Source: Spirochaetales bacterium (GTDB taxonomy: Bacteria; Spirochaetota; Leptospiria; Leptospirales; Leptonemataceae). Taken from it: 64,000 bases of DNA. Under the pieces are notes generated by a model. The model saw only the letters and a list, made by a program, of their open reading frames with translations, made no database searches and was not told the DNA's origin. Within the stretch, counting starts at the first letter, position 1, and every line of letters starts with the position of its first letter. The stretch lies in the NCBI GenBank assembly GCA_015075425.1, contig JABTUL010000001.1:992001-1056000 (forward strand). The letters run 5' to 3'. The translations under genes and the position numbers were made by a program. This document shows positions 1 through 64,000 of the stretch, in pieces.

Positions 1-361
1 GCTCATGCGCTGGATGTTTGCCCAGAAAAACAAACTGATAATCGGCCATGGAAAAGGTGGCATCGCTGGCCTGCCGTTTGAGCAGAACAGAGACGGTTGC
101 CAGCAAGGCTTCTGCCTCATTGAGTGCAGCGTTTCCGGCCGGTTTTGCGTATTCCCGGGCCGCCAGCCGTATAAAAGCGATGTTCTGGATAGTCCGATCC
201 TGGATTTCAATCGTTGCATCTGTCTGGCTGTGTCCGGTTGCTTCCATGATAATGCGCAATTCATCGCGGGTAACGGAACCATCCTTGAAGCTGGCCAGTT
301 CTTTCTGGCAGGCAAGGGTAAAGCTAAAAAGCAGGATAGAGAATATGCGGGCAGTTGTCAT
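1..361 (-). CDS. Partial lipoprotein, possible parvulin/SurA-type foldase N-terminus
   Basis: The minus strand is open from an ATG at 361 to the window edge, giving about 120 residues with no stop, so the 3' part lies outside. The N-terminus is a lipoprotein signal peptide ending in TLAC (Cys18). An AAAGGA ribosome site lies 6 bases before the ATG. After the Cys the stretch ASFKDGSVTRDELR resembles the 'G-x-I/V-T-R-x-E-L' start of SurA/PrsA-type chaperone-isomerases, followed by helical, Ala-rich sequence. This is a family-level guess, since the isomerase domain is not in view. The gene starts 10 bases after the coiled-coil gene at 372-719 ends, so the two are probably co-transcribed. Confidence 0.6.
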   Translation of the reverse strand, partial: MTTARIFSILLFSFTLACQKELASFKDGSVTRDELRIIMEATGHSQTDATIEIQDRTIQNIAFIRLAAREYAKPAGNAALNEAEALLATVSVLLKRQASDATFSMADYQFVFLGKHPAHE

Positions 362-371
362 AGAGATCCTT

Positions 372-719
372 TCAGGACGATTTCTGATAGCGAAACCGGA
401 AAGTTTGTTCGTCCAGGTCAGTCAGTTCTTTTTTCTCTGATTTCTCCCGACGAACGGTCTTCTTTTTTTCCGGAACATGGATGGTAATTTCTGCGGTTTC
501 CTGCCCGGCAAGAATCGGGGCCGGCGAACCTTTGACTACCTGAGAGAGGAGTTTTTTGCGCAGTCCCTCCAGGCGCATCTCTTCCTCTTTAAGAGAGGTC
601 TGCAACCGATCCGCATACTTGCGATCCGACTGAATGGTCATCTTTAAGGAGGTAAGTTCATTCAGATCGCGTTCTACCTGTTCCAGGCTTTTGAGCAGAT
701 GTACAGCTTTGACCACCAT
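372..719 (-). CDS. Small coiled-coil protein of unknown function
   Basis: 115 residues from an ATG at 719 with a good ribosome site (AGAGAGG) about 8 bases before it. The frame is open further upstream to 815, but that extension runs into the divergent promoter region and has no ribosome site. Residues 5-60 have the heptad-like, Glu/Leu/Lys-rich pattern of a coiled coil, and residues 80-110 are very rich in Lys and Glu. There is no signal peptide. I do not recognise a family. It is the first gene of a minus-strand unit that continues into the lipoprotein at 1-361. Confidence 0.6.
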   Translation of the reverse strand: MVVKAVHLLKSLEQVERDLNELTSLKMTIQSDRKYADRLQTSLKEEEMRLEGLRKKLLSQVVKGSPAPILAGQETAEITIHVPEKKKTVRREKSEKKELTDLDEQTFRFRYQKSS

Positions 720-805
720 GCAGTGCAGACCTCTCTTTTTGTATCGTTCTGTAAAGGAAAATAAAAAAGCATGGAAGGGGAGGCGCGTGTGTATAAATCG
801 TCCCC
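720..805. promoter_or_regulatory. Divergent promoter region between the coiled-coil gene and the kinase-like gene
   Basis: This 86-base gap separates two divergent genes. On the plus strand a TATAAA box at 792-797 lies only 8 bases before the ATG at 806. If it is a real -10 box, the transcript would be almost leaderless, which agrees with the lack of a ribosome site in front of that gene. I see no convincing -35 element. Confidence 0.3.
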
Positions 806-1540
806 ATGAAACCAACCCCGGGTCGGGTTTTTAATCCTTACCGTAAACTCTGGCATATGCTCGGCCTTGTGATTCCCCTGTTTCTCTATCTGGATCTTCT
901 TTCCAGTATCGGAGAGCATGCCAGCCGATTCTGGGGAATCGTGATACTCTTTTGCCTGATTGTTCTTGTTTTTGCGCTGGACCTTGCCCGATTTTTTCTA
1001 CCGCCGTTTCGAAGATTCTGGTACAACACAGTGGGCTTTCTGATGAAAGCAGAAGAAGCGCACCGGTTCAATGCGACGATCCCCTACCTTGTCGCCAGTT
1101 TGCTGCTATTTCTTTTTGTTGGCAAAGAGCTGTCACTGATTGCCTGTCTTTATCTGATGATTGGCGATCCGATGGCGGCTTTCGTGGGCGGACGGACCGG
1201 GCGTTTCCGATTTGCCAATGGTAAGTCTCTGGAAGGGTTGCTCGCTTTCATTCTGGCCGGAGCGCTGGCCGCTATTCTTTTTCTCCTGTTGCACGGGTTG
1301 TTTTTTCCGCAAAGCGTTTATGCGCTTTTCCAGAATCCCGGGCCGCTCCTTCTCGCTGCACTCTGTGGATCCGTCTTTGCGGCCGTTGCCGAATTTTTTT
1401 CCTGGACGGCTCTGCGCGGCCTGTATGACGACAACTTAAGCGTGCCCCTGGCCGGAGCGCTGGGATTTTGTCTGGCCGGTCACTATGCCGGGCTTCCCTG
1501 GTCAACACTACTCTTTGCGGTGGATCGGCTTTTTGTGTGA
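806..1540 (+). CDS. Dolichol/diacylglycerol kinase-like membrane protein (CTP-dependent kinase family)
   Basis: 244 residues with six to seven hydrophobic segments. The diagnostic stretch is near residues 112-140: a Gly-Asp-Pro (IGDPMAAFVGG) followed by Arg-rich sequence and GKSLEG. This is the pattern of the dolichol kinase / Dgk1 / VTE5 family, which phosphorylates polyprenols, phytol or diacylglycerol with CTP in the membrane. The substrate cannot be told from sequence. The start at 806 has no visible ribosome site, but the sequence from RKLWHMLGLVIP onward matches the start expected for the family. The stop overlaps the GTG start of the LptF/LptG gene, so a link to envelope lipid handling is plausible. 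Confidence 0.7.
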   Translation: MKPTPGRVFNPYRKLWHMLGLVIPLFLYLDLLSSIGEHASRFWGIVILFCLIVLVFALDLARFFLPPFRRFWYNTVGFLMKAEEAHRFNATIPYLVASLLLFLFVGKELSLIACLYLMIGDPMAAFVGGRTGRFRFANGKSLEGLLAFILAGALAAILFLLLHGLFFPQSVYALFQNPGPLLLAALCGSVFAAVAEFFSWTALRGLYDDNLSVPLAGALGFCLAGHYAGLPWSTLLFAVDRLFV

Positions 1541-2616
1541 AGATTCTTGATCGCTACCTGGGCATTGAGTTTCTAAAGGCGGCTCTGCTTTCTTTGACTG
1601 CCCTCACCTTTATTGTCCTCATTTCCCGAGTAATGGACGTAACGCGCCTGGATATTTCCGGGAAAGAGCAGCATCTGTATTTGTATCTTATCTATTCCAT
1701 TCCACAGACGATTATGTTTGTCATTCCTGCTGCGCTGATCTTTGGTGTTTCCTTTACCCTTTCCAGTTTTGTTGTAAATCAGGAGTTGACTGCCATCTAT
1801 GCCGCAGGCATTTCCTTTTACCGCGCCGCATTTCCTGTTCTTCTTTGTGGAGCATTTGCCATGCTCCTGGTTTTTCTTTTCATGAATTTTATCGTAGCCG
1901 GAGCGACGAGACTATCGCTTTCCCATTACGCACTTTTAAAAAAAGATACAGCGACTGTGCAGGACATCGTTTTTCAGAAGAATATCAAGGGTCGTAACGG
2001 GTATTACTTCATCTACTATCTGGATCGCGAAAAAAAGAGGATTGTTGGTGGTTTCAACTATCTGGAGATCAAGGAAGGAAAACCGGTGCAGATGCTCAGT
2101 GCCGCGCGAGCTTTTTATGAGGAGGGCCTCTGGAGGCTGGAGAAAGGATCGGTTATTTCCTTTCAAGGGTCCTTTGATCGGGTGCGGATTGAGAATTTTG
2201 AAGAGAAAACACAGGAGTTACCGGAGGGGATTGAATTTTTTGCGCGCCCGGCCCGTTCCCCGCTGGAACTGAATTTTTTTGAACTTATGGAAGAAGTGGA
2301 TCTGCGCCGGTCCGCCGGTATTCAGGCCACCGACTATGAAGTTCAGATGCATGTAAATCTCTCCTTTCCGCTGATGTGTTTTATCGTGACTCTTGTGGGC
2401 GCTCTATCCGGAAGTGCGCCGCACAGTCGCGGGACCGGCCCCTTGATTCGTTCCTTGCTCATTGCCATGGGAACCATGCTGACCTATGAGGTGCTTTTCC
2501 GGCTGGGAGAGTCCATGGGGAAAAATCAGCTGCTGCCCCCCGTCGTGGCCGGCTGGTTGCCCACTTTGATCTTTGCCGGCGGGGCTGTGTTCATGGTCAT
2601 GCGCATCAAAAGATGA
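1537..2616 (+). CDS. LptF/LptG-family permease of the lipopolysaccharide exporter
   Basis: 359 residues from a GTG at 1537 that overlaps the previous stop (GTGA). The N-terminus VKILDRYLGIEFLKA is the classic opening of YjgP/YjgQ proteins. Two hydrophobic spans follow, then a long soluble periplasmic section (about residues 125-260), then three more spans near residues 280-355. This is the usual length and layout of LptF or LptG, which pair with the ATPase LptB to move LPS from the inner membrane to the periplasmic bridge. I cannot say which paralogue it is. Only one copy is in this window, so its partner must be elsewhere. The next gene overlaps by ATGA. Confidence 0.85.
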   Translation: MKILDRYLGIEFLKAALLSLTALTFIVLISRVMDVTRLDISGKEQHLYLYLIYSIPQTIMFVIPAALIFGVSFTLSSFVVNQELTAIYAAGISFYRAAFPVLLCGAFAMLLVFLFMNFIVAGATRLSLSHYALLKKDTATVQDIVFQKNIKGRNGYYFIYYLDREKKRIVGGFNYLEIKEGKPVQMLSAARAFYEEGLWRLEKGSVISFQGSFDRVRIENFEEKTQELPEGIEFFARPARSPLELNFFELMEEVDLRRSAGIQATDYEVQMHVNLSFPLMCFIVTLVGALSGSAPHSRGTGPLIRSLLIAMGTMLTYEVLFRLGESMGKNQLLPPVVAGWLPTLIFAGGAVFMVMRIKR

Positions 2617-3068
2617 TTCAGTATCTTTATTTTCACGACATTTCCGAATTCACCACTTTCAGTCGCGGGATCTGGTTTGGTCAGGGTATCCACAGTGATC
2701 CGCTGGCCCGCCAGGCGGGCTGGTATGCCAGGATGCAGACGGATGGACTTACCATGAAGCTTGAGTTACTCGGTAATGGCCGTACAGAGGAGCAGCCCTG
2801 GCAGAAAAGATTTCGCAATGTCCTTTCCGTTTACCGCTTCAATCTAAAAGACATCCAGATTCAGGCCGATCACTTTTCCTGCCGGCAGGAAGGTTTTCTC
2901 CTTGAGCTTTCCGCCATTCGTCCCCACCGCATAAGTCTGGTGCTAAAAAAAGAAAGCATCCGCTTTGCCGGTGAGTTGCGGCGTTTGCAGGTACTGCGGG
3001 GCCGGTGGGATCAGGCGCTCTGGGTTTTCAGGCGTTTTTCCGCCAGTCGCTCTTCAAGGCGCCGGTAG
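2613..3068 (+). CDS. Hypothetical protein overlapping the LptF/LptG gene
   Basis: 151 residues, with its ATG overlapping the permease stop (ATGA), which argues for translational coupling and a real gene. No signal peptide or membrane segment is visible. The sequence is rich in basic and aromatic residues, and the last 15 residues are very Arg/Ser-rich. The final 58 bases run antisense into the 3' end of the GT9 gene on the other strand, so the Arg-rich tail may simply reflect that overlap. I do not recognise a family. Its position suggests a role in envelope assembly, but the sequence gives no further evidence. Confidence 0.5.
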   Translation: MIQYLYFHDISEFTTFSRGIWFGQGIHSDPLARQAGWYARMQTDGLTMKLELLGNGRTEEQPWQKRFRNVLSVYRFNLKDIQIQADHFSCRQEGFLLELSAIRPHRISLVLKKESIRFAGELRRLQVLRGRWDQALWVFRRFSASRSSRRR

Positions 3069-4090
3069 ACGTAAGCCGGCTGAATCCAGTTCAGGCAGGC
3101 CAGATCTCCGCGCGAACAGGGTTTGTTTCCAAAAACGGAGCAGGGCCGGCAGGGCAATTTTTCCAGCGGCACTTCCACAATCGCTTCTGCTCCCTGCCCG
3201 TAGGGACCAAAGCCCGAGTAATGATGGGTGGCTCCCCAGATGGAGAGGACAGGAATTCCCAGAAGTGTGGCCATATGCATATTAAAACTATCCATGACCA
3301 CCATCAAATCCATACGCATCACGAGAGCCATCTCGCCTTCCAGATTCAGTTTACCGGCTACCAGATGCGCCTGGGGAAATTCCTTTTGTAGCAACCGCAG
3401 AGCCTCCAGCTCGCTTTTGCCTCCGCCAAACAAGAATACTTTATAATCGCTGTTATTTAGAATCAGTCGCATCAGCTCACGCACACTGGCCAGCGGCCAC
3501 GTTTTTTGCAGATGGCGGGCAAACGGTGCTATACCAATCCAGGGACCGGCTTTTTTTTCCACGCTTTCTCCCACCAGAAAGGCACGCGCCAGAGCCCTGG
3601 CCTGTGTGTCAGGATTGATCCAGGGCGCGCGACCAATGGGCGCTTCCAGACCGGCTCTTTCAAACACGCGCATGTAACGGTCCACAACATGAGGAAGTGG
3701 TTGCAGGATTTTGTTCTGGGAGCGAATCATCGCCTTCTTTTCGCGACGACCTTTGACAATCGTTTCAAAGCTCAGTCCGGTCAAAAAATAGAAAAATAAC
3801 TTCAGTATCCGGGACCGGGCCGAAGCATGCACATCAATGCCGCGGGTGTAAGGCCCCAGTTTGGACAGTTCCCGGAACAATCGGTAAAGACCGCGCAGCC
3901 CGCGATACTCCTGATCTACGTCCACACCGATCACTTCCACACCCGGAACGTTGTAGAAGAAGGGCTCAAAGGCTTTGCGGGTAACCAGAGTGATGCTCAG
4001 GCTGGAATACTTGCGAGCCAGGGAACTGATAACCGGTGAAAGCAGGGCAACATCACCCATGGCAGAGAAACGAAATACCAGAAGGCGCAT
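3011..4090 (-). CDS. Glycosyltransferase family 9 (heptosyltransferase-like)
   Basis: 359 residues. The N-terminus VFRFSAMGDVALLSPVI is the Gly-Asp loop of GT9 enzymes, and the C-terminal half has the donor-site pattern MDSFNMHMATLLGIPVLSIW. Family members move heptose from ADP-heptose, or a related sugar, onto the lipid A core on the inner face of the inner membrane. A Cys-rich stretch near the end (CRPCSVFGNKPCSRGDLAC) is also common in this family. It starts one base after the DUF4254 gene stops (TAATG). A similar DUF4254-GT9 pairing is, as far as I know, recurrent in Bacteroidetes, which suggests a shared LPS-core job. Confidence 0.85.
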   Translation of the reverse strand: MRLLVFRFSAMGDVALLSPVISSLARKYSSLSITLVTRKAFEPFFYNVPGVEVIGVDVDQEYRGLRGLYRLFRELSKLGPYTRGIDVHASARSRILKLFFYFLTGLSFETIVKGRREKKAMIRSQNKILQPLPHVVDRYMRVFERAGLEAPIGRAPWINPDTQARALARAFLVGESVEKKAGPWIGIAPFARHLQKTWPLASVRELMRLILNNSDYKVFLFGGGKSELEALRLLQKEFPQAHLVAGKLNLEGEMALVMRMDLMVVMDSFNMHMATLLGIPVLSIWGATHHYSGFGPYGQGAEAIVEVPLEKLPCRPCSVFGNKPCSRGDLACLNWIQPAYVYRRLEERLAEKRLKTQSA

Positions 4091-4692
4091 TATTTGCGGG
4101 CGTACAGAGCCGGGTTCAGATTTTTATCGTTGTACATTTTCATCTGTCGGTAGAGCTTGAAATAACGCTTCCCCGTTTTTAGATCGGTCAGGAGCTCATC
4201 AAAACAAAGGGACAGATCCTCTTTCTGTTCCAGAAGCACTTCAAGTTTCTGCTGGCAACGTTCTTTATGCTCCGCGCTGGCATCGGGCCGGACCGTTTCT
4301 TCCTTCATGTGAAAGATCTTAAGGGCCAGGATACTCATCCGGTCCAGAAGCCATGCTGGAGTTTCAGAATTCATGAAGGCGCCTGGCTTTTTTCCCGGCA
4401 GATTCAGATGGTTCAATATCCAATCATCAATGGCTTCCACAGTGTCCGTCCGATTTTGATTGGAGCGGTCTATGGCCCTTTTGATCCGGGCGATTTCGCT
4501 ATCCGGGGCATCGGGGACGCGGGTCAGATCTTCCAGATGCCATTGCACTGTATCGATCCAGTTCTTGGTATAAAGCAATTCTTCCAGCGTACCTGCCGGA
4601 TACGGGTTGGCCAGCGGCTGGTCGATACGATTTTCCTCATGGTAGTCCAGTATGGAGCGATCAAAGACGCGGAAGCAATCGCCAGCCTGCAT
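4090..4692 (-). CDS. DUF4254 family protein
   Basis: 200 residues from an ATG at 4692. The frame is open upstream to a TTG at 4749 inside proC, but residues before the ATG do not look like the family. The diagnostic stretches are NPYPAGTLEELLYTKNW, DTVQWHLED and SNQNRTDTVE in the first half, and ETPAWLLDRMSILALKIFHM in the middle. These are the signature of DUF4254, a cytoplasmic helical family of unknown biochemistry. It lies between proC and the GT9 gene on the same strand, and its stop touches the GT9 start. The link to GT9 genes is the best clue to its role (LPS-core assembly), but that is inference. Confidence 0.75.
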   Translation of the reverse strand: MQAGDCFRVFDRSILDYHEENRIDQPLANPYPAGTLEELLYTKNWIDTVQWHLEDLTRVPDAPDSEIARIKRAIDRSNQNRTDTVEAIDDWILNHLNLPGKKPGAFMNSETPAWLLDRMSILALKIFHMKEETVRPDASAEHKERCQQKLEVLLEQKEDLSLCFDELLTDLKTGKRYFKLYRQMKMYNDKNLNPALYARK

Positions 4693-4735
4693 AACGCAAA
4701 AAAAATCGCTCTCTTTGCCGGCCAACCAGAAAAAA

Positions 4736-5482
4736 TCAGCCGAGCTCAAGGCTGCGCCGGAAGGCTCTTTCTACGGCCTGGACAATGGCTGCACGCACGG
4801 CGCCTTCTTCCAGGGCCATGAGTCCGGCAATGGTCGTGCCACCGGCAGAAGTCACCTGATTGCGCAAAACTTCGGGATGTTCAGCGGTGCCTGTCAGATG
4901 CGCTGCCGTTCCGCCCACGGTGGCCCGGGCCAGAGATAGAGCTGTCGCGTAGGACAGGCCACAGCGCACCCCGCCTTCTGCCAGGGCCTGAATGAAAAGC
5001 GAAACATAGGCCGGTCCCGATCCGGAAAGGGCGGTGACCACGTGCATATCTTTCTCTTGATCGATCCAGACCACGGATCCGGAAGGGTTGATAAGCTCGC
5101 TTATGGTGCTGCGCAGATCCGCATGGGGGCAGAATACAGCATTGACCGAATTCCCGCTGGCCGCGCAGATATTGGGCATGAGTCGGGCAATCCGTGCGCC
5201 GGTATTTCCGAGGGCAGCGTGCAACTGATCTGTGGTGGTCCCGGCAAGGATGGAGAGGTACGTTTTATGGCCGCGCATTCCTCTCGTGGCCTGTTTGAGT
5301 TGATCCGGTTTGACGCACAGAAAAAGAAAGTCCGAGCGTTCTTCCAGCTCTACAGCATCCTGCACAGCAGCCAGATCTGCTGTCCCCGCCGGGTCAAACG
5401 CGATCAGAGTGTGGGCTGTTTGCCGCAATGAAGAGGCCAGAGAAGAACCCATTTTACCCAGTCCTAAAAAGCCGATGTTCAT
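4736..5482 (-). CDS. proC: Pyrroline-5-carboxylate reductase
   Basis: 248 residues, slightly short for ProC (about 260-280). The N-terminus MNIGFLGLGKMGSSL is the NAD(P)-binding Rossmann loop. The C-terminal half carries the family signature around ALSGSGPAYVSLFIQALAEG and ends with the substrate-site pattern VTSAGGTTIAGL. The enzyme makes proline from pyrroline-5-carboxylate. Its ATG overlaps the stop of the upstream methyltransferase (ATGA), so it belongs to the minus-strand run from meaA down to the GT9 gene. Confidence 0.92.
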   Translation of the reverse strand: MNIGFLGLGKMGSSLASSLRQTAHTLIAFDPAGTADLAAVQDAVELEERSDFLFLCVKPDQLKQATRGMRGHKTYLSILAGTTTDQLHAALGNTGARIARLMPNICAASGNSVNAVFCPHADLRSTISELINPSGSVVWIDQEKDMHVVTALSGSGPAYVSLFIQALAEGGVRCGLSYATALSLARATVGGTAAHLTGTAEHPEVLRNQVTSAGGTTIAGLMALEEGAVRAAIVQAVERAFRRSLELG

Positions 5483-6063
5483 GCTTTGACCCCGGAGAGG
5501 CTGTAGTAGATGAACCGCTCCTGTTGCGGTTGGTGGAATTCTATGCAGAGAAACTGTCGGTGCAAATGTTTGAAACCGGCCCGTCTCATACTGCGCTCGA
5601 GCGAATCAAGCACGGGCATGGTAAAGCCTTCCTTGCTCTCGATCTGCTTGAGCAGCAAATCCTTATTGGAAGCAAATAAGGAGTCCACGTCAGCCAGTTG
5701 GATACAGATTCCCTTGTGCTGCAGAGCGTCGTAAGCTTGATTGAAATAGTGTTTTGGTTTTTTTAATGATGCCAGCCGGTTTACGGAAAAAATGAGGTGG
5801 AAAAAGTGATCGGGAAAATCAATTTTTTCCAGGGTTCCTTCCAGGAAGCGTACGGCCGGGTAGTTTTGCCTTGCCGACTCAATGAGTGAGGGGTCATTTT
5901 CCAGAGCATAACAGAAGCAGGGATTGAAATCATGCAATTTACCGATTAAATGCCCGTCACCCCCTCCCGTTTGTAAAACCCGGGAATTGCTGTGTATGCC
6001 CGAATGTAGGTAGATTTCCCGGGTAAGCTTTTCTTCCAGGTGTTTGTTGAATTCTTCACTCAT
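5479..6063 (-). CDS. Class I SAM-dependent methyltransferase-like protein
   Basis: 194 residues. Residues 28-40 (RVLQTGGGDGHLIGKL) look like the glycine-rich SAM loop, followed by ALENDPSLIESAR, which supplies the acidic residue that normally binds the ribose. FHLIFSVNRLASLKKP is the usual motif-IV region. The loop is slightly degenerate (TGGGDG rather than E/DxGxGxG), and the substrate is unknown. It overlaps ddl by four bases upstream and proC by four bases downstream, so all three are probably translated together. Confidence 0.65.
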   Translation of the reverse strand: MSEEFNKHLEEKLTREIYLHSGIHSNSRVLQTGGGDGHLIGKLHDFNPCFCYALENDPSLIESARQNYPAVRFLEGTLEKIDFPDHFFHLIFSVNRLASLKKPKHYFNQAYDALQHKGICIQLADVDSLFASNKDLLLKQIESKEGFTMPVLDSLERSMRRAGFKHLHRQFLCIEFHQPQQERFIYYSLSGVKA

Positions 6064-7073
6064 ACCGGTTGCCTTTTCTCAAGGGCCAGATCCATCAATT
6101 GACCGAGCAACTCTTCGACAGGAAGTCCGCTCGCTTTCCACAGAGCGGGGTACATACTGATATTGGTAAAGCCAGGTAAAGTGTTGATTTCATTGATGAA
6201 AACACGACCGTCGGGCAGTAGAAAAGAGTCCACACGGCCCATTCCCGAACAGAGCAGGGCCCGGTAGGCCTGTAAAGAAATCTTTTGCACGGCCATGCGT
6301 TCTTCATCGGTGAGCCGGGCCGGTATGTCGAGTTCCGCTCCATCGGTTTTGATGTATTTGGTTTCGTAGTCATAAAAACCGCTTTTGAGCCGGATTTCAC
6401 CTACCGTTGAAGCGGCCGGTTCTGCATTTCCCAGCACGGCGCATTCTACCTCGCGGCCGCTCAGGCCTTCTTCCACAATGATTTTGCTATCCTCCGCAAA
6501 GGCCCGCTGTACGGCCGGCGCATATTCTTCCCGAACCGTAACCTTCGATACACCGACAGAAGAGCCGGCCCGGGCGGGTTTTACAAATAGCGGATACAGC
6601 TGCGGATCGAGGGCCAGAGCTTCCGGAGGGCTGCGGAAAACCTGAAAGGGAGCCGTGGGGATGCCCGCTTCCTTGAGCAATCGCTTCATGATTTCTTTGT
6701 CCATGTTGATGGCCGATCCGGCAACATCGGCTCCGGCACAGGGCAGACCGAGCAATTGCATGAGCCCCTGCAGACTGCCATCTTCACCGTTTGGTCCATG
6801 CAGAATGGGCAGAACGACCTCAACACAGACGGGGCCTTTTTCACTGCTGAATGGGTCCTTCTCTCCCGGCCGGATCGTGACTTGTGGAGAACTTGCGTCT
6901 TCCGCGGTAAAGGCGGGCCGGTCGGGCAGGTGCCAGCTTCCTGTTCGACTGATATAGATGGCCTCCACCTGGTGGCCCGAGAGAGCCCGGTACACATTGG
7001 CGGCGGACAACAGAGAAATTTCATGTTCGGAAGACTGGCCACCGTAGATCAGAGCTACCTTTTTAGGAGACAT
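6060..7073 (-). CDS. ddl: D-alanine--D-alanine ligase
   Basis: 337 residues from an ATG at 7073. The frame is open upstream inside meaB, but homology begins at KKVALIYGGQSSEHEISLL, the family's N-terminal signature. ATP-grasp elements follow: HGPNGEDGSLQGLMQLLGLP, PLFVKPARAGSSVGVSKV, and the metal-binding end FINEINTLPGFTNISMYPAL. The enzyme joins two D-Ala residues for peptidoglycan precursors. It overlaps the end of meaB by 11 bases. The pairing with the mutase genes appears positional rather than functional. Confidence 0.93.
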   Translation of the reverse strand: MSPKKVALIYGGQSSEHEISLLSAANVYRALSGHQVEAIYISRTGSWHLPDRPAFTAEDASSPQVTIRPGEKDPFSSEKGPVCVEVVLPILHGPNGEDGSLQGLMQLLGLPCAGADVAGSAINMDKEIMKRLLKEAGIPTAPFQVFRSPPEALALDPQLYPLFVKPARAGSSVGVSKVTVREEYAPAVQRAFAEDSKIIVEEGLSGREVECAVLGNAEPAASTVGEIRLKSGFYDYETKYIKTDGAELDIPARLTDEERMAVQKISLQAYRALLCSGMGRVDSFLLPDGRVFINEINTLPGFTNISMYPALWKASGLPVEELLGQLMDLALEKRQPV

Positions 7074-7974
7074 GGCGCTGGAATCCTGTCCGGTAGAGTC
7101 TCTGAAAGGCAAGCTGCTTTTCTTCAAAGGTGCGGGCATCCCGTAGATCCGCGTCTGGCAGGAAGCGCAATCCCGAACGGCCGTATTCATCGTAGATCCA
7201 GCGCTCCAGAAAGTAAGCTGCCTTATCCGTCCGGACCATGAGATTTTGACCCAGATCCTGGAGGACGTTCCCGAGGCCCAGGCCAGACAGGGCACTTACC
7301 TGGAAAATGGGAATGTTCTTTCCGGACCGGGCAAGAGGCAAACTGGATTTCAGTTCATGAAAGCTTTTTTCCGCAGCGGGCTGGTCCGCTTTATTCATGA
7401 TAATCGCATCGGGAATTTCCATGATCCCGGCTTTGATGAATTGTAGCGTATCACCGCCAAGCGGGGCAAGGATCAGGTACACACGGTCGGCTGCATGCTG
7501 GATTTCGATTTCATTCTGGCCAATGCCCACGGTTTCAATGATAATGAGATCGAAAAGCCTTTCCAGTAAGCGGCAGACCTGAAACGTGCTGCGCCCCAGT
7601 CCGCCCATCTGTCCATCGGTTGCCTGGCTGCGAAAGAACAGATCATCCAGCGGAGGAAGCTGGACCCGCGTGCGATCGCCAAGAAGGCTGCCCCCCGATG
7701 TCTGGCTGCTGGGATCAATGGCCAGGATAGCCAGAGATTTTTTCTGTGTTTCCTGGATCAGGAGTGCAAGCTTGCCGATGAGCGTGGATTTACCGGCCCC
7801 CGGAGTGCCCGTAAAGCCAATGATGGGTGCCACGGGCCGGTCCTTGAATTCCTCAAGTACTTGCCTGCGTTGATCAAGGCTATCGGCATGGTTGCTTTCA
7901 AAAACGCTGATGAGCTGCGCGACACTGTATTTATCACGCACGCGCGCTCCTTCAATCAGAGTTCCCAGCTTCAA
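7063..7974 (-). CDS. meaB: Methylmalonyl-CoA mutase-associated GTPase MeaB
   Basis: 303 residues. The G1 loop GFTGTPGAGKSTLIGKL is near residues 53-69, IDPSSQTSGGSLLGDRTR follows, IIIETVGIGQNE is the G3 region, and IMNKAD is the G4 motif. This is the MeaB/ArgK family, a GTPase that loads and protects adenosylcobalamin in acyl-CoA mutases. The start is a TTG overlapping the mutase stop (TTGA); a GTG 33 bases further in is an alternative. Its place directly behind the mutase gene supports a role as that enzyme's chaperone. Confidence 0.9.
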   Translation of the reverse strand: MKLGTLIEGARVRDKYSVAQLISVFESNHADSLDQRRQVLEEFKDRPVAPIIGFTGTPGAGKSTLIGKLALLIQETQKKSLAILAIDPSSQTSGGSLLGDRTRVQLPPLDDLFFRSQATDGQMGGLGRSTFQVCRLLERLFDLIIIETVGIGQNEIEIQHAADRVYLILAPLGGDTLQFIKAGIMEIPDAIIMNKADQPAAEKSFHELKSSLPLARSGKNIPIFQVSALSGLGLGNVLQDLGQNLMVRTDKAAYFLERWIYDEYGRSGLRFLPDADLRDARTFEEKQLAFQRLYRTGFQRHVS

Positions 7975-10022
7975 CGGGCTTTATGTGCTTCGACAACGGC
8001 AGTGATCCGGTCCATAATGGAGACCAGGTCAAAATCAGCGGGAGTGAAAATTTCCGCAATGCCGCAGGCTCTAAGTTCTTCAAAATCTCCGGTCGGGATA
8101 ATGCCACCCAGAACCACGGGGATGGTTTCTGCTCTGCTTTTTTTGAGTTCGTCGAGTAGCTGCCTGGCCAGCTCCAGATGGGATCCGGAAAGTACGGACA
8201 GGCCAATCACGTCGGCATTTTCTTCCACGGCGCTATGAGCGATCTGTGCTGGAGTCAGGCGGATACCGGAGTAGATGACATCGAAGCCGCTGTCCCGGGC
8301 AGCCACAGCAATCATTTCCGCTCCGTTGGAATGACCGTCCAGACCGGGTTTGCCCACAACCATCCGCGGTCGACTTCCCGTTTTACGGGCCAGTTCTGCG
8401 ACCCGCTGCCGTACCTCTTCGAGTTTGCTTGAGGAAACGCGCAATGCCTGGCCGTCGATTCCTGTGTGCGGTCTGTATTCTCCAAACACCTCCCTTAGAG
8501 TTCCCGCCCACTCCCCGGTTGTCACCCGGGCAAGGGCGCATTCAATGGAGGCTTCCATGAGGCCCTGACCTGTCTGTGCGGCGCTCCGCAGGGCAGCGAG
8601 CGACTCCTGAACCCTTCCGTTATCGCGGCGGGCCTTTGTGTTCTCTAGATTTTGTAAAGTTTCTTCAATTTCCGCTGGATTGATCTTGAAAATGCCACCG
8701 TCCTGGCCGGTCATGAGCGGGGAGGGCAGTCCATCGGTCCATTTGTTTACACCCACAACGATCTGCTCACCCGCAGAGATGCGTCCCATTCTACGGGTCA
8801 TGGATTCCACCAGGGCTGTTTTGAGGTAGCCGGAGTCGATAGCTGCTTTCATGCCACCCATGCCATCAATCTTTGCAATCTCTTCTCTGGCTTTTGTTTT
8901 CAAACTCTCTACTTTAGATTCGATGACCGGACTGCCGTCAAATAGATCCGGATATTCCAGAAGATCGGTTTCAAAGGCAAGAATTTGTTGCAATCGCAAA
9001 GACCACTGCTGATCCCAGGGGCGGGGCAGAGAAAGCGCTTCATTCCAGGCGGGCAATTGCAGAGCCCGGCAACGGGCACTGCGCGAAAGGGTAACGCCCA
9101 GAGTTTCCAGCAGGATTCGCCAGGCATTGTTTTCCGGCTGCTGTTCCGTGAGCCCCAGAGAATTCACCTGCACCCCATAGCGGAAGACACGGTAGCGCGG
9201 ATTTTTTACGTTGAAGCGAGTCAGGGTGATCTCATCCCACAGTTCGCCAAAGGCACGCATCTTACACATTTCTTCTATAAAACGGATTCCGGCATTGACA
9301 AAAAAGCTGATGCGTCCGGTGCATTGCTCGAATTCTTCTTCTGAGAATTTGTTTCTTTTTTTAATTAAATCAAGCAGGCTGATGGCGTTGGCCAGAGCAA
9401 AGGCAAGTTCCTGGACAGGAGTGGCTCCCGCTTCTTGCAAATGATAGCTACAGATATTTGATGGATTCCAGCGGGGGATGTTGCGCAGGCAGTATTCATA
9501 CATTTCTGCGATCATCGAGAGACTGGCTTCCGGCGGGAAAATGTAGGTACCGCGGGCCAGATACTCTTTGATGATGTCGTTCTGGGTAGTTCCGGATAGT
9601 GCTTGTTCGGGAATGCCGCGTTCACGGGCAAGGGCTACGTACAGGGCCAGAAGCCACATGCTGGTCGCATTTATGGTCATGCTGGTATTCATTTTGTCCA
9701 GAGGGATGTCCTGAAAAAGCAGAGCAAAATCATCCAGCGAATTGATGGGAACGCCTACTTTGCCAATTTCCGGGCGTGCGATGGGGTGGTCCGAGGAATA
9801 GCCACACTGGGTGGGCAAATCAAAGGCTATGGATAGACCGGTCTGTCCGCGCTCCAGGTTGGAACGATACAGCTCATTGGAAGCTCGAGCGCTGGTATGA
9901 CCGGCATAGGTGCGGAAGATCCAGGGTTTATCGGTTACCGGTTGGCCATTATCCAGAATCTGATGTTTCACATGTCTTTGCTCTTTTTGTGCGGTCAGCA
10001 CGCAAGCAAAAAGAGCTTGCAT
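7971..10022 (-). CDS. meaA: Ethylmalonyl-CoA mutase-type B12-dependent mutase (MeaA)
   Basis: 683 residues. The N-terminal two thirds form the acyl-CoA mutase barrel, with KPWIFRTYAGHTSARASN, SIAFDLPTQCGYSSDHPIA and SYHLQEAGATPVQELAFALA. The C-terminal third is the cobalamin domain, with DGHSNG around residue 562 providing the base-off His. The single-chain layout, and wording such as YGVQVNSLGLTEQQPENN, match MeaA/Ecm (ethylmalonyl-CoA mutase) better than the larger methylmalonyl-CoA mutases. The ATG at 10022 has no clear ribosome site; a GTG at 9971, closer to the usual family start, is an alternative. No crotonyl-CoA carboxylase is in the window, so the pathway cannot be confirmed. Confidence 0.85.
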   Translation of the reverse strand: MQALFACVLTAQKEQRHVKHQILDNGQPVTDKPWIFRTYAGHTSARASNELYRSNLERGQTGLSIAFDLPTQCGYSSDHPIARPEIGKVGVPINSLDDFALLFQDIPLDKMNTSMTINATSMWLLALYVALARERGIPEQALSGTTQNDIIKEYLARGTYIFPPEASLSMIAEMYEYCLRNIPRWNPSNICSYHLQEAGATPVQELAFALANAISLLDLIKKRNKFSEEEFEQCTGRISFFVNAGIRFIEEMCKMRAFGELWDEITLTRFNVKNPRYRVFRYGVQVNSLGLTEQQPENNAWRILLETLGVTLSRSARCRALQLPAWNEALSLPRPWDQQWSLRLQQILAFETDLLEYPDLFDGSPVIESKVESLKTKAREEIAKIDGMGGMKAAIDSGYLKTALVESMTRRMGRISAGEQIVVGVNKWTDGLPSPLMTGQDGGIFKINPAEIEETLQNLENTKARRDNGRVQESLAALRSAAQTGQGLMEASIECALARVTTGEWAGTLREVFGEYRPHTGIDGQALRVSSSKLEEVRQRVAELARKTGSRPRMVVGKPGLDGHSNGAEMIAVAARDSGFDVIYSGIRLTPAQIAHSAVEENADVIGLSVLSGSHLELARQLLDELKKSRAETIPVVLGGIIPTGDFEELRACGIAEIFTPADFDLVSIMDRITAVVEAHKAR

Positions 10023-10078
10023 GGATTTCCATACTCATTGATCTGAGTTTAGAATTGATTTTCATTCTGGAGATAACA

Positions 10079-10387
10079 ATGAGCCTTCTTCATAAAACAC
10101 TGCTTGCGGTTCTGGTCGCTTCTATGGGTGCCTGCGCTTCGCCGGGATTTGGTCCCGCAGGCGGATTTTACACATCGACTAAGATCGGCGTGTCTGCCAC
10201 TCAGCCCCAGGGCGCTAAAACTGGACAGGCCTGTGCGCAAACCGTTCTGGGTCTGGTTGCCTGGGGCGACGCATCCATCCAGGCTGCTGCCGCCGCCGGT
10301 GGAATTACCAATATTCGCACCATTGACTACCATGGCCTATCTATCCTGGTCTGGGGCAGACTCTGCACTGTTGTACAGGGAGATTGA
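10079..10387 (+). CDS. TRL-like family lipoprotein (copy 1)
   Basis: 102 residues from an ATG at 10079 with TGGAG about 8 bases upstream. The lipobox is SMGAC (Cys19). The mature part has the family core: K-T-G-Q-A-C-A, GLVAWGDASIQAAAAAGGI, a short 'TNIRTIDYH' and a final CTVVQGD. This is the TRL-like family, small envelope proteins of unknown role frequent in Leptospira. It is the first of three tandem copies that all face the same way; the start of copy 2 lies 3 bases beyond this stop. Confidence 0.75.
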   Translation: MSLLHKTLLAVLVASMGACASPGFGPAGGFYTSTKIGVSATQPQGAKTGQACAQTVLGLVAWGDASIQAAAAAGGITNIRTIDYHGLSILVWGRLCTVVQGD

Positions 10388-10389
10388 AC

Positions 10390-10704
10390 ATGAGAACAAG
10401 CTTACTTTTGCTTGTACCCCTGCTGCTCCTTTTTTCTTGTATCGGAGTGCAGATGGGTATTCCCACAACAACAATCATTACCAATTCTGCGTCCACCGGT
10501 ATGTCCGCCACGGCTCAGAATTCCACGGACCGTACGGCTGAGCGCTGCATTTCCAGCTGGTTTGGCCTTTTTGCCGTTGGCGATGCATCCGTCCAAAAGG
10601 TTGCCGCTGAAGCCGGGATGACCCGGATCAATAGCATCAGTTATCGGCATGACATGAAAGGTTTTATCAATCAAGCTTTTTGTGTCGTGGTAAGGGGGCA
10701 ATGA
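10390..10704 (+). CDS. TRL-like family lipoprotein (copy 2)
   Basis: 104 residues from an ATG at 10390; an in-frame TTG just before it is less likely. The lipobox is LLFSC (Cys17). The core has diverged: the usual K-T-G-x-A-C is replaced by DRTAERCISSW, but FGLFAVGDASVQKVAAEAGM and the final CVVVRGQ keep the family pattern, including the invariant GDAS. It overlaps the ATG of copy 3 (ATGA). No charged or catalytic motif stands out. Confidence 0.7.
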   Translation: MRTSLLLLVPLLLLFSCIGVQMGIPTTTIITNSASTGMSATAQNSTDRTAERCISSWFGLFAVGDASVQKVAAEAGMTRINSISYRHDMKGFINQAFCVVVRGQ

Positions 10705-11030
10705 TGAAACGATTAACTATTTTCTTTATTGTGCTGGCATCGTTGTCATTGCTGAACTGTTTCAGCATGGGCAGTGTTACCGGTATTGGCCCTCAGGGCT
10801 TTCTGTTCAACGGTGTTACCATTGGTACGGGCGCCACGTCTGCGCAGGGAAATAAGGTTGGACAGGCCTGCAGCCATACCATCTTGATGCTCGTTGCCGT
10901 AGGTGATGCCAGTATCAAGGAAGCTGCTGTCGAAGGTCAGATAACCAATATTACCAGCGTCGATCGCAAGTTTTTTAGCCTGCTCGGGCCCATTTTTACC
11001 CGGGCATGCACCGTCGTAAGAGGGGACTGA
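10701..11030 (+). CDS. TRL-like family lipoprotein (copy 3)
   Basis: 109 residues. The first of two adjacent ATGs (10701) overlaps the previous stop, and the second at 10704 is equally possible. The lipobox is SLLNC (Cys20). The core retains KVGQACSHTILMLVAVGDAS, a short linker and the final CTVVRGD. The gene is followed within 10 bases by a GC-rich hairpin at 11039-11055, so the three TRL copies probably end transcription there. Function unknown; surface or periplasmic location is inferred from the lipobox. Confidence 0.72.
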   Translation: MMKRLTIFFIVLASLSLLNCFSMGSVTGIGPQGFLFNGVTIGTGATSAQGNKVGQACSHTILMLVAVGDASIKEAAVEGQITNITSVDRKFFSLLGPIFTRACTVVRGD

Positions 11031-11038
11031 AACGGACG

Positions 11039-11062
11039 GGGGGCCTGAGGCCCCCTTCTTTC
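11039..11062 (+). terminator. Probable Rho-independent terminator after the TRL trio
   Basis: A perfect 7-base-pair stem (GGGGGCC / GGCCCCC) with a three-base TGA loop at 11039-11055 is followed by TTCTTTCT. It lies between the stop of TRL copy 3 and the ribosome site of the FecR-type gene, so it could end or attenuate transcription into the FecR/PEGA pair. Confidence 0.6.
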
Positions 11063-11077
11063 TATCTGGAGGAAGCG

Positions 11078-12310
11078 ATGAATTGGAGCGTTAGATTTTG
11101 CCTGGGTTTCATGGCCGGAGTCATTCTAACCAGCTGTCAGGAGGCACCTAAAAAGGTCGTCAGTGCTGCAGCCATCGTCTCTTTGAATGGAACGGTTACG
11201 GTTGATTCCCGCCCTGCCAGAACGGGAGAAAAACTGGAAAAAAATGCAACCATAACGGTGGGTGCCGATTCGCAATGCCTCCTGGCGGTGGTTCGCGGTG
11301 AGAGCAGTTTGCGCCTCAGGCTGGGGCCCGGGGCCACATTTCAGTTGCGGCAGGCGCTGGATTCACCGCTTAACGTGACGGGCACACTCAAAGCGGGCCA
11401 GGGCGTTTTTGATCTGGATAAAGCACAGATCGGCGATGCCGTGAAAGTGATTACACCGACGACTGTGGCCGCCGTGCGCGGTACCAAGTTCAGCGTAGCG
11501 GTGGGCCAGGATGAATCTACGGAAGTGAAGGTAGCCCAGGGGCAGGTGGCCATGCGGCCGCGCATTGAACGGCTGGATGCTGTGGATCCGCAGTTGGCGG
11601 CTGACAGTGAGACGCTCAGAGGCGTTCTGGCTGCTGCCGATCAGGGAGCTACGACGGTGGCTGCCGGCCAGGCCGGAACAATCACGAAAAGTGAGGCCAT
11701 GGCCTACAATGAAAGCCTGCCCATAGAAATTAAAGAATTGCAAAAATCGCCAGCGCTGGAAGAGACCGATCCAGTAAAGGCAGCTGCAGAGCTGGAAAAC
11801 CTGAAAGATAGAACTCAGGAGGGCATCAAGGCTTTGCCGGACCGTACCCGCGAAGCCGCTCCGGCTGCAACTCCGGTTCAGATTGATGAAAAGGAATTCC
11901 GACTGCAGACGGAAGGAGATGTCACCGCCGGGGAAAGCCCGCAGAGAACCGTCCCTCCTGCTCTTAAGCCCCCGGCTCCGCAGCGTACTTTTGTTCCGGC
12001 TGCGGTGCCCCCGGTAGCGCCGGCCGTCCTCCCTGCGGCCGCCGGGACATCGCCTGAAGCCAGGGAAATCAAGCTGGGGAATGAGGCACCGCGAGAAGAA
12101 GATTTTCAGAAGCTCCAGGAAGTGCCTGCCGCATCGGAGAAAACCGTTCAAAGTTATGGGGACACGGTGGAGCTTACCAGCGGCAAGCGTTATGAAAATG
12201 TTGGAACTTTGATCAGTAAAGATTTTGTAGTGATCATCGGGGCCGATGGCCGCCGACTGGCGGAGGTATCCAAACGGGAAGTGAAATCCATCAGCAGAGG
12301 GAATCGGTGA
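11078..12310 (+). CDS. FecR-domain lipoprotein
   Basis: 410 residues from an ATG at 11078 with a strong ribosome site (GGAGGAAGCG). The lipobox is LTSC (Cys20). Residues 30-165 form a FecR domain, with LNGTVTVDSRPARTGEKL, a central FQLRQALDSPLNV and VITPTTVAAVRGTKFSVAV. FecR domains are usually periplasmic and sense or scaffold. A long, low-complexity Pro/Ala/Glu-rich section (about 240-350) leads to a small C-terminal beta module, SGKRYENVGTLISKDFVVII. The next gene's protein ends in a similar module. The two genes overlap by TGATG and are probably one unit. Confidence 0.75.
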   Translation: MNWSVRFCLGFMAGVILTSCQEAPKKVVSAAAIVSLNGTVTVDSRPARTGEKLEKNATITVGADSQCLLAVVRGESSLRLRLGPGATFQLRQALDSPLNVTGTLKAGQGVFDLDKAQIGDAVKVITPTTVAAVRGTKFSVAVGQDESTEVKVAQGQVAMRPRIERLDAVDPQLAADSETLRGVLAAADQGATTVAAGQAGTITKSEAMAYNESLPIEIKELQKSPALEETDPVKAAAELENLKDRTQEGIKALPDRTREAAPAATPVQIDEKEFRLQTEGDVTAGESPQRTVPPALKPPAPQRTFVPAAVPPVAPAVLPAAAGTSPEAREIKLGNEAPREEDFQKLQEVPAASEKTVQSYGDTVELTSGKRYENVGTLISKDFVVIIGADGRRLAEVSKREVKSISRGNR

Positions 12311-12768
12311 TGCGTAATCTGGCAGTTGCTTTTCTATCTACCTTTTTGATCAGTGCCTGCACAACCCGTTATGCGGTACAGGTGCAATCGGACCCATCCG
12401 GTGCGGAGGTTGTGATTGGTCATAGATCGCAGGAGCGTGCGCCGTTCCAGGGTGAGCCCCTGGCTCGCGGTCAGACTCCAGCGAACCTTGAGTTTGAGAC
12501 AAAGCCGGATGCGCCAGATGGGGATCTGTACATGTCGGTTTTCCTGCCGGGCTATGAAGAACACCGTTTTCTGTTTGCCCGTAAGGGTCGGTCTGCCCGG
12601 CAAAACAATTTCAATATTAAGTTGCGAAATGCGAGTATCTATTTAAGGGGCGGGCAGGTTCTGCAAGGAGCCATTCTCCAGACGGATGGGTCCGGCTATG
12701 TAGTTTTTACGCGCACGGGGAAAATGTTTGTTCCCGCCCAGAGGGTGGTCCGGGTCGAATTCCATTAG
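12310..12768 (+). CDS. PEGA-like lipoprotein
   Basis: 152 residues from an ATG at 12310 that overlaps the FecR gene's stop (TGATG); a GTG three bases earlier is possible. The lipobox is LISAC (Cys17). Residues 20-95 read like a PEGA domain, a short surface beta-fold (VQVQSDPSGAEVVIG, then a P-x-x-L-x-F segment and LPGYEEHRFLF). Residues 105-150 are a beta module resembling the C-terminus of the FecR-domain protein. The stop overlaps the end of the convergent hydrolase-like gene by four bases. Confidence 0.6.
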   Translation: MRNLAVAFLSTFLISACTTRYAVQVQSDPSGAEVVIGHRSQERAPFQGEPLARGQTPANLEFETKPDAPDGDLYMSVFLPGYEEHRFLFARKGRSARQNNFNIKLRNASIYLRGGQVLQGAILQTDGSGYVVFTRTGKMFVPAQRVVRVEFH

Positions 12769-13850
12769 CCTGTGTCCTGGACCAGATAGGCCAGCATGGC
12801 GGCAATTCGCGCTGCGGGCATATCCAGACCAAAATAGTGGTCATTGCGATAGCTCACATAGGTTAAAGCCCCCGGAACCATGGCGTCAGCGGCCAGTGTA
12901 AGACCGTCGTTCGGGCCGTAATCTTTCAGGATCCGGTAGTAAGCACGGGATCGTGCTGACACGTAACGCTCCAGTGGAGCCGCCACAACACTTATCACGC
13001 GGACGTGCGCGGGGATTTTTCTTTGCGGGGGAGTTGGCGGGCGCCGGAGGGAGAGAAAGCCAGCGTAGTCATAGCCACTGCGGTAGAATTCCAGGCGAGT
13101 CAGCCAGCGCGAAAGAAGCCGGTCCTCATGATAATTTACAAGTTGGGTACCACGAAGCAGTCCGCCTACATTGAGCCAGGCGACGACGTTTTTCATGAAA
13201 GGTTTATTCCCGCACAAAGACCAGGCAGCCTGAACGTCTGCTCCGCCCTTACTGACAGAAGCAAGAATTACTTTCTCCTGGCGATCGGCCAGAAAGTCAC
13301 AAATGATGGTGGCGTTTTGTTCTACAGAGCCTGTTTGTTCCACAGCGATCAACGTCTCGCGCAGTCCCATCTCCTGGGCCAGATTTCGCAGAGTGCGACC
13401 ATCGGCGCCACTGTGCGGGTTGTCGCGATAGAACATTCCCGGAACAAAGGCCAGGAGCGGTCCATCCTGGACAAGGGGCAGGGCAGCCTGAAAGTTTTGT
13501 TCGTATTCTCGAATTTGTTTGCGAAAATTTCTCTGCTGCGGGGATTCCACGGAGCGCAGAAAGAACAGAGCGCTCAACGCATCCACGGAATGTTCTTTGT
13601 CGGGTCTAAGAACCCCGTCCTTCAAGAAATCAGACCATTCTACATGCTTGTATTGATCTTTTACTTTTTGAAAGAAAGAATGCTCATCGTCGCAGACCTG
13701 TTCCAGATAAAGGTCCAGATAACGGCAATGGGCAGCCCGGCCCGGCTCAAGCTTCAGGGCCGGAGCCAGGCAACCCCAGAGCAATGCTCCTGGCAAGAGC
13801 AGGAGGCGAGGCAGCCAGGCTGACTTTACTGCCCTGTGATGATCAAACAC
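12765..13850 (-). CDS. Alpha/beta-hydrolase-like lipoprotein
   Basis: 361 residues from a GTG at 13850, which overlaps the preceding TRL gene by 25 bases. The signal peptide ends in LLWGC (Cys27). Residues 138-220 read like an alpha/beta hydrolase core: FVPGMFYRDNPHSGADG, a helix, and ILASVSKGGADVQAAW, where the Ser-x-Ser-Lys-Gly-Gly region is a candidate nucleophile elbow although it departs from G-x-S-x-G. A late His in RNDHYFGLDMP (near residue 341) could complete a triad. A periplasmic lipase or esterase is one guess; enzyme activity is not proven. Confidence 0.5.
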   Translation of the reverse strand: MFDHHRAVKSAWLPRLLLLPGALLWGCLAPALKLEPGRAAHCRYLDLYLEQVCDDEHSFFQKVKDQYKHVEWSDFLKDGVLRPDKEHSVDALSALFFLRSVESPQQRNFRKQIREYEQNFQAALPLVQDGPLLAFVPGMFYRDNPHSGADGRTLRNLAQEMGLRETLIAVEQTGSVEQNATIICDFLADRQEKVILASVSKGGADVQAAWSLCGNKPFMKNVVAWLNVGGLLRGTQLVNYHEDRLLSRWLTRLEFYRSGYDYAGFLSLRRPPTPPQRKIPAHVRVISVVAAPLERYVSARSRAYYRILKDYGPNDGLTLAADAMVPGALTYVSYRNDHYFGLDMPAARIAAMLAYLVQDTG

Positions 13851-14215
13851 TTCCGATCATAGAGAAGCCCGGAATCACCACCTACATATTCAGTGTAGGG
13901 CATGAGGGCAAACAAGGAAAACAGGGAAGTATGCTTCACGTTGATGGTATCAATCTGGGTGATACCGCCGTCGGCTGCAGCGGCGGGCACGCTCATGTCA
14001 CCCCAGGAAATCAGGCGTAAAAGAATGGCATGGGAACAAGCCTGCCCGGTTTTCTGCCCGAGCTGCTTGCCGACGCAGCCATCGTTGGTTGCCCCGCAGT
14101 TCACATTGTAAGTGGTATGATTGAACAGTGTACCCTTTTGCGGCTTGGGTACCATATGACCGCTTGTGCAGGCAGCCATAAACACCAATGTCGATAGTGC
14201 AATGTTGATTTTCAT
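13826..14215 (-). CDS. TRL-like family lipoprotein (copy 4, opposite strand)
   Basis: 129 residues, from an ATG with a strong ribosome site (AAGGAGAT) and an AT-rich promoter region upstream. The lipobox is FMAAC (Cys16). The core retains QKTGQACSHAILLRLISWGD, then an Ala-rich segment and TQIDTINVKHTSLFS. It carries an insert around residues 35-50 with two Cys and a longer C-terminal part than copies 1-3. It is the only copy on the minus strand and overlaps the hydrolase-like gene by 25 bases, which suggests translational coupling. Confidence 0.75.
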   Translation of the reverse strand: MKINIALSTLVFMAACTSGHMVPKPQKGTLFNHTTYNVNCGATNDGCVGKQLGQKTGQACSHAILLRLISWGDMSVPAAAADGGITQIDTINVKHTSLFSLFALMPYTEYVGGDSGLLYDRKCLIITGQ

Positions 14216-14233
14216 TTTGAGAATCTCCTTTTT

Positions 14234-14264
14234 GATAATTTTTTATTTCATATTATTAAGTCAA
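14234..14264 (-). promoter_or_regulatory. Candidate promoter of the TRL copy 4 / hydrolase unit
   Basis: On the minus strand TTGACT at 14264-14259 is a near-perfect -35 box. AT-rich sequence follows, with ATTATC as the best -10 candidate at 14239-14234, giving a 19-base spacing, longer than usual. The whole gap from 14216 to 14307 is strikingly AT-rich compared with the genes around it. Confidence 0.4.
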
Positions 14265-14307
14265 TGATTTTTTGTGTTTTTCCATGAAAATTATACGCAT
14301 AAACGAT

Positions 14308-15060
14308 TCATAATACTCCCCTGTAGCCGATCCACGGAATCACAAAACCGCCGGATAGCGGCAGCGGAGGCTGGGCCTGAAAAAAAAGGAACTGCTTTAC
14401 ATAAGAATCCATTGAAATCACCTGATTGCGGTCCAGAAGCAGCGGATCTATATACAAATGGCGCTTCTCCTGAATGCCCCAGTTGCCGTTTACGCCCAAT
14501 TCCAGCGAAACAAAAAAACCTTTAAGATCACGAGGCGCAACGATGACCCCCAGCGAAGCACCTGAGTATCCATAGGAAAGATCGGAACGGAAAATCAGCG
14601 GGGAACTGCCCAGCCTGACGTCGTTCAACTGCCAGCTTTCTCTTTGACGAATGACCACCAGAGGACGTTCCTCAAGCGTCCAGTCAGCTCTTCCTGTATG
14701 GATACCGACAAACGGGATAAAATCCTGGTCCAGGTCGGGGAATAGATAATGGGCATAAGCCAGGCCGCTCACCTTGCGCTGGTTTAGCCTGCCTTCCGTG
14801 AAGAAGGAGACGGAATATCCGCCTTCCTCAATCAGGACCCGCTGCCTTGCCAGAGAATCGGCCTTTCTCAAATTGGGATCTGCGATTCCAGCCACTCCGA
14901 ACCGCCAGGACGGAGCGGGTGAAAAGGCAAGATTCAAAGAATATGCTGTACCGTCCGGAAGAATGGCCGCATAGTAGGCTTGCCGGGTTTCCTCCTGCGC
15001 CGGGATCGATTCCATTACAATCCAGTAGAAAATAAAAAGAATCCCGCGACGGTAATGCAT
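14308..15060 (-). CDS. Hypothetical exported protein
   Basis: 250 residues from an ATG at 15060; an upstream TTG at 15072 is also in frame. The N-terminus (MHYRRGILFIFYWIVMESIPA) looks like a cleavable signal peptide, with mature protein starting near Gln22. The rest is rich in aromatic and Gly residues in alternating patterns (for example SYGYSGASLGVIV) and ends in WIGYRGVL, which would suit an outer-membrane beta-barrel or a secreted beta-rich protein. I do not recognise a family. Its start lies 15 bases after the propeptide-like lipoprotein gene ends, so it is probably the last gene of the protease unit. Confidence 0.55.
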   Translation of the reverse strand: MHYRRGILFIFYWIVMESIPAQEETRQAYYAAILPDGTAYSLNLAFSPAPSWRFGVAGIADPNLRKADSLARQRVLIEEGGYSVSFFTEGRLNQRKVSGLAYAHYLFPDLDQDFIPFVGIHTGRADWTLEERPLVVIRQRESWQLNDVRLGSSPLIFRSDLSYGYSGASLGVIVAPRDLKGFFVSLELGVNGNWGIQEKRHLYIDPLLLDRNQVISMDSYVKQFLFFQAQPPLPLSGGFVIPWIGYRGVL

Positions 15061-15074
15061 AAAAGACTTCAACT

Positions 15075-15410
15075 TTACTGCGCCTTAAGTATTACATTGG
15101 GTTCGATATAGACCAGGCCTGCTGCTCCAAGAAATCGCCGGGAAACGGCCTGTGGTCCTGGATCGGGATCGATACGCACAAGATAGAGATCCGGTCCCAG
15201 TTCCTTTATCAAGTAAATTCCATAAAAATCCACAAAATTTTTTATGCTGTGCCCGGGACTCAGCCGGAGGAGATACTCCTGCGCCACCCTTGTGCCATCG
15301 GTGGCGGGAGGGGGGCGGTGGCTGTCCATTGGCCGGTCCAGATTCTTCTGGCAGGCTGCGGCGCACAGTCCAGCCAGAAGAATCGCAAAGTATGGGGCGG
15401 TGCCCTTCAA
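15075..15410 (-). CDS. Stand-alone subtilisin-propeptide-like lipoprotein
   Basis: 111 residues from a TTG whose last bases overlap the protease stop (TTGA). The lipobox is CAAAC (Cys20). The mature part has the pattern of the inhibitor I9 / subtilisin propeptide fold: AQEYLLRLSPGHSIKNF, then ELGPDLYLVRIDPD, then GLVYIEPNVI, whose 'IEPN' matches the 'AEPN' ending the protease's own propeptide. The protease also carries its own version, so this is a second copy on a membrane anchor. It may hold or inhibit the neighbouring protease at the envelope. That role is inference. Confidence 0.6.
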   Translation of the reverse strand: MKGTAPYFAILLAGLCAAACQKNLDRPMDSHRPPPATDGTRVAQEYLLRLSPGHSIKNFVDFYGIYLIKELGPDLYLVRIDPDPGPQAVSRRFLGAAGLVYIEPNVILKAQ

Positions 15411-18346
15411 TTCTTAAACAGGCCTAAAATATTGGTGCTTACTCCATTGCGTGTGATCGCCAGCACCCGATTGTTTGCTGTATCGAGCAGGGCAGTCGGA
15501 TCCAGTCCGGATGAAGCGGCCTGCCCGGCGGAGATGTCTGTATAGGTGCAGTTGCTGCCGCTGAGTGAACAGCGAAACAGGGCCGGTCTGGAACTATTGC
15601 CCTGGTGCTGGGTTACAACCAGCATCCGGGAAGCGGTTGTATCGATCAAGAGTTTGGGCTCGTAGCCGGAGCTCGTTGTACCCGCAGAAATATCAGCAAA
15701 AGCACAGCCAGAGCCGTCCAGGTTGCAGCGAAAAAGCCCGGGGCGATTGGACGACACTCCCCTCCGGGCCACGATCAAAAGCTTTGCTGCACTTGAATCG
15801 ATTGCTATGGACGGGTGGTACAGTGGCCCGGACTGTCCGGCTGAAACATCGGAATGGGTGCAGTTGCTTCCGTCCAGGTCACAGCGAAATAAACCGGGCC
15901 GACTGGAATTTGCACTGTTTCGAGTCACGACCAGAAGTTTTCCATTTGCCGAATCGATGATAGCGTCCGGTTCAAGTCCGGAACTTGTGCCCTGTCCGGC
16001 GGATATGTTTGTGTAGGTGCAGGACGATCCATCAAGATTGCAGCGGAAGAGGGCGGGCCGCGAAGCATTGGCGTTATTCATGGTCACAACCAGCAGCTTG
16101 TTGTTTGCCGTGTCGATGAGCGCCACCGGAGTAATACCGGAACTGGCCCCCTGGCCTGCGGAAATATCTACGTAACTGCAACTGGATCCATCCAGGTTGC
16201 AGCGGAAAAGTCCCGGACGCGAAGAATTGGCTCCGTTTGTAGTCACCACCAGGATTTTGCTGTTTACCGTGTCCAGAACCATAGAAGGGTTGGTGCCGGA
16301 ACTCGTCCCTTGGCCCGCAGAAATATCCACACCGCTGCAGTTAGAGCCATCCAGGTCGCAGCGCACAAGCCAGGGGCGGCTTGACGCGCCCCTTACAGCT
16401 ACCAGGAGCTTGCTGTTCGTGGAATCTATGGCCGCAGACGGGTTGCTGGCGCTGACACCTGTGCTCAAGGATGTATAGCAGGGGTTGCCGGTTCCGGCCG
16501 CGCGGGCGGCCGGAAACACGCAATTCACCGGATGCAGGTAGCGCAGGGCAGCGGAAGCATTGACCGAGCGTCCTTGCGTTGTGTTCGTCAATGAGGCCTG
16601 AGTTGTGCCGCTGCGGTAGATCGCATCGCGCATATTTGCGTAGGTGTATTTCTGGTTGTAGGCTTTTAAAAGGGCGGCAAGGCCGGCAACGTGCGGCGTG
16701 GCCATGGAAGTACCGTTCTGCACGTCATAGCGATTGGTCTGATCTGTGTCCATGGAAACCAGGGAAAAGTAATCCCCGGCCAGAACGGCCGGACCGTAGC
16801 TCTGGCCTGAGGCATTGGTGATCAGTCGGAAACCCAGGCTGCAGCTCGTGGATCCGGCACAGGCTGCCAGGTTGTATCCATAGCCTACAAAGCTACCCGC
16901 GTAAGTGCCGGTAAAGGTGGCCAGAGTGCTGCCGTCGAAGGGATCGGCATCGCTATCGGCATGGATCGAAAATGAGTCCCCGGCGTCATTCAAATAGAAG
17001 TCGGTATAGATGTTGAGAGTAACGGCATCTGCATCCGCATCTACGGTGAATGATTTGCTGGCCAGACCGTTCGTATTGTTCGCGTAGTTGACGGAGGGTG
17101 CCGTGCACCAGCCGGAAGGGTTGGCCAGCGCGCCATCGGTGGGACAGTAGTCGCTTCCCGTGCTTTTAGCCCAACCCCCACTGAGGCTCCAGCCGCTTGT
17201 GAAAGAGTCGTTCTGGGTTTCCTGGTAGCCTGACCAGGTGCTCAGAATGTTCGTGCCCGGTGCTCCCACATCCACACCGGTCAGTCCGTAGTTGGAAAAG
17301 TTTGCCAGACCAAAGTTTTGATCCAGAGCAGCCACGCAGATGATATTGTCTTGAGTGTATTCGCAGGGGTAGAAATCGTTTGAAGAAAGATTCAATCCAC
17401 TATTGCCGGCTGCGGCAATGACGAGTACTCCGGCGTTGCGTGCTCTGATGATGGCATTTTCCAGTGTAGCACTGGCCACCGAATTTCCCAGGCTCATATT
17501 GATGACGGCAGCCCCATTCTGGATGGCAAAGTCAATCGCATTGGCTGTGTTGGCCGCTGTGCCACCGGATGGGCCCAGAACGCGCAGGGCCATGATCTGT
17601 GCATTCCAGCAAACGCCTGTCGTACCAACACCATTGTTGCCGCGCGCGCCGATCGTTCCGGCTACATGCGTGCCATGACCGCTACTGTCCATGGGATCTT
17701 TATCAGAATCCACGTAATCGTAGCCATGTGTGCAGGCACCCAGAGCGGCACCATTGTGGTCCACGCAACTTGAGCCATCCCACATTACAGAATTTAAATC
17801 TTCATGATTGTAATTGATTCCGGTATCGATGACCGCTACTATCACACTGGAGCAGTCTGTCGCAACATCCCAGGCATTTTCCATATCCATATCGCGGCCC
17901 AGCGTTCCCGGATTGGTTGCGGTCTGCGAATAAAGCCCGCTTGTATCCATGGGATCTGTAATGGCGGTGGAACCATCGTTGAAAAGACCCCAGAGTTGTC
18001 CGTAGGAGGGATCGTTGGGCGCGAGTGATGGGTAGTAAAGGTAGTTGGGTTCGGCAAATTCTACTTCCGGCATGGCGGCATAATGATCGGCCATGGCATG
18101 GACATTGGCCTGGGCAGGCAGGCGCAAACGCCACACACCGCCTTCGCCGCGCCGGGGAGGACGCATCCGGACGCCCTGAGACTGCAGGGTAGAGGACGGC
18201 GCGGCTTCTGCCTTCAGCTGCACCAGAATTTCACCGGGGACAAATTCGGGGCGCGACAGGCTGCTCTGGCGCAGGAAGGGCCGGGCCAGCAGAACTCCGG
18301 CGAAAAGGGATACCAGAAGGATTATACAGAGAACGATTTTTTTCAT
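15407..18346 (-). CDS. Secreted subtilisin-like serine protease with a C-terminal seven-bladed propeller
   Basis: 979 residues. There is a signal peptide or anchor (residues 1-21), a propeptide (about 33-101), and an S8 catalytic domain with Asp174 (AVIDTGIN), His224 (SGHGTHVAG), oxyanion Asn315 (AAAGNSG) and Ser547 (NGTSMATPHVAG). About 165 residues with a beta-rich look (372-540) are inserted just before the catalytic Ser. Residues 620-979 are seven repeats of about 52 residues, most with C-x-L-D-G-S-x-C. All catalytic residues are present, so it should be active outside the cytoplasm. Its ATG overlaps the stop of the fibronectin-like gene, and the next gene is its propeptide-like neighbour. 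Confidence 0.88.
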   Translation of the reverse strand: MKKIVLCIILLVSLFAGVLLARPFLRQSSLSRPEFVPGEILVQLKAEAAPSSTLQSQGVRMRPPRRGEGGVWRLRLPAQANVHAMADHYAAMPEVEFAEPNYLYYPSLAPNDPSYGQLWGLFNDGSTAITDPMDTSGLYSQTATNPGTLGRDMDMENAWDVATDCSSVIVAVIDTGINYNHEDLNSVMWDGSSCVDHNGAALGACTHGYDYVDSDKDPMDSSGHGTHVAGTIGARGNNGVGTTGVCWNAQIMALRVLGPSGGTAANTANAIDFAIQNGAAVINMSLGNSVASATLENAIIRARNAGVLVIAAAGNSGLNLSSNDFYPCEYTQDNIICVAALDQNFGLANFSNYGLTGVDVGAPGTNILSTWSGYQETQNDSFTSGWSLSGGWAKSTGSDYCPTDGALANPSGWCTAPSVNYANNTNGLASKSFTVDADADAVTLNIYTDFYLNDAGDSFSIHADSDADPFDGSTLATFTGTYAGSFVGYGYNLAACAGSTSCSLGFRLITNASGQSYGPAVLAGDYFSLVSMDTDQTNRYDVQNGTSMATPHVAGLAALLKAYNQKYTYANMRDAIYRSGTTQASLTNTTQGRSVNASAALRYLHPVNCVFPAARAAGTGNPCYTSLSTGVSASNPSAAIDSTNSKLLVAVRGASSRPWLVRCDLDGSNCSGVDISAGQGTSSGTNPSMVLDTVNSKILVVTTNGANSSRPGLFRCNLDGSSCSYVDISAGQGASSGITPVALIDTANNKLLVVTMNNANASRPALFRCNLDGSSCTYTNISAGQGTSSGLEPDAIIDSANGKLLVVTRNSANSSRPGLFRCDLDGSNCTHSDVSAGQSGPLYHPSIAIDSSAAKLLIVARRGVSSNRPGLFRCNLDGSGCAFADISAGTTSSGYEPKLLIDTTASRMLVVTQHQGNSSRPALFRCSLSGSNCTYTDISAGQAASSGLDPTALLDTANNRVLAITRNGVSTNILGLFKN
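15410..16489 (-). repeat. Tandem repeats of about 155-160 bases coding for propeller blades
   Basis: Six full and one incomplete unit, 155-161 bases apart, encode the blades of the protease propeller. On the plus strand the most conserved part of each unit reads like 'gtgcagttgctgccgt...agg..gcagcg', starting near 15546, 15703, 15858, 16017, 16178 and 16335. The last unit lacks the second Cys, while the sequence before the first unit supplies a matching strand. Confidence 0.75.
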
Positions 18347-18735
18347 GGGTTGTACACCGTAATTGTGGTTTCAGCTGAGGCTTCACTGCCCGCTGTGTTA
18401 ATACTGGAGTAGGCCACGACACGGACGTAATAGGTGCCGGCGCTCTCCAGATTCAGTGTGACGCTTGTAGGTGCAGCGGGACCCGATACGTAAGGAACGT
18501 CGAGAACCGGGCTACTTCCGCCTGCTGCGCCCGGGTAGTAAACCCTGTAGCCTCCACCCGCTGAGTTGACAGCCGTCTCCGGGTTTCCCAGCCAGCTGAT
18601 CTTTGTCGAGCAGGGTGCGGCGCAGTCCCCGTTGCCGGGGCTGCTGGTGCTACCGCTTGAGCCGGGGGCTCCGCCGCCACCTCCGCCACATCCGGCGTAA
18701 AGGAGGACAATCAATATCCAGAAAAGGTTCCTCAT
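18343..18735 (-). CDS. Small lipoprotein with a fibronectin-like domain
   Basis: 130 residues from an ATG at 18735. The lipobox is LYAGC (Cys16), directly followed by a run of six Gly and a Ser/Gly-rich linker, a common tether for surface lipoproteins. Residues 45-130 look like a fibronectin type III or similar beta-sandwich: ISWLGNPETAVNSAGGGYRV at the start and SAGTYYVRVVAYSS near the end. The stop overlaps the protease ATG (ATGA), so this is the first gene of the protease unit. It might help hold the protease or its targets at the surface, but that is a guess. Confidence 0.6.
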   Translation of the reverse strand: MRNLFWILIVLLYAGCGGGGGGAPGSSGSTSSPGNGDCAAPCSTKISWLGNPETAVNSAGGGYRVYYPGAAGGSSPVLDVPYVSGPAAPTSVTLNLESAGTYYVRVVAYSSINTAGSEASAETTITVYNP

Positions 18736-18755
18736 TTTTATCAACACTCCACCCG

Positions 18756-18786
18756 TGTATACCTCCGGGATGCGGATATGTCTCAA
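18756..18786 (-). promoter_or_regulatory. Candidate promoter of the protease unit
   Basis: On the minus strand TTGAGA (18786-18781) and TATACA (18761-18756) form a promoter-like pair with a 19-base gap, slightly long. It lies about 20 bases before the ATG of the fibronectin-like lipoprotein. Confidence 0.35.
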
Positions 18787-18809
18787 AAAAAAGGGCTTTT
18801 ACAGTAAAA
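18785..18809 (-). terminator. Candidate terminator after the EAL response regulator
   Basis: Reading the minus strand, TTTTAC-T-GTAAAA (18809-18797) is followed by GCCC and a run of eight T (18792-18785). The stem is AT-rich and therefore weak, but the T run is long. It lies 12 bases after the response-regulator stop. Confidence 0.35.
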
Positions 18810-18821
18810 AATTCCGACGGT

Positions 18822-21404
18822 CTATCGTAGTTCCAGCCAGGGAAGGACTTCTCTGGCCGGCAGAGGCTTACTGTAATAGTAGCCCTGCGCTTCGTCGCAG
18901 CCCAGCTCCTCAAGGAGCGCTTTTTGATCCGCTGATTCCACTCCCTCGGCGACAACACGATGTCCCAGGCGATGGGCCAGTTCAATGATACTGGATACAA
19001 GGCTCGTTTCGATTTTTTCGCTGCCCAGGCCGCGAATGAAACTCTGATCGATTTTTAGGCAATCGATGGGCAGGCGCGCCAGGTAGCTCAGCGAAGAAAA
19101 GCCCGTACCAAAGTCATCTATGGCGATGGCAATGCCTTCAGAGCGGATCCGGTTGAGTGTATCGACGCCCCGGTCTACATTGCCCAGCAGCATATTTTCC
19201 GTGATTTCGATTTCCAGCTCCTGGGCCGCACCCGGGTAGCGGCCCAGGAGTTTCAGGAGGGTGTCGATAAAATCGGGACGCGAAAGTTGCAGGGCGGAGA
19301 CATTCACAGCGATTCGCGGAACGCGGTAACCCAGATCCCGCCAGCGCCTCGATTGAGAGATAGCTTCTTCCAGAGCCCATTCACCCACGGCATGGATGAG
19401 TCCTGTTTCTTCCAGCAAATGGATGAATTTTAGCGGAGGTATGATCCCCGTAATGGGATGCTGCCAGCGGATCAGCGCTTCAAGTCCGCAGAGCCGACCA
19501 TTTGTTAAATCGATTCGCGGCTGGTAGTGTAGCAGGAAGTGCTTTTCTGTGATAGCCAGTCGCAGATTATTTTCCATCACCAGGTGTTCGGTGACGCGGG
19601 CATTCATTTCTGAGCGGTAGAAGAGAACGCTTTCGCGCTCATTACGGGCGCGGATGCGCGCGGATTCGGCATTGCGCAGGAGAACATCGGCATCCGTGCC
19701 ATCATCCGGGAAAAGAGCAATTCCGGCCCGGCAGGAAACCAGCAGATCCTGTTCCTGAATATCAAAAGGAGCGGCAAAGCAACGCTCTCGCAGATCATTG
19801 AGTCTCTGCAGCACTTCTTCTGCTTCCACAATGTCCACAAAGAAGAGACCAAAATGATCGCGCTCCAGGTGGGCTACCAGTAGATCATTGCCAGCAGCTT
19901 CTGTCAGGCGGCGGGCAACGGAGCGCAGCAGGAGGTCTCCGGCGTGTCGGCCCAGGGTTTCATTAACGTAGCGAAATCGTTCGAGATCAAGAACAGCAAG
20001 CGCCGCCTGCCTGTGTTCAACGGCCCGGTTGCGCAGTTGCATGCCCAGTTGCTGTTCAAAGTGCAGCCGATTGGGCAGTCCGGTTGATGGATGGTGAAAG
20101 GCCAGAAAATTGGCCTGCGCCCGCCGCTTCTGGTGTTCGAGGGCAAAGGATACGTCTGCGGCCAGTTCACCCAGCAGACGCAGCTCATCCTGGTCAAAGA
20201 GATTGGCCGTCCCACTAACGAGTGAGAGGGTGGCCACTACCCTGTTATCTGCGCTCAGTGGCAGCACAACAAGCGAGCGGTATCCCATTTCAATGGCCAG
20301 CTCGCGTCGATCACTTTTAAAATGCGCGTCTGTATCAATATTATTGGAAAAGCCAATCTGTCCGCTCCGCACTGCCTGGCCGATCAGGCTGTCCGGATTT
20401 TCCAGGTTGATCTGGGTGGCCCGGGCCAGGCGCTGCACGTGCTCCTCTGGATGCCCACTGGCCGCCTGATTTTCAATGGATTTCCCGTCGATGATTCGAT
20501 CCAGCAGGGCTATATCAAAGCGACCTGCCTCGACAGCAATGCGGCAACATTCCTCAAAGAGTTCTTTTTCTTCCGGAGCCCGAACGATGAGGCTGTTGAT
20601 GCTGCTCAGAACTTCGTGGATGCGCGAGAGGCGCTCGATCCGCCACAGATGCGTTTTCCTTTCTGTGATGTCTTGCTTGATGGCAATAAAGTGGGTGATC
20701 TGACCGGACTCGTCGAGCAGTGGTGTGATTGTTTGCTCCTCTGTATAGAGGGAGCCATCGCGGCGTTGGTTGATGAGTTCGCCCCGCCAGACCTGGCCTT
20801 CAAGAATCGTGGTCCAGAGATTTCTGTAGTATTCTGGTTCGTGGGCACCGGATTTGATGATGCTGGGCAATTTTCCGATCACTTCCTCCGGCGAATATCC
20901 CGTCAGCCTTTCCCAGGCTGCATTGACCCAGGAAATCCGTCCCTCGCGATCTGTAATCATCACGGCGTTGGCTGCCGCGTTGAGTGCAGCGGAACGCAAC
21001 CGCAGTTCGTTCTGGAAATTCCGGGCAAGGTTTGCATCTTTGACGGCCTGCAGGGCCCGGCGGACGGCGGGTCCCAATCTTTTGAGCCGATCTTTGAGCA
21101 CGTAGTCCGTGGCTCCTTCGCGCAACGCTTCAACGGCTACTTCTTCGCCCATCGTTCCGGAGACGAATATAAAGGGAAGATCGGGATACAACTCCCGGCA
21201 ATGGGCCAGAGCTGCCATTCCGTCGTATCCGGGAAGTGAGTAATCCGATAGCACAATGTCGGGGCCAAAGTCTTTTAGCATCTGCGTAAAACTATCACCG
21301 TCACTTGTGCGTTCATGGGCAAAGGAAATCTCAAAGCGCTCCAGTTCGCGAAGGATCAGGTCAGCGTCATCGTCTGAATCCTCAAGCATCAGCACTCGAA
21401 TCAT
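18822..21404 (-). CDS. Response regulator with PAS, GAF, degenerate GGDEF and EAL domains
   Basis: 860 residues. There is a receiver domain (1-125; LSDYSLPGYDG gives the phospho-Asp and LKDRL the Lys), a PAS domain (about 140-250), a GAF domain (about 270-415), a GGDEF domain (about 430-585) and an EAL domain (about 605-855). The GGDEF signature has become ERDHF, so cyclase activity is unlikely. The EAL domain retains EALIRW, VNVSALQ, EIEITEN, IDDFGTGFSS, LKIDQSF and AEGVES, so it should break down cyclic di-GMP. Its ATG overlaps the stop of the histidine kinase, which is probably its partner. Confidence 0.88.
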   Translation of the reverse strand: MIRVLMLEDSDDDADLILRELERFEISFAHERTSDGDSFTQMLKDFGPDIVLSDYSLPGYDGMAALAHCRELYPDLPFIFVSGTMGEEVAVEALREGATDYVLKDRLKRLGPAVRRALQAVKDANLARNFQNELRLRSAALNAAANAVMITDREGRISWVNAAWERLTGYSPEEVIGKLPSIIKSGAHEPEYYRNLWTTILEGQVWRGELINQRRDGSLYTEEQTITPLLDESGQITHFIAIKQDITERKTHLWRIERLSRIHEVLSSINSLIVRAPEEKELFEECCRIAVEAGRFDIALLDRIIDGKSIENQAASGHPEEHVQRLARATQINLENPDSLIGQAVRSGQIGFSNNIDTDAHFKSDRRELAIEMGYRSLVVLPLSADNRVVATLSLVSGTANLFDQDELRLLGELAADVSFALEHQKRRAQANFLAFHHPSTGLPNRLHFEQQLGMQLRNRAVEHRQAALAVLDLERFRYVNETLGRHAGDLLLRSVARRLTEAAGNDLLVAHLERDHFGLFFVDIVEAEEVLQRLNDLRERCFAAPFDIQEQDLLVSCRAGIALFPDDGTDADVLLRNAESARIRARNERESVLFYRSEMNARVTEHLVMENNLRLAITEKHFLLHYQPRIDLTNGRLCGLEALIRWQHPITGIIPPLKFIHLLEETGLIHAVGEWALEEAISQSRRWRDLGYRVPRIAVNVSALQLSRPDFIDTLLKLLGRYPGAAQELEIEITENMLLGNVDRGVDTLNRIRSEGIAIAIDDFGTGFSSLSYLARLPIDCLKIDQSFIRGLGSEKIETSLVSSIIELAHRLGHRVVAEGVESADQKALLEELGCDEAQGYYYSKPLPAREVLPWLELR

Positions 21405-22516
21405 CGCACCTTCCCTGTCGGGGCAGCCTCTTCCAGCGCAGGCATGGACAAAGGAAGGGCAAAAAAGAAAGTGGCACCCTCACCGGGAACACTGTGAGCC
21501 CAGATGCGGCCACCGTGGCGAGTGATGATGCGCTTTACCGTAGCGAGTCCAATGCCATTGCCCTCAAAATGGCGCAGACTGTGTAATCGCTGGAAAGGCT
21601 GGAAAATGCGGCGGGCATACGCGGGGTTAAAACCAATGCCGTTATCTTCTATGGAATAGATGCATTCACCGCTCTCGATCCAGCCCTGGATTTTGATTTG
21701 CGGCATGTCTTTATCCCTGGAGAATTTGAGGGCATTCTCCAGTAAGTTCCCCAGTACCTGGCGTAACAGGGCAGGATCTGCCTCGCATGCGGGCAGATCA
21801 CCGGATTGCAAAAGCCGGGCCCGATTTCCGGCCGGGTCTGCTGCGATAACCATTTGCCAGACTTCTTTGATCGTCTCAGCAGGATCCCAGTTGCGCAATC
21901 GCAGTGGGTGTTTGCTCAGGCGTGAGAGACGCAGCAGATCCTCAATCATTTCCATCATCCGCATGGCCGCAACTTCCTGGCGTCCCACAAGATCGAGGGC
22001 CCCGGAAGGCAGAAGATCAGCATAGTCTTCGCGCAGCGCGCGGGCCCAACCCTGCACAGCGCGCAGCGGAGCGCGCAGGTCATGAGAAATGGAGCCGGAG
22101 AAAGCCTCCAGCTCTTCATTTTTGGTTTTGAGCTCAGCTGTGCGTTCGGCCACACGATTTTCCAGTTGATTTAGATGTTCTGCAACGTTCTGCCTGAGTT
22201 GCAGGTTGTCGAGGAACATCCCCAGTTGTCCGGCCATGAGTTCGCAGAGTTGCTCTGAGCGGCCGCTGGCCGTGACGGATCGATACGAGTACAGGCAAAG
22301 GTGACCGGATTCTCCTGCTTTTCGTGGAATGGGAACGGCGCAAAAATACGAAAACATGGGGGCATCGCTTTCCAGGACCTCTTTTTTGTTCTTCAATGGC
22401 TGCTGTGCTGCGCAAAAAAAGCGGCAGCGGCACGGAGCGGTTTTCCTTACAGCAGAGCATGGGGCAATCACGACTGTGTTCGCAGGGGACTTCACCCCGG
22501 GACGCAACCACCGCAA
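21401..22516 (-). CDS. Histidine kinase, C-terminal part (rest of GAF, HisKA, HATPase), after a frameshift
   Basis: This frame carries the last part of a GAF domain (meaningful from about 22414 downward), a coiled linker, the HisKA helix SGSISHDLRAPLRAVQGWAR with the phospho-acceptor His, and a complete HATPase domain: NLLENALKFSRD (N box), IEDNGIGFNP (G1) and GNGIGLATVKRIITRHGGRI (G2). Sequence upstream of the GAF part in this frame is nonsense. The other frame at 22134-23459 carries the missing N-terminal half, so the two form one gene broken by one extra base, in T7 (22414-22420) or A6 (22382-22387) on the sense strand. It overlaps the response regulator ATG. Confidence 0.75.
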   Translation of the reverse strand: MRWLRPGVKSPANTVVIAPCSAVRKTAPCRCRFFCAAQQPLKNKKEVLESDAPMFSYFCAVPIPRKAGESGHLCLYSYRSVTASGRSEQLCELMAGQLGMFLDNLQLRQNVAEHLNQLENRVAERTAELKTKNEELEAFSGSISHDLRAPLRAVQGWARALREDYADLLPSGALDLVGRQEVAAMRMMEMIEDLLRLSRLSKHPLRLRNWDPAETIKEVWQMVIAADPAGNRARLLQSGDLPACEADPALLRQVLGNLLENALKFSRDKDMPQIKIQGWIESGECIYSIEDNGIGFNPAYARRIFQPFQRLHSLRHFEGNGIGLATVKRIITRHGGRIWAHSVPGEGATFFFALPLSMPALEEAAPTGKVR

Positions 22517-23459
22517 AAACTTCGCCTTCCTTCAGGCAAACGAGTCCCCCATCCATTCCCGTTAGATCCGTGAGTTCCTTTAGAGCCGCATCGAAGACCC
22601 CTTTATGCGTGGTCGCCGTTACCGCCCGGAGGAGTACGCGGTTTATCGCCAGCAATTCTTCATTCGCTCTTTCGACTTCTCGCAGTGCCTCGCGTTCCTG
22701 AGTTACATCATGAAAGACAACGATTCCGGCAATGGTGGAGCCGTCTGCATCGCGAACCGGTGAAGCATTGGCCACGACGATGTGATCCTTCCCGCCTTGG
22801 TCGCGAACGATGACTTCCTCTGCTTTGCTTGTTTCTCCTTTGAGTATGGCCCGCGAGAGGGGCAATTCTTCCGGCGGAAAGGGACTGCCATCAGGTCGAA
22901 AGGTTTGCCAGCGTTGGGAATGTTCCTCAATGGCGATACCGGTTAGGTCTTCCGACCGGCCGCCACGCATGGCCAGGGCGGCCGGGTTGGCCAGTTCAAT
23001 GCGGCCGTCCGGGGCTCTGGCGATGAGAATGGCTGAGAGCGATTGATTGAGTGCTGCCATGAGCAGTTCATGGTATCTTCTCCGCTCCGTCTCCGCCGTC
23101 TGTACCCGGCTCAAATCAAATCCGACCCCCAGTAGATAGACTTCTTCTTGCTGGTAAAGTCTGCGTCCGGTAAAAAAGTAGGGCCGGCCGGCACCGTTTT
23201 TGCTGATGAAATGAGCCTGGGCATCGGCCTCGCCATGCTCAAACGTTTGAGCGATGCGGCTGGCGATAAGCTCGCGGTCGTCTCCCTGAAAAAAATCCAG
23301 CGGGTGCCTCTCAAGCATCTCTGCATCTGAGTAGCCACTGACCTGGACAAACTGCCGGTTCCATTGCACAAAACGACCCGTTTTATCAAACATGTAAAAG
23401 ATTCCGGGCAGACTGCCCAGTACTTCATTTAAGATAGCGCTTTCCGCGTTCTCCAGCAT
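22134..23459 (-). CDS. Histidine kinase, N-terminal part (PAS, PAS, start of GAF), before a frameshift
   Basis: From an ATG at 23459: a PAS domain (about residues 8-120, with FYMFDKTGRFVQWNRQFVQ), a second PAS domain (about 130-265, with SAILIARAPDGRIELANPAA) and the start of a GAF domain (about 275 onward) that contains a Cys cluster, CEHSRDCPMLCC. From about residue 345 the frame turns into Arg-rich sequence without meaning, and the domain continues in the frame ending at 21401. No catalytic kinase part is made unless the reading frame is restored. I see no -1 slippery site: the needed shift is +1. Confidence 0.72.
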   Translation of the reverse strand: MLENAESAILNEVLGSLPGIFYMFDKTGRFVQWNRQFVQVSGYSDAEMLERHPLDFFQGDDRELIASRIAQTFEHGEADAQAHFISKNGAGRPYFFTGRRLYQQEEVYLLGVGFDLSRVQTAETERRRYHELLMAALNQSLSAILIARAPDGRIELANPAALAMRGGRSEDLTGIAIEEHSQRWQTFRPDGSPFPPEELPLSRAILKGETSKAEEVIVRDQGGKDHIVVANASPVRDADGSTIAGIVVFHDVTQEREALREVERANEELLAINRVLLRAVTATTHKGVFDAALKELTDLTGMDGGLVCLKEGEVFAVVASRGEVPCEHSRDCPMLCCKENRSVPLPLFLRSTAAIEEQKRGPGKRCPHVFVFLRRSHSTKSRRIRSPLPVLVSIRHGQRPLRATLRTHGRTTGDVPRQPATQAERCRTSKSTGKSCGRTHS

Positions 23460-23535
23460 GACTGCTTAAAGCGTGAAGTCAGTGCAGGGAAATAGCAAGC
23501 TCTTTTTCCCGAGACGCTCTTTGGTTACAAAGGAA

Positions 23536-23564
23536 TTGACAGCACAGGCCAGAGAGCCCCGAAT
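23536..23564 (+). promoter_or_regulatory. Candidate promoter of the acyl-CoA operon
   Basis: TTGACA at 23536-23541 is a perfect -35 box. The -10 region at the expected distance (CCGAAT at 23559-23564) is weak. Transcription from here would start about at the ATG at 23570, which has no ribosome site, so the message could be leaderless. Confidence 0.3.
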
Positions 23565-23569
23565 CATTC

Positions 23570-24703
23570 ATGCGGATGGGAATTATCGGTCATGCCCTCA
23601 CCATGGAGGGGCAGAACGATGACTGGTCCGTCGAAGACACCGTCTTTTACACGGTGCGTCAGGCTCTGGAATCTGCCGGCATGGAAATCGGTCAGGTCGA
23701 TACGGTGGTTCAGGCGGCCGATGACGTCCTTGACGGTATTGCCATCAACCACGTACAAACCATAGAAGCGGCGGGAGCTTTTCTTAAAGAAGAATCCAAG
23801 GTCGAACGTGATGGTGCCTGGGCCTTGCAGTATGCCATGGTGCGTCTTTTATCCGGCAAATTCCAGACGGCAATGGTTGTCGCCTTCTCCAAGGGCAGCC
23901 AGAGCAGCCTTTCCGCCTTCAGCGGTCTTTCCGCAGATCCCTTTTATTTGCGTCCCGTAGGCACGGATGCCGATAGCATTGCAGCCATTCAGGCGCATTA
24001 CTTCTGTGGCCGGACCGGAGCAACGGAAGAGGACCTGGCTCGCATCGCTCAAAAGAACCGAAGCGCTGCTCTTGCGAATCCTCGCAGTATGCGCGGCGAA
24101 GGCCGTGAAATTTCTATAGAAGAAATTCTGGCCGCAGAGCCTATTGCCACTCCGATCAATGTATTGAACAGCGCCCGGGTGGGCGATGGTTGCACGGTGC
24201 TGCTCCTGGCCACAGAAGACTGGATCCGGCAAAACCAGAAGAAGGCCAGTTTTCTGACCGGAGTCGGCTTCATTTCCGATGCCTACTATCCCACCTACCG
24301 CGACCTTTCGCGACTCAAAAGTGCAGAACTGGCCATGCAGGCTGCAGCCAGGATGGCCGGCCTTGCTCCCGCTGATGTCCGTCTTGCTGAAGTTCATGAA
24401 TGCTATGCACACCAGGAGCTGATGCTCTATGAGGCGCTGGGTTTTTGCAAAGAAGGAGAGGCCGTTAGCTTTCTGAATGATGGTCACTCTTTGCCGGGAG
24501 GTCGATTGCCGGTGAACCCTTCGGGTGGCGTTCTGGGTGGCAATGTCATCTATGCTGCCGGACTCACGCGCGTTCTGGAATGCCATTTGCAATTGACCGG
24601 TCAGGCAGGAGCCGTACAGGTGAAGGGGGCAGACCGGGCCATCGCTCATGCTCAGGCCGGGCTTGCCATGCAGGCCAATATTGCCTTTGTCCTGGAGAGT
24701 TGA
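23570..24703 (+). CDS. Thiolase-fold protein, SCP-x/Ltp type (thiolase 1)
   Basis: 377 residues, slightly short for thiolases. The start is the first of two ATGs six bases apart. The fold is clear from VHECYAHQELMLYEALGFCK and LPVNPSGGVLGGNVIYAAGL near the C-terminus. The nucleophilic Cys expected around residue 82 (usually N-C-x-S-G) is absent: VERDGAWALQYAM. The His of the G-H-P-x-G loop is replaced by Asn, and the second Cys is not visible. It is therefore unlikely to do ordinary thiolysis. It may be an Ltp2-like retro-aldolase or a structural partner of thiolase 2. The next gene starts within 3 bases of this stop. Confidence 0.75.
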   Translation: MRMGIIGHALTMEGQNDDWSVEDTVFYTVRQALESAGMEIGQVDTVVQAADDVLDGIAINHVQTIEAAGAFLKEESKVERDGAWALQYAMVRLLSGKFQTAMVVAFSKGSQSSLSAFSGLSADPFYLRPVGTDADSIAAIQAHYFCGRTGATEEDLARIAQKNRSAALANPRSMRGEGREISIEEILAAEPIATPINVLNSARVGDGCTVLLLATEDWIRQNQKKASFLTGVGFISDAYYPTYRDLSRLKSAELAMQAAARMAGLAPADVRLAEVHECYAHQELMLYEALGFCKEGEAVSFLNDGHSLPGGRLPVNPSGGVLGGNVIYAAGLTRVLECHLQLTGQAGAVQVKGADRAIAHAQAGLAMQANIAFVLES

Positions 24704-24705
24704 AT

Positions 24706-25911
24706 ATGGGAAAAAAAGTAGCGATCACCGGAATTGGCCAGACACGCACCAAGCTCAAAAGAAAGGACGTGAACTTTCCCGAACTCATGGGTGAAGCCTG
24801 TCGGGCGGCCCTGCAGGATGCAGGCCTTTCCATTGATCAGATTGATTGTGTTGTTTGCTCGAGCAGCCCGGAATTCTTCGAGGGACTCAGTGAGCCGGAA
24901 ATGTGGGCCACAGACTTTACCTTTGGAGTGTTAAAACCCCATTACCGCATCCAGACCGGCGGAACGGTGGGTGCCTCGACAACCATTGCGGGCTGGTATC
25001 TGGCCACGTCGGGAATGTACAACAATGTCCTGGTTGTTTCCGGCGATAAGCTGACGGAGGGCTCGGTGCAAAAGGGGCTGTCCATGGTTTATTCTCCCAC
25101 CATGGGTCGTGATTTCGCTGCGGGTGCGCCCTCTGCCGTTGCCTGTCAAACACGCGTATATATGAATAAATATCCTCAAGTAAGCGATGAGCACTTTGCC
25201 AGAATCGGCACCATGATGCGGCGCAACGCTCTGAACAATCCCCATGCAACGCTCAAATTGCCGCAGATCACGGAGGAGATGATGCTGAACATGGCCTGGC
25301 TTTCCACTCCCTTCCGCCTGCTCGATTCCTGTCCCACCAGTGACGCGGCCTGCGCCATGATATTGCAGAGTGACGAGAATGCGCTTGCCAATCCCAGGCC
25401 CCGCGCCTGGATTCAGGCCGTTTCCACAGTCGCAGATGGAGTGAATTATCCCGATCGGGACTGGTCGGATCCCATCGCCTTAAAAAAAGCCGCCCGGACC
25501 TGTTACGAGGCTACCGGGATCAAGAATCCGCTGGAGGATCTGGATGTTGTGGAAATTTACGATGCTTTTACCAGCCAGCATCTGATCTGGCTTGAGGGTC
25601 TCGGGCTCTGTGAACCGGGCAGGGCAGCGCCGGATCTGATTGATTCGGGGGCCATTGCCATGGATGGGAAGCTTCCGGTGAATCCCTCGGGCGGAGTACT
25701 TTCCAACAATTCGATCGGCGGGTCGGCAATGATCCGTCAGGCTGAAGTGGCCCTGCAGATAATGAATCGAGCGGGTGACCGTCAGGTTCCCGGTGCAGAA
25801 ATCGGTCTTGCTCATGGCTGGGGAGGTGCGATTCAGTTTCACACGGTGATGATTCTTTCGGGAGAGAAAGAAATGGAGGATTCGTTCCGCAAAAGAGCGG
25901 CGCGGAGATAG
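24706..25911 (+). CDS. Thiolase-fold protein, SCP-x/Ltp type (thiolase 2)
   Basis: 401 residues from an ATG at 24706; the frame is open upstream, but homology begins at KKVAITGIGQT. The C-terminal half has VVEIYDAFTSQHLIWLEGLG, LPVNPSGGVLSNNSIGG and GLAHGWGGAIQFH. The nucleophilic Cys expected near residue 87 is missing (RIQTGGTVGAST). The Tyr in the YDAFT segment corresponds to the Tyr used by Ltp2-type retro-aldolases of steroid side-chain breakdown. With the DUF35 protein encoded next it could form an Ltp2-ChsH2-like aldolase. This function is inferred from family knowledge. Confidence 0.78.
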   Translation: MGKKVAITGIGQTRTKLKRKDVNFPELMGEACRAALQDAGLSIDQIDCVVCSSSPEFFEGLSEPEMWATDFTFGVLKPHYRIQTGGTVGASTTIAGWYLATSGMYNNVLVVSGDKLTEGSVQKGLSMVYSPTMGRDFAAGAPSAVACQTRVYMNKYPQVSDEHFARIGTMMRRNALNNPHATLKLPQITEEMMLNMAWLSTPFRLLDSCPTSDAACAMILQSDENALANPRPRAWIQAVSTVADGVNYPDRDWSDPIALKKAARTCYEATGIKNPLEDLDVVEIYDAFTSQHLIWLEGLGLCEPGRAAPDLIDSGAIAMDGKLPVNPSGGVLSNNSIGGSAMIRQAEVALQIMNRAGDRQVPGAEIGLAHGWGGAIQFHTVMILSGEKEMEDSFRKRAARR

Positions 25912-25916
25912 TGGGC

Positions 25917-26384
25917 ATGGCAGAAGAATCAGTAAAAATTCTTGAGGGATCTATTGAGATGGATTACAAGTGGGCGCCAGGCAGCACCGTGGGTCGCTTT
26001 CTCACGGCCCTTCGCGATCAAAAAGAACTTCTGGCTGTGCGTTGTCCGGTAACGTCTCTGGTCTATCTGCCGCCACAGGGATGGTCGCCTTACGGTCAGG
26101 TCAAAATGGATCACTTTCAAACCATTGCTTCCGCGCCTCGACTTAAAGCCGGCTCTATCGTCTATCGTGCTCCCTGGAACCTCCCTGCCGGAATTACACC
26201 GCCTTATATGTATGCAAGCATCAGCTTCGCCGGTGCGGACACGGAACTGTTGCACATCGTCTACGCCAGTGAGCCTGTTTTAAAATCTTTACGGCCGGGC
26301 AGTCCTCTTTCCATCAAATGGAAAGAGGAGCGGACCGGCACCATTCGTGATATACTCTATTTTGAACCGCAGGGGGCAGTGTGA
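25917..26384 (+). CDS. DUF35 OB-fold protein without zinc-binding Cys
   Basis: 155 residues from an ATG at 25917 with GGAG 11 bases before it; a GTG at 25911 overlapping the previous stop is possible. The layout is that of DUF35 proteins, which bind acyl-CoA and pair with thiolases: an N-terminal helix, the zinc-ribbon position (RCPVTSLVYLPP) and an OB-fold (ASAPRLKAGSIVYRAPWNL onward). Only one of the usual four ribbon Cys remains, so it should not bind zinc. Located directly behind thiolase 2, it is probably that enzyme's partner. It overlaps the ligase gene by four bases (GTGA). Confidence 0.75.
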   Translation: MAEESVKILEGSIEMDYKWAPGSTVGRFLTALRDQKELLAVRCPVTSLVYLPPQGWSPYGQVKMDHFQTIASAPRLKAGSIVYRAPWNLPAGITPPYMYASISFAGADTELLHIVYASEPVLKSLRPGSPLSIKWKEERTGTIRDILYFEPQGAV

Positions 26385-28372
26385 ACTACCGGACAGAGTG
26401 CCCCTTTGCGACCATCCCGGAACTGATGGCGGATCGGGCCTATTCGTTAAAAGACAAAACCTATCTTATCTTTCAGGGCCGTCGCTTCAGCTACGCGGAA
26501 TTTTCGAAAATCACGGACCAGGCGGCTGCGGCATTTCTGGGGCTGGGACTAAAGAGCGGGCAGCATGTAGCTATTCTCATACCCAATTCACCCGAATTTC
26601 TTTTCTGCTATTTTGGGGCCATGAAAGCGGGTCTGGTCGCCGTTACCCTGAACACCCTGCTCAAAGCGGATGAACTTGAATACATCATCAATGATTGCGA
26701 TGCGAGTGTGTTGTGTACCACGCCCCAATACCGTAAAATGCTCGATCCGTTCTGGGATGCTCTGCCAGGGATCAAAAACACGCTTCTGGCCGGTGATCAT
26801 CAAGTGGACTATCCGGAAGCCCGATCGCTAAAACAACTGATAGAAGAAGCCCCGGCGACTTTTGCGGCAGATACGCGCACGGAAAAACCGGCTTCCATGA
26901 TCTATACATCGGGAACAACGGGTCATCCCAAGGGAGTTTTGCTCAGCCACGGAAACATCCTCTACAACAGTTATGTGGCCGCCCAATTGATCGATCTTTC
27001 TCCTGAGGATACAGCGCTTTGCATCATGCCGCTGTTTCATGTCAATGCGCAGATAGCATCCATGATGGCCACCATGCAGGCCGGCGCAACTGTGGTTCTT
27101 GAAGAAATGTTTAAGCCGCGCAGCTTCATTGCCACGCTCAAAGAATACCGTTGCACCACATTCAGCGGTGTGCCCACGATCTACAATTATCTCAATGAAA
27201 TGCCGGAAGCTCGTGGCGAGGATCTGGGTTTCCTCAAGGCCTGTATCTGTGGAGCTGCACCCATGCCTGTAGAAGTGTTTCAGAAATTTGAGGAAAAGTT
27301 CAAAGGTAAAATCATTGAAGGCTACGGCCTTTCTGAAGGAACCTGCGTTTCCTCTCTCAACCCCCTGCACGGCCAGCGCAAGATAGGATCGATCGGGATC
27401 CCGATTCCGGGTCAGGAGATGTCTATTCTGGACGACAGTGGCCGTGAGCTGCCGGATGGTCAGACCGGAGAGATAGCCATTCGCGGCCCCAACACGATGC
27501 TGGGCTATTACAAAAGACCGGAGGACACAGAGAGGACCATCCAGCAGGGCTGGCTGCATACCGGAGATCTGGGTTACCGCGACAGGGATGGTTACTATTT
27601 CATTGTCGGCCGCAAAAAAGAGATGATTATCAGTGGCGGAGAGAATATCTATCCTAAAGAAATTGAAGAAGTTCTCTACAAGCATGAAGGTGTACTCGAA
27701 TGTGCCGTTGTTGGCTTGCCGGATAAAAAATACGGTGAAGTGGTTGGTGCCTTTATTGTTCCCCGCAGTGGCTCCAGCCTGGAAGAGAAAGATATTAAAA
27801 ACTATTTGCGGCCCAAAATCGCAGCCTATAAATTTCCACGCGTTATTGAACTGGTTACGGATCTACCCAAAACGGCGACGGGCAAAATACAGAAAAATAA
27901 AATTGCCGAGGATTATTCCGGTCATGCGCGTCTGGTCAACCGGGTCGATGGCCGCGTTCAGGTCCCCTATCGCTGGGTCTATGGCAATGCTCTGGGGCGC
28001 TTTTACTCGGGGCTCAAAAATGAAGGAAAATTTTACGGTGTCCGTTGTCCCCGCTGCAGGAAGGTTCAGTGTCCTCCCAAGTCCTTTTGCGGGCTTTGTT
28101 TTGTCGAATGCACGGAGTGGCTTGAACTTCCCAATATCGGTACTCTGGAAAGTTATACGACTGTATATATGGAATTTCCCGGTCAACCCATGAAACCCCC
28201 TTACACGTATGGCTATATCAAGCTTGATGGGGCCCATACCCATGTGTACCATCTCATTGATGGCATAGAAGAGTCGGCACTGCGCGTGGGTCTGCGCGTC
28301 AGCGCTCTCTGGGCACCGCCAGAGGAGCGGCGCGGCAATCTGCATGACATTCGTTACTTCCATCCGGTATGA
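26381..28372 (+). CDS. Acyl-CoA ligase fused to a C-terminal DUF35 zinc-ribbon/OB domain
   Basis: 663 residues from a GTG overlapping the previous stop. Residues 1-520 are an AMP-forming acyl-CoA ligase: MIYTSGTTGHPKGVLLSHGN (P-loop), EGYGLSEGT (A5) and a C-terminal lid ending TGKIQKNKI. After a linker, residues 535-663 form a DUF35 domain with all four zinc Cys (Cys556/559 in CPRC and Cys570/573 in CGLC), then an OB-fold. I know of no common family with this fusion. The ligase would activate a carboxylic acid to its CoA ester, and the DUF35 part could hand the product to the thiolase-like proteins. Confidence 0.85.
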   Translation: MNYRTECPFATIPELMADRAYSLKDKTYLIFQGRRFSYAEFSKITDQAAAAFLGLGLKSGQHVAILIPNSPEFLFCYFGAMKAGLVAVTLNTLLKADELEYIINDCDASVLCTTPQYRKMLDPFWDALPGIKNTLLAGDHQVDYPEARSLKQLIEEAPATFAADTRTEKPASMIYTSGTTGHPKGVLLSHGNILYNSYVAAQLIDLSPEDTALCIMPLFHVNAQIASMMATMQAGATVVLEEMFKPRSFIATLKEYRCTTFSGVPTIYNYLNEMPEARGEDLGFLKACICGAAPMPVEVFQKFEEKFKGKIIEGYGLSEGTCVSSLNPLHGQRKIGSIGIPIPGQEMSILDDSGRELPDGQTGEIAIRGPNTMLGYYKRPEDTERTIQQGWLHTGDLGYRDRDGYYFIVGRKKEMIISGGENIYPKEIEEVLYKHEGVLECAVVGLPDKKYGEVVGAFIVPRSGSSLEEKDIKNYLRPKIAAYKFPRVIELVTDLPKTATGKIQKNKIAEDYSGHARLVNRVDGRVQVPYRWVYGNALGRFYSGLKNEGKFYGVRCPRCRKVQCPPKSFCGLCFVECTEWLELPNIGTLESYTTVYMEFPGQPMKPPYTYGYIKLDGAHTHVYHLIDGIEESALRVGLRVSALWAPPEERRGNLHDIRYFHPV

Positions 28373-28830
28373 GCTACTCGCGCGGTAAAACCTTTGAGGA
28401 AATTGCTATCGGTGAAACTGCCAGTTTCACCAAAACGATCAGTGAAACGGACGTTTACCTTTTTGCCGGAATCAGCGGTGACTTCAATCCTCTGCATGTA
28501 GATGAGGAGTATGCTCGTCGCACACCCTTTCAAAGGCGCATTGCTCACGGAGGACTTGCTGCTTCTCTTGTGGCCGGAGTGCTGGGGATGAAGCTTCCGG
28601 GACTCGGGACGACAGCCCTTGAGATTACGCAGAAGTTTCGCCGGCCGGTTTACTTTGGCGATACAATAACGGTAACCGTGCAGGTAATACGCAAGATTTC
28701 CCGCTTGAAAGTGGTAGAAATGAAGATCACCTGGACCAACCAGCGTGGCGAAATCATCAGTAAGGGCAGCTGTCGTGTTTTGCCGCCATCTCTTGAGCCT
28801 CATTCCCCATCTTCTGCGGCGGGAGATTGA
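28369..28830 (+). CDS. MaoC-like hotdog hydratase
   Basis: 153 residues overlapping the ligase stop (ATGA). The hotdog fold and the catalytic segment FAGISGDFNPLHVDEEYARR, with its Asp and His, are those of MaoC-like (R)-specific enoyl-CoA hydratases, and IAHGGLAASLVAGVL follows. It would add water to the enoyl-CoA made by the dehydrogenases encoded downstream. In steroid side-chain breakdown the equivalent hydratase works with a DUF35 protein, which fits the neighbours. It overlaps the next gene's TTG. Confidence 0.85.
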   Translation: MSYSRGKTFEEIAIGETASFTKTISETDVYLFAGISGDFNPLHVDEEYARRTPFQRRIAHGGLAASLVAGVLGMKLPGLGTTALEITQKFRRPVYFGDTITVTVQVIRKISRLKVVEMKITWTNQRGEIISKGSCRVLPPSLEPHSPSSAAGD

Positions 28831-28832
28831 CT

Positions 28833-29999
28833 GTGGATTTCCGTCTGCCCGCTGATGTACTGGAATACCGCGATTTTGTCCGGGAATTTGCGCGCAAAGA
28901 AATTTATCCATCGGCGGAAAGGCGGGACCGCGAACAAATCTGGGACCCCGCTCTCTGGAAAAAAATGGGTGAAGTGGGCCTGCTGGGACTTCCCATTCCG
29001 GAAGAGTACGGGGGCCAGGGCGGCAGTTGTTTGCTTACCAGCGTGGCCACGGAAGCTTTTGCTCAGGGTTCATCGGACGGCGGCTTGACACTGGCCTGGG
29101 GTGCGCATTCCATCATTGGCGCCATGCCCATCGTTCTGTGCGGAACGGAGGAACAAAAAAGAAAATATTTACCAGGAATTGCTTCCGGCGAAAAGGTGGC
29201 CGGACTCGGGCTCACGGAACCGGGCTCCGGAAGCGATGCGGCCGGCAGTATGCAGACGCGTGCGGTGCGCTCCGGTGATTCCTACATTTTGAATGGTAGT
29301 AAAATGTTTATTACGAACGGACCCATCGGTGACGTCTTTGTGGTGATGGCTGTGACCGACAAAGATCGCGGTGCTATGGGTATTTCTGTATTTATTGTAG
29401 AGAAAACCTTTCCAGGCTTTAAGACCGGCCGCAAACTGGAAAAAATGGGAATGCGCACCAGTCTGACCAGTGAACTTATTTTTGAAGATATGGTGGTGCC
29501 CCAGGAGAATCGCATCTCCAGGGAAAATTCAGGATTTGCCAGAGTGGGCCGGGCCACACTCGAATGGGAGCGCACCGTACTGGTGGCCAGTTCGCTGGGC
29601 TCCATGCAGTCCATGCTCGATCAAGCGGTCCGCTATGCCCAGGAGCGGATGCAGTTTCAGCGTCCGATTATCGATTTTCAGGCAGTGCAGCAAAAGATCG
29701 CCCTGGCCCGCTGTAAACTGGATGCAGCCCGCCTGCTCATCTACCGCAGCGCCCTCAAAAAAGATGCAGGAGAGGCAGCGCCTCTCGAATGTTCACTGGC
29801 CAAGCTCTACACCACTGAAGCGGTCAATGCTGTGGCTTACGATCTGGGACAGATTTTTGGTGGTTATGGCTACATTCATGAGTATCCCGTGGAGCGTGCC
29901 TATCGCGACGCCCGGCTGGGAACCATTGGTGCCGGAACCTCTGAAGTTATGCGATCGATCATTGCAGCCAATTTACAGAATATTGAGACCGGTCCATGA
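28833..29999 (+). CDS. Acyl-CoA dehydrogenase (first of an adjacent pair)
   Basis: 388 residues from a GTG at 28833, seven bases after GGGAG. A TTG at 28827 overlapping the MaoC stop is also open. Family motifs: GLGLTEPGSGSDAAG (FAD/substrate loop), FITNGPIGDVFVVMA, and GGYGYIHEYPVERAYRDARL near the end. The C-terminal loop is GAGTSEVMR, as in isovaleryl-CoA dehydrogenase, which lacks the Glu there; that enzyme's alternative Glu corresponds to the one in TLEWERTVLVASSLG. The enzyme should be active. It overlaps the second dehydrogenase by four bases. Confidence 0.9.
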   Translation: MDFRLPADVLEYRDFVREFARKEIYPSAERRDREQIWDPALWKKMGEVGLLGLPIPEEYGGQGGSCLLTSVATEAFAQGSSDGGLTLAWGAHSIIGAMPIVLCGTEEQKRKYLPGIASGEKVAGLGLTEPGSGSDAAGSMQTRAVRSGDSYILNGSKMFITNGPIGDVFVVMAVTDKDRGAMGISVFIVEKTFPGFKTGRKLEKMGMRTSLTSELIFEDMVVPQENRISRENSGFARVGRATLEWERTVLVASSLGSMQSMLDQAVRYAQERMQFQRPIIDFQAVQQKIALARCKLDAARLLIYRSALKKDAGEAAPLECSLAKLYTTEAVNAVAYDLGQIFGGYGYIHEYPVERAYRDARLGTIGAGTSEVMRSIIAANLQNIETGP

Positions 30000-31195
30000 A
30001 TTTTGATCTGACTCCTGAAGAGATGCAGTTTCTTTCTGGCTTCCGCAGCTTCTGTCAAAAAGAGATCCAGCCGGAAAGCCCGGATGTGCGGTTACGCGGT
30101 GAAATTCCGCGCAGCCATTTTGAAAAACTCTATCGTAGCGGATACAATGGTTTGCTGCACGCAGAAGATATGGGCGGTTCAGCCGCTTCCTATCTTCTGG
30201 CCACGCACGCCCAGGAAATCCTGGCCGAGCACTGTCCTTCCACCTTTTTCTCTGTCGGGGCTTCCGTGGGGCTTTTTGGCCTGCCGCTTTCTGCCTGGGG
30301 GACGCCAGAGCAGAAGCAACGCTACCTGCCGGATATCATCGCCGGGAAAAAAACCGGCTGCCTGGCAGTGACGGAACCCGGGGCCGGGTCTGATGTGCGG
30401 GCGATTCAAAGTCAGGTCACCAGGGTCTCGGAGTCAGAACTGATTCTAAAGGGGCAGAAGGCATACATCACCAATGCACCCGTTTGTGATTTGATCCTTG
30501 TTCTGGCTCGCCTGAAAGATGAAAAAGGGAAGGAGCCGGGGCTTACCTGCCTGATTGTTCCGGCCGATTCGCCGGGAGTAAGTCGCGGGCAAAAATTGCG
30601 CAAGATGGGTCTTGATGGCTCGGCCACCGGTGAACTTTTTTTTGACGATGTGCGACTTTCTCCGGAGCAAGTTCTCGGCCGGAGCGGTCATGGCTTTGCC
30701 ATGGTCATGGATGCTTTCCTCCGCGAAAGGCTGGCGCTCGCCGCCTTCTGTTTGGGAGCCATGGCTGCCTGTTTTCGTGAAAGCCGGCGCTTCAGTCGTG
30801 AACGCCGTGCTTTTGGACGTCCCATCTACAAACAGCAGAGTGTGGCATTCATGTTGGCCGATATGCTGACCCGCTATGAATCGGCACGGCTTGTGGTGCA
30901 CGAAGCGGCGTGGCTGCTGGATCAGTACGGAAATGCAGCCGGTCCCGTGCTGCACAACGGTTACCGTGTGGATCTGGGGGCCCGGATGGCAGCGGCCAAG
31001 CTGCTTTCCTCAACGCATGCCCGTGAAGTGGCCAACCTGGCCGTGCAAATCCACGGCGGGGCCGGCTATAGCGATGAGTACCGTGTTTCGCAGTTCTATC
31101 GCGATGTAAAGATTGCAGAAATTGGAGGTGGCACTTCAGAAATCATGCAGCAGATCATTGCCCGCGCGGAACGCAAAAGAGTGCGCTCTTTTTGA
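29996..31195 (+). CDS. Acyl-CoA dehydrogenase (second of an adjacent pair)
   Basis: 399 residues overlapping the previous stop (ATGA). Motifs: CLAVTEPGAGSDVRAI, AYITNAPVCDLILVLARL, and HGGAGYSDEYRVSQFYRDVK with GGGTSEIMQQ. The Glu in FLRERLALAAFCLG corresponds to the isovaleryl-type catalytic base. Two different dehydrogenases side by side recall the alpha2-beta2 enzymes used on steroid side chains, but those often lose one active site and both look complete here. It is the last gene of the seven-gene operon. A short ATTCT-TTATTT-AGAAT repeat follows before the convergent ilvD. Confidence 0.9.
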   Translation: MNFDLTPEEMQFLSGFRSFCQKEIQPESPDVRLRGEIPRSHFEKLYRSGYNGLLHAEDMGGSAASYLLATHAQEILAEHCPSTFFSVGASVGLFGLPLSAWGTPEQKQRYLPDIIAGKKTGCLAVTEPGAGSDVRAIQSQVTRVSESELILKGQKAYITNAPVCDLILVLARLKDEKGKEPGLTCLIVPADSPGVSRGQKLRKMGLDGSATGELFFDDVRLSPEQVLGRSGHGFAMVMDAFLRERLALAAFCLGAMAACFRESRRFSRERRAFGRPIYKQQSVAFMLADMLTRYESARLVVHEAAWLLDQYGNAAGPVLHNGYRVDLGARMAAAKLLSSTHAREVANLAVQIHGGAGYSDEYRVSQFYRDVKIAEIGGGTSEIMQQIIARAERKRVRSF

Positions 31196-31212
31196 GGGAT
31201 TCGATTCTTTAT

Positions 31213-32898
31213 TTAGAATTCATCCGTGACAGCGCCGAACTCCGCTGAACCCACGAGCCGCGCATACTTGGCCATAACTCCCCGCCTGTAACGGGCCGGC
31301 GGTGTTTGCCAGCTTTCCTTGCGCGCTTCCAGTTCTTCATCGGTTAAGTGGACCTGCAAGAGATTGTCCGTGGCATCAATGGTAATGGTATCTCCGCTGC
31401 GGAGTAGAGCGATGGGTCCACCAAGGGCCGCTTCCGGCGCCACATGTCCCACAACCATGCCGTAGGTCCCGCCGGAGAAGCGGCCATCTGTGATGAGACC
31501 CACAGAATCGCCCAGACCCTTGCCAATGAGAGCCGATGTAGGCGAAAGCATTTCCCGCATCCCCGGGCCGCCGCGCGGACCTTCGTAGCGAATCACCAGA
31601 ATGTCGCCTGCCTGCACCTGGTTTGCGAGAATTGCCTCCATGCAATCGGTTTCCGAATTGAAAACGCGCGCCGGTCCGGTGATGGCCGGATTCTTCACGC
31701 CACTGATCTTGGCAACAGCACCGCCCGGCGCCAGATTTCCGCGCAGGATCACCAGATGTCCCCTCGCGTACAGCGGGCGGCCCAGCGGATAGAGCAGATC
31801 CTGATTTTCCGGCACACTGTCCGGTATGTTTTCCAGATTTTCCGCCACGGTTCTTCCGGTCACCGTCAGACAATCGCCATGGATGAGTCCGGCTTTGAGC
31901 AGAACCTTCATCACCCGGGGGATGCCTCCTGCGCGGTGCAGGTCAACGGCCAGATACTTACCGGACGGTTTCATGTCGGCGATGTGTGGAACCATGCGGG
32001 CAATCGTTTCAAAGTCATCCAGTTTCAGATCGACGTCACAGGCGCGGGCAATGGCTATCAGGTGCAGTACAGCATTGGTGGATCCGCCTGTGGCCATGAC
32101 CACAGCGATGGCGTTCTCGAACGCTTTGCGGGTCATGATATCGCGCGGGCGAATCCCTTTTTCCAGAAGTTCTAAAACCTTTTCCCCTGCCAGGCTGGCG
32201 AGATCTTTGATTTCCTGGTCCGGATTGGCCATGGTGGAGGAGCCGGGGAGGGCCATGCCCAGAGCTTCAATGGCGCTGGACATGGTATTGGCCGTGTACA
32301 TGCCGCCGCAACTTCCCGAACCCGGACAGGCTTTCTTTTCCACTTCTTCAAAATCTTCGCGGGAGATGCGTCCGGAGTTGTATTCGCCAACCGCTTCAAA
32401 AACAGAAACAATATTTAAATCTTTTCCTTTGTGGTTCCCGGGCTTTATCGTTCCGCCGTAGATGAAAATGGCAGGAATATTGAGCCTGGCGATGGCCATC
32501 ATGGCACCGGGCATGTTTTTATCGCAGCCACCAATGGCCACCAGCGCATCCATACTCTGCCCCCGGCAAACGGTCTCAATGCTGTCCGCGATGACTTCCC
32601 GGCTCACTAAAGAAAATTTCATACCTTCTGTGCCCATGGAAATGCCGTCAGAAATGGTGATGGTCCCAAAAAGTTGCGGCATTCCGCCGGTGCCCCGTAC
32701 CCCTTTTTCTACCGCAAATGCCAGTTCATTGAGGCCGGAGTTGCAGGGCGTGATGGTGCTGTGCGCATTGGCAATGGCCACAATCGGCTTGCCAAAATCA
32801 CTGTCCGCAAAACCCACAGCCCGGAGCATGGCCCGGTTGGGCGCACGGGTATCGCCCTCCGTGATAATTTTGCTGTTCCAGTTGGCTTTTTCAGGCAT
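31213..32898 (-). CDS. ilvD: Dihydroxy-acid dehydratase
   Basis: 561 residues from an ATG at 32898; a TTG at 32913 is also open, and neither has a good ribosome site. The iron-sulfur ligands sit in [27 protein letters not shown] and [42 protein letters not shown] is near the C-terminus. This is the enzyme that makes the keto-acid precursors of valine, leucine and isoleucine. It is convergent with the acyl-CoA operon and divergent from the defence operon, with no neighbour from the same pathway. Confidence 0.93.
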
Positions 32899-33054
32899 AC
32901 GGTCAGGGCGCAATGCCGGCAGTTTGTGTCAAATAGAGCATGGGCTCTGCGGCGGGCCGACCACGGCGCCGGTCCAGTGAGTTAACACGTCCTTGTCCGG
33001 CTCAAATAATTCTTCCCTGTCACACCAGTCCGCTAAGATGGGAAAGTCAGGACC
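32899..33054. promoter_or_regulatory. Gap between ilvD and the defence operon
   Basis: 156 bases without a gene. TAAGAT at 33034-33039 is a possible -10 box for the plus-strand operon but lacks a good -35. CAGGACC just before the ATG at 33055 gives a weak ribosome site. I saw no operator-like inverted repeat or RNA gene. Confidence 0.25.
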
Positions 33055-36000
33055 ATGGATTTTCCCACCATCATAGACAATCAGTCGGAGGAGACGAGTC
33101 TTTCTACGGTGCTGAGTCGCGCCATCCTGCCTTATACGGCGCGCATGCAGGTGGCGGTAGGGTATTTCTACTATTCAGGTTTTCAACTGCTTGCTCCGGC
33201 CCTGCGGCAGAACCCGCTGTTCAGTCTATTCCAGGCCCCGCCTCATTCTCTACGGGTCATCATGAGTCCGCGCACGGACCGGACTACGGCGGATCTATTG
33301 AGTCGAGGGCTCGATTTACAAAAGGGCCTCTTGCACTCTGTGCTGGCCCGGATAGAAGAAGATGTGGCCGCCGGCGATGTGGAGCATAGCGATTTTTTTC
33401 TGGAACTCCTCAAGCGCGAAATCCTTGATGTGAGACTGTATACGGAGGACTTCTTCCACGCCAAAGCGTATCTGGCCCAGGTCTCCTTGCCGAATGGGGA
33501 GCACTACTACTCTATAGTAGGTTCGTCGAACTTCAGCGCTTCCGGCTTCACGGACAATCGTGAACTCAATCTGACCAACTCAGGGTCCTTGCATTACCGG
33601 TATCTGCTCCAATGGTTCGATAAGATCTGGGATGGGGCCACAGTAGGGCTCAGTCCACACCTGATTCGGATCGTGGAGAGTGAGCGCAAATCCAGACAGA
33701 GAAATCTGTCATCTGAAGTCGCTCTTTCGCCCTTTGACCTCTACCTTTTCTTGACGCAGCACTACCTGGGCGCGCTCACTCGCGAACGTCTGGACCGGGC
33801 CGATATGCTGGCCGAATTTCAGCAGGTGGGTGCTGAGAATATACTCAGCAAACTTGAGATTTTAGGTGGTGCGATTGTCTCTGATTCTGTGGGACTTGGC
33901 AAGACTTTCACTGCGGGCGAAGTGATTCGCCGACTGCGTGCCGCAGATGCCCGGGTTTTGATCGTAGTGCCGCCCACGCTTCTGCCGCAGTGGAAGGAAA
34001 CCCTTTCCGAATCGTTTGGCATTCCTGAGTCCCAATATGTTCAGTTTCTATCACAGGGCAAGCTGAGCCAGGTGGCCACGGAGCAAGTGCATACGCTCAA
34101 GGGAGGACAGGAGTTTGACCTGATCGTAGTGGATGAAGCTCACCGGGCGCGCAATGCCCAGACACGGCTGTACCAGAATCTCAAGGCCTTGCAGCCGCAA
34201 ACAACGGAGCGCCGTGCTCACGTGCTGCTCCTCACCGCCACGCCATTCAACAACTCCATCCGGGACTTACAGAATCTGGTCGACCTTTGCACAACGCAGG
34301 CACGCCTCTATGCGGCGGGATTCACACCCAATGCCTTTGATCGGTTTGCGGAACGTTCGCGGGATCTACGCAGGGACGGTGGGGTGGCCATCCAGACCGA
34401 CGGCGATTTCCAGAAAGCCATGACGGAAATTCATGCCATTCTGGGCGGTGTGATGCTCCTGCGCATGCGCTCATCTATTAAGAAAAAATACAAAGACATC
34501 AGCATAGCCGGCAAGCCTCTGGTGTTTTATGATCCAGAAGTGCGCAGGCTCGCTTATGCTTATTCGGAAAAGCACCATGATCTGTTTGAAAACCTGTCCG
34601 GGTTTCTTACCGAACTTCATCTGCCGCACATAAAACTTTCCAACCCTGAATCAGGCAGTACGCTTTCGGGGCTTTTTGTGCTTTTTCTTTTCAAGCGCAT
34701 CGAATCGAGTTTGTATGCTTTCTATATGTCGCTTATGAATATCAAGGAGCGCGAGCGGGAGCTACAGGCAGCCATTCATTCGGGCAACGATCTGTCTGAA
34801 CTACTCAAAGCCTACAACCGGGCCTGGCTGCAGCGGGAGCCCATAGAAGAGGAGCCCGAACTATTCGATGCGGCGCCCCCAACCGAGCCCGACGCTGAGG
34901 CCGCGGCACCGGAGCCTGCCCTGGGATTCACCATGGAAGATGTTCGGGGCTGGATTGCAGAGGATACCAGGCGCATTGACACCTTTGTGGGAACATACCT
35001 GCATCCGCTCATGACGGATGTTAATGATCCGCTAACGCTGGCCGATCCCAAGCTTTCTGTCTATCTGTCTGCTCTGGGCCGCGAACGCTTCCGGAAATGT
35101 ATGACGTTTACAGAGTACCGTGATACGGCGCGTTACATTACCCATCATGTGGGAGCGGAGGTGGAGGTACGCAGTGCCATGGTCACAGCCGGAGATGCTG
35201 GTCTGAAAGAAAAGCTGGGCCGCTTTGCTCCCCGGGGGCAGCGCATGGAGGTGCGTCCAGAGGACGAACTCGATCTGCTCATTGCCACCGATGTCCTCGC
35301 TGAGGGAGTCAACCTGCAAGACGCGGACCTCCTGGTCAATTTCGATTTGCCCTGGAATCCCATGCGCATTGTGCAGCGCGTTGGTCGGGTGAATAGAATT
35401 GGTTCAGAAAACCGGGTGATGGTGCTCAACATGACGCCATCCGATAAAGTCCTGTCGCAGTTCCTGGGTCTGGTAGAAATTCTCACGGCCAAGGTGAAGC
35501 AGGTGGCCATGCTGCTCGGCAAAGAAATGGCCATCCTTTCCAGCGAAGACGAAGTCATCGACATCAAAGAAATCGGCGTGGAGCTGCAAAATGTCCGCAA
35601 TGCGCAGACGGTCGATGCACTGGAAGGATTGGCCCACAAATCGCGTATTTTCATGAACATGGAAGGAGAGACGGAAGAAGACCACTTTCGTGCCAGCCTG
35701 CAATTTTCTGCTCTCAAGCACCAGATTCGGCCTGAGGATTTTGTGCAGAGAAGCGGCAGCCGGACCTACTACACGGTGCTTTCCCCTGAGCCGCGGCAGG
35801 CCTTTGCGCTTTTTGAAATTTATGGCAAGAGACGTGAGCACCGCGATTTGCTCTCGCGTCACTGGCTGGCTGTGGAAAGCTCCGGTCATGGCGTGCGCGA
35901 TCAGGAGGGCTCTGCCTTCCCGTATGCTTTCATCCAGACGCGCCATGCGGTGGGGAGTGTTCCTCTTTTCCAGAAGACAGTGGCTCTGGAGCCGCTCGAC

Positions 36001-36462
36001 CAGGCAATTCAGGAACGCTGTTTGAAACTCCTTTCAGAAAGGCGCGAACGCTTCAAACCGGGGGCCGTGGGCAGCAAACTCAAACACATCAAGGCGCGGA
36101 TCCAGGCGGATCTTTTGATTGTGCTCTCAAAACTACAGAAAGAGGCGGACCTGCCGGGCGTAGAGAGCTTTGCCCAGGTCGCAAGGTCTTTGCCCGGTTT
36201 TGATCCAGCCATCGTTCCCGAGATTGCCGATGTCATGGCCCGCCATCCTTTTGCCCAATCTCAGCTCACGTACTTACGCCGTGGGCTGCAGAAAGTCGGG
36301 CTGGGTCTGGATCGTGGGATCAGTCCGCCGCAATATAGAGATTTTGCGGGTGTGCTGCTCGATTTCTACAACAAGCATATTATTTCTGATCCGGGCTTGC
36401 GGGGCAGCATCTACAAACAGCAGGAAATTGAAGGTCGTCAGATTTTAGTTATTTATGCCTGA
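33055..36462 (+). CDS. PLD-type nuclease fused to an SNF2-like helicase
   Basis: 1135 residues. The N-terminal 200 residues form a phospholipase-D-like nuclease domain with His135/Lys137 (FFHAKAYL), GSSNFSASGF at 156-165 and Asn168. The middle is an SF2 helicase of SNF2 type with Walker A at 276-284 (SDSVGLGKT), a DEAH box at 360-363 and LLTATPFNN near 392-400. The second helicase lobe has LLIATDVLAEGVNLQDADLL and IVQRVGRVNRIGS. The last 350 residues are a helical region without a clear match. It should be an ATP-driven DNA translocase with a single-chain nuclease. Its neighbours suggest restriction of foreign DNA. Confidence 0.85.
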   Translation: MDFPTIIDNQSEETSLSTVLSRAILPYTARMQVAVGYFYYSGFQLLAPALRQNPLFSLFQAPPHSLRVIMSPRTDRTTADLLSRGLDLQKGLLHSVLARIEEDVAAGDVEHSDFFLELLKREILDVRLYTEDFFHAKAYLAQVSLPNGEHYYSIVGSSNFSASGFTDNRELNLTNSGSLHYRYLLQWFDKIWDGATVGLSPHLIRIVESERKSRQRNLSSEVALSPFDLYLFLTQHYLGALTRERLDRADMLAEFQQVGAENILSKLEILGGAIVSDSVGLGKTFTAGEVIRRLRAADARVLIVVPPTLLPQWKETLSESFGIPESQYVQFLSQGKLSQVATEQVHTLKGGQEFDLIVVDEAHRARNAQTRLYQNLKALQPQTTERRAHVLLLTATPFNNSIRDLQNLVDLCTTQARLYAAGFTPNAFDRFAERSRDLRRDGGVAIQTDGDFQKAMTEIHAILGGVMLLRMRSSIKKKYKDISIAGKPLVFYDPEVRRLAYAYSEKHHDLFENLSGFLTELHLPHIKLSNPESGSTLSGLFVLFLFKRIESSLYAFYMSLMNIKERERELQAAIHSGNDLSELLKAYNRAWLQREPIEEEPELFDAAPPTEPDAEAAAPEPALGFTMEDVRGWIAEDTRRIDTFVGTYLHPLMTDVNDPLTLADPKLSVYLSALGRERFRKCMTFTEYRDTARYITHHVGAEVEVRSAMVTAGDAGLKEKLGRFAPRGQRMEVRPEDELDLLIATDVLAEGVNLQDADLLVNFDLPWNPMRIVQRVGRVNRIGSENRVMVLNMTPSDKVLSQFLGLVEILTAKVKQVAMLLGKEMAILSSEDEVIDIKEIGVELQNVRNAQTVDALEGLAHKSRIFMNMEGETEEDHFRASLQFSALKHQIRPEDFVQRSGSRTYYTVLSPEPRQAFALFEIYGKRREHRDLLSRHWLAVESSGHGVRDQEGSAFPYAFIQTRHAVGSVPLFQKTVALEPLDQAIQERCLKLLSERRERFKPGAVGSKLKHIKARIQADLLIVLSKLQKEADLPGVESFAQVARSLPGFDPAIVPEIADVMARHPFAQSQLTYLRRGLQKVGLGLDRGISPPQYRDFAGVLLDFYNKHIISDPGLRGSIYKQQEIEGRQILVIYA

Positions 36463-36492
36463 AGTATTTACAAGAGAGGAGGACAAAAGCGC

Positions 36493-36696
36493 ATGCAATC
36501 CATTAAGCAACAGGCTATAGCCCTGATTGAACGGTTACCGGAAAATGTGTCTGCTGAACAATTGATAGAAGAGATAATCATTTTCGAGAAGATTCAGCGC
36601 GGTATAAAACAGCTTGACGCCGGTCAGGGCATAGAACATGAAAATGCGCGGAAAAAGCTAACAAAATGGCTCGGAGCTCGGGCGGATGGTTCCTGA
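36493..36696 (+). CDS. RelB/ParD-like antitoxin
   Basis: 67 residues. The pattern MQSIKQQAIALIERLPENVS, then AEQLIEEIIIFEKIQRGI, then LDAGQGIEHENARKKLTKWL is that of short antitoxins found in front of RelE/ParE-type toxins. The ATG is preceded by GAGAGGAGGACAAAAGCGC, a strong ribosome site at slightly long spacing. It overlaps the toxin remnant by 11 bases. An antitoxin without a full toxin may be a relic, or may act as a regulator of the operon it lies in. Confidence 0.7.
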   Translation: MQSIKQQAIALIERLPENVSAEQLIEEIIIFEKIQRGIKQLDAGQGIEHENARKKLTKWLGARADGS

Positions 36697-36823
36697 AGTG
36701 TCCGATCCCGCGCTAAGGGAGAGGTTCTACGGTAACTTTCGGATCATTTATCGGATTACAGATCATACTATTGAAATACTTACAGTTCATCATTGCGCTA
36801 TGCCTCTGGAAGGTTCAACATGA
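36686..36823 (+). pseudogene. C-terminal remnant of a RelE/ParE-type toxin
   Basis: 45 codons from ATG 36686 to TGA 36823. The sequence, with RFYGNFRIIYRI and IEILTVHHCAMPL, is the C-terminal half of a RelE/ParE toxin, in which such a 'G-N-x-R-I-x-Y-R' strand and 'I-x-I-L-x-V-x-H' strand are typical. The N-terminal half, about 50 residues with the first helices, is missing: the region upstream codes for the antitoxin in another frame. Its stop overlaps the ATG of the methyltransferase, so it may be kept for translational coupling. It is unlikely to be toxic as it stands. Confidence 0.65.
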
Positions 36824-39800
36824 GCAAGATGGACCCAATACGCAGCCGGATTCTGGCCGCCCATTCCCTTGAAGGCGTGGCCGAACTCTTTACCTATTTG
36901 CAGTTCCCGGTGCGCCGGGAAGATGAGTGCCTGCACGTAGAGCTCGATGACAATAGCTTTCTTGAGGTCTTTGTTTTTGCAGAGCGCTCAGAGGTTGCCC
37001 GCCGCGCCAGCACCTTTCTGTACCAACGGGCCGGGGTTCTGGCTCTTTCCGCCGATTTTGAGGAATGGATCTTTATCCGGCGCGGCATGGAGGACCGGAT
37101 CAGGTTGCAGCGTTATAAGGTCCAGCGCCAGGCATTGCGCGAAAACCCCAATGCCGTGCCCCTGCAGCGTCTCTCCGCGCTGAAATTTGGTCAGATTTCT
37201 GGATTTGAGGATCTCTTTGACCGTAAGGATATTTCGCAGCGCTTCTACCGCGAATTCATCAAACAGAAGGCGGCGCTGGGTCATGCGATTCAGGGTATTT
37301 CTGATCCTGAGGAGAAACGTTTATATGCCCAGGTGCTGCTGGACCGGCTGATATTCCTCTTCTTCCTGCAATCCCGGGGACTCCTCAATGGAGAAGAGCG
37401 CTATTTTGCCACGCGCTTTGTTGAACACAGCAAGAAGCGCTACGGTTTCTATCAAATTTTCTTAAAGGAGCTATTCTTTGCGGCCCTCTGCCAGAGCGAG
37501 CGGCGGCCAGAGACTCTGGCTATCGTTGGGCAGAGCATTCCGTATCTGAACGGCGGCTTATTTCTCCAGCATGAGCTGGAAGAGAAGTACCCGGGCATCA
37601 AAGTGGAGAATGAATCCTTTGGCGAACTTTTCCGCTTCTTTGAGTCCTGGCGCTGGAATGTGAGCGAGCGCTCGGATTCCGACGAAGATGCCATCGATCC
37701 CTACATTTTAGGCTACATATTTGAAAATACGCTGGGAGAGAACAAGTCCGGCGGTGTCTATTATACGCCTCCGGCTCTGTCCGAATTCCTGACCGACGAA
37801 ACGCTGGCGGCCCATACCTTTGCTATGGCCGACCGTATCAGTGCATCGGGGCATTACAGGGATACGCAGGACTTCATCCAGAAAGCGCCCGAGGCAGAGT
37901 TGATTCTATTCTATGAGCTGTTGCGGAGCCAGCGCATTGCGGATCCGGCCTGTGGCAGCGGCCAATTTCTGGTGCAGGCCCTGCATGCTCTCTCTTCCTA
38001 CCATCAGGCCCTGAGTCAGCGTGCGCTAACCGACAGTCCGGCACTCAAGGCCCACGTGGAGAAAGACTATACACTGGCTGGCGAAGTCATCTATGCCATC
38101 CGGCGCTTTATCACCGCCCACAATATTTTTGGCTGCGATATTCTGCCCGAGGCCGCTGAAATCACGCGCTTGCGGCTTTTTCTGGCCATGGTCGAGGGCA
38201 TTAGCGGAAATGCACACATTGAGCCTTTGCCCAATATAGACTTTCATATCCGCACCGGCAATGCTCTGACCGGTTTCTTGCAGTTGCCGGAGGATTTCTT
38301 CTCCGCTCTACCCAAAAAAAAGAAACAGGCCCGCCCGGCTGAGCAGCATGTGCTCGATTTTGGCGGCGCGCCCGACAAGATGCTAAAGAAGGAGAATCTC
38401 ATTTTTCTCTACACCAATGAGAAGAATACGGCGCGGGCCCTGGAGCTGCGCCGGGAGATCCGCGCTCTGGATCAGGAACTCGCGGCCGTTCTGGATCAGC
38501 GGCTGGAGCAGCTGCTGGGCGAGTGGAAAGTCAAAGCCAAGAACAAGGTCGATTTTATTGATTTCAAGAAAGATGAAGAAGCGAGCGGCGCGCTCAAAAA
38601 TTTCCAGCTCAAGGCCCGGGACCTCGCGCCTTTGCACTGGGGCCTCGAATTCAGCCGGGTTCTGCATCCATCAGCTCCCAACCCGCCGGGCTTTGATGTC
38701 ATCCTCACCAATCCGCCCTGGGAGGTCTGGAAACCCAATTCCCAGGAATTCTTTGAGCGTCACATAGCCGACTTCCGGGGACTGGACAAGAATGCAGCAC
38801 GTAAGGCCGTTGCGACCTGTTTCAAGAAGGAGCCGGCTCTCAAGAGGGAATGGTTACAGCACTGTGCCCTGACCAGTTCTATGGCCGAATTCTGGCGCAG
38901 TTCGGATTTCTTTCCGGCTCGTGGCAGCGGGGACATCAATCTCTACAAACTCTTTCTGGAGCGTGCCTTCTACCTCTTGAAAGAGGGCGGCTCCCTGGGC
39001 ATGGTTGTCCCCTCGGGTTTGTATTCCGATCTGGGCTGCAAAGATCTACGCAGGCTCTGCTTTGAACAAAGTCGGCTAAATTTTCTGTATGGCTTTGAGA
39101 ATGCGAAGGCTCTTTTTGAAAATGTGCATCGCAGTTTCAAATTCATCCTGCTTTCGCTTTCCCGCTCGGAAATACCCGGGACCGCTGTCCCGGCCGCCTT
39201 CATGCTCCATACGGAAAGCGAACTGCGCCAGGCGCACGCTGCGAACAAAGATCCGCGCAAGGACCCGGGCCGCTTTTTGCGTTTGCCTCTCGAACTCATT
39301 CGCCGGCTCAGTCCTGAAGCGTTGAGTCTCATGGAATTCAAGAGCGCCACGGACATTGCTATCGTGGAAAAAATGGCGCGCTTCCCGCGTCTGGGGGAGG
39401 AACTGCCCCGAACCTGGAATGTGAAACTCTCTGCAGAATTCCACATGACGAACGATGCGCATCTCTTTATGACGCGCGCGGAACTCGAAAAGAAGGGTGC
39501 GGCGTATGATGCAGAGAGCATGATCTGGAAAAAGGGCAAAGAGGAGTGGTGGCCCTTGTATGAAGGAAAGATGATTTGGCAGTATGAGCAAATTGCCAAT
39601 GGCACTCTCATGTATTGGGTAAACTGCGATAGGAAATCCAGCGGTCAAAAAAAAGGACCATTATCATTGGCATTTAGGAAAGTCGGTCAGAATACAAATA
39701 TACGGAATATGATTGTATCTGCACTTCCTGAAAAGGGCTTCACAGGCAACTCGTTGGGGCTCTTGTCTGTATCTCTGGATCAAAGTGAATTCTTTCTGCT

Positions 39801-40233
39801 GACCTTTTTGAATTCTTTCATCGTCGACTGGGAGTTACGCAAGAAAATCGATAAGAACCTGCAAAACCATTTTGTCGAAGGTTTGCATATCCCCCGCTTC
39901 CCGCCGGCCCCATCCAAAAAACCAGGTGCTGACGAAGCTGCCTACCGGCGTTATGAGCGGGCCTTGATTGAGGCGGCGGCGCGGCTGGTGGGCACGACGG
40001 CGGCCTTCGATGCGCTTTTACAGGAGGTCTTTGGTGGCAAGGCCAGTCATAAGACGCATGGGGTGACGGACCTAATGGAGCGGCAGAAGCTCAAGAATGC
40101 GATTGATGGTATGGTGGCGCGGATCTATGGGCTGACGGAGGAGGAATTCCAGCATGTTCTCGGCAGCTTTCCGCTGGTGGCAGAAGATGTGAAGGCCGGA
40201 GTGTTGGAAGCTTTCCGGGAGCTGGGGGAGTAG
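36820..40233 (+). CDS. Eco57I-like / type ISP-like N6-adenine DNA methyltransferase
   Basis: 1137 residues from an ATG at 36820 that overlaps the toxin remnant's stop; the frame is open nine codons upstream. The SAM motif DPACGSGQFL is at about residue 375 and the catalytic NPPW at about residue 631 (DVILTNPPWEVW), the order seen in Eco57I-type adenine methyltransferases. The N-terminal 330 residues hold a helical region but no clear PD-(D/E)xK nuclease motif. The C-terminal 400 residues would be target recognition. With the PLD/helicase encoded upstream it could form a restriction-modification pair with the nuclease on the other chain. Confidence 0.85.
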   Translation: MSKMDPIRSRILAAHSLEGVAELFTYLQFPVRREDECLHVELDDNSFLEVFVFAERSEVARRASTFLYQRAGVLALSADFEEWIFIRRGMEDRIRLQRYKVQRQALRENPNAVPLQRLSALKFGQISGFEDLFDRKDISQRFYREFIKQKAALGHAIQGISDPEEKRLYAQVLLDRLIFLFFLQSRGLLNGEERYFATRFVEHSKKRYGFYQIFLKELFFAALCQSERRPETLAIVGQSIPYLNGGLFLQHELEEKYPGIKVENESFGELFRFFESWRWNVSERSDSDEDAIDPYILGYIFENTLGENKSGGVYYTPPALSEFLTDETLAAHTFAMADRISASGHYRDTQDFIQKAPEAELILFYELLRSQRIADPACGSGQFLVQALHALSSYHQALSQRALTDSPALKAHVEKDYTLAGEVIYAIRRFITAHNIFGCDILPEAAEITRLRLFLAMVEGISGNAHIEPLPNIDFHIRTGNALTGFLQLPEDFFSALPKKKKQARPAEQHVLDFGGAPDKMLKKENLIFLYTNEKNTARALELRREIRALDQELAAVLDQRLEQLLGEWKVKAKNKVDFIDFKKDEEASGALKNFQLKARDLAPLHWGLEFSRVLHPSAPNPPGFDVILTNPPWEVWKPNSQEFFERHIADFRGLDKNAARKAVATCFKKEPALKREWLQHCALTSSMAEFWRSSDFFPARGSGDINLYKLFLERAFYLLKEGGSLGMVVPSGLYSDLGCKDLRRLCFEQSRLNFLYGFENAKALFENVHRSFKFILLSLSRSEIPGTAVPAAFMLHTESELRQAHAANKDPRKDPGRFLRLPLELIRRLSPEALSLMEFKSATDIAIVEKMARFPRLGEELPRTWNVKLSAEFHMTNDAHLFMTRAELEKKGAAYDAESMIWKKGKEEWWPLYEGKMIWQYEQIANGTLMYWVNCDRKSSGQKKGPLSLAFRKVGQNTNIRNMIVSALPEKGFTGNSLGLLSVSLDQSEFFLLTFLNSFIVDWELRKKIDKNLQNHFVEGLHIPRFPPAPSKKPGADEAAYRRYERALIEAAARLVGTTAAFDALLQEVFGGKASHKTHGVTDLMERQKLKNAIDGMVARIYGLTEEEFQHVLGSFPLVAEDVKAGVLEAFRELGE

Positions 40234-40237
40234 GGGT

Positions 40238-42595
40238 ATGGGGGATGTGAAAAAGATTTTCTTTGCTTATCCAGCGGCTGAACCGCAGATCAAGGATGCA
40301 ATTACTAAGGCAGTGCGTGATTTCAATCATCACCAGCACAATTTCAAAGGAATAACCTGGGAGGATTTACACATCAACGGCCGCCTCATCAATGCGGCTA
40401 TTCTTAAAGAAATTCAGGAGGCCGATATTTTTATTTGTGATCTGTCGCGGCTGAATGTGAATGTGCTGTTCGAATTGGGATATGCTATCGGACTCAGGAA
40501 AAGCATTTTGATTTTCCTGAACGAAAATGTTCCGCAGGGTAAAGTCAACTATGCCTCCTTTCGCGTTCTGAAAGGAGTCGGGTATTCGCCGTATAAGAAT
40601 GCTCGCGATATATTATCGACGCTGAATACACAGCTGAAGGCCGAGCACCATGTATTCCTTGAAGAATTGGACGCAAATCAGAGTGCGCTGCAGCGCTCCG
40701 ATGTTCTCCTAATAACAAACGGTCAAAACGACCAGGCGAGCGTCGAATTGTACGAACATCTCTCCAAGAGTGACTTCAAGATTATCAGCGATGATTCTTA
40801 TGAGGTTGAGTATCAGACCTTTCGGTGGTACGTGGGGTCGATTTTCGAAGCCCAGGCCGTTATTGTCCATCATTCTCACCATGGAAATGAAAGCACACGT
40901 AATCAAATGGGGGCTCTGTTCGGCGGGATGGCGCTTGGTCTCGGTCGCAGAGTAGTGTTCTTGGCCCCTGCGCCCTACAATGCACCTATTGATTATGGGG
41001 ATCTTCTGATCGAATACGATAGCGCGACCCTTTGCGCCATCAAGGCCGACGATTGGCTTTCTGATCACGTAAAGCACATCCTGCGGAAAGGAGCCGAAAA
41101 CCGTACTGAACTAAACCTGATTCGGCTCGGACTTGGGTGCGAAGTGGCTGAAGAGGAAAGATCCGAATTGGTTAAGTATTTTGTCACTATTGATGCATAC
41201 TCCAAGGCTTTTGACCGTCGGCTAAGCCTCGTTGTGGGCCGTAAAGGTTCTGGCAAAAGTGCGCTGTTCATAAAGTTACTCCATGATTTAGCGGATGATC
41301 CCCAATCGCTGACGGTCGTTCTTAAACCCGATTCTGACGAGCTCGTACAAAATGCCGAGCTCGCGGGGCGATTAAAGTCAGATGCGACGCGTAGAGATTT
41401 CTTCTCTATAGTCTGGCGCTTTGTAATTCTATCGAAATTACTGTTGGCGATTGAGAAGAAACTGGAATCAAGGGTGCGCTCCGGTGCACAATTTGATGCG
41501 ATGGAAACTGAAATCATTGATTTTTGCCTGAAACACAGGGAATTGCTTTCTCTGAATTTCTTTGGCGTGATGAGTCGATTTGCAGAAGAGGTTTCGGGTG
41601 AGATAACTGCTCGGACCATACAGGCGCTTTACAAAGACCTCCTAACGTCCGCAATTCGTCTATTGCGGAACTATTTTGAGCGGCGATCTTTTGTGACCAT
41701 TCGATTGCTCGCTGATAATCTGGATAAATCTTGGGATGTCAGAAGTGACCTTGGCGCCCAAAGCGAAATGATCCTTAAATTGCTCGAGTACGGAGAAAAA
41801 ATCATTGAGGACCTGCGGATAGTTGATTCTAAAGGACTAAAATACAGCTGCCTTGTCCTTCTCAGAAAGGACATTTTTGAATTTTTGAGACGCAGCAGTC
41901 GCGAACCTGACAAGCTAACGGCTGCTGCACAGGAAATCGATTGGGGCCGGACGCCACACTTGCTTCAACTGTTAGTAGAAAAAAGAATACGGATATTGCT
42001 GGCGTTACCTGAGCATGATGATCTGGGAGAGGTCTGGCGCCAGCACTTCGAAGGCTTCAATGCAGAGCAGACTCCTTTGGACATTGTGCAGTCATCCGTC
42101 GTTCCGCGACCGCGCGATGTGATCTATTTTTTTGCGCGATTGTTCGAATCTGCGGCGAACCATGGGCGCGCAAGAATTGTAGGACTTGATTGGGATTATG
42201 CGCGCGAATCCTACCGGACCTTCCTGGAGCAGAGCATTCTTGCTGAAGTTAAAGCTGAATACCCGCGGTCTGAGCAAATATTGGAGCTTGTGCGCAGCCT
42301 TGGTGCCAATGCTGACGGCTGGTTGGCTTTGGAGCATCTGAAGTCTGGCGCGAAAACGATCGGTATCGGTCAAGATGAGCTGTATAATATTCTAGATCAA
42401 TTTTTGCGGAGGGATTTTCTTGAGATCCGAGAAAATCGATCGCGGATTGAGGATATTCAACAAATGCGTAGTTGTGAATCAAGGGCAAGATTCTGGAGGC
42501 GCGCTCAGATTGGTTTGCGTTTTGGTGGCGTTGCCGCGCATGGAGCGCCGCGGCACGATTTTCCACCAGCCGGACAAATTTCGATGGAGGAGTAG
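40238..42595 (+). CDS. TIR-like domains joined to a Sll1717-type P-loop ATPase
   Basis: 785 residues, starting 4 bases after the methyltransferase. Residues 1-115 look like a TIR or deoxyribosyltransferase-like fold: DIFICDLSRLNVNVLFELGY, with Glu79 as the candidate catalytic residue. Residues 153-270 look like a second, weaker copy (SDVLLITNGQND, QMGALFGGMALGLGRRVVF). Residues 295-680 form a P-loop ATPase with Walker A GRKGSGKS at 334-341 and DNLDKSW at 493-499, as in the Sll1717/FunZ family. The last 40 residues are Arg/Ala/Gly-rich and possibly out of frame. The gene is lower in GC than its neighbours. It could be a sensor that breaks down NAD or nucleotides on infection; this is inference. 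Confidence 0.65.
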   Translation: MGDVKKIFFAYPAAEPQIKDAITKAVRDFNHHQHNFKGITWEDLHINGRLINAAILKEIQEADIFICDLSRLNVNVLFELGYAIGLRKSILIFLNENVPQGKVNYASFRVLKGVGYSPYKNARDILSTLNTQLKAEHHVFLEELDANQSALQRSDVLLITNGQNDQASVELYEHLSKSDFKIISDDSYEVEYQTFRWYVGSIFEAQAVIVHHSHHGNESTRNQMGALFGGMALGLGRRVVFLAPAPYNAPIDYGDLLIEYDSATLCAIKADDWLSDHVKHILRKGAENRTELNLIRLGLGCEVAEEERSELVKYFVTIDAYSKAFDRRLSLVVGRKGSGKSALFIKLLHDLADDPQSLTVVLKPDSDELVQNAELAGRLKSDATRRDFFSIVWRFVILSKLLLAIEKKLESRVRSGAQFDAMETEIIDFCLKHRELLSLNFFGVMSRFAEEVSGEITARTIQALYKDLLTSAIRLLRNYFERRSFVTIRLLADNLDKSWDVRSDLGAQSEMILKLLEYGEKIIEDLRIVDSKGLKYSCLVLLRKDIFEFLRRSSREPDKLTAAAQEIDWGRTPHLLQLLVEKRIRILLALPEHDDLGEVWRQHFEGFNAEQTPLDIVQSSVVPRPRDVIYFFARLFESAANHGRARIVGLDWDYARESYRTFLEQSILAEVKAEYPRSEQILELVRSLGANADGWLALEHLKSGAKTIGIGQDELYNILDQFLRRDFLEIRENRSRIEDIQQMRSCESRARFWRRAQIGLRFGGVAAHGAPRHDFPPAGQISMEE

Positions 42596-42596
42596 G

Positions 42597-43781
42597 ATGC
42601 ATTTTTCGCACATTAAGATTCGCAACTGGAAGAATTTCAAAAGCGCGGAGGCGGCGCTGACCGAACGCGTGTTCATCATAGGAGCCAACGCAGCGGGTAA
42701 GTCCAATTTTCTGGATGCTTTCCGTTTTCTGAAAGACATAGCCCGCACAGGTGGCGGTTTGCAGGAGGCGGTCAACAAGGAACGCGGGGGCCTGAGCAAA
42801 ATTCGCTGCCTTGCGGCCAGAGCGCCCAATACAGATGTGGAGATTGAGGTTTCTGTAGCGGATGACAGCGGCAGGGAATTGTACAGGTACAAGCTGGCCA
42901 TATCGCAACAGGGCAAAGGCGCGCGTGGGGGCAATGGGGGAGGCTCAGTTGCGATTCTAAAAAAGGAGGAAGTGCACGCAGGATCGAATCTGGTTCTTGA
43001 ACGACCGAATGCCGCAGATAAGGATGATCCCACATTACTACAGTACACTCACCTGGAACAGCCGACCGTAAATGGCCCATTTCGGGAATTGGTCGAATTT
43101 TTTCAATCGATCGAGTACTTGCACGTCGTTCCTCAGCTGATTCGCAGTCCGGAGTCCTTTCAGTCTACGGGCGGCCAGGATGATTATTTTGGACGTGGAC
43201 TGATTGAGAAGATACAGAAAAAAAATCTGCGCACCAGGGATTCTTTTTTGCGGCGCATTAACGAAGCTCTCTCCAAATTGCTGCCCCATTTTGAGGATCT
43301 GCAAATAGAAAAGGATGAGATGGGTCTTCCGCACCTGATTGTGCGCTACAAACACTGGCGCGACAAGGGAGCGCGCCAGAATGAGCGCCAATTCTCGGAT
43401 GGTACTCTGCGCTTCATTGGTCTCTTCTGGGCATTACAGGACGGCAACAAACCGATCCTGCTCGAGGAGCCGGAGCTTTCCTTACATTCCAGTGTTATTG
43501 CCTGGCTTCCAGAAATTATCGCCAAAATGCAGAAAAAGAAAGATGCTGGTCTGCGTCAGGTCATCCTTTCAACCCATAGTTTTGAGTTGCTCCGCTCCCC
43601 CACGATTGGGATGGCAGAAGTACTGCTGCTTGTGCCGGGCAGCGAGGCGACTGAAATCAAGCAGGCCTCAGATTTCTCAGAGATCAAAGCCATGGTGGAT
43701 TCAGGTTTCTCTTTGGCAGAATCTGCGATTCCCCTCACAAATCCTGGCGATATCGAGAAAATGGTAACCGGGATTAAATGA
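42597..43781 (+). CDS. AAA/ABC-type ATPase (AAA_21-like)
   Basis: 394 residues from an ATG at 42597, one base after the TIR gene's stop. The frame is open upstream to 42420. Walker A is GANAAGKS at 29-36; QFSDGTLRFIGLFWAL is the ABC-type signature region; ILLEEPELSLHSSVI is Walker B; and VILSTHSFELLRS carries the switch His. This is the SMC/RecF-like ATPase type that often pairs with a TOPRIM nuclease in phage defence. The next gene overlaps by ATGA and is such a partner. Confidence 0.85.
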   Translation: MHFSHIKIRNWKNFKSAEAALTERVFIIGANAAGKSNFLDAFRFLKDIARTGGGLQEAVNKERGGLSKIRCLAARAPNTDVEIEVSVADDSGRELYRYKLAISQQGKGARGGNGGGSVAILKKEEVHAGSNLVLERPNAADKDDPTLLQYTHLEQPTVNGPFRELVEFFQSIEYLHVVPQLIRSPESFQSTGGQDDYFGRGLIEKIQKKNLRTRDSFLRRINEALSKLLPHFEDLQIEKDEMGLPHLIVRYKHWRDKGARQNERQFSDGTLRFIGLFWALQDGNKPILLEEPELSLHSSVIAWLPEIIAKMQKKKDAGLRQVILSTHSFELLRSPTIGMAEVLLLVPGSEATEIKQASDFSEIKAMVDSGFSLAESAIPLTNPGDIEKMVTGIK

Positions 43782-44371
43782 CTGGATGGTTTATTTATGC
43801 TGAAGATCTCCTCAGTGAGTCTTTCGCCAAAGGGATGGTTGCTGAGCTGGGATTTGAGATAGCATTCTCCAAATTCGTGGGGGGCTGGTCCCATCTAAAG
43901 GGAAACTTCGATAAGTATCGTAATCTTGCAGCAAAAGGTAACAAGGTTCTCATCCTCACAGATCTGGACCAGAGAGATTGCGCCCCGAGTCTTCTCAGAG
44001 AATGGTCGCAGGGCCTTGGTATTCCTCAAGGACTGGTTTTACGCGTTTGTGTGCATGAAATTGAATCCTGGTTGATGGCGGACCGGGATGCCTTTGCGGA
44101 ATTTCTTGGATTCTCTACAACAAATCTACCGCTTTATCCTGATGCGGAAAGGGATCCAAAGCGCTATCTATTCACCACGATTGCTTCAAAATCGCGGCGC
44201 CGCGAAATAAAAGCGGGCATTTTGCCGCGGTCTGGATCGCATGTCGGGCCAGAATACAATAGCCTCATGATCAATTTTCTCAAAACGGATTTCCGAATGG
44301 ATGTAGCAAGAAAGCATTCACCGAGTTTGGAGCGGGCTCTGGCGGCACTTTCCCGCTGCCACCGGGCATAA
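43778..44371 (+). CDS. DUF4276 (TOPRIM-like) protein, partner of the ATPase
   Basis: 197 residues overlapping the ATPase stop (ATGA). The TOPRIM-like features are an early acidic pair (IYAEDLLSESF), a Asp-x-Asp in VLILTDLDQRDC and VHEIESWLMADRDAF, the pattern of the DUF4276 family. The usual 'VEG' start has become 'YAED', a conservative change that retains the Glu. It may be a nuclease or nucleic-acid-binding partner controlled by the ATPase. It is the last gene of the operon. Confidence 0.75.
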   Translation: MTGWFIYAEDLLSESFAKGMVAELGFEIAFSKFVGGWSHLKGNFDKYRNLAAKGNKVLILTDLDQRDCAPSLLREWSQGLGIPQGLVLRVCVHEIESWLMADRDAFAEFLGFSTTNLPLYPDAERDPKRYLFTTIASKSRRREIKAGILPRSGSHVGPEYNSLMINFLKTDFRMDVARKHSPSLERALAALSRCHRA

Positions 44372-44454
44372 GACTAAGCTGCGGGGATCGAGTAACCCCG
44401 TGCAAGGCTTCACGCAGATCGCGCTTTAATCGAAATAAATCGACCGCCCCGCCT

Positions 44455-45405
44455 TCAGTGCTGGTCCAGGTTGAAGCAGGAATGGATCTGACGGTGCAGT
44501 TCGTTCAGCTCACGCTGCGTCTCATCCAGATATTCATGCAGGCCGGTCTGAAAGATTTGCTCCATATTCAAAATATCCAGCTCACGCTGGAAGGAACGGG
44601 CCCGGCCTACCAGCTCTCTGGCATGCTCGTGTTCTACGCTGATGTAAGCCAGGCTTTGAACGATATTGTTCAAACAGTAACGCAGGGAGCGGGGGAATTC
44701 AGGATCGAGCAGTAAGAATCGCGCAATATGAAATGCGCTGAGCGCTGTGCGCCGGCGCTGGAAGGCGATAAAGCCGCTGATGGATTTGAGGATGGACGTC
44801 CATTGCAAAATATCCAGCGCCGAACCAACGGCATGTCCTTCCGGCAAAATAATAAAGTATTTCATATCAAGCAGACGCGTGGTTTTATCCGCCCGTTCTA
44901 TGTAGCGGCCCATGCGCCCAAAGTGCCAGCCTGTGGAGTGCAGCATGCTGGCCTCCATGATTCCCTCAAACGCGCTGGCATAGAACTTCACCAGACCAAA
45001 GAAATCATCGGCTTCATTGTTGCTGTATTTTGCTTCCGCAATGGCTACCATTTGATGAAATAGAGTGATATGTTCATAAAGCTCCTGCGAGACCATTTCC
45101 CTCACCGAGCGCGAATTCCATTTCACCTGATCCAGGCAGGACACAATGGAATTGGGATTTTCCCGGTCAAAGGCCATGAAATGGATGGTACTGTTAGCTG
45201 TGGCGCCCTGGTAGCGATCGGTGAAGGCTTCCTGATCTCCCATCGTCTGAATCAAGGGATACCATTGTTCATTTCTCGAATGACCCATATCCAGATGGAT
45301 GCTCTGGTTTGCTTCCAGGAAGCGCGCATAACTTTCCGCACGTTCTACGTAACGATTGATCCAGTAAAAAGCTTCAGCGACCCGACTCAGGATGGGCACA
45401 CTCAT
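44455..45405 (-). CDS. Alpha-E domain protein (DUF403)
   Basis: 316 residues from an ATG at 45405 that overlaps the ATP-grasp stop (ATGA); an ATG at 45420 is also open. The start PILSRVAEAFYWINRYVERA is the hallmark of the alpha-E family, an all-helical protein nearly always encoded with a circularly permuted ATP-grasp enzyme, as here. Other stretches are HSTGWHFGRMGRYIERADKT and AFQRRRTALSAFHIARFLL. The pair probably makes or modifies a peptide or amide product. The exact reaction is unknown, and the transglutaminase often found beside it is not in this window. Confidence 0.85.
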   Translation of the reverse strand: MSVPILSRVAEAFYWINRYVERAESYARFLEANQSIHLDMGHSRNEQWYPLIQTMGDQEAFTDRYQGATANSTIHFMAFDRENPNSIVSCLDQVKWNSRSVREMVSQELYEHITLFHQMVAIAEAKYSNNEADDFFGLVKFYASAFEGIMEASMLHSTGWHFGRMGRYIERADKTTRLLDMKYFIILPEGHAVGSALDILQWTSILKSISGFIAFQRRRTALSAFHIARFLLLDPEFPRSLRYCLNNIVQSLAYISVEHEHARELVGRARSFQRELDILNMEQIFQTGLHEYLDETQRELNELHRQIHSCFNLDQH

Positions 45406-46838
45406 TGCTGCAGCACCCATGTATCTTTACTTCCACCGCCCTGCGAAGAATTGACCACCAGGGAACCTTTCACCAGGGCAACACGGGTGAGGCCACCGGG
45501 CATGACATAGATATCTTTTCCGCTGAGTATAAACGGACGCAAGTCCACATGACGACCTTCCAGGTGATCCTCAAGCAAAATGGGCACTCGCGATAAGGCC
45601 ATGACCGGTTGTGCAATGTAATTGCGGGGATTTGCCTGGATTTTGCGGGCGAATTCTTCTTGTTCACTTTTAGTCGATGCCGGTCCGATGAGCATGCCGT
45701 AACCCCCGGCCTCGTTAGCTGCTTTCACCACAAGCTCGCTTAGATGACCCAGAACATGCTGACGATCGGCATCTCTCCAGCACAAATAGGTGGGCACATT
45801 GGGCAAGAGGGCTTCCTGATCCAGGTAAAACCGAATCATATCCGGAACATAAGAATATATGACTTTATCATCGGCGACACCGGTGCCAGGCGCATTCGCC
45901 AGAGCTACATTCCCGGCGCGAAAGGCAGAAAAAATACCTGGAACACCCAGCATGGAATCCGGCCTGAAGCTCAGCGGATCGAGAAAAGTATCATCGATGC
46001 GCCGGTAGATGACATGGACCGGCTCTGGCCCGGCGGTGGTTTTCATGAAAACCTGGTTACTCTGCACCAGAAGATCGCTGCCCTCAACGAGTTGCACGCC
46101 CATTTGACGGGCCAGATACACATGCTCAAAATAAGCCGAGTTGAATACTCCAGGAGAGAGCACGGCAATGGTGGGGTCGGCAATTTCCGTCAGACTTTTC
46201 AGGGTGGCCAGCAGATGTTGCGCATAGTCGTATACGGGTGCGACTCCCATGGCCCGGAAAAGATCGGGGAAAGTCCGCTTCATGTGCTCGCGATTCTCCA
46301 GTACGTAGGAAACACCGGAGGGGCAGCGCAGGTTGTCCTCGAGAACATAGTATTGACCATCGCCGTGACGGATGAGGTCCGTGCCGGCGATGTGACACCA
46401 GACATCCAGCGGTGGGCGCAAACCCTGGCAGGGTTTCAGGTAACCGCTGGCCGATTCAATGATTTCTGTCGGGATGATTTTCTCTTTCAGGATACGCTTT
46501 TCGTTGTAGATGTCAGCGATGAAAGAGTTGAGGGCTCTGATTCGTTGTTTGAGACCCGCTTCCAGCGTTTGCCATTCGCGGGCAGCAATGATCCGGGGAA
46601 GGATATCAAAGGGAAAGATGCGCTCCTGTGTCTTTCCGTCTTTATAGACACTGAAGGTAATGCCCATGCGGAACATGGCCTTTTCAATGGCATCCTTTCG
46701 CGAAAGAAGCGTGGCAAGAGGCAGTTGCCGGATCTCATCGAGTAGCGGGCGGCAGAACTCGCGAACGTCTCCGGAGCTATGGAACATTTCATCATAAAAA
46801 GATCCAACCTCATAGCCATCGACATGGAGAGCTGTCAT
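45402..46838 (-). CDS. Circularly permuted ATP-grasp protein
   Basis: 478 residues from an ATG at 46838; upstream ATGs such as 46862 are less likely. The start GYEVGSFYDEMFHSSGDVRE, the middle YYVLEDNLRCPSGVSYVLEN and PVHVIYRRIDDTFLDPLSFR, and the end EGRHVDLRPFILSG are signature regions of this ATP-grasp family, and the protein has the family's usual length. Such enzymes join a carboxylate and an amine with ATP. It overlaps the alpha-E gene by four bases, and the M20 amidohydrolase gene ends 53 bases before its start. An amide-bond maker next to an amide-bond breaker may be meaningful. Confidence 0.85.
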   Translation of the reverse strand: MTALHVDGYEVGSFYDEMFHSSGDVREFCRPLLDEIRQLPLATLLSRKDAIEKAMFRMGITFSVYKDGKTQERIFPFDILPRIIAAREWQTLEAGLKQRIRALNSFIADIYNEKRILKEKIIPTEIIESASGYLKPCQGLRPPLDVWCHIAGTDLIRHGDGQYYVLEDNLRCPSGVSYVLENREHMKRTFPDLFRAMGVAPVYDYAQHLLATLKSLTEIADPTIAVLSPGVFNSAYFEHVYLARQMGVQLVEGSDLLVQSNQVFMKTTAGPEPVHVIYRRIDDTFLDPLSFRPDSMLGVPGIFSAFRAGNVALANAPGTGVADDKVIYSYVPDMIRFYLDQEALLPNVPTYLCWRDADRQHVLGHLSELVVKAANEAGGYGMLIGPASTKSEQEEFARKIQANPRNYIAQPVMALSRVPILLEDHLEGRHVDLRPFILSGKDIYVMPGGLTRVALVKGSLVVNSSQGGGSKDTWVLQQ

Positions 46839-46891
46839 TCTGAGCTGCAGACTCCCGGGCATCGGCCTGTTGACAAGCCCTTTTGAAGCTT

Positions 46892-48127
46892 TCAGCCGAG
46901 CGACTGGAAATACCGCCAGGCGGCCTGCAGACAGAGCGCTACATCGTTTTCGCGTACGGACTCTTCGGGGTGGTGTGAAAGGCCCCGGGGGGAATGGATG
47001 AAGAGCATGGAAATCGGGCTTTTGAGCGCCACAATGCGGGCATCGTGGCCGGCACCGGAAAGGAGCCGGAATGGCGGCAGTCCCATCGCCTGGAGCGAAT
47101 CTTCCCACTTATCCATGAGGTCAGAAGAGCAGGGGGCGGCGGGGAGCGAGCTGCGTTCTTCCAGGAAAAAATCCAGTTGCCGCCTCCCGGCAATGGTGCG
47201 GGCCCGCTCTTCCAGATGTTTGGCCAGATCGCGGAGCCTGGTATCATCCGGGTGGCGTATATCCAGGGTCAACTCCACCCGTCCCGGAACGGCATTGGTT
47301 ACTCCCGGTTGTGCTTCGATCCGGCCCACCGTTGCCACAAAATCCGGGGTGCTGCGGGCCAGCTCTTCCGTAGAGAGGATCCATTCGGCGGCCCCGCACA
47401 GGGCGTCACGACGCAGCTCCATGGGTGTGGTACCCGCATGGTTGGCCTGGCCTTCGAAGCGGGCGGTGTACCAGCGTTGACCGACAATCGCTGTGACAAT
47501 GCCGAGAGCAAGCCCCCGGGCTTCAAGGACCGGTCCCTGTTCAATATGCAATTCAAAGAAGCTATGCATGTCCTGCGCTGCAATAGACGGCCGGCCTATT
47601 TCATCGGGTTGCACCCCAAATTGCAGCAGCGCCTCTTTCAGGCTGATGCCCTGACCATCGGTCAGTTCCAGAAGTCCCGGTCGCAAACCTTCCATGTAGC
47701 CGATGGATCCAAGGTAGGGTTGTTTGAAACGAACTCCTTCTTCGTCCGCAAAGGCCACTACTTCAAAGCCGAGCCTGGTCTTTACCCTGGATTCTTCCAT
47801 CAATCGGGCAAGAGCAATGCCGAGGAGCACACCCAGGATACCATCGTAGCGACCGGCATGGACAATCGTATCCAGGTGGGAACCGGTGACGACGATCCGC
47901 TTCTCCTGCCCGGCCCGGCGGCCACAAAGATTCCCCGCCCCATCCAGACGCACGGTGAGTCCGGCCTCTTCCATCCATCCTGCCGTCAGGGAATGAGCCT
48001 TTTTCATGGCCTCTCCCAGGCAGGTGCGGGTTAATAGTGATGGATCGCTGTCCTCGGTGCAGGTCGCCAGTTCGTCGCAGCGCTGCAGAGTTTGCCGGGC
48101 CAGCCGTGAAATCAGCTCCTGGTTCAT
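46892..48127 (-). CDS. M20-family amidohydrolase (allantoate / N-carbamoyl-amino-acid type)
   Basis: 411 residues from an ATG at 48127; the frame is open to 48229 but the extension does not resemble the family. Metal-binding segments: TGSHLDTIVHAGRYDGILGV (His, Asp), AFADEEGVRF (Glu, Glu), FFELHIEQGPVLE and SGAGHDARIVA. NHAGTTPMELRRDAL marks the dimer domain. These are the features of AllC/HyuC enzymes, which split ureido or amide groups from small molecules. No allantoin or hydantoin gene is nearby, so the substrate is open. Confidence 0.88.
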   Translation of the reverse strand: MNQELISRLARQTLQRCDELATCTEDSDPSLLTRTCLGEAMKKAHSLTAGWMEEAGLTVRLDGAGNLCGRRAGQEKRIVVTGSHLDTIVHAGRYDGILGVLLGIALARLMEESRVKTRLGFEVVAFADEEGVRFKQPYLGSIGYMEGLRPGLLELTDGQGISLKEALLQFGVQPDEIGRPSIAAQDMHSFFELHIEQGPVLEARGLALGIVTAIVGQRWYTARFEGQANHAGTTPMELRRDALCGAAEWILSTEELARSTPDFVATVGRIEAQPGVTNAVPGRVELTLDIRHPDDTRLRDLAKHLEERARTIAGRRQLDFFLEERSSLPAAPCSSDLMDKWEDSLQAMGLPPFRLLSGAGHDARIVALKSPISMLFIHSPRGLSHHPEESVRENDVALCLQAAWRYFQSLG

Positions 48128-48213
48128 GGCCGAAATTTCTGTCCGAGATCTGCCTGGCAAGCTACAAAAAGGATTGCCAGCCGCCGATGCAATACGGTGT
48201 ATAGCTAAGAGCG

Positions 48214-49116
48214 ATGTTACCTCAAGCACCCCATCGGAAAGCCCGGGCCTTGATTGTGGAAGGCGGGGGCATGCGCGGTTCCTTTGCCGGAGGGGTCCTC
48301 GCAGCCATGACCCAGACCTATCCGGCCATCAACTTCAGTCTGGTGGTGGGTGTTTCTGCGGGGAGCTGTGACGCTGCCTACTATGTTACCGCTGACGAAT
48401 CGGATTCGGATCTGGCCATGAGCCGGCTAAATATTTGGCGCCAGGAACTGGTGGGCAGGCGCTTGATCAATTTTCTCAATCCCCTGCGCGGGAAACCTTT
48501 CCTGAATCAGGAGTACCTGGTGGATCGTTTGTTTGCCCGCAAATATCGGCTGCGCGCTGAGGCCTTTGATGAAATCAAGACGCAATTCTATGTCGTTGTC
48601 AGTAACCTGCGTACTTTTGTTCCGGAGTACGTCAAAGCCACCAGTTCCAATATTCTGCAATTATTGAAAGCGGCCACCGCCATTCCCATTGCTACGTCCG
48701 GGAAGTGGACTTTGTTCAATAACTCGTACACGGATGGGGGAGTGCTGGATCCCTTGCCGGTCGAGGCCGTCCTTCGCGCCGGCTATCGCCGCCTGACGGT
48801 GATTCTCAACGATCCTGTGGGCTTTCGCGCCCGACAGATCAGCAAGATGGTCAGCTTTCTCAGCTATCCTTTTAACAAAGATATTCGCATCCGTCTGCAT
48901 CGTGAATACCATCAGAAATACAACAGGGCCCTGGAGATTCTGCATCGTCCACCCGCTGGCGTGGAAGTGACCCTGGTGGCCCCGGAAGAGCGCGCACCGG
49001 CCGGTCTCATAACCACCAATGAGAGGGCAGTGAATCGCAACATTGATATGGGGCTTCAGGCGGGTTTTAAGGCCTTTGAGCGGCTCAAGGGTAAGCGCTG
49101 GTTCTGGCAGCGCTAA
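48214..49116 (+). CDS. Patatin-like phospholipase
   Basis: 300 residues. The oxyanion loop ALIVEGGGMRGSFAGGVLAA, the nucleophile elbow VGVSAGS (Ser near residue 49) and the catalytic Asp in SYTDGGVLDPLPVE complete a Ser-Asp dyad of the RssA/patatin type. There is no signal peptide, so it should be cytoplasmic and act on phospholipids or lysophospholipids. It starts divergently from the amidohydrolase, with an 86-base gap, and the chemoreceptor gene follows 11 bases later. Confidence 0.9.
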   Translation: MLPQAPHRKARALIVEGGGMRGSFAGGVLAAMTQTYPAINFSLVVGVSAGSCDAAYYVTADESDSDLAMSRLNIWRQELVGRRLINFLNPLRGKPFLNQEYLVDRLFARKYRLRAEAFDEIKTQFYVVVSNLRTFVPEYVKATSSNILQLLKAATAIPIATSGKWTLFNNSYTDGGVLDPLPVEAVLRAGYRRLTVILNDPVGFRARQISKMVSFLSYPFNKDIRIRLHREYHQKYNRALEILHRPPAGVEVTLVAPEERAPAGLITTNERAVNRNIDMGLQAGFKAFERLKGKRWFWQR

Positions 49117-49127
49117 CGGAAGATTTT

Positions 49128-50558
49128 TTGACAGATACGCGATTCTTCTTCTTTAAATCATTTTACGACTGGGTGGCGGCTAACCGAAGAAAGTTTGCGG
49201 AAGCAGTGGTACGCATGCAGGGCGTTGAGTTGCCAGCCCCTCTGGACGGTCTGGCCGGGATAGCCCATATGATTACCGCCAGCATGTTGCGCAGTTCAGA
49301 TCCGCTGGCCATCTCGCTTATGAAACTCCCCGGCCGGATGCGGTTCATTCTTGAAGTGGAACAGCAGCTCTATGAAAACCTGCTTTCCAGCGCTGACATT
49401 GCCCGGGGGCTGGCCAGTTCTTCCGAACAACTGGATGCCGTGGTCCATGGAATACTCGGCGATCTGGATTTGTCCCGGCAGACGGTGCAGGCTACCGGTA
49501 ACGACGCAGAGCGGCTGGTCAAGAGCCTGGGTGAATCCGTGACTCTGGTGAACCGGGTGCACGAAGATTCCACACTTATTCGTGAAAAGAACCGGGTTGG
49601 TCAGGAGACCGTGCGCAGAGTGAGTCGTTTGGTCGATGAAATCGCCACGAACATGTCCCTCATTCATGACATAGCGGATCGTACCAATTTGCTGGCTTTG
49701 AATGCTTCTATTGAAGCAGCCCGGGCCGGAGAAGGGGGCCGGGGATTTTCTATTGTTGCAGACGGGGTTTCCCGGCTTGCTGATCGAGCGCGTGAAGCGG
49801 TGAGTCTGGTAACAAAATCTGTAGAAAATGTAAAAGCCGATGTGGCTGGCTTTGAAGCACAATCGCTGGAAACCATTGCTGCCGTGAACAGTATTCTGGA
49901 TAGCATAGAAAATTTCAAACATTTGCTTAAGGAAAATCAGGATCAGGGCGCAGAGACATCAAGGAATATGGCAGCCATTCTGCGAGTGTTTGCGGAAGTG
50001 GAAGGCCAGCTGAAAGAAATTAAGACAGCATCGACTTTTATTTCGAGCAACGCAGCCAGGATTTCTGATTCTTCGCAGGCCCTGGAAAAGGCGGAGCAAA
50101 CAGTCATCACTGAAGTAGAGCGCCTGATGGGAGAGGTTCAGGATTCTGTCAGAAGTATCACCAATCAAAATCCGCTGTGGCTGTATGAATTCATTACGGC
50201 CCGCAGAACCGACCACATTCATTGGGTCAGAACGCTTGATGAAGCCATCCGCAGTATGGACGCTGACAGGGTACCGGAGCTCGACCACACCCGCTGCAAG
50301 ATGGGTCTTTGGTACTATCAGGCGGTGGTAGCGGACCCATCCCAGGCCGATATTCATCGGCGGATGGAAGAGCCTCATATACAATTGCATGCCAGTGCTG
50401 TCTCCATCCGCCAGGCTATTGTCAGCGATGATTCTGCTGGCATTGCAGCGGGAAGAAAAAAAATGGAGCAGCATTTCCGGGAGATCGCCAGTCTGTTTGA
50501 CGAATACGAGGCCTTCCTCCTGAACCAGGCAATGGGAGCGTTGCTCGATGTTAGTTGA
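49128..50558 (+). CDS. Soluble methyl-accepting chemotaxis protein with a CZB zinc-binding domain
   Basis: 476 residues from a TTG with GGAAGA just upstream. There is no membrane segment. Residues 1-100 are helical and lack a known sensor domain. The signalling hairpin is near residues 175-225: IADRTNLLALNASIEAARAG then GRGFSIVADGVSRLADRARE. The C-terminal CZB domain has HIHWVRTLDEAI, HTRCKMGLWYYQ and EPHIQLHASA, which supply three His and one Cys to bind zinc and sense oxidants. Its signalling tip is shorter than in classic chemoreceptors. It is probably a cytoplasmic sensor for zinc or hypochlorite. Confidence 0.85.
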   Translation: MTDTRFFFFKSFYDWVAANRRKFAEAVVRMQGVELPAPLDGLAGIAHMITASMLRSSDPLAISLMKLPGRMRFILEVEQQLYENLLSSADIARGLASSSEQLDAVVHGILGDLDLSRQTVQATGNDAERLVKSLGESVTLVNRVHEDSTLIREKNRVGQETVRRVSRLVDEIATNMSLIHDIADRTNLLALNASIEAARAGEGGRGFSIVADGVSRLADRAREAVSLVTKSVENVKADVAGFEAQSLETIAAVNSILDSIENFKHLLKENQDQGAETSRNMAAILRVFAEVEGQLKEIKTASTFISSNAARISDSSQALEKAEQTVITEVERLMGEVQDSVRSITNQNPLWLYEFITARRTDHIHWVRTLDEAIRSMDADRVPELDHTRCKMGLWYYQAVVADPSQADIHRRMEEPHIQLHASAVSIRQAIVSDDSAGIAAGRKKMEQHFREIASLFDEYEAFLLNQAMGALLDVS

Positions 50559-50575
50559 ATCCCGGACGACCGGCC

Positions 50576-51526
50576 ATGACTCCTGAAAGTCCGAATGGTC
50601 TGCCCCGTTATGAGTTTCAAAATAAAGAACTGTTCCGCGCCGTGTGCGGGATCAACGATCGGGGCATTGCTGTTCTGTCAGAGCGATTGGGTTTTTCCTT
50701 GATTGCCCGGGGCAATGCTTTACTTTTTCAGACAGAAGATCCAGAACTCATCGTTTTCGCCCGGTCTTTTCTGACCGGCCTGGAAGCCAGCTACCAAAAA
50801 AGGGTTCCCACAGCGGACGACCTCATGCTTTTTTACCGTATGTCCGGTGCCAGTGCCATGGAAGTGCTCCGCGAGGATTTTTTCAAAGCTTACAATGGTC
50901 GTTTGATCCGGCCGCGGACTCCGGGCCAGGCCCTGTTCCTTGAGCAATTGATGAAAGGTGAGGCAACCATTTGTGAGGGTCCTGCCGGAACAGGAAAGAC
51001 GTTCCTTTGCGTGGTCGCTGCCTGCAAATTGATGCAACAGGGTCAGATTGAAAGAATCATTCTGTGCCGGCCGGCTGTGGAGGCCGGTGAAAACCTGGGC
51101 TTCCTTCCTGGAGATCTGATCCAGAAGGTGGATCCTTATTTAAGGCCACTCTACGATGCTCTTTATGAATGCCTGGGCTTTGAGCGGGTAAATGATCTCA
51201 TTGCCCGGCATCAGATTGAGGTCGTTCCGCTGGCCTTTATGCGTGGCAGGACACTGAACCAGGCGATGATCATTCTGGATGAGGCGCAAAATTGTACTCT
51301 CCTGCAGCTCAAGATGTTTTTGACGAGGCCGGGGGAGGGAGCGCGGCTCTGCATCAATGGTGACAGTACCCAGGTTGATATTCAGCGCGGGCGTTCCGGC
51401 CTTGGCCGGGTGATTGAGTTGCTCTCCTCTTTGCCCGAAGTACATATCATGCGCCTGGGCCTGGAAGATATTGTTCGCAATCCCCTTGTGGAAAAGATAG
51501 TCCGGGCCTTCGAGGGCGTGGAATGA
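50576..51526 (+). CDS. phoH: PhoH family protein
   Basis: 316 residues from an ATG at 50576; a TTG at 50555 overlapping the previous stop (TTGA) is an alternative. Walker A GPAGTGKTFL, CRPAVEAGENLGFLPGD, and Walker B with QAMIILDEAQNCT are the family signature. PhoH (YbeZ) is an ATPase that works with YbeY in RNA processing, and YbeY is encoded two genes further on. The order PhoH - 7TM-HD - YbeY is common in bacteria. It overlaps the next gene by ATGA. Confidence 0.92.
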   Translation: MTPESPNGLPRYEFQNKELFRAVCGINDRGIAVLSERLGFSLIARGNALLFQTEDPELIVFARSFLTGLEASYQKRVPTADDLMLFYRMSGASAMEVLREDFFKAYNGRLIRPRTPGQALFLEQLMKGEATICEGPAGTGKTFLCVVAACKLMQQGQIERIILCRPAVEAGENLGFLPGDLIQKVDPYLRPLYDALYECLGFERVNDLIARHQIEVVPLAFMRGRTLNQAMIILDEAQNCTLLQLKMFLTRPGEGARLCINGDSTQVDIQRGRSGLGRVIELLSSLPEVHIMRLGLEDIVRNPLVEKIVRAFEGVE

Positions 51527-53862
51527 AAGACATACTGCCGCGTTTACAGGTCCGTACCTACGACATTCTCACCCGACCCCGATCGGCAAGTTTCATCAAA
51601 AGACTGCAGGCCTACCTGCTGGGTAGCTATTTCCTCTTGCTTATGGTTGTGCTTGTATGGTCGAACATCAAAACACAACCCATTGCTCTCGATAATGAGG
51701 GTCTGGCAATCGGTATGCTTGCACCGGCCAATCTGGTAGCTTACCACGATATTGAGTTTCCTCTGCTGGATGAGTATGAGAAGGCCAGGCAGGAAGCGGG
51801 GCGCCAGGCACCCATGGTGTTCACCCGGGATTTTTCCGTACTCAAGTCCAATCGCAAGGGTGAACTTTCTGAGCTCGAAAACGAAGTGGCCCTGCAGCTT
51901 CAGGGTTTGCAGGCCTGCAGACAGGATCCCGCCCCTCAGAATTGTCTGTTCCGGATGGAACCTTTTCGCTTTCTGGCGCGAACGGATCTGGACAATCTTC
52001 TTCTCCTTGATGATCGCACCACGGGGAATCAGCTACGCCAGGTGCTGGCCATTTTATTTAGAGATTTTATTATCCTGAGCGAAGCCCCTCCGGGTGAGCA
52101 GGCCGGCAATCTGGTCAGTGTGGTCAACACGAACACAGGATCGGAAGCGGAAACGACGAATCATGCTCGCGATACCATCCTGCTGGCCGGTCAATTGCGT
52201 ACATTCGATGTGCTGCGCCGCTTTCAAGATACAGTTGCCCAGCGTCTGCCTCAGATTGCACCGGAAGTACGTTCTGCTTTGATCCGTCTTTCGATCCATT
52301 ACCTGTCACGCTATCCGGCCGTTGTCTATAATCCTGAACTTTCTGAAAAGGCGCGCGATGAGGCGATGAGCAAGGTATTGCTCAATCAATTTATTTACAG
52401 AATCAAAAGGGGAGAAACAATTCTCAAGCAAGGGGAAATCATAACCGAGCGTAAGATAACCGCGCTGGAAATGCATTCGCGTGCCGGTCTCCGTGATGCG
52501 GCGGCCCGTTCACTGACAATCCTATTGCAGCAGGGGATTTTGCTTGCTTTTTTGATCTATTTTGCTAAAAGATTCGTGGCCCGGAGGTTTGGAAATATTA
52601 CCAGCAATCTACTGGTTTTTTTCAATCTTTTGCTCTTCCTGCTTGTTCTGAGCGTCCAGATATCAATCTGGGATGATAATGCCAACGTCAATGAGGTCAC
52701 CTACTTCTTCGGCGTCTGGTTTCCCATCGCTGTATTCACCCTGCTATTTTCTATCCTGCTGGGTGAAGTGATTGCCGTACCCATGTCGATCTACCTGGCT
52801 TTGATCATCTTTACCGCCGCGCGTTTTGATGGCAATTCTTTGCTCATTGTGCTTGTGACCGGCATGCTGGGAGCCATTATGGGCTCGCGACTGAACCGGC
52901 GGTCCGACTTCATTTCCACGGCCATCATTTTAGCTGCGGTAAATGTGATCATGGTGACCGTGGCCCACTTTTTCAACAACCGGCCATTTCTGGGAACTGA
53001 CAGTCTGTTTGCCCCGGCGTATGTGAAACTGCTTCTGGCTTCCCTTTACTCCACGCTGCCCGCCGGCTTTGTCATTTTGATCCTCCCGGTGTATGAGTCT
53101 TTGTTCCATATCCCCACACGATTTCGTCTGGCTGAACTTGCCGATCCATCGCACCCCCTGCTCAAAGACCTTTTTTCCCGGGCACCTTCCACCTGGAACC
53201 ACACATTGATGGTCGCGGCCCTGAGTGAAAAAGCCTGCCAGCGGCTCAATCTCGATACGATTTTAACTCGAACCGGGGTCTACTATCACGATATTGGAAA
53301 AATGAAAAATGCTGGCTTCTTTGTGGAGAACCAGCATCTCATTCCCAAAATTGAAAATATTGATAAAAACAATCCGCATCTGGCGGCGAAAATCATTATC
53401 GATCATGTTCTGGATGGCATCACCATGGCCCGTCATGCCCGGTTGCCTGTAGAGGTAATTGATTTTATACCGGAACATCATGGAACTTCAACCATGGCTT
53501 TCTTTTATCATAAAGCCCTTGAGAAAATGAAGAGAAAGGTAAATCGCGAAGATTTTCGCTATCCCGGTCCGCGTCCACAACGCAAGGAGACAGCGATTGT
53601 CATGCTTGCCGATTCCCTGGAAGCGGCCTCGCGTTCCTTGCAGGAAGTAAATCAAGAATCTGTGGATCAGCTTATTCAGAAAATCATCAACATCAAGGTT
53701 GCTGAAAATCAACTCGATGAATGTAATTTGACGATTGGTGAATTGACGGTGATCAAAGAAGCCTTCCGGGATGTGCTGCTCAGCTCTCTGCATTCGCGTC
53801 CGCAATATCCCAGTTCGGAATCCACGTCGGCATTAGAACAAAAACGTAAACGCAAACGCTGA
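51523..53862 (+). CDS. 7TM-HD membrane phosphodiesterase (PgpH-like)
   Basis: 779 residues. There is one N-terminal membrane span (about 30-50), a large periplasmic section (about 60-330), then about seven spans (330-540), and a cytoplasmic HD domain. The metal site is in TWNHTLMVAALSE, GVYYHDIGKMKN (the HD pair) and PEHHGTSTMAFFYHK. This is the YqfF/PgpH family, which breaks down cyclic di-AMP in Listeria. Whether this bacterium uses cyclic di-AMP cannot be judged here. The gene lies between phoH and ybeY and overlaps both by one to four bases. Confidence 0.9.
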   Translation: MKDILPRLQVRTYDILTRPRSASFIKRLQAYLLGSYFLLLMVVLVWSNIKTQPIALDNEGLAIGMLAPANLVAYHDIEFPLLDEYEKARQEAGRQAPMVFTRDFSVLKSNRKGELSELENEVALQLQGLQACRQDPAPQNCLFRMEPFRFLARTDLDNLLLLDDRTTGNQLRQVLAILFRDFIILSEAPPGEQAGNLVSVVNTNTGSEAETTNHARDTILLAGQLRTFDVLRRFQDTVAQRLPQIAPEVRSALIRLSIHYLSRYPAVVYNPELSEKARDEAMSKVLLNQFIYRIKRGETILKQGEIITERKITALEMHSRAGLRDAAARSLTILLQQGILLAFLIYFAKRFVARRFGNITSNLLVFFNLLLFLLVLSVQISIWDDNANVNEVTYFFGVWFPIAVFTLLFSILLGEVIAVPMSIYLALIIFTAARFDGNSLLIVLVTGMLGAIMGSRLNRRSDFISTAIILAAVNVIMVTVAHFFNNRPFLGTDSLFAPAYVKLLLASLYSTLPAGFVILILPVYESLFHIPTRFRLAELADPSHPLLKDLFSRAPSTWNHTLMVAALSEKACQRLNLDTILTRTGVYYHDIGKMKNAGFFVENQHLIPKIENIDKNNPHLAAKIIIDHVLDGITMARHARLPVEVIDFIPEHHGTSTMAFFYHKALEKMKRKVNREDFRYPGPRPQRKETAIVMLADSLEAASRSLQEVNQESVDQLIQKIINIKVAENQLDECNLTIGELTVIKEAFRDVLLSSLHSRPQYPSSESTSALEQKRKRKR

Positions 53863-54365
53863 TGCATTCGTTTGATCTGCGCATCAGCGTGCGCCAGTTC
53901 CCATTACCGCGCAGCAGGCTACAGAATTTTCTGCGGCAGGCGCTGGCGGCACTTTCGTTCGAGCTGGGCTGGTCTTTTGAGCTGGCTCTTTCCTGCTGGA
54001 TCTGTGGAGATGCGGCCATGCGCCGGCTCAATCGCCAGTATCGGGGGCTGGACCGGCCCACGGATGTTTTGAGCTTCCCGCAGCAGGAGCTGTACAACGG
54101 GCGTTTTGTCCCGTCCAGGAAGAAACCCCCGGAAGTCCCGTTACTCCTCGGGGATCTTGTGATCGATTGGCCCTGCGCTGTCCGGCAGGCCTGGAGGTAT
54201 GGAGTTACCTCTGCCGAAGAACTCGAGCGCCTGATTGTGCATGGCACGGTGCATCTGGCCGGGTTTGATCATGAACGTTCTGTCCAGGAAGAGGCTGTCA
54301 TGGAAAAATGGGAAAAAAGAGTGCTTTACCGGTTAAAGAAAGAGGGATTCCGTCTCCGAAAGTAG
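53862..54365 (+). CDS. ybeY: Endoribonuclease YbeY (16S rRNA maturation)
   Basis: 167 residues, starting at the last base of the previous stop (TGATG). The zinc site IVHGTVHLAGFDHE has the three His of the H-x3-H-x5-H signature. LNRQYRGLDRPTDVLSFPQQ is the second family motif. YbeY matures and controls the quality of 16S rRNA. The next gene begins 30 bases later with its own ribosome site. Confidence 0.92.
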   Translation: MHSFDLRISVRQFPLPRSRLQNFLRQALAALSFELGWSFELALSCWICGDAAMRRLNRQYRGLDRPTDVLSFPQQELYNGRFVPSRKKPPEVPLLLGDLVIDWPCAVRQAWRYGVTSAEELERLIVHGTVHLAGFDHERSVQEEAVMEKWEKRVLYRLKKEGFRLRK

Positions 54366-54395
54366 AAAAACAAAAATACACAAAGAAGAAGCACG

Positions 54396-55211
54396 ATGAC
54401 GATCCGCAAGATTTCCTTCATTTTGATTTTTACCACCCTGCCTGCTTTCGCCCAGCAGGATGAAGTGAATATTGTAGAACGCGAGGCCACGGAACAGGCC
54501 CGCAAAACCGGCTTTGGCGATCTGGAAGTGGACAATCTGCATGGAGCAATCGGTGAAAAGGTGCATCAGTTGCTCGAACTCGGGGGGCTGGTCGAAGGCA
54601 CCGGAGACTATGATGAACTGATTTTTCAGGCCCGCAGCCGGCCCTTCATCAAAGGTGTGGATGCGGAAGGAAAGTCGTTCTTACGTATTACGTTAAATGA
54701 AGGCTTTTCTTACAGCACAGAGGTTTTCCCGCGTCCCTTTATTGCGCGGGCCCATTGCTACATTTATCCCGGAACAGAAAAAAACAAGGTCGATCGTTTG
54801 CTATTTCAGTTTTACCGCATCAACTATTCCGGCACCGTTTATCAACGCGAACTCCGTCGCTTCATTCATCCCAATCCCGTGGACCAGGCCCAGGCGCGCT
54901 CGAAGCCGCTGGGAGCGGAACTCCAGCTTCTGGACAATAGCGATCTAACCCTTGAAAGCTATCAGGAACCCTCATCTGTCGCACCCGCCTGGGAAGGAAA
55001 AGATGGCGTACCCGTTACCACTCTTGAGATCAAGCCGATTGCCAGCGCCGTGCTCAATGACAGGGAAAAGCCGATCGTTTACGATAAGCAGGTGCGCATT
55101 TTGAACCGCTACAAGACGCTCCTGCGCCGCATTGACCGCGAGCTGTACAAAATGATCCGGGTGCGTCAGCTCGAGCGCAATATAGAGATTGAACGGATCA
55201 TGGATTTTTAG
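54396..55211 (+). CDS. Hypothetical exported protein
   Basis: 271 residues. The signal peptide (residues 1-19) ends in PAFA before QQDE. No lipobox. The mature part has an N-terminal helical section (VEREATEQARKTGFGD) and beta-rich sequence, and ends in a basic helical tail (about 230-271) with many Arg. I do not recognise a family. It follows ybeY closely but with a new ribosome site; envelope or periplasmic location is inferred from the signal peptide. Confidence 0.55.
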   Translation: MTIRKISFILIFTTLPAFAQQDEVNIVEREATEQARKTGFGDLEVDNLHGAIGEKVHQLLELGGLVEGTGDYDELIFQARSRPFIKGVDAEGKSFLRITLNEGFSYSTEVFPRPFIARAHCYIYPGTEKNKVDRLLFQFYRINYSGTVYQRELRRFIHPNPVDQAQARSKPLGAELQLLDNSDLTLESYQEPSSVAPAWEGKDGVPVTTLEIKPIASAVLNDREKPIVYDKQVRILNRYKTLLRRIDRELYKMIRVRQLERNIEIERIMDF

Positions 55212-55270
55212 GAAGGAACTGTTAGCTTTTCTTTTATTGCCTTCCGGGCCCCGGTCACAGGTGTGTTTCT

Positions 55271-57097
55271 GTGCCCCTTTCCTGGCGGATTCCGCCCTTC
55301 CTGCGCGAATGGTTGTACTGGCTTGAGATAGCCTTCACTGCTGTGGCCTACGTGGCCGGAGCGCAGGTGGGTTTCTTTCTCGCATTTTTACATTCTCAGG
55401 TATCTCCGGTCTGGCCACCGGAGGGCATTTCCCTGGCGCTCGTTCTTTTGCGCGGGTACCGGATTCTACCGGGAGTTTTTCTGGGAGCATTTATTGCGAA
55501 TTTTTTGCACAATCCCCATTTGCCCACGGCGCTGCTCATTGGTGCGGGCAACACAACGAGTGTTCTCTGGGCTGCTTATTTTTCGCGGCGCAGCGGGAAT
55601 GCCGGGAGCCCCTTTTCGACAGTTCGCCGTGTACTCCATTTCCTGACCGTAGGCAGTATGCCCGGTGCTTTGATCAGCGCCGCTCTGGGAGTGACATCCC
55701 TTTATATCTATGGCTTTGTTCCGGATGTGGCCTACTGGAACGTGCTGCTCACCTGGTGGACAGGAGAGATGCAGGGCCTGATTATCGTTGCTCCATTCAT
55801 CTACACATGGTCTCAAAGGCCGCGGATAGCGCTCGCCGGCTGGCGTTCTCTCGAAGCCCTGTTTCTGACCGCCCTGCTTGTTCTGGTGAGTATTCTTGTT
55901 TTTCAGACAAAATTTCATTTAACCTACGTTCCGATTCCACTTATCGTCTGGGCTATCTTTCGATTCCGCCTGCACGGAGCCGTGACCGCAATCAGTATTG
56001 TTTCTTTTACATCAATATACTTTACCATTAACCATCGCGGGCCTTTTGCCATCATGGATGGTGTGCAGCTTTCTCTCAACAGCTCGTTACTGCTTCTCGA
56101 ACTTTACATTGGTGCTTTGACTGTCATGACCATGCTTCTCGCGGCCACCATTGCTGAACGGGAGGAATTTTTGAAGAGCCAGCAGGCCTACGCCCAGGAT
56201 CTGGCCCGCGAGCGCAATACCTTTCGTCGTTTTGTTCCCGGTCAGTTTCTGGAGATACTGGGCAAGAAAACGGCACACGAAATCGATCTGGGCGATTCCA
56301 TTTTTAAAAAGATGACTGTACTCTTTTCCGATATGCGATCCTTTAGCCGCATTTCTGAATTGCTCACGCCTCACCAGAACATAGAGTTGATCAATTCTTA
56401 TCTATCCCTCATGGAACCGGCAATCAACAGGCAACATGGATTTGTGGATAAATTCATAGGTGATGCCATAATGGCACTGTTTGACGACGCGGCTCATAAG
56501 GAAGGCGGAAAAGGTAGCGCTGATCTATCTGTCGCCGCAGCCCTGGAAATGCGTCAGGAACTGGCCATCTTTAATGAAGTGCGCAGACGCAAGAATTTCC
56601 TGCCGATTGACGTGGGTATTGGTATAAGCACCGGACCGCTGGTGCTGGGAACCGTCGGGAGTACCAATAGACTCGATACTACGGTCATTGGAGATACGGT
56701 GAATCTGGCCGCGAGAATTGAAAGTCTGACTGCTCACTACAATCTGCCCGTGCTCATTTCCGGTGAAACGGCAGCCGAGTTGCGGGAATTTCGTGATATC
56801 CGGCGTATTGATCGAGTGGCTGTTCGTGGCCGACTGGCCCCCGTCGATATTTTTGAAGCGCTGGGAGGGGATGAGCCAGAAGTCACTGCGGCCAAAATCG
56901 AGAACGGAAAATGGTTTGGCGAAGCGTTTGAGCTGTACCTGGCCCGCAATTTTGAGGATGCCCGCAAAATTCTGGAGCAAACACGCATCCGCTATGAAGA
57001 GGGCTTTATTTTGCTTTTTCTGGCCCGCATAGAGTATTTCCTCCAGAAAGCGCCTCCGGACAATTGGGATGGCACGGAAAAGCTCGGCTGGAAGTGA
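55271..57097 (+). CDS. MASE1 membrane domain with adenylate/guanylate cyclase
   Basis: 608 residues from a GTG at 55271. Residues 1-300 hold about eight membrane spans of the MASE1 sensor type (FLHSQVSPVWPPEGISLAL and LPGVFLGAFIANFLH). After a helical linker, residues 350-530 form a class III cyclase: TVLFSDMRSFSRISELL and DKFIGDAIMALFDD supply the two metal-binding Asp, and VIGDTVNLAARIESL is near the end. The catalytic centre looks complete. Which nucleotide it uses is not clear. The signal sensed by MASE1 domains is unknown. Confidence 0.85.
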   Translation: MPLSWRIPPFLREWLYWLEIAFTAVAYVAGAQVGFFLAFLHSQVSPVWPPEGISLALVLLRGYRILPGVFLGAFIANFLHNPHLPTALLIGAGNTTSVLWAAYFSRRSGNAGSPFSTVRRVLHFLTVGSMPGALISAALGVTSLYIYGFVPDVAYWNVLLTWWTGEMQGLIIVAPFIYTWSQRPRIALAGWRSLEALFLTALLVLVSILVFQTKFHLTYVPIPLIVWAIFRFRLHGAVTAISIVSFTSIYFTINHRGPFAIMDGVQLSLNSSLLLLELYIGALTVMTMLLAATIAEREEFLKSQQAYAQDLARERNTFRRFVPGQFLEILGKKTAHEIDLGDSIFKKMTVLFSDMRSFSRISELLTPHQNIELINSYLSLMEPAINRQHGFVDKFIGDAIMALFDDAAHKEGGKGSADLSVAAALEMRQELAIFNEVRRRKNFLPIDVGIGISTGPLVLGTVGSTNRLDTTVIGDTVNLAARIESLTAHYNLPVLISGETAAELREFRDIRRIDRVAVRGRLAPVDIFEALGGDEPEVTAAKIENGKWFGEAFELYLARNFEDARKILEQTRIRYEEGFILLFLARIEYFLQKAPPDNWDGTEKLGWK

Positions 57098-57153
57098 TCG
57101 GCCCCAAAAAACGGTAGCAAATCGTGCTCCCTTCAGGCACCGTGTCTTCTGGA

Positions 57154-57182
57154 TTGACATGATCGGCCTTTGCCTGAGTCTG
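57154..57182 (+). promoter_or_regulatory. Candidate promoter of the rpsF operon
   Basis: TTGACA at 57154-57159 is a perfect -35 box. The region at the right distance for a -10 (GAGTCT, 57177-57182) is poor. It lies in the 115-base gap before rpsF, which also contains CAGGAATAAACC as ribosome site. Confidence 0.3.
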
Positions 57183-57212
57183 CCTCCTTTGAGTATTTTT
57201 CAGGAATAAACC

Positions 57213-57506
57213 ATGGCCAAAAAGACAAAGAAATACGAGTTGATTGCCATTATGCGCAACACAGAAGCTGCCCATTTTGATCGGGATCGCGAGCTGCTAA
57301 CCGGGATTCTTAAAAAGAATGGCGTTAACGTGCAGAAGGAGACGGATCGCGGTGTTCGTAGCCTTCATGCAGAGATTGACCATCAGATGCAGGGACATTT
57401 CCTCATCATCAGTTGTGAAATGGACAGGGAAGCTATTGCGGCAATGGAGCATGAGCTCAAGATACACAGCGACGTATTGCGTTTCATGCTCAAAAGAGCA
57501 GCCTGA
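57213..57506 (+). CDS. rpsF: 30S ribosomal protein S6
   Basis: 97 residues. The start KKYELIAIMRN and the end KIHSDVLRFMLKRAA fit bS6, which lies on the platform of the small subunit and pairs with S18. An AGGA ribosome site precedes the ATG. Its last base is the first base of ssb (TGATG). Size and order (rpsF-ssb-...-rplI-dnaB) match the common bacterial operon, except that rpsR is missing from it. Confidence 0.93.
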   Translation: MAKKTKKYELIAIMRNTEAAHFDRDRELLTGILKKNGVNVQKETDRGVRSLHAEIDHQMQGHFLIISCEMDREAIAAMEHELKIHSDVLRFMLKRAA

Positions 57507-57940
57507 TGGCCAGTGACCTGAACAAAGTGATGCTCGTGGGTCGGATGACACGCGATCCCGAGCTCAAGCATACCGGGAATGGTGGGGCTTACGTGCGCTT
57601 TGGTCTGGCAAATAATCGCAACTATACAGCCGGCGGGGAAAGAAAGGAAGAGGTTTCATTTTTTAACTGTGTTGCCTGGGGCCGGCAGGCTGAGATCATT
57701 CATCAGTACTGTAAAAAGGGAAAGCAGGTCGCCATAGAGGGCAGACTGCAGCAGCGTAGCTGGCAATCCCAGGACGGGCAGAAGCAAAACTCTGTAGACA
57801 TTGTGGTGAGTTTTTTGCAGATGCTGGGATCCGCTCAGGGTGGCAGCCGGGATTTCTCGGAAGCCTCCTCTGAAGCACCGCCCATGGATGACTATTCAGA
57901 TGTTCATGGTAACATGGAAAACGACGATATACCATTTTAA
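57506..57940 (+). CDS. ssb: Single-stranded DNA-binding protein
   Basis: 144 residues. The OB-fold starts with NKVMLVGRMTRDPELKHTGN, and FFNCVAWGRQAEIIHQYCKKG is the middle of the domain. The C-terminal tail ends in MENDDIPF, the acidic D-D-I-P-F tip that recruits repair and replication proteins. It overlaps rpsF by one base. The gap to rplI is only 41 bases, with a GCCGG-CATTT-CCGGC hairpin but no room for rpsR. Confidence 0.95.
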   Translation: MASDLNKVMLVGRMTRDPELKHTGNGGAYVRFGLANNRNYTAGGERKEEVSFFNCVAWGRQAEIIHQYCKKGKQVAIEGRLQQRSWQSQDGQKQNSVDIVVSFLQMLGSAQGGSRDFSEASSEAPPMDDYSDVHGNMENDDIPF

Positions 57941-57981
57941 GCCGGCATTTCCGGCACGACTAAAGAGTTTGAGGGATTTGT

Positions 57982-58461
57982 ATGAAAGTAATTTTACAAA
58001 AAGATGTGCAGAGTCTGGGTGATGCCGGAGACATCAAGGAAGTCGCGGCCGGCTATGCGCGCAATTACCTGATACCGCGTAAGCTTGCAGTTCTGGCTGA
58101 AGCCGGGTCCACCAGAGCGGCCCTGCATTTGAAGAAGCTGGCGGAGATCAAGCGCTCCAAGCGTGTGCAGGAAATGCAGCAGGTTGCATCAGAACTTAAG
58201 TCGCTGGGAGAAATCACCATTGCCATGCGCGTGGGCGCTGACCGTAAGCTCTTTGGTTCGGTGACGCCGCATTTGATCGCTCAGGCGCTGGGAGAGAAGG
58301 GCTTTACCCTGGACAAGCGCAAAGTGGAAATCTCAGAGCCCATTAAATCTCTGGGAGTCAGCAATGTCAAAGTGAAACTGGCAGAAGGCAATACTGTACC
58401 TCTGGCCGTCAAAGTTGTGCCTGCTGGAGAAGAAGAAAACGTAGAAGCCGCCGCAGGATAA
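57982..58461 (+). CDS. rplI: 50S ribosomal protein L9
   Basis: 159 residues. The start MKVILQKDVQSLGDAGDIKEV and YARNYLIPRKLAV are the bL9 signature, followed by a long helix and the C-terminal domain with LFGSVTPHLIAQAL. The C-terminus has a short acidic, Ala-rich extension (EEEENVEAAAG in part). A GAGGGATTTGT ribosome site precedes the start. dnaB follows 4 bases later. Confidence 0.95.
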   Translation: MKVILQKDVQSLGDAGDIKEVAAGYARNYLIPRKLAVLAEAGSTRAALHLKKLAEIKRSKRVQEMQQVASELKSLGEITIAMRVGADRKLFGSVTPHLIAQALGEKGFTLDKRKVEISEPIKSLGVSNVKVKLAEGNTVPLAVKVVPAGEEENVEAAAG

Positions 58462-58465
58462 GTTT

Positions 58466-59821
58466 ATGACCGGCGTTCCGCACGACGCTGAATCGGAGCG
58501 CCAGCTACTGGGCGCTCTGCTTTTGCGGCCGGACCTGATGCTTCAGGTCGAGCCGGTAATTAAGAAAAAAGATCTTTATCTGGAATCGCATCGATTGATT
58601 TACGATGCCGTTTCAGAGCTGTACCACCAGAGAAATGAAGATCTGGATGCTTTGCAGGTCATCCAGTTTCTATCTGACAAATCACTTATTGAACAGGCCG
58701 GTGGGTCTGCCTATGTGATGAAACTCGTGGAAGATGTGATGGCTCCGGGTAGTGCGCTCATTCAGGCCCGTCGCCTGCGCAGCATTTCCGTTCGCCGTGA
58801 CCTGATGCTCCTTGCCGAGCAGATTGCCAGTGACGCTGCCCATCCCCAGGAAGACGAATCTGAATTCTTAAAAGGAGTTGAAGATAAAGTTTTAAGCATT
58901 ACCAATGCCAATCTTTCTCATGGTCTTTTGCAGGCCCGTGAATTTCACGACGAATTCATTGAACACATTAAACATCTGGAGGCGGCCCGCGGAGGGCTGA
59001 CCGGAACGGCCACACATTTCACCGAATTCGATCAACTCACTTCCGGCTTAAAAGGCGGACAATTGCTCATCCTTGCTGCCCGGCCATCGCAGGGAAAAAC
59101 CACTCTGGCCATGAATATTGCCGCCAATATCGCCCTGCGCGAACAAAAGCCCGTGGTCGTTTTTTCTCTGGAAATGAGTCGGATTGAACTCATGATGCGA
59201 CTGGTTTGCGCGGAGGCACGTTTTGGCCAGAGCGATCTACAGCGCGGGCACTTCGGGACCCGCATGGACTATCTTGCGGCCACGATCGAAAATCTATTCC
59301 GCTCCCCGATCTATATCGATGACAGTGGCGTGGTTGATATCTGGGATTGCCGGGCACGGACGCGCAAGCTGGCCCTCGAGCTGGCTCAAAAGGGGCAGTC
59401 CATTGGTTTGATTGTCGTGGATTATTTGCAACTCATGAGTGACCCGCAGTCCCGCGCTCAGGGTCGGCAGCACGAAGTTGCCACCATATCGCGCAACTTA
59501 AAGCAACTGGCACGTATGGTGGACGCTCCGGTCATCGCTGTGAGTCAGATGAATCGCTCCGTTGAGCAACGGCGTGGTGAGTCCGCCAGACCCATGCTTT
59601 CTGATTTGCGTGAGTCGGGAGCCATTGAACAGGATGCGGACATTGTGATGTTTATCCATCATGACAAGTTTGACCCGGAAGATAGCTCCCCGGAAGCTCT
59701 GGAAAAAAGAGGCACGGCTGAGATTATCATCGCCAAACACCGCAATGGTCCAACGGATTCTTTTCGGCTGGCTTATACGCCGCAGATCAATCGTTTTGAT
59801 AATCGCCCGGGGATGGAATGA
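58466..59821 (+). CDS. dnaB: Replicative DNA helicase DnaB
   Basis: 451 residues. The N-terminal domain (PHDAESERQLLGALLLRPDL) is that of DnaB, and the RecA-like motor has Walker A AARPSQGKTTLAMNIAANIA, VVFSLEMSRIELMMRLVC, and Walker B IGLIVVDYLQLMS. It ends with MSDLRESGAIEQDADIVMFI (LSDLRES here) and AKHRNGPTDSFRL. The enzyme unwinds DNA at the fork. No intein or insert is present. It overlaps the CoA-transferase gene by four bases. Confidence 0.95.
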   Translation: MTGVPHDAESERQLLGALLLRPDLMLQVEPVIKKKDLYLESHRLIYDAVSELYHQRNEDLDALQVIQFLSDKSLIEQAGGSAYVMKLVEDVMAPGSALIQARRLRSISVRRDLMLLAEQIASDAAHPQEDESEFLKGVEDKVLSITNANLSHGLLQAREFHDEFIEHIKHLEAARGGLTGTATHFTEFDQLTSGLKGGQLLILAARPSQGKTTLAMNIAANIALREQKPVVVFSLEMSRIELMMRLVCAEARFGQSDLQRGHFGTRMDYLAATIENLFRSPIYIDDSGVVDIWDCRARTRKLALELAQKGQSIGLIVVDYLQLMSDPQSRAQGRQHEVATISRNLKQLARMVDAPVIAVSQMNRSVEQRRGESARPMLSDLRESGAIEQDADIVMFIHHDKFDPEDSSPEALEKRGTAEIIIAKHRNGPTDSFRLAYTPQINRFDNRPGME

Positions 59822-61104
59822 ACTACCAGAAGGAAGCCGTCTCCTGTGACGAGGCAGTAAGCACGATCAAAAGTGGCGACCGGATTTTTGTTCATGGTGC
59901 TGCGGCCGTGCCAACGGAATTGCTTCAGGCACTTTCCCGGCGAACTGACCTGGAGCGGATTACTCTTTACCATTTGCATACGGCGGGTCCCTGGCCTTTC
60001 GACACGCCAGAATTACAGAAGCGGTTCTTCTCCGTGTCTTTTTTCACCGGTGAGCCTTTGCGCAAACCTATTGAGCAGGGTCATGCAGACTTCATGCCCA
60101 TTTTTCTTGCCGATATTCCCGGACTTTTCTTCAGTGGGGCCATCCAGCTGGACGCTGTCTTTCTGCAACTTTCGCCGCCGGATCGCCACGGCAATTGTTC
60201 CCTGGGAACATCTGTGGACGCGGCGCTGGCAGCTGCGATGACCGCGCGCAAGGTCATCGCCCAGATCAACAGGCAGTTTCCACGAACGCTCGGTCATAGT
60301 ACTGTTCCCTTCAGTAAATTGCAGGCCTTTAGCGCTATCGACCGGTCCATCTATGAGCATCCACCGGCCGCTGAATCTGAGGTAACTTCCCGGATTGGTG
60401 AAATCGTGGCGGCTCTGGTAAACGATGGGTCAACCCTGCAGATGGGCATTGGCGCCATCCCGGACGCAGTCCTCCGGCGTCTGGGAAACAAGAACCACCT
60501 GGGCATTCATACAGAAATGTTTTCCGACGGCGTAATTGATCTGGTGGAATCAGGCGTAATAACAAACCAAAAGAAAAAGGTTCATGCAGGTCGCCTGGTT
60601 ACTTCTTTTGTGGCCGGGACAGAGCGACTTTACAATTTTGTGGATGATAATCCGCTGATAGAATTCCATCCCTGTGACCGTACCAATGACACGGCCCTCA
60701 TTCGCAAGAACCCGGCCGTTGTCGCAATCAATTCCGCTCTGGCCGTGGATCTGACCGGGCAAATCTGCGCTGACTCCAGGGGCTACCAGATCTATTCTGG
60801 CATTGGCGGCCAGATGGATTTCATTCGGGGCGCAGCCCTGTCTCCTGGCGGCAAGGCCATTATTGCCCTGCCATCAACAGCCGCGGGCGGCAAGGTCTCA
60901 CGCATCACCTGCGCCCTGAAAGAAGGTAGCGGGGTGGTGACCACGCGCGGGCATGTGCACTACGTGGTTACAGAATACGGAGCGGTCAACCTGCATGGGA
61001 AAACCCTCCGCGAACGCGGCGAAGCTTTGATAAGCATAGCCCATCCAGATGTGCGCCAGGAGTTGACTCGTGAACTCTGCGCCGTACGCCATTACGTAAT
61101 GTAA
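59818..61104 (+). CDS. Acetyl-CoA hydrolase/transferase family CoA-transferase
   Basis: 428 residues overlapping the dnaB stop (ATGA). The N-terminal half has SGDRIFVHGAAAVPTELLQA and LSPPDRHGNCSLGTSVDAAL; the C-terminal half has LQMGIGAIPDAVLRRL and GIHTEMFSDGVIDLVE, where the Glu is the residue that forms the CoA thioester. The layout fits 4-hydroxybutyrate or acetate CoA-transferases. Substrate choice is open; it could feed the acyl-CoA enzymes encoded elsewhere in the window. Confidence 0.85.
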   Translation: MNYQKEAVSCDEAVSTIKSGDRIFVHGAAAVPTELLQALSRRTDLERITLYHLHTAGPWPFDTPELQKRFFSVSFFTGEPLRKPIEQGHADFMPIFLADIPGLFFSGAIQLDAVFLQLSPPDRHGNCSLGTSVDAALAAAMTARKVIAQINRQFPRTLGHSTVPFSKLQAFSAIDRSIYEHPPAAESEVTSRIGEIVAALVNDGSTLQMGIGAIPDAVLRRLGNKNHLGIHTEMFSDGVIDLVESGVITNQKKKVHAGRLVTSFVAGTERLYNFVDDNPLIEFHPCDRTNDTALIRKNPAVVAINSALAVDLTGQICADSRGYQIYSGIGGQMDFIRGAALSPGGKAIIALPSTAAGGKVSRITCALKEGSGVVTTRGHVHYVVTEYGAVNLHGKTLRERGEALISIAHPDVRQELTRELCAVRHYVM

Positions 61105-61132
61105 AGTATTACGCCCAGCCTGGCATGCCCTT

Positions 61133-61885
61133 TCAGTCGCCACCACCGCAACCACCGCATCCGGAACTGCATGAGCTGCAACTGCTTGAGCTGTCGTTGG
61201 AGCTGCCGGAATCAGAATCAGATGCGTCTGCACTGTCCCAGCTGCCGGAGGCACCGGCGCCGCCAAATTCACCTCCTGAGCTTAAAGCACCGGTTTCACC
61301 CGAAAAAAAAGAATGCAGAGGCTCGCTTTCATAGATCAGGTCCGGGCCACCTGTTTCCTTCGCCACCGGTTTTTCATAATTATGCTTTGTTTTCTTAAAT
61401 TTAGAAGCAGACCAGATATCTTCCGGCGGTGCGTAGCCAAATTCTTTGCGGTACAGATCCAGGGTTGCCTGAAATTGGGCTTCATAGATGGCCAGTTGAT
61501 TTTTGTGAGGAATGAGTTCCGGACTGTGATCAAATCGGCGGCCCAGTATCTCATCACAAAAGGTGCGGTAGCCAGCGCTGAAAAGTAAATGTTCATGCCA
61601 GACCTGGTCGATGATGCGCGAGGGTGTGACCACGAAATCGCTCACAAGGCCCAGATAGACGAATTTCTTGTATTCATGGATGGCGCGCAGAGCAAAGTCC
61701 TTTTTCCATCCGAGTTTGCGGCTGAGCTTATCCGCAAAGGCCCGGCTTGATGCATCCGGCCCGCCAAAGGCGGCACTGACATGGTCCCAGAGGTGGGCCG
61801 GAACCAAGTGGTCAAAATGGTAGCTTTGCAGCTTCACCCAGAGCTGTTTTTTTCGCGGGCGCTGCGTTTCCGTGGAGGCGGTCAT
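61133..61885 (-). CDS. Glycine-rich domain protein-like (GRDP) with a Ser/Cys/Gly tail
   Basis: 250 residues from an ATG at 61885; the frame is open to 61954, but the extension runs into the LprI-like gene. The central signature, with LVSDFVVTPSRIIDQVWHEH and a Trp-His-x-His-Leu-Leu motif, is that of GRDP-like proteins, known mainly from plants, fungi and some bacteria. After a Lys/Glu-rich section the last 60 residues are Ser/Gly-rich and end in CSSCSSGCGGCGGGD, a possible metal- or membrane-binding tail. No signal peptide. Function unknown. Confidence 0.65.
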   Translation of the reverse strand: MTASTETQRPRKKQLWVKLQSYHFDHLVPAHLWDHVSAAFGGPDASSRAFADKLSRKLGWKKDFALRAIHEYKKFVYLGLVSDFVVTPSRIIDQVWHEHLLFSAGYRTFCDEILGRRFDHSPELIPHKNQLAIYEAQFQATLDLYRKEFGYAPPEDIWSASKFKKTKHNYEKPVAKETGGPDLIYESEPLHSFFSGETGALSSGGEFGGAGASGSWDSADASDSDSGSSNDSSSSCSSCSSGCGGCGGGD

Positions 61886-61893
61886 TCTGTATC

Positions 61894-62556
61894 CTATTTG
61901 CGCCGGTAGTATTTGCCAGCGAAATAGGCCCGGGCCCCGTAAAGGTGCGTGCAATTCTCTTCTTCAATCTGAATCCGATCCGGGGAAATCTGGAAACCCA
62001 GACGACAACAGGTTTCATCACCGCAGGCTTCCGATTCGGCCCAGGTGTAACTGTTTTTGCCTGTGCTTTCCATGAGGCCCTCTGCCTCCCCCAGGTGAGC
62101 CGTTGGCCCGCGGACTACCTCCAGGCGAAACTGAGTTCCTCCCGTTGCGCTACGAATATCGAGTTTTCCGCCGGCACCATCGTCAAAATGGCCCACAGGA
62201 TTCAGGGACGGCGGGACCTTTCGCTCAAAGACCTCGGTGATAAAGCCGATGCGGGACACGGTCCAATCCAGCTGGCACTGGAAATGCTCGGCACCGGTTT
62301 CCCGCTGGCAACTGTCTGTTTTCAAAGCGACCCAGTGTTGCGAATTTTCTTTCAATTCCTGGGCCATTGGTGCCGTCAGGGACTTACGCAATCTCTGGTA
62401 CAGGGCATTGAGCCGGCGATCTTCCACCGTATAAGCCTTTTTATAGCAGGCCAGAGCTTCTTTTTTGTGGACTCCCTGGCAGGGAGTCGGCCCGGCGAAG
62501 GGGGCCGTCGGGAGTAGCAGGCCGGTCAACAGGATGGTAAAAAAGGCGCGTTTCAT
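61894..62556 (-). CDS. Exported LprI-like (DUF1311) protein
   Basis: 220 residues from an ATG at 62556. The signal peptide (about 1-21) ends near PFAGPTPC. Residues 22-105 follow the LprI/DUF1311 pattern: paired Cys, ALACYKKAYTVEDRRLNALY, ENSQHWVALKTDSCQRE and FQCQLDWTVSRIGFI. LprI proteins of mycobacteria inhibit lysozyme; whether this does is not known. The C-terminal 100 residues hold a second, Cys-containing beta-rich part (ESEACGDETCCRLGFQI). It starts close to the divergent lipoprotein and ends 8 bases before the GRDP start. Confidence 0.65.
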   Translation of the reverse strand: MKRAFFTILLTGLLLPTAPFAGPTPCQGVHKKEALACYKKAYTVEDRRLNALYQRLRKSLTAPMAQELKENSQHWVALKTDSCQRETGAEHFQCQLDWTVSRIGFITEVFERKVPPSLNPVGHFDDGAGGKLDIRSATGGTQFRLEVVRGPTAHLGEAEGLMESTGKNSYTWAESEACGDETCCRLGFQISPDRIQIEEENCTHLYGARAYFAGKYYRRK

Positions 62557-62657
62557 GCGGGCAGGTGAGGCCGTGGCAACCTTCTGGCCAGCTTTTTTTC
62601 TTGTGGAATCGTTTCGCTGTAGACCATGGCATTGACAGATCACAAAAGGAGTTACTG

Positions 62658-63272
62658 ATGATACGACGAATGATTGGACCGATGGTTGTTATGGCACTCG
62701 TTGCCTGCGGTGGACCCTCTGACGCAGATGTCGATGAGGCGATCGGTGGCATTAAGGATGTTTACAGCGGTTTTTTTGCCGTGCTTGAGAAAAATCAGGC
62801 GAATCCGGCAGCAGCCTTTGCGGAAGGCGAAAAATACATAGAAAGTAAGAAGGACGAACTTGGCAAACACGGCAAATTGCTGGGCGGCGGAATCAAGGCC
62901 AGTCAGTTTGAAAAAGTGGAACAATTTCGTGAGGATATCCAGACGATGTCGCGAGAAGCCGGTGGTCGTCTTTCCTCTCTTGCCCAGGCGCCGGGTGGAC
63001 GGGAAAAACTGGGATCGCTGATGGAAAAACTGGGAAGCTATTATGTTTCCGGTGCTCAGGCGGCCGAGGGTTCAAGCATTGGCGGTTCCATTGCCCGCAA
63101 AGCAGCCAAGAAAACCATCATCATGGCCGCTAAAGCCGCCAAAGATTCCACACCGGCGGAAATGCGTGACCAGATGCTGGATGGTTATGTGGAATCCATC
63201 GCTGCCCAGGGCGCAGATAAAGCAGAGCAGGATGAATTCCGTGCCGAACTCAAAAGTGAGCTGGGCTGGTAA
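62658..63272 (+). CDS. Hypothetical helical lipoprotein
   Basis: 204 residues from an ATG at 62658 with AAAGGAG 7 bases upstream; the frame is open earlier but without a ribosome site. The lipobox is LVAC (Cys17). The mature protein is Lys/Glu/Ala-rich and likely all-helical, with a Gly/Ala-rich stretch near residue 140 (SSIGGSIARKAAKK). I do not recognise a family. It is convergent with the acyl-CoA synthetase gene: their stops are directly adjacent (63270-63272 and 63273-63275). Confidence 0.6.
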   Translation: MIRRMIGPMVVMALVACGGPSDADVDEAIGGIKDVYSGFFAVLEKNQANPAAAFAEGEKYIESKKDELGKHGKLLGGGIKASQFEKVEQFREDIQTMSREAGGRLSSLAQAPGGREKLGSLMEKLGSYYVSGAQAAEGSSIGGSIARKAAKKTIIMAAKAAKDSTPAEMRDQMLDGYVESIAAQGADKAEQDEFRAELKSELGW

Positions 63273-64000
63273 TTAACGGTACATAGAACTGATCTGGGCG
63301 GCAAAACGCTCTTTGATGACCGGACGCTTCATCTTGAGCGTCCGGGTCATCTCCAGATCCGGATCGAAATTCCTGGGTGTCACATAAAAGCAGTTGCCAG
63401 GTATGATTTCAAAATTCTTAAAACCGCTGGATTGATTGATGAGCCGCAGGATTTCCGCGCGGAAAAGGCTGCGCACGGCTGCATGCTCATTCCAGTTTTC
63501 ACGGGGCGGCACGGCGACCCCGGGTGCATCCTCTTTGAGTTTTTGTTCCACCCGGTCAAAATGCGGAACGATCAAAGCGCCAAGAGTTTTTCTATCGTCT
63601 CCTACCACCATCACCTGGTCAATGTAGGGCGAAAGCAGCAGACGATCCTCAACGGGCACCGGTTCTACATTTTCCCCCCCGGCAAGGGCAATCGTATCCT
63701 TGGCCCGGCCGGCAAACATGAGTTCCCCGCGCGGGGAAACGAGCATCAGGTCTCCGGTATCAAAGAAACCATCGCTGTCAAAAACGACGGAATTGAGTTC
63801 CGGACGTTTGTAATAGCCCAGCAGAATCTGGTCGCTCTTCACCCACAGAGTGCCCTTTTCCCCGGGAGTGTTGCTAATATCCTGACCCTCATTATTTTTA
63901 AGTTTGATCCGGTAGCCTGGCAGGGGACGGCCTACAGTCCCGGGAGTGGGACGTTTCAGGCTGCGAATGGAAATGACCGCTGAGGTTTCTGTCATGCCAT
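63273..64000 (-). CDS. Long-chain acyl-CoA synthetase, C-terminal part (cut by the window end)
   Basis: At least 242 residues, the C-terminal third of an AMP-forming ligase. The first visible codons give G-M-T-E-T, the A5 motif (Y-G-M-T-E), so the ATP-binding half lies beyond 64000. The stretches LWVKSDQILLGYYKRPELN and GFFDTGDLMLVSPRGELMFA follow, then the lid. The long lid and its 'AGGENVEPVPVEDRL' fit the long-chain (FAA1/FadD15-like) group rather than the ligase in the acyl-CoA operon at 26381-28372. Confidence 0.85.
   Translation of the reverse strand, partial: GMTETSAVISIRSLKRPTPGTVGRPLPGYRIKLKNNEGQDISNTPGEKGTLWVKSDQILLGYYKRPELNSVVFDSDGFFDTGDLMLVSPRGELMFAGRAKDTIALAGGENVEPVPVEDRLLLSPYIDQVMVVGDDRKTLGALIVPHFDRVEQKLKEDAPGVAVPPRENWNEHAAVRSLFRAEILRLINQSSGFKNFEIIPGNCFYVTPRNFDPDLEMTRTLKMKRPVIKERFAAQISSMYR

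Follow-up and report, generated by a model that had tools for sequence, protein, structure and literature searches.

In the window analysed here (the whole 64 kb stretch of DNA, from a Spirochaetales bacterium), five co-directional genes spanning 33055-44371 encode a PLD-SNF2 helicase, a methylase, the protein that is our subject (hereafter TIR-ATPase), HEC-01A and HEC-01B. The genes, with the parts of the TIR-ATPase gene, are as follows.

33055..36462, + strand: PLD-domain SNF2 helicase (Pfam PLDc_2, SNF2 and Helicase_C; PADLOC HKD+Snf2 3e-54, DrmD 1e-37), core of the local defence island
36793..40233, + strand: type IIG-like N6 DNA methylase (Pfam Eco57I 5e-18; PADLOC REase_MTase_IIG 1.5e-58), ending 4 bp before the TIR-ATPase gene
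40238..42595, + strand: whole TIR-ATPase gene, 785 aa, comprising unit 1, unit 2 and an Sll1717 ATPase/winged helix, an architecture shared by full-length relatives
40244..40651, + strand: unit 1, TIR/NDT-fold domain, residues 3-138 (Pfam NDT match, AF2 model, structural matches, Rcl/DNPH1 profile match)
40472..40474, + strand: codon of Glu79, the predicted catalytic residue, in the third helix of the fold (E in 88/88; aligns with DNPH1 E104)
40685..41077, + strand: unit 2, degenerate TIR-fold domain, residues 150-280 (F228 at the glutamate position; fold matches to the RUN1, L6 and SARM1 TIR domains)
41135..42442, + strand: Sll1717-family P-loop ATPase core, residues 300-735 (NCBIfam NF047389; Cdc6/Orc1, TnsC, CED-4 and NLR NB-ARC folds, Z 11-13)
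41237..41260, + strand: Walker A GRKGSGKS, residues 334-341 (G334, G337, G339 and K340 invariant in 88 proteins)
41711..41734, + strand: Walker-B-like ADNLDKSW, residues 492-499 (D493, D496 and W499 invariant in 88 proteins)
42215..42520, + strand: C-terminal winged-helix-like region, approximately residues 660-761 (AF2 secondary structure; Cdc6/Orc1 alignments reaching residue ~765)
42597..43781, + strand: HEC-01A-type AAA ATPase (PADLOC HEC-01A 2.4e-136), its start abutting the TIR-ATPase gene stop
43778..44371, + strand: HEC-01B, DUF4276-like (PADLOC HEC-01B 1.9e-46)

The TIR-ATPase gene starts with the ATG at 40238 and its stop codon ends at 42595 (785 aa), exactly where an earlier note, made from the sequence alone, had placed it. 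The motifs named in that note are all present: Glu79 in NVLFELGYAIG, SDVLLIT ... GGMALGLGRRVVF in unit 2, GRKGSGKS and ADNLDKSW. Its reading of an Sll1717-type ATPase after two TIR-like units agrees with the predicted folds described below and with the match of residues 300-735 to the NCBIfam model ATPase_Sll1717 (NF047389; 183.7 bits, E 6.7e-54, cut-off 75 bits), which was also matched by all 10 of the family members examined. The ORC-CDC6-like model PF24389 gives 16.1 bits where 27 are needed. Unit 1 matches Pfam Nuc_deoxyrib_tr (PF05014) at residues 49-99 at 4e-5, with 24.2 bits for the whole protein and 27.6 bits for residues 1-298 (gathering score 28.8), and in profile-profile comparison it matches Rcl/DNPH1 at 7.7e-5. 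At E<0.01, Nuc_deoxyrib_tr is matched by 59 of 78 relatives and the CAP12/Pycsar TIR model (CAP12-PCTIR_TIR) by 9 of 78, the window protein scoring 17.0 bits against the latter, below its 24.7 cut-off; a CBASS-type TIR-effector model is matched by 7 of 10 members (best 1.4e-6). No sequence family matches unit 2; its profile-profile alignment with unit 1 (hhalign) gives P=1.8e-4 and sets F228 opposite E79. No Pfam or NCBIfam model names the whole protein, and no PADLOC-DB 2.0 model spans it, the matches among 10 members being partial and weak.

AlphaFold2 modelling of residues 1-298 with a 78-sequence alignment gave a mean pLDDT of 93.2 and a pTM of 0.91, which suggests that the two units are fixed in their packing. 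In structural alignment, residues 2-137 match DNPH1 (Z 10.8, rmsd 2.6, 128 residues), SARM1 TIR (9.9), SPARTA TIR (9.9), MilB (9.7) and C. elegans TIR-1 (9.5), and residues 149-281 match RUN1 TIR (Z 11.3, rmsd 2.8, 129 residues), L6 TIR (10.7) and SARM1 (10.1). We counted Z gaps of <1 as ties, so that unit 1 is best described as TIR/NDT, fold alone giving no clear preference. The comparison of folds over residues 1-280 that the earlier note had proposed thus finds the TIR/NDT fold in both of its TIR-like units, but there is a single candidate active site, as unit 2 has F228 in place of the glutamate. The full-length AF2 model (pLDDT 85.8, pTM 0.63) matches, over residues ~292-766, archaeal Cdc6/Orc1 (Z 12.9, rmsd 9.0, 289 residues; Z 12.4, rmsd 6.1, 328 residues), the archaeal ATPase 2fna (Z 12.4, rmsd 5.2, 301 residues), TnsC (Z 12.2) and NLR and CED-4 cores (Z ~11-12; CED-4 11.7). 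From these matches the C-terminal half is predicted to be an AAA+/STAND-type NTPase with a winged helix; in the model it resembles the ORC/Cdc6 and STAND/NLR types, without a repeat sensor domain.

Glu79, on whose conservation the earlier note had staked its proposal, is invariant in 88 full-length proteins, as is N75; W41 is found in 87 of the 88, Y11 in 84 and D68 in 80 (E in 6). We can rule out that the invariance of E79 is an artefact of our glutamate-bearing search pattern, since 26 genome or viral-contig loci that do not fit the pattern, recovered through the P-loop, all have E79. The corresponding position of unit 2, 228, is V, I, L, A, F, W, M or Y in the 88 proteins (F here) and never acidic, which marks unit 2 as a pseudo-enzyme; judged from these alignments, only unit 1 can be catalytic, with Glu79 as the candidate glutamate. 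Unit 2 keeps other residues nearly invariant (E189 in 85, G230 in 88, P250 in 84 and D252 in 87 of the proteins) and therefore appears constrained for another role.

The chemistry of unit 1 can be approached through the DNPH1 triad Y24-D80-E104, in which E104 is the nucleophile and D80 the likely general acid (PMC12751057, PMC10603095). A gapless profile alignment with Rcl/DNPH1 places E104 on E79 and D80 on I55 (I 61, V 26 and T 1 of 88). Y24 falls on F8 (F 80, L 5 and M 2 of 88; never Tyr), an equivalence deduced from the residues at which the structural alignments begin (2 with 18, 4 with 20; rat 5 with 10); Y11 had been considered as the Tyr24 counterpart and was rejected on these offsets. 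The Tyr-Asp-Glu triad of DNPH1/NDT is thus incomplete in unit 1, where it reads Phe8-Ile55-Glu79 and the glutamate alone is kept. According to PMC11204291, the Tyr position is usually occupied by Phe or Ala in TIR domains that have NADase activity, and Tyr itself is characteristic of NDT, DNPH1 and a Thoeris ThsB for which no NADase activity was detected. We infer that unit 1 has the TIR-NADase set of Phe and Glu, which would suit a good leaving group such as nicotinamide, and because the triad is cut down to this arrangement, NAD+ is favoured over deoxynucleotides as its probable substrate. Counting against NAD+, the sequence profile of unit 1 is nearer to DNPH1/NDT (59/78 members) than to TIR (9/78).

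Single-sequence scans of genome and viral contigs gave no relatives, whereas alignment-based scans found at least 234 stretches in genome contigs that encode them, of which 80 were kept for analysis, and 19 relatives, eight of them full-length, in viral contigs; GenBank phage records gave no match. By tblastn, relatives also lie on plasmids of Leptospira, Leptolyngbya, Rhodococcus, Ochrobactrum, Rhizobium, Mesorhizobium, Paraburkholderia and Ensifer, with a broken copy in Planococcus, and most plasmid records annotate the family protein as hypothetical. The phyla represented include Cyanobacteria-related lineages, Planctomycetes, Elusimicrobia, Spirochaetes, Bacillota, Actinomycetota, Bacteroidota, Chloroflexi, Acidobacteriota, Poribacteria, Pseudomonadota and others, and one relative is archaeal (Candidatus Methylarchaceae). 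Length is near-constant, at ~750-810 aa. An unrooted tree built from the ATPase part contains a branch (support 0.98) that separates the 86 fused proteins and two ATPase-only proteins from the seven other ATPase-only proteins, consistent with one old origin of the fusion. The eight full-length viral-contig copies (L100-L107) are on contigs classed as viral in IMG/VR; two of them, L104 and L105, look identical to host copies in Pseudomonas chlororaphis (L089) and Cohaesibacter (L090) and are probably provirus cargo. Copies interrupted by frameshifts or stops (L013 on a Rhodococcus qingshengii plasmid, L015 in Rhizobium johnstonii, L018 in Planococcus, and L003/L054) suggest that decay has set in for some of the copies on plasmids and in genomes. 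We also considered whether the divergent C-terminus contains a frameshift and dropped the idea, because the nearest relatives align in frame by eye ('DIQQMR...RFW' with 'DIETLR...RRW').

At 48.0% GC, compared with 53.5% (sd 2.1) for equal-length stretches, the TIR-ATPase gene is the minimum of the 64 kb window, which is the scope of this comparison, and the lower GC content remarked on in the earlier note is real. Its GC3 is 0.499, compared with 0.579 +/- 0.024 for 16 other genes in the window, and is far from the values of both the helicase (0.617) and the methylase (0.642). HEC-01B, with a GC3 of 0.475, is as low as the TIR-ATPase gene. The separate transfer that the earlier note had read from base composition gains support from distribution: searches of other genomes from the window's own taxonomic family did not find the gene, and the nearest relatives of the window protein belong to several phyla, which together point to lateral transfer. 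A genome of the same family (L126, G187:C72) has the helicase-methylase pair at 47-49% identity, followed by other genes, so that the pair has an exchangeable cargo position, which the TIR-ATPase gene, together with HEC-01, fills here. The cargo there is a 214-aa protein, nuclease-like by eye and matched by no PADLOC model, with PDC-M19-like genes nearby. We rejected the TIR-ATPase as a fixed third subunit of the helicase-methylase system, since the same-family pair has other cargo and most relatives lack the pair. A Poribacteria contig (L057) again has the family gene beside a methylase and a PLD-SNF2 helicase, with the orientation reversed. The HEC-01A/HEC-01B pair of the window has no recognised full Hma operon around it.

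Among 836 clustered neighbour ORFs within 8 kb at ~84 loci, there is no conserved operon partner; since no neighbour family recurs in more than four loci, the gene appears self-sufficient. The recurrent neighbour families are resolvases, integrases, methylases and metabolic genes, and relatives are mostly solo genes, some on plasmids or predicted proviruses. The 136 immediate neighbours include approximately five type IIG/DrmMI-type methylases, four phage integrases, three resolvases and three UvrD helicases; the commonest PADLOC models match only ~5 of the 136, which are mostly not known defence genes, and this counts against a defence role. On the Rhodococcus plasmid (L013), a separate TIR gene and a DUF4062 gene (6927-7430 and 10767-14405) flank the family member, forming an NADase-type cluster.

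Several known systems can be compared with the family. TIR-STAND/TIR-NB-ARC proteins (plant RPP1; bacterial Avs-type proteins, including the SIR2-STAND Avs5) likewise have an N-terminal domain of the NAD-cleaving type followed by a STAND/ORC-like NTPase and winged helix, RPP1 aligning with residues 150-765 (Z 12.7) and Avs5 with 300-766 (Z 10.2), but the present family has two TIR/NDT units, the second degenerate, an Sll1717-type ATPase, no LRR, TPR or WD40 sensor, and near-constant length. The NCBIfam model DS41_1, which we take to represent a gene of the DS-41 system, shows remote similarity around the P-loop (25.6 bits for the window protein; best member 9e-14), but its cut-off of 370 bits is far off and the 448-position model is matched around the P-loop only. 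DS-41 itself is a phage-tested system (DefensePredictor; PMC13092281). DNPH1/Rcl and the nucleoside 2-deoxyribosyltransferases share the fold of unit 1 (Z up to 10.8) and the motif YELG/FELG, but the equivalents of Asp80 and Tyr24 are absent here, where the domain is fused to a pseudo-TIR and an ATPase. The Retron-Eco1 effector, which belongs to a retron with RT and RNA and is not known to have an ATPase fusion, is another case of an NDT-like fold serving as a defence effector. It is reported to form filaments (PMC12887533) and is NAD+-hydrolyzing according to the title of a Mol Cell 2024 paper cited in PMC12548924. Swarozyc, a DUF4062 TIR-like NADase (PMC13174449), is likewise a single protein with an NDT/TIR-intermediate domain and a catalytic glutamate, but DUF4062 is matched by one of 78 members (E 0.005), and here the auxiliary part is an ATPase and the units are in tandem. 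Retron-Eco1 and Swarozyc are precedents in the literature for NDT/TIR-intermediate effectors in defence. An NAD-type effector on an NTPase switch is thus of a known kind; the tandem catalytic/pseudo-catalytic N-terminus is the unusual part.

Taking architecture, predicted folds, conservation and genomic setting together, we propose, at a probability of roughly 0.5, that the TIR-ATPase is a single-protein, minimal-NLR-like abortive-infection device against phages or plasmids, in which unit 1 would cleave NAD+ and the ATPase would act as the switch; a defence role of any kind we consider probable. The ORC/Cdc6-STAND-type ATPase and winged helix would sense a phage-derived signal, for which DNA or a DNA-protein complex is a candidate, given the lack of a repeat sensor domain and the likeness to DNA-bound initiators. 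The signal would drive ATP-dependent oligomerisation, gathering the N-terminal tandem units, and unit 1, through Glu79, would cleave the N-glycosidic bond of NAD+, the loss of which would stop the infected cell. Unit 2 may serve as a partner surface, completing or gating the site of unit 1 like the second TIR protomer in other TIR assemblies; an active site shared between the units is our guess. In this genome the gene is cargo behind the helicase-methylase defence pair. More tentatively, the family as a whole may be a large single-gene immune system spread across phyla and built on a TIR pseudo-dimer within one chain: an inactive TIR would complete or gate a catalytic NDT/TIR site, and an ORC/Cdc6-type ATPase would itself recognise phage DNA or replication structures, without a repeat sensor.

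The substrate is the point on which the nearest alternative differs: the same device could use unit 1 as a DNPH1/NDT-like deoxynucleotide N-glycosidase, destroying dNMP/dNTP precursors and not NAD+. Rcl/DNPH1 and the NDTs are indeed the best sequence-profile relatives of unit 1, and DNPH1 is among its closest folds, but the whole family lacks both D80, the likely general acid (Ile/Val instead), and Y24 (Phe instead), leaving one residue of the DNPH1 triad, and we regard this alternative as unlikely. The absence of the DNPH1 acid from the active site also counts against a DNA-damaging effector, in which unit 1 would strip bases from DNA bound by the ORC/Cdc6-like ATPase, an activity proposed earlier for the NDT-type domains of Abi proteins (PMC3710099); although the ATPase-winged helix does match DNA-bound initiators and TnsC, its match to NLR NB-ARC proteins whose target is not DNA is of similar quality, leaving this version quite improbable.

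Two further alternatives concern the role of the protein. An ATPase for stress or plasmid maintenance, with an N-terminus that binds nucleotide without catalysis, would explain the many isolated copies with ordinary or mobile genes around them, and unit 2 is already non-catalytic; yet Glu79 and its motif are invariant (88/88) over very divergent sequences, which a binding domain would not obviously need, and the patchy, mobile distribution and the island setting here also speak against such a role, which we hold to be improbable. The idea that unit 1 makes a nucleotide signal (e.g. a cyclic ADP-ribose) for a separate effector, and is not self-killing, has a precedent in TIR domains such as Thoeris ThsB that make signals, according to PMC11204291, but with no conserved partner gene within 8 kb at ~84 loci it is the least probable of the four.

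Relatives of the TIR-ATPase occur in many bacterial phyla and in an archaeon, yet the whole protein is unnamed in the libraries and papers that we searched; in the literature on Sll1717, FunZ, DS41 and this architecture, from which subscription papers were mostly absent, we found no description of the family. Should it prove to be an NADase switch, the protein would represent a minimal NLR-like form of immunity that dispenses with a repeat sensor, and the sharing of one active site by two TIR units could be studied within a single chain.
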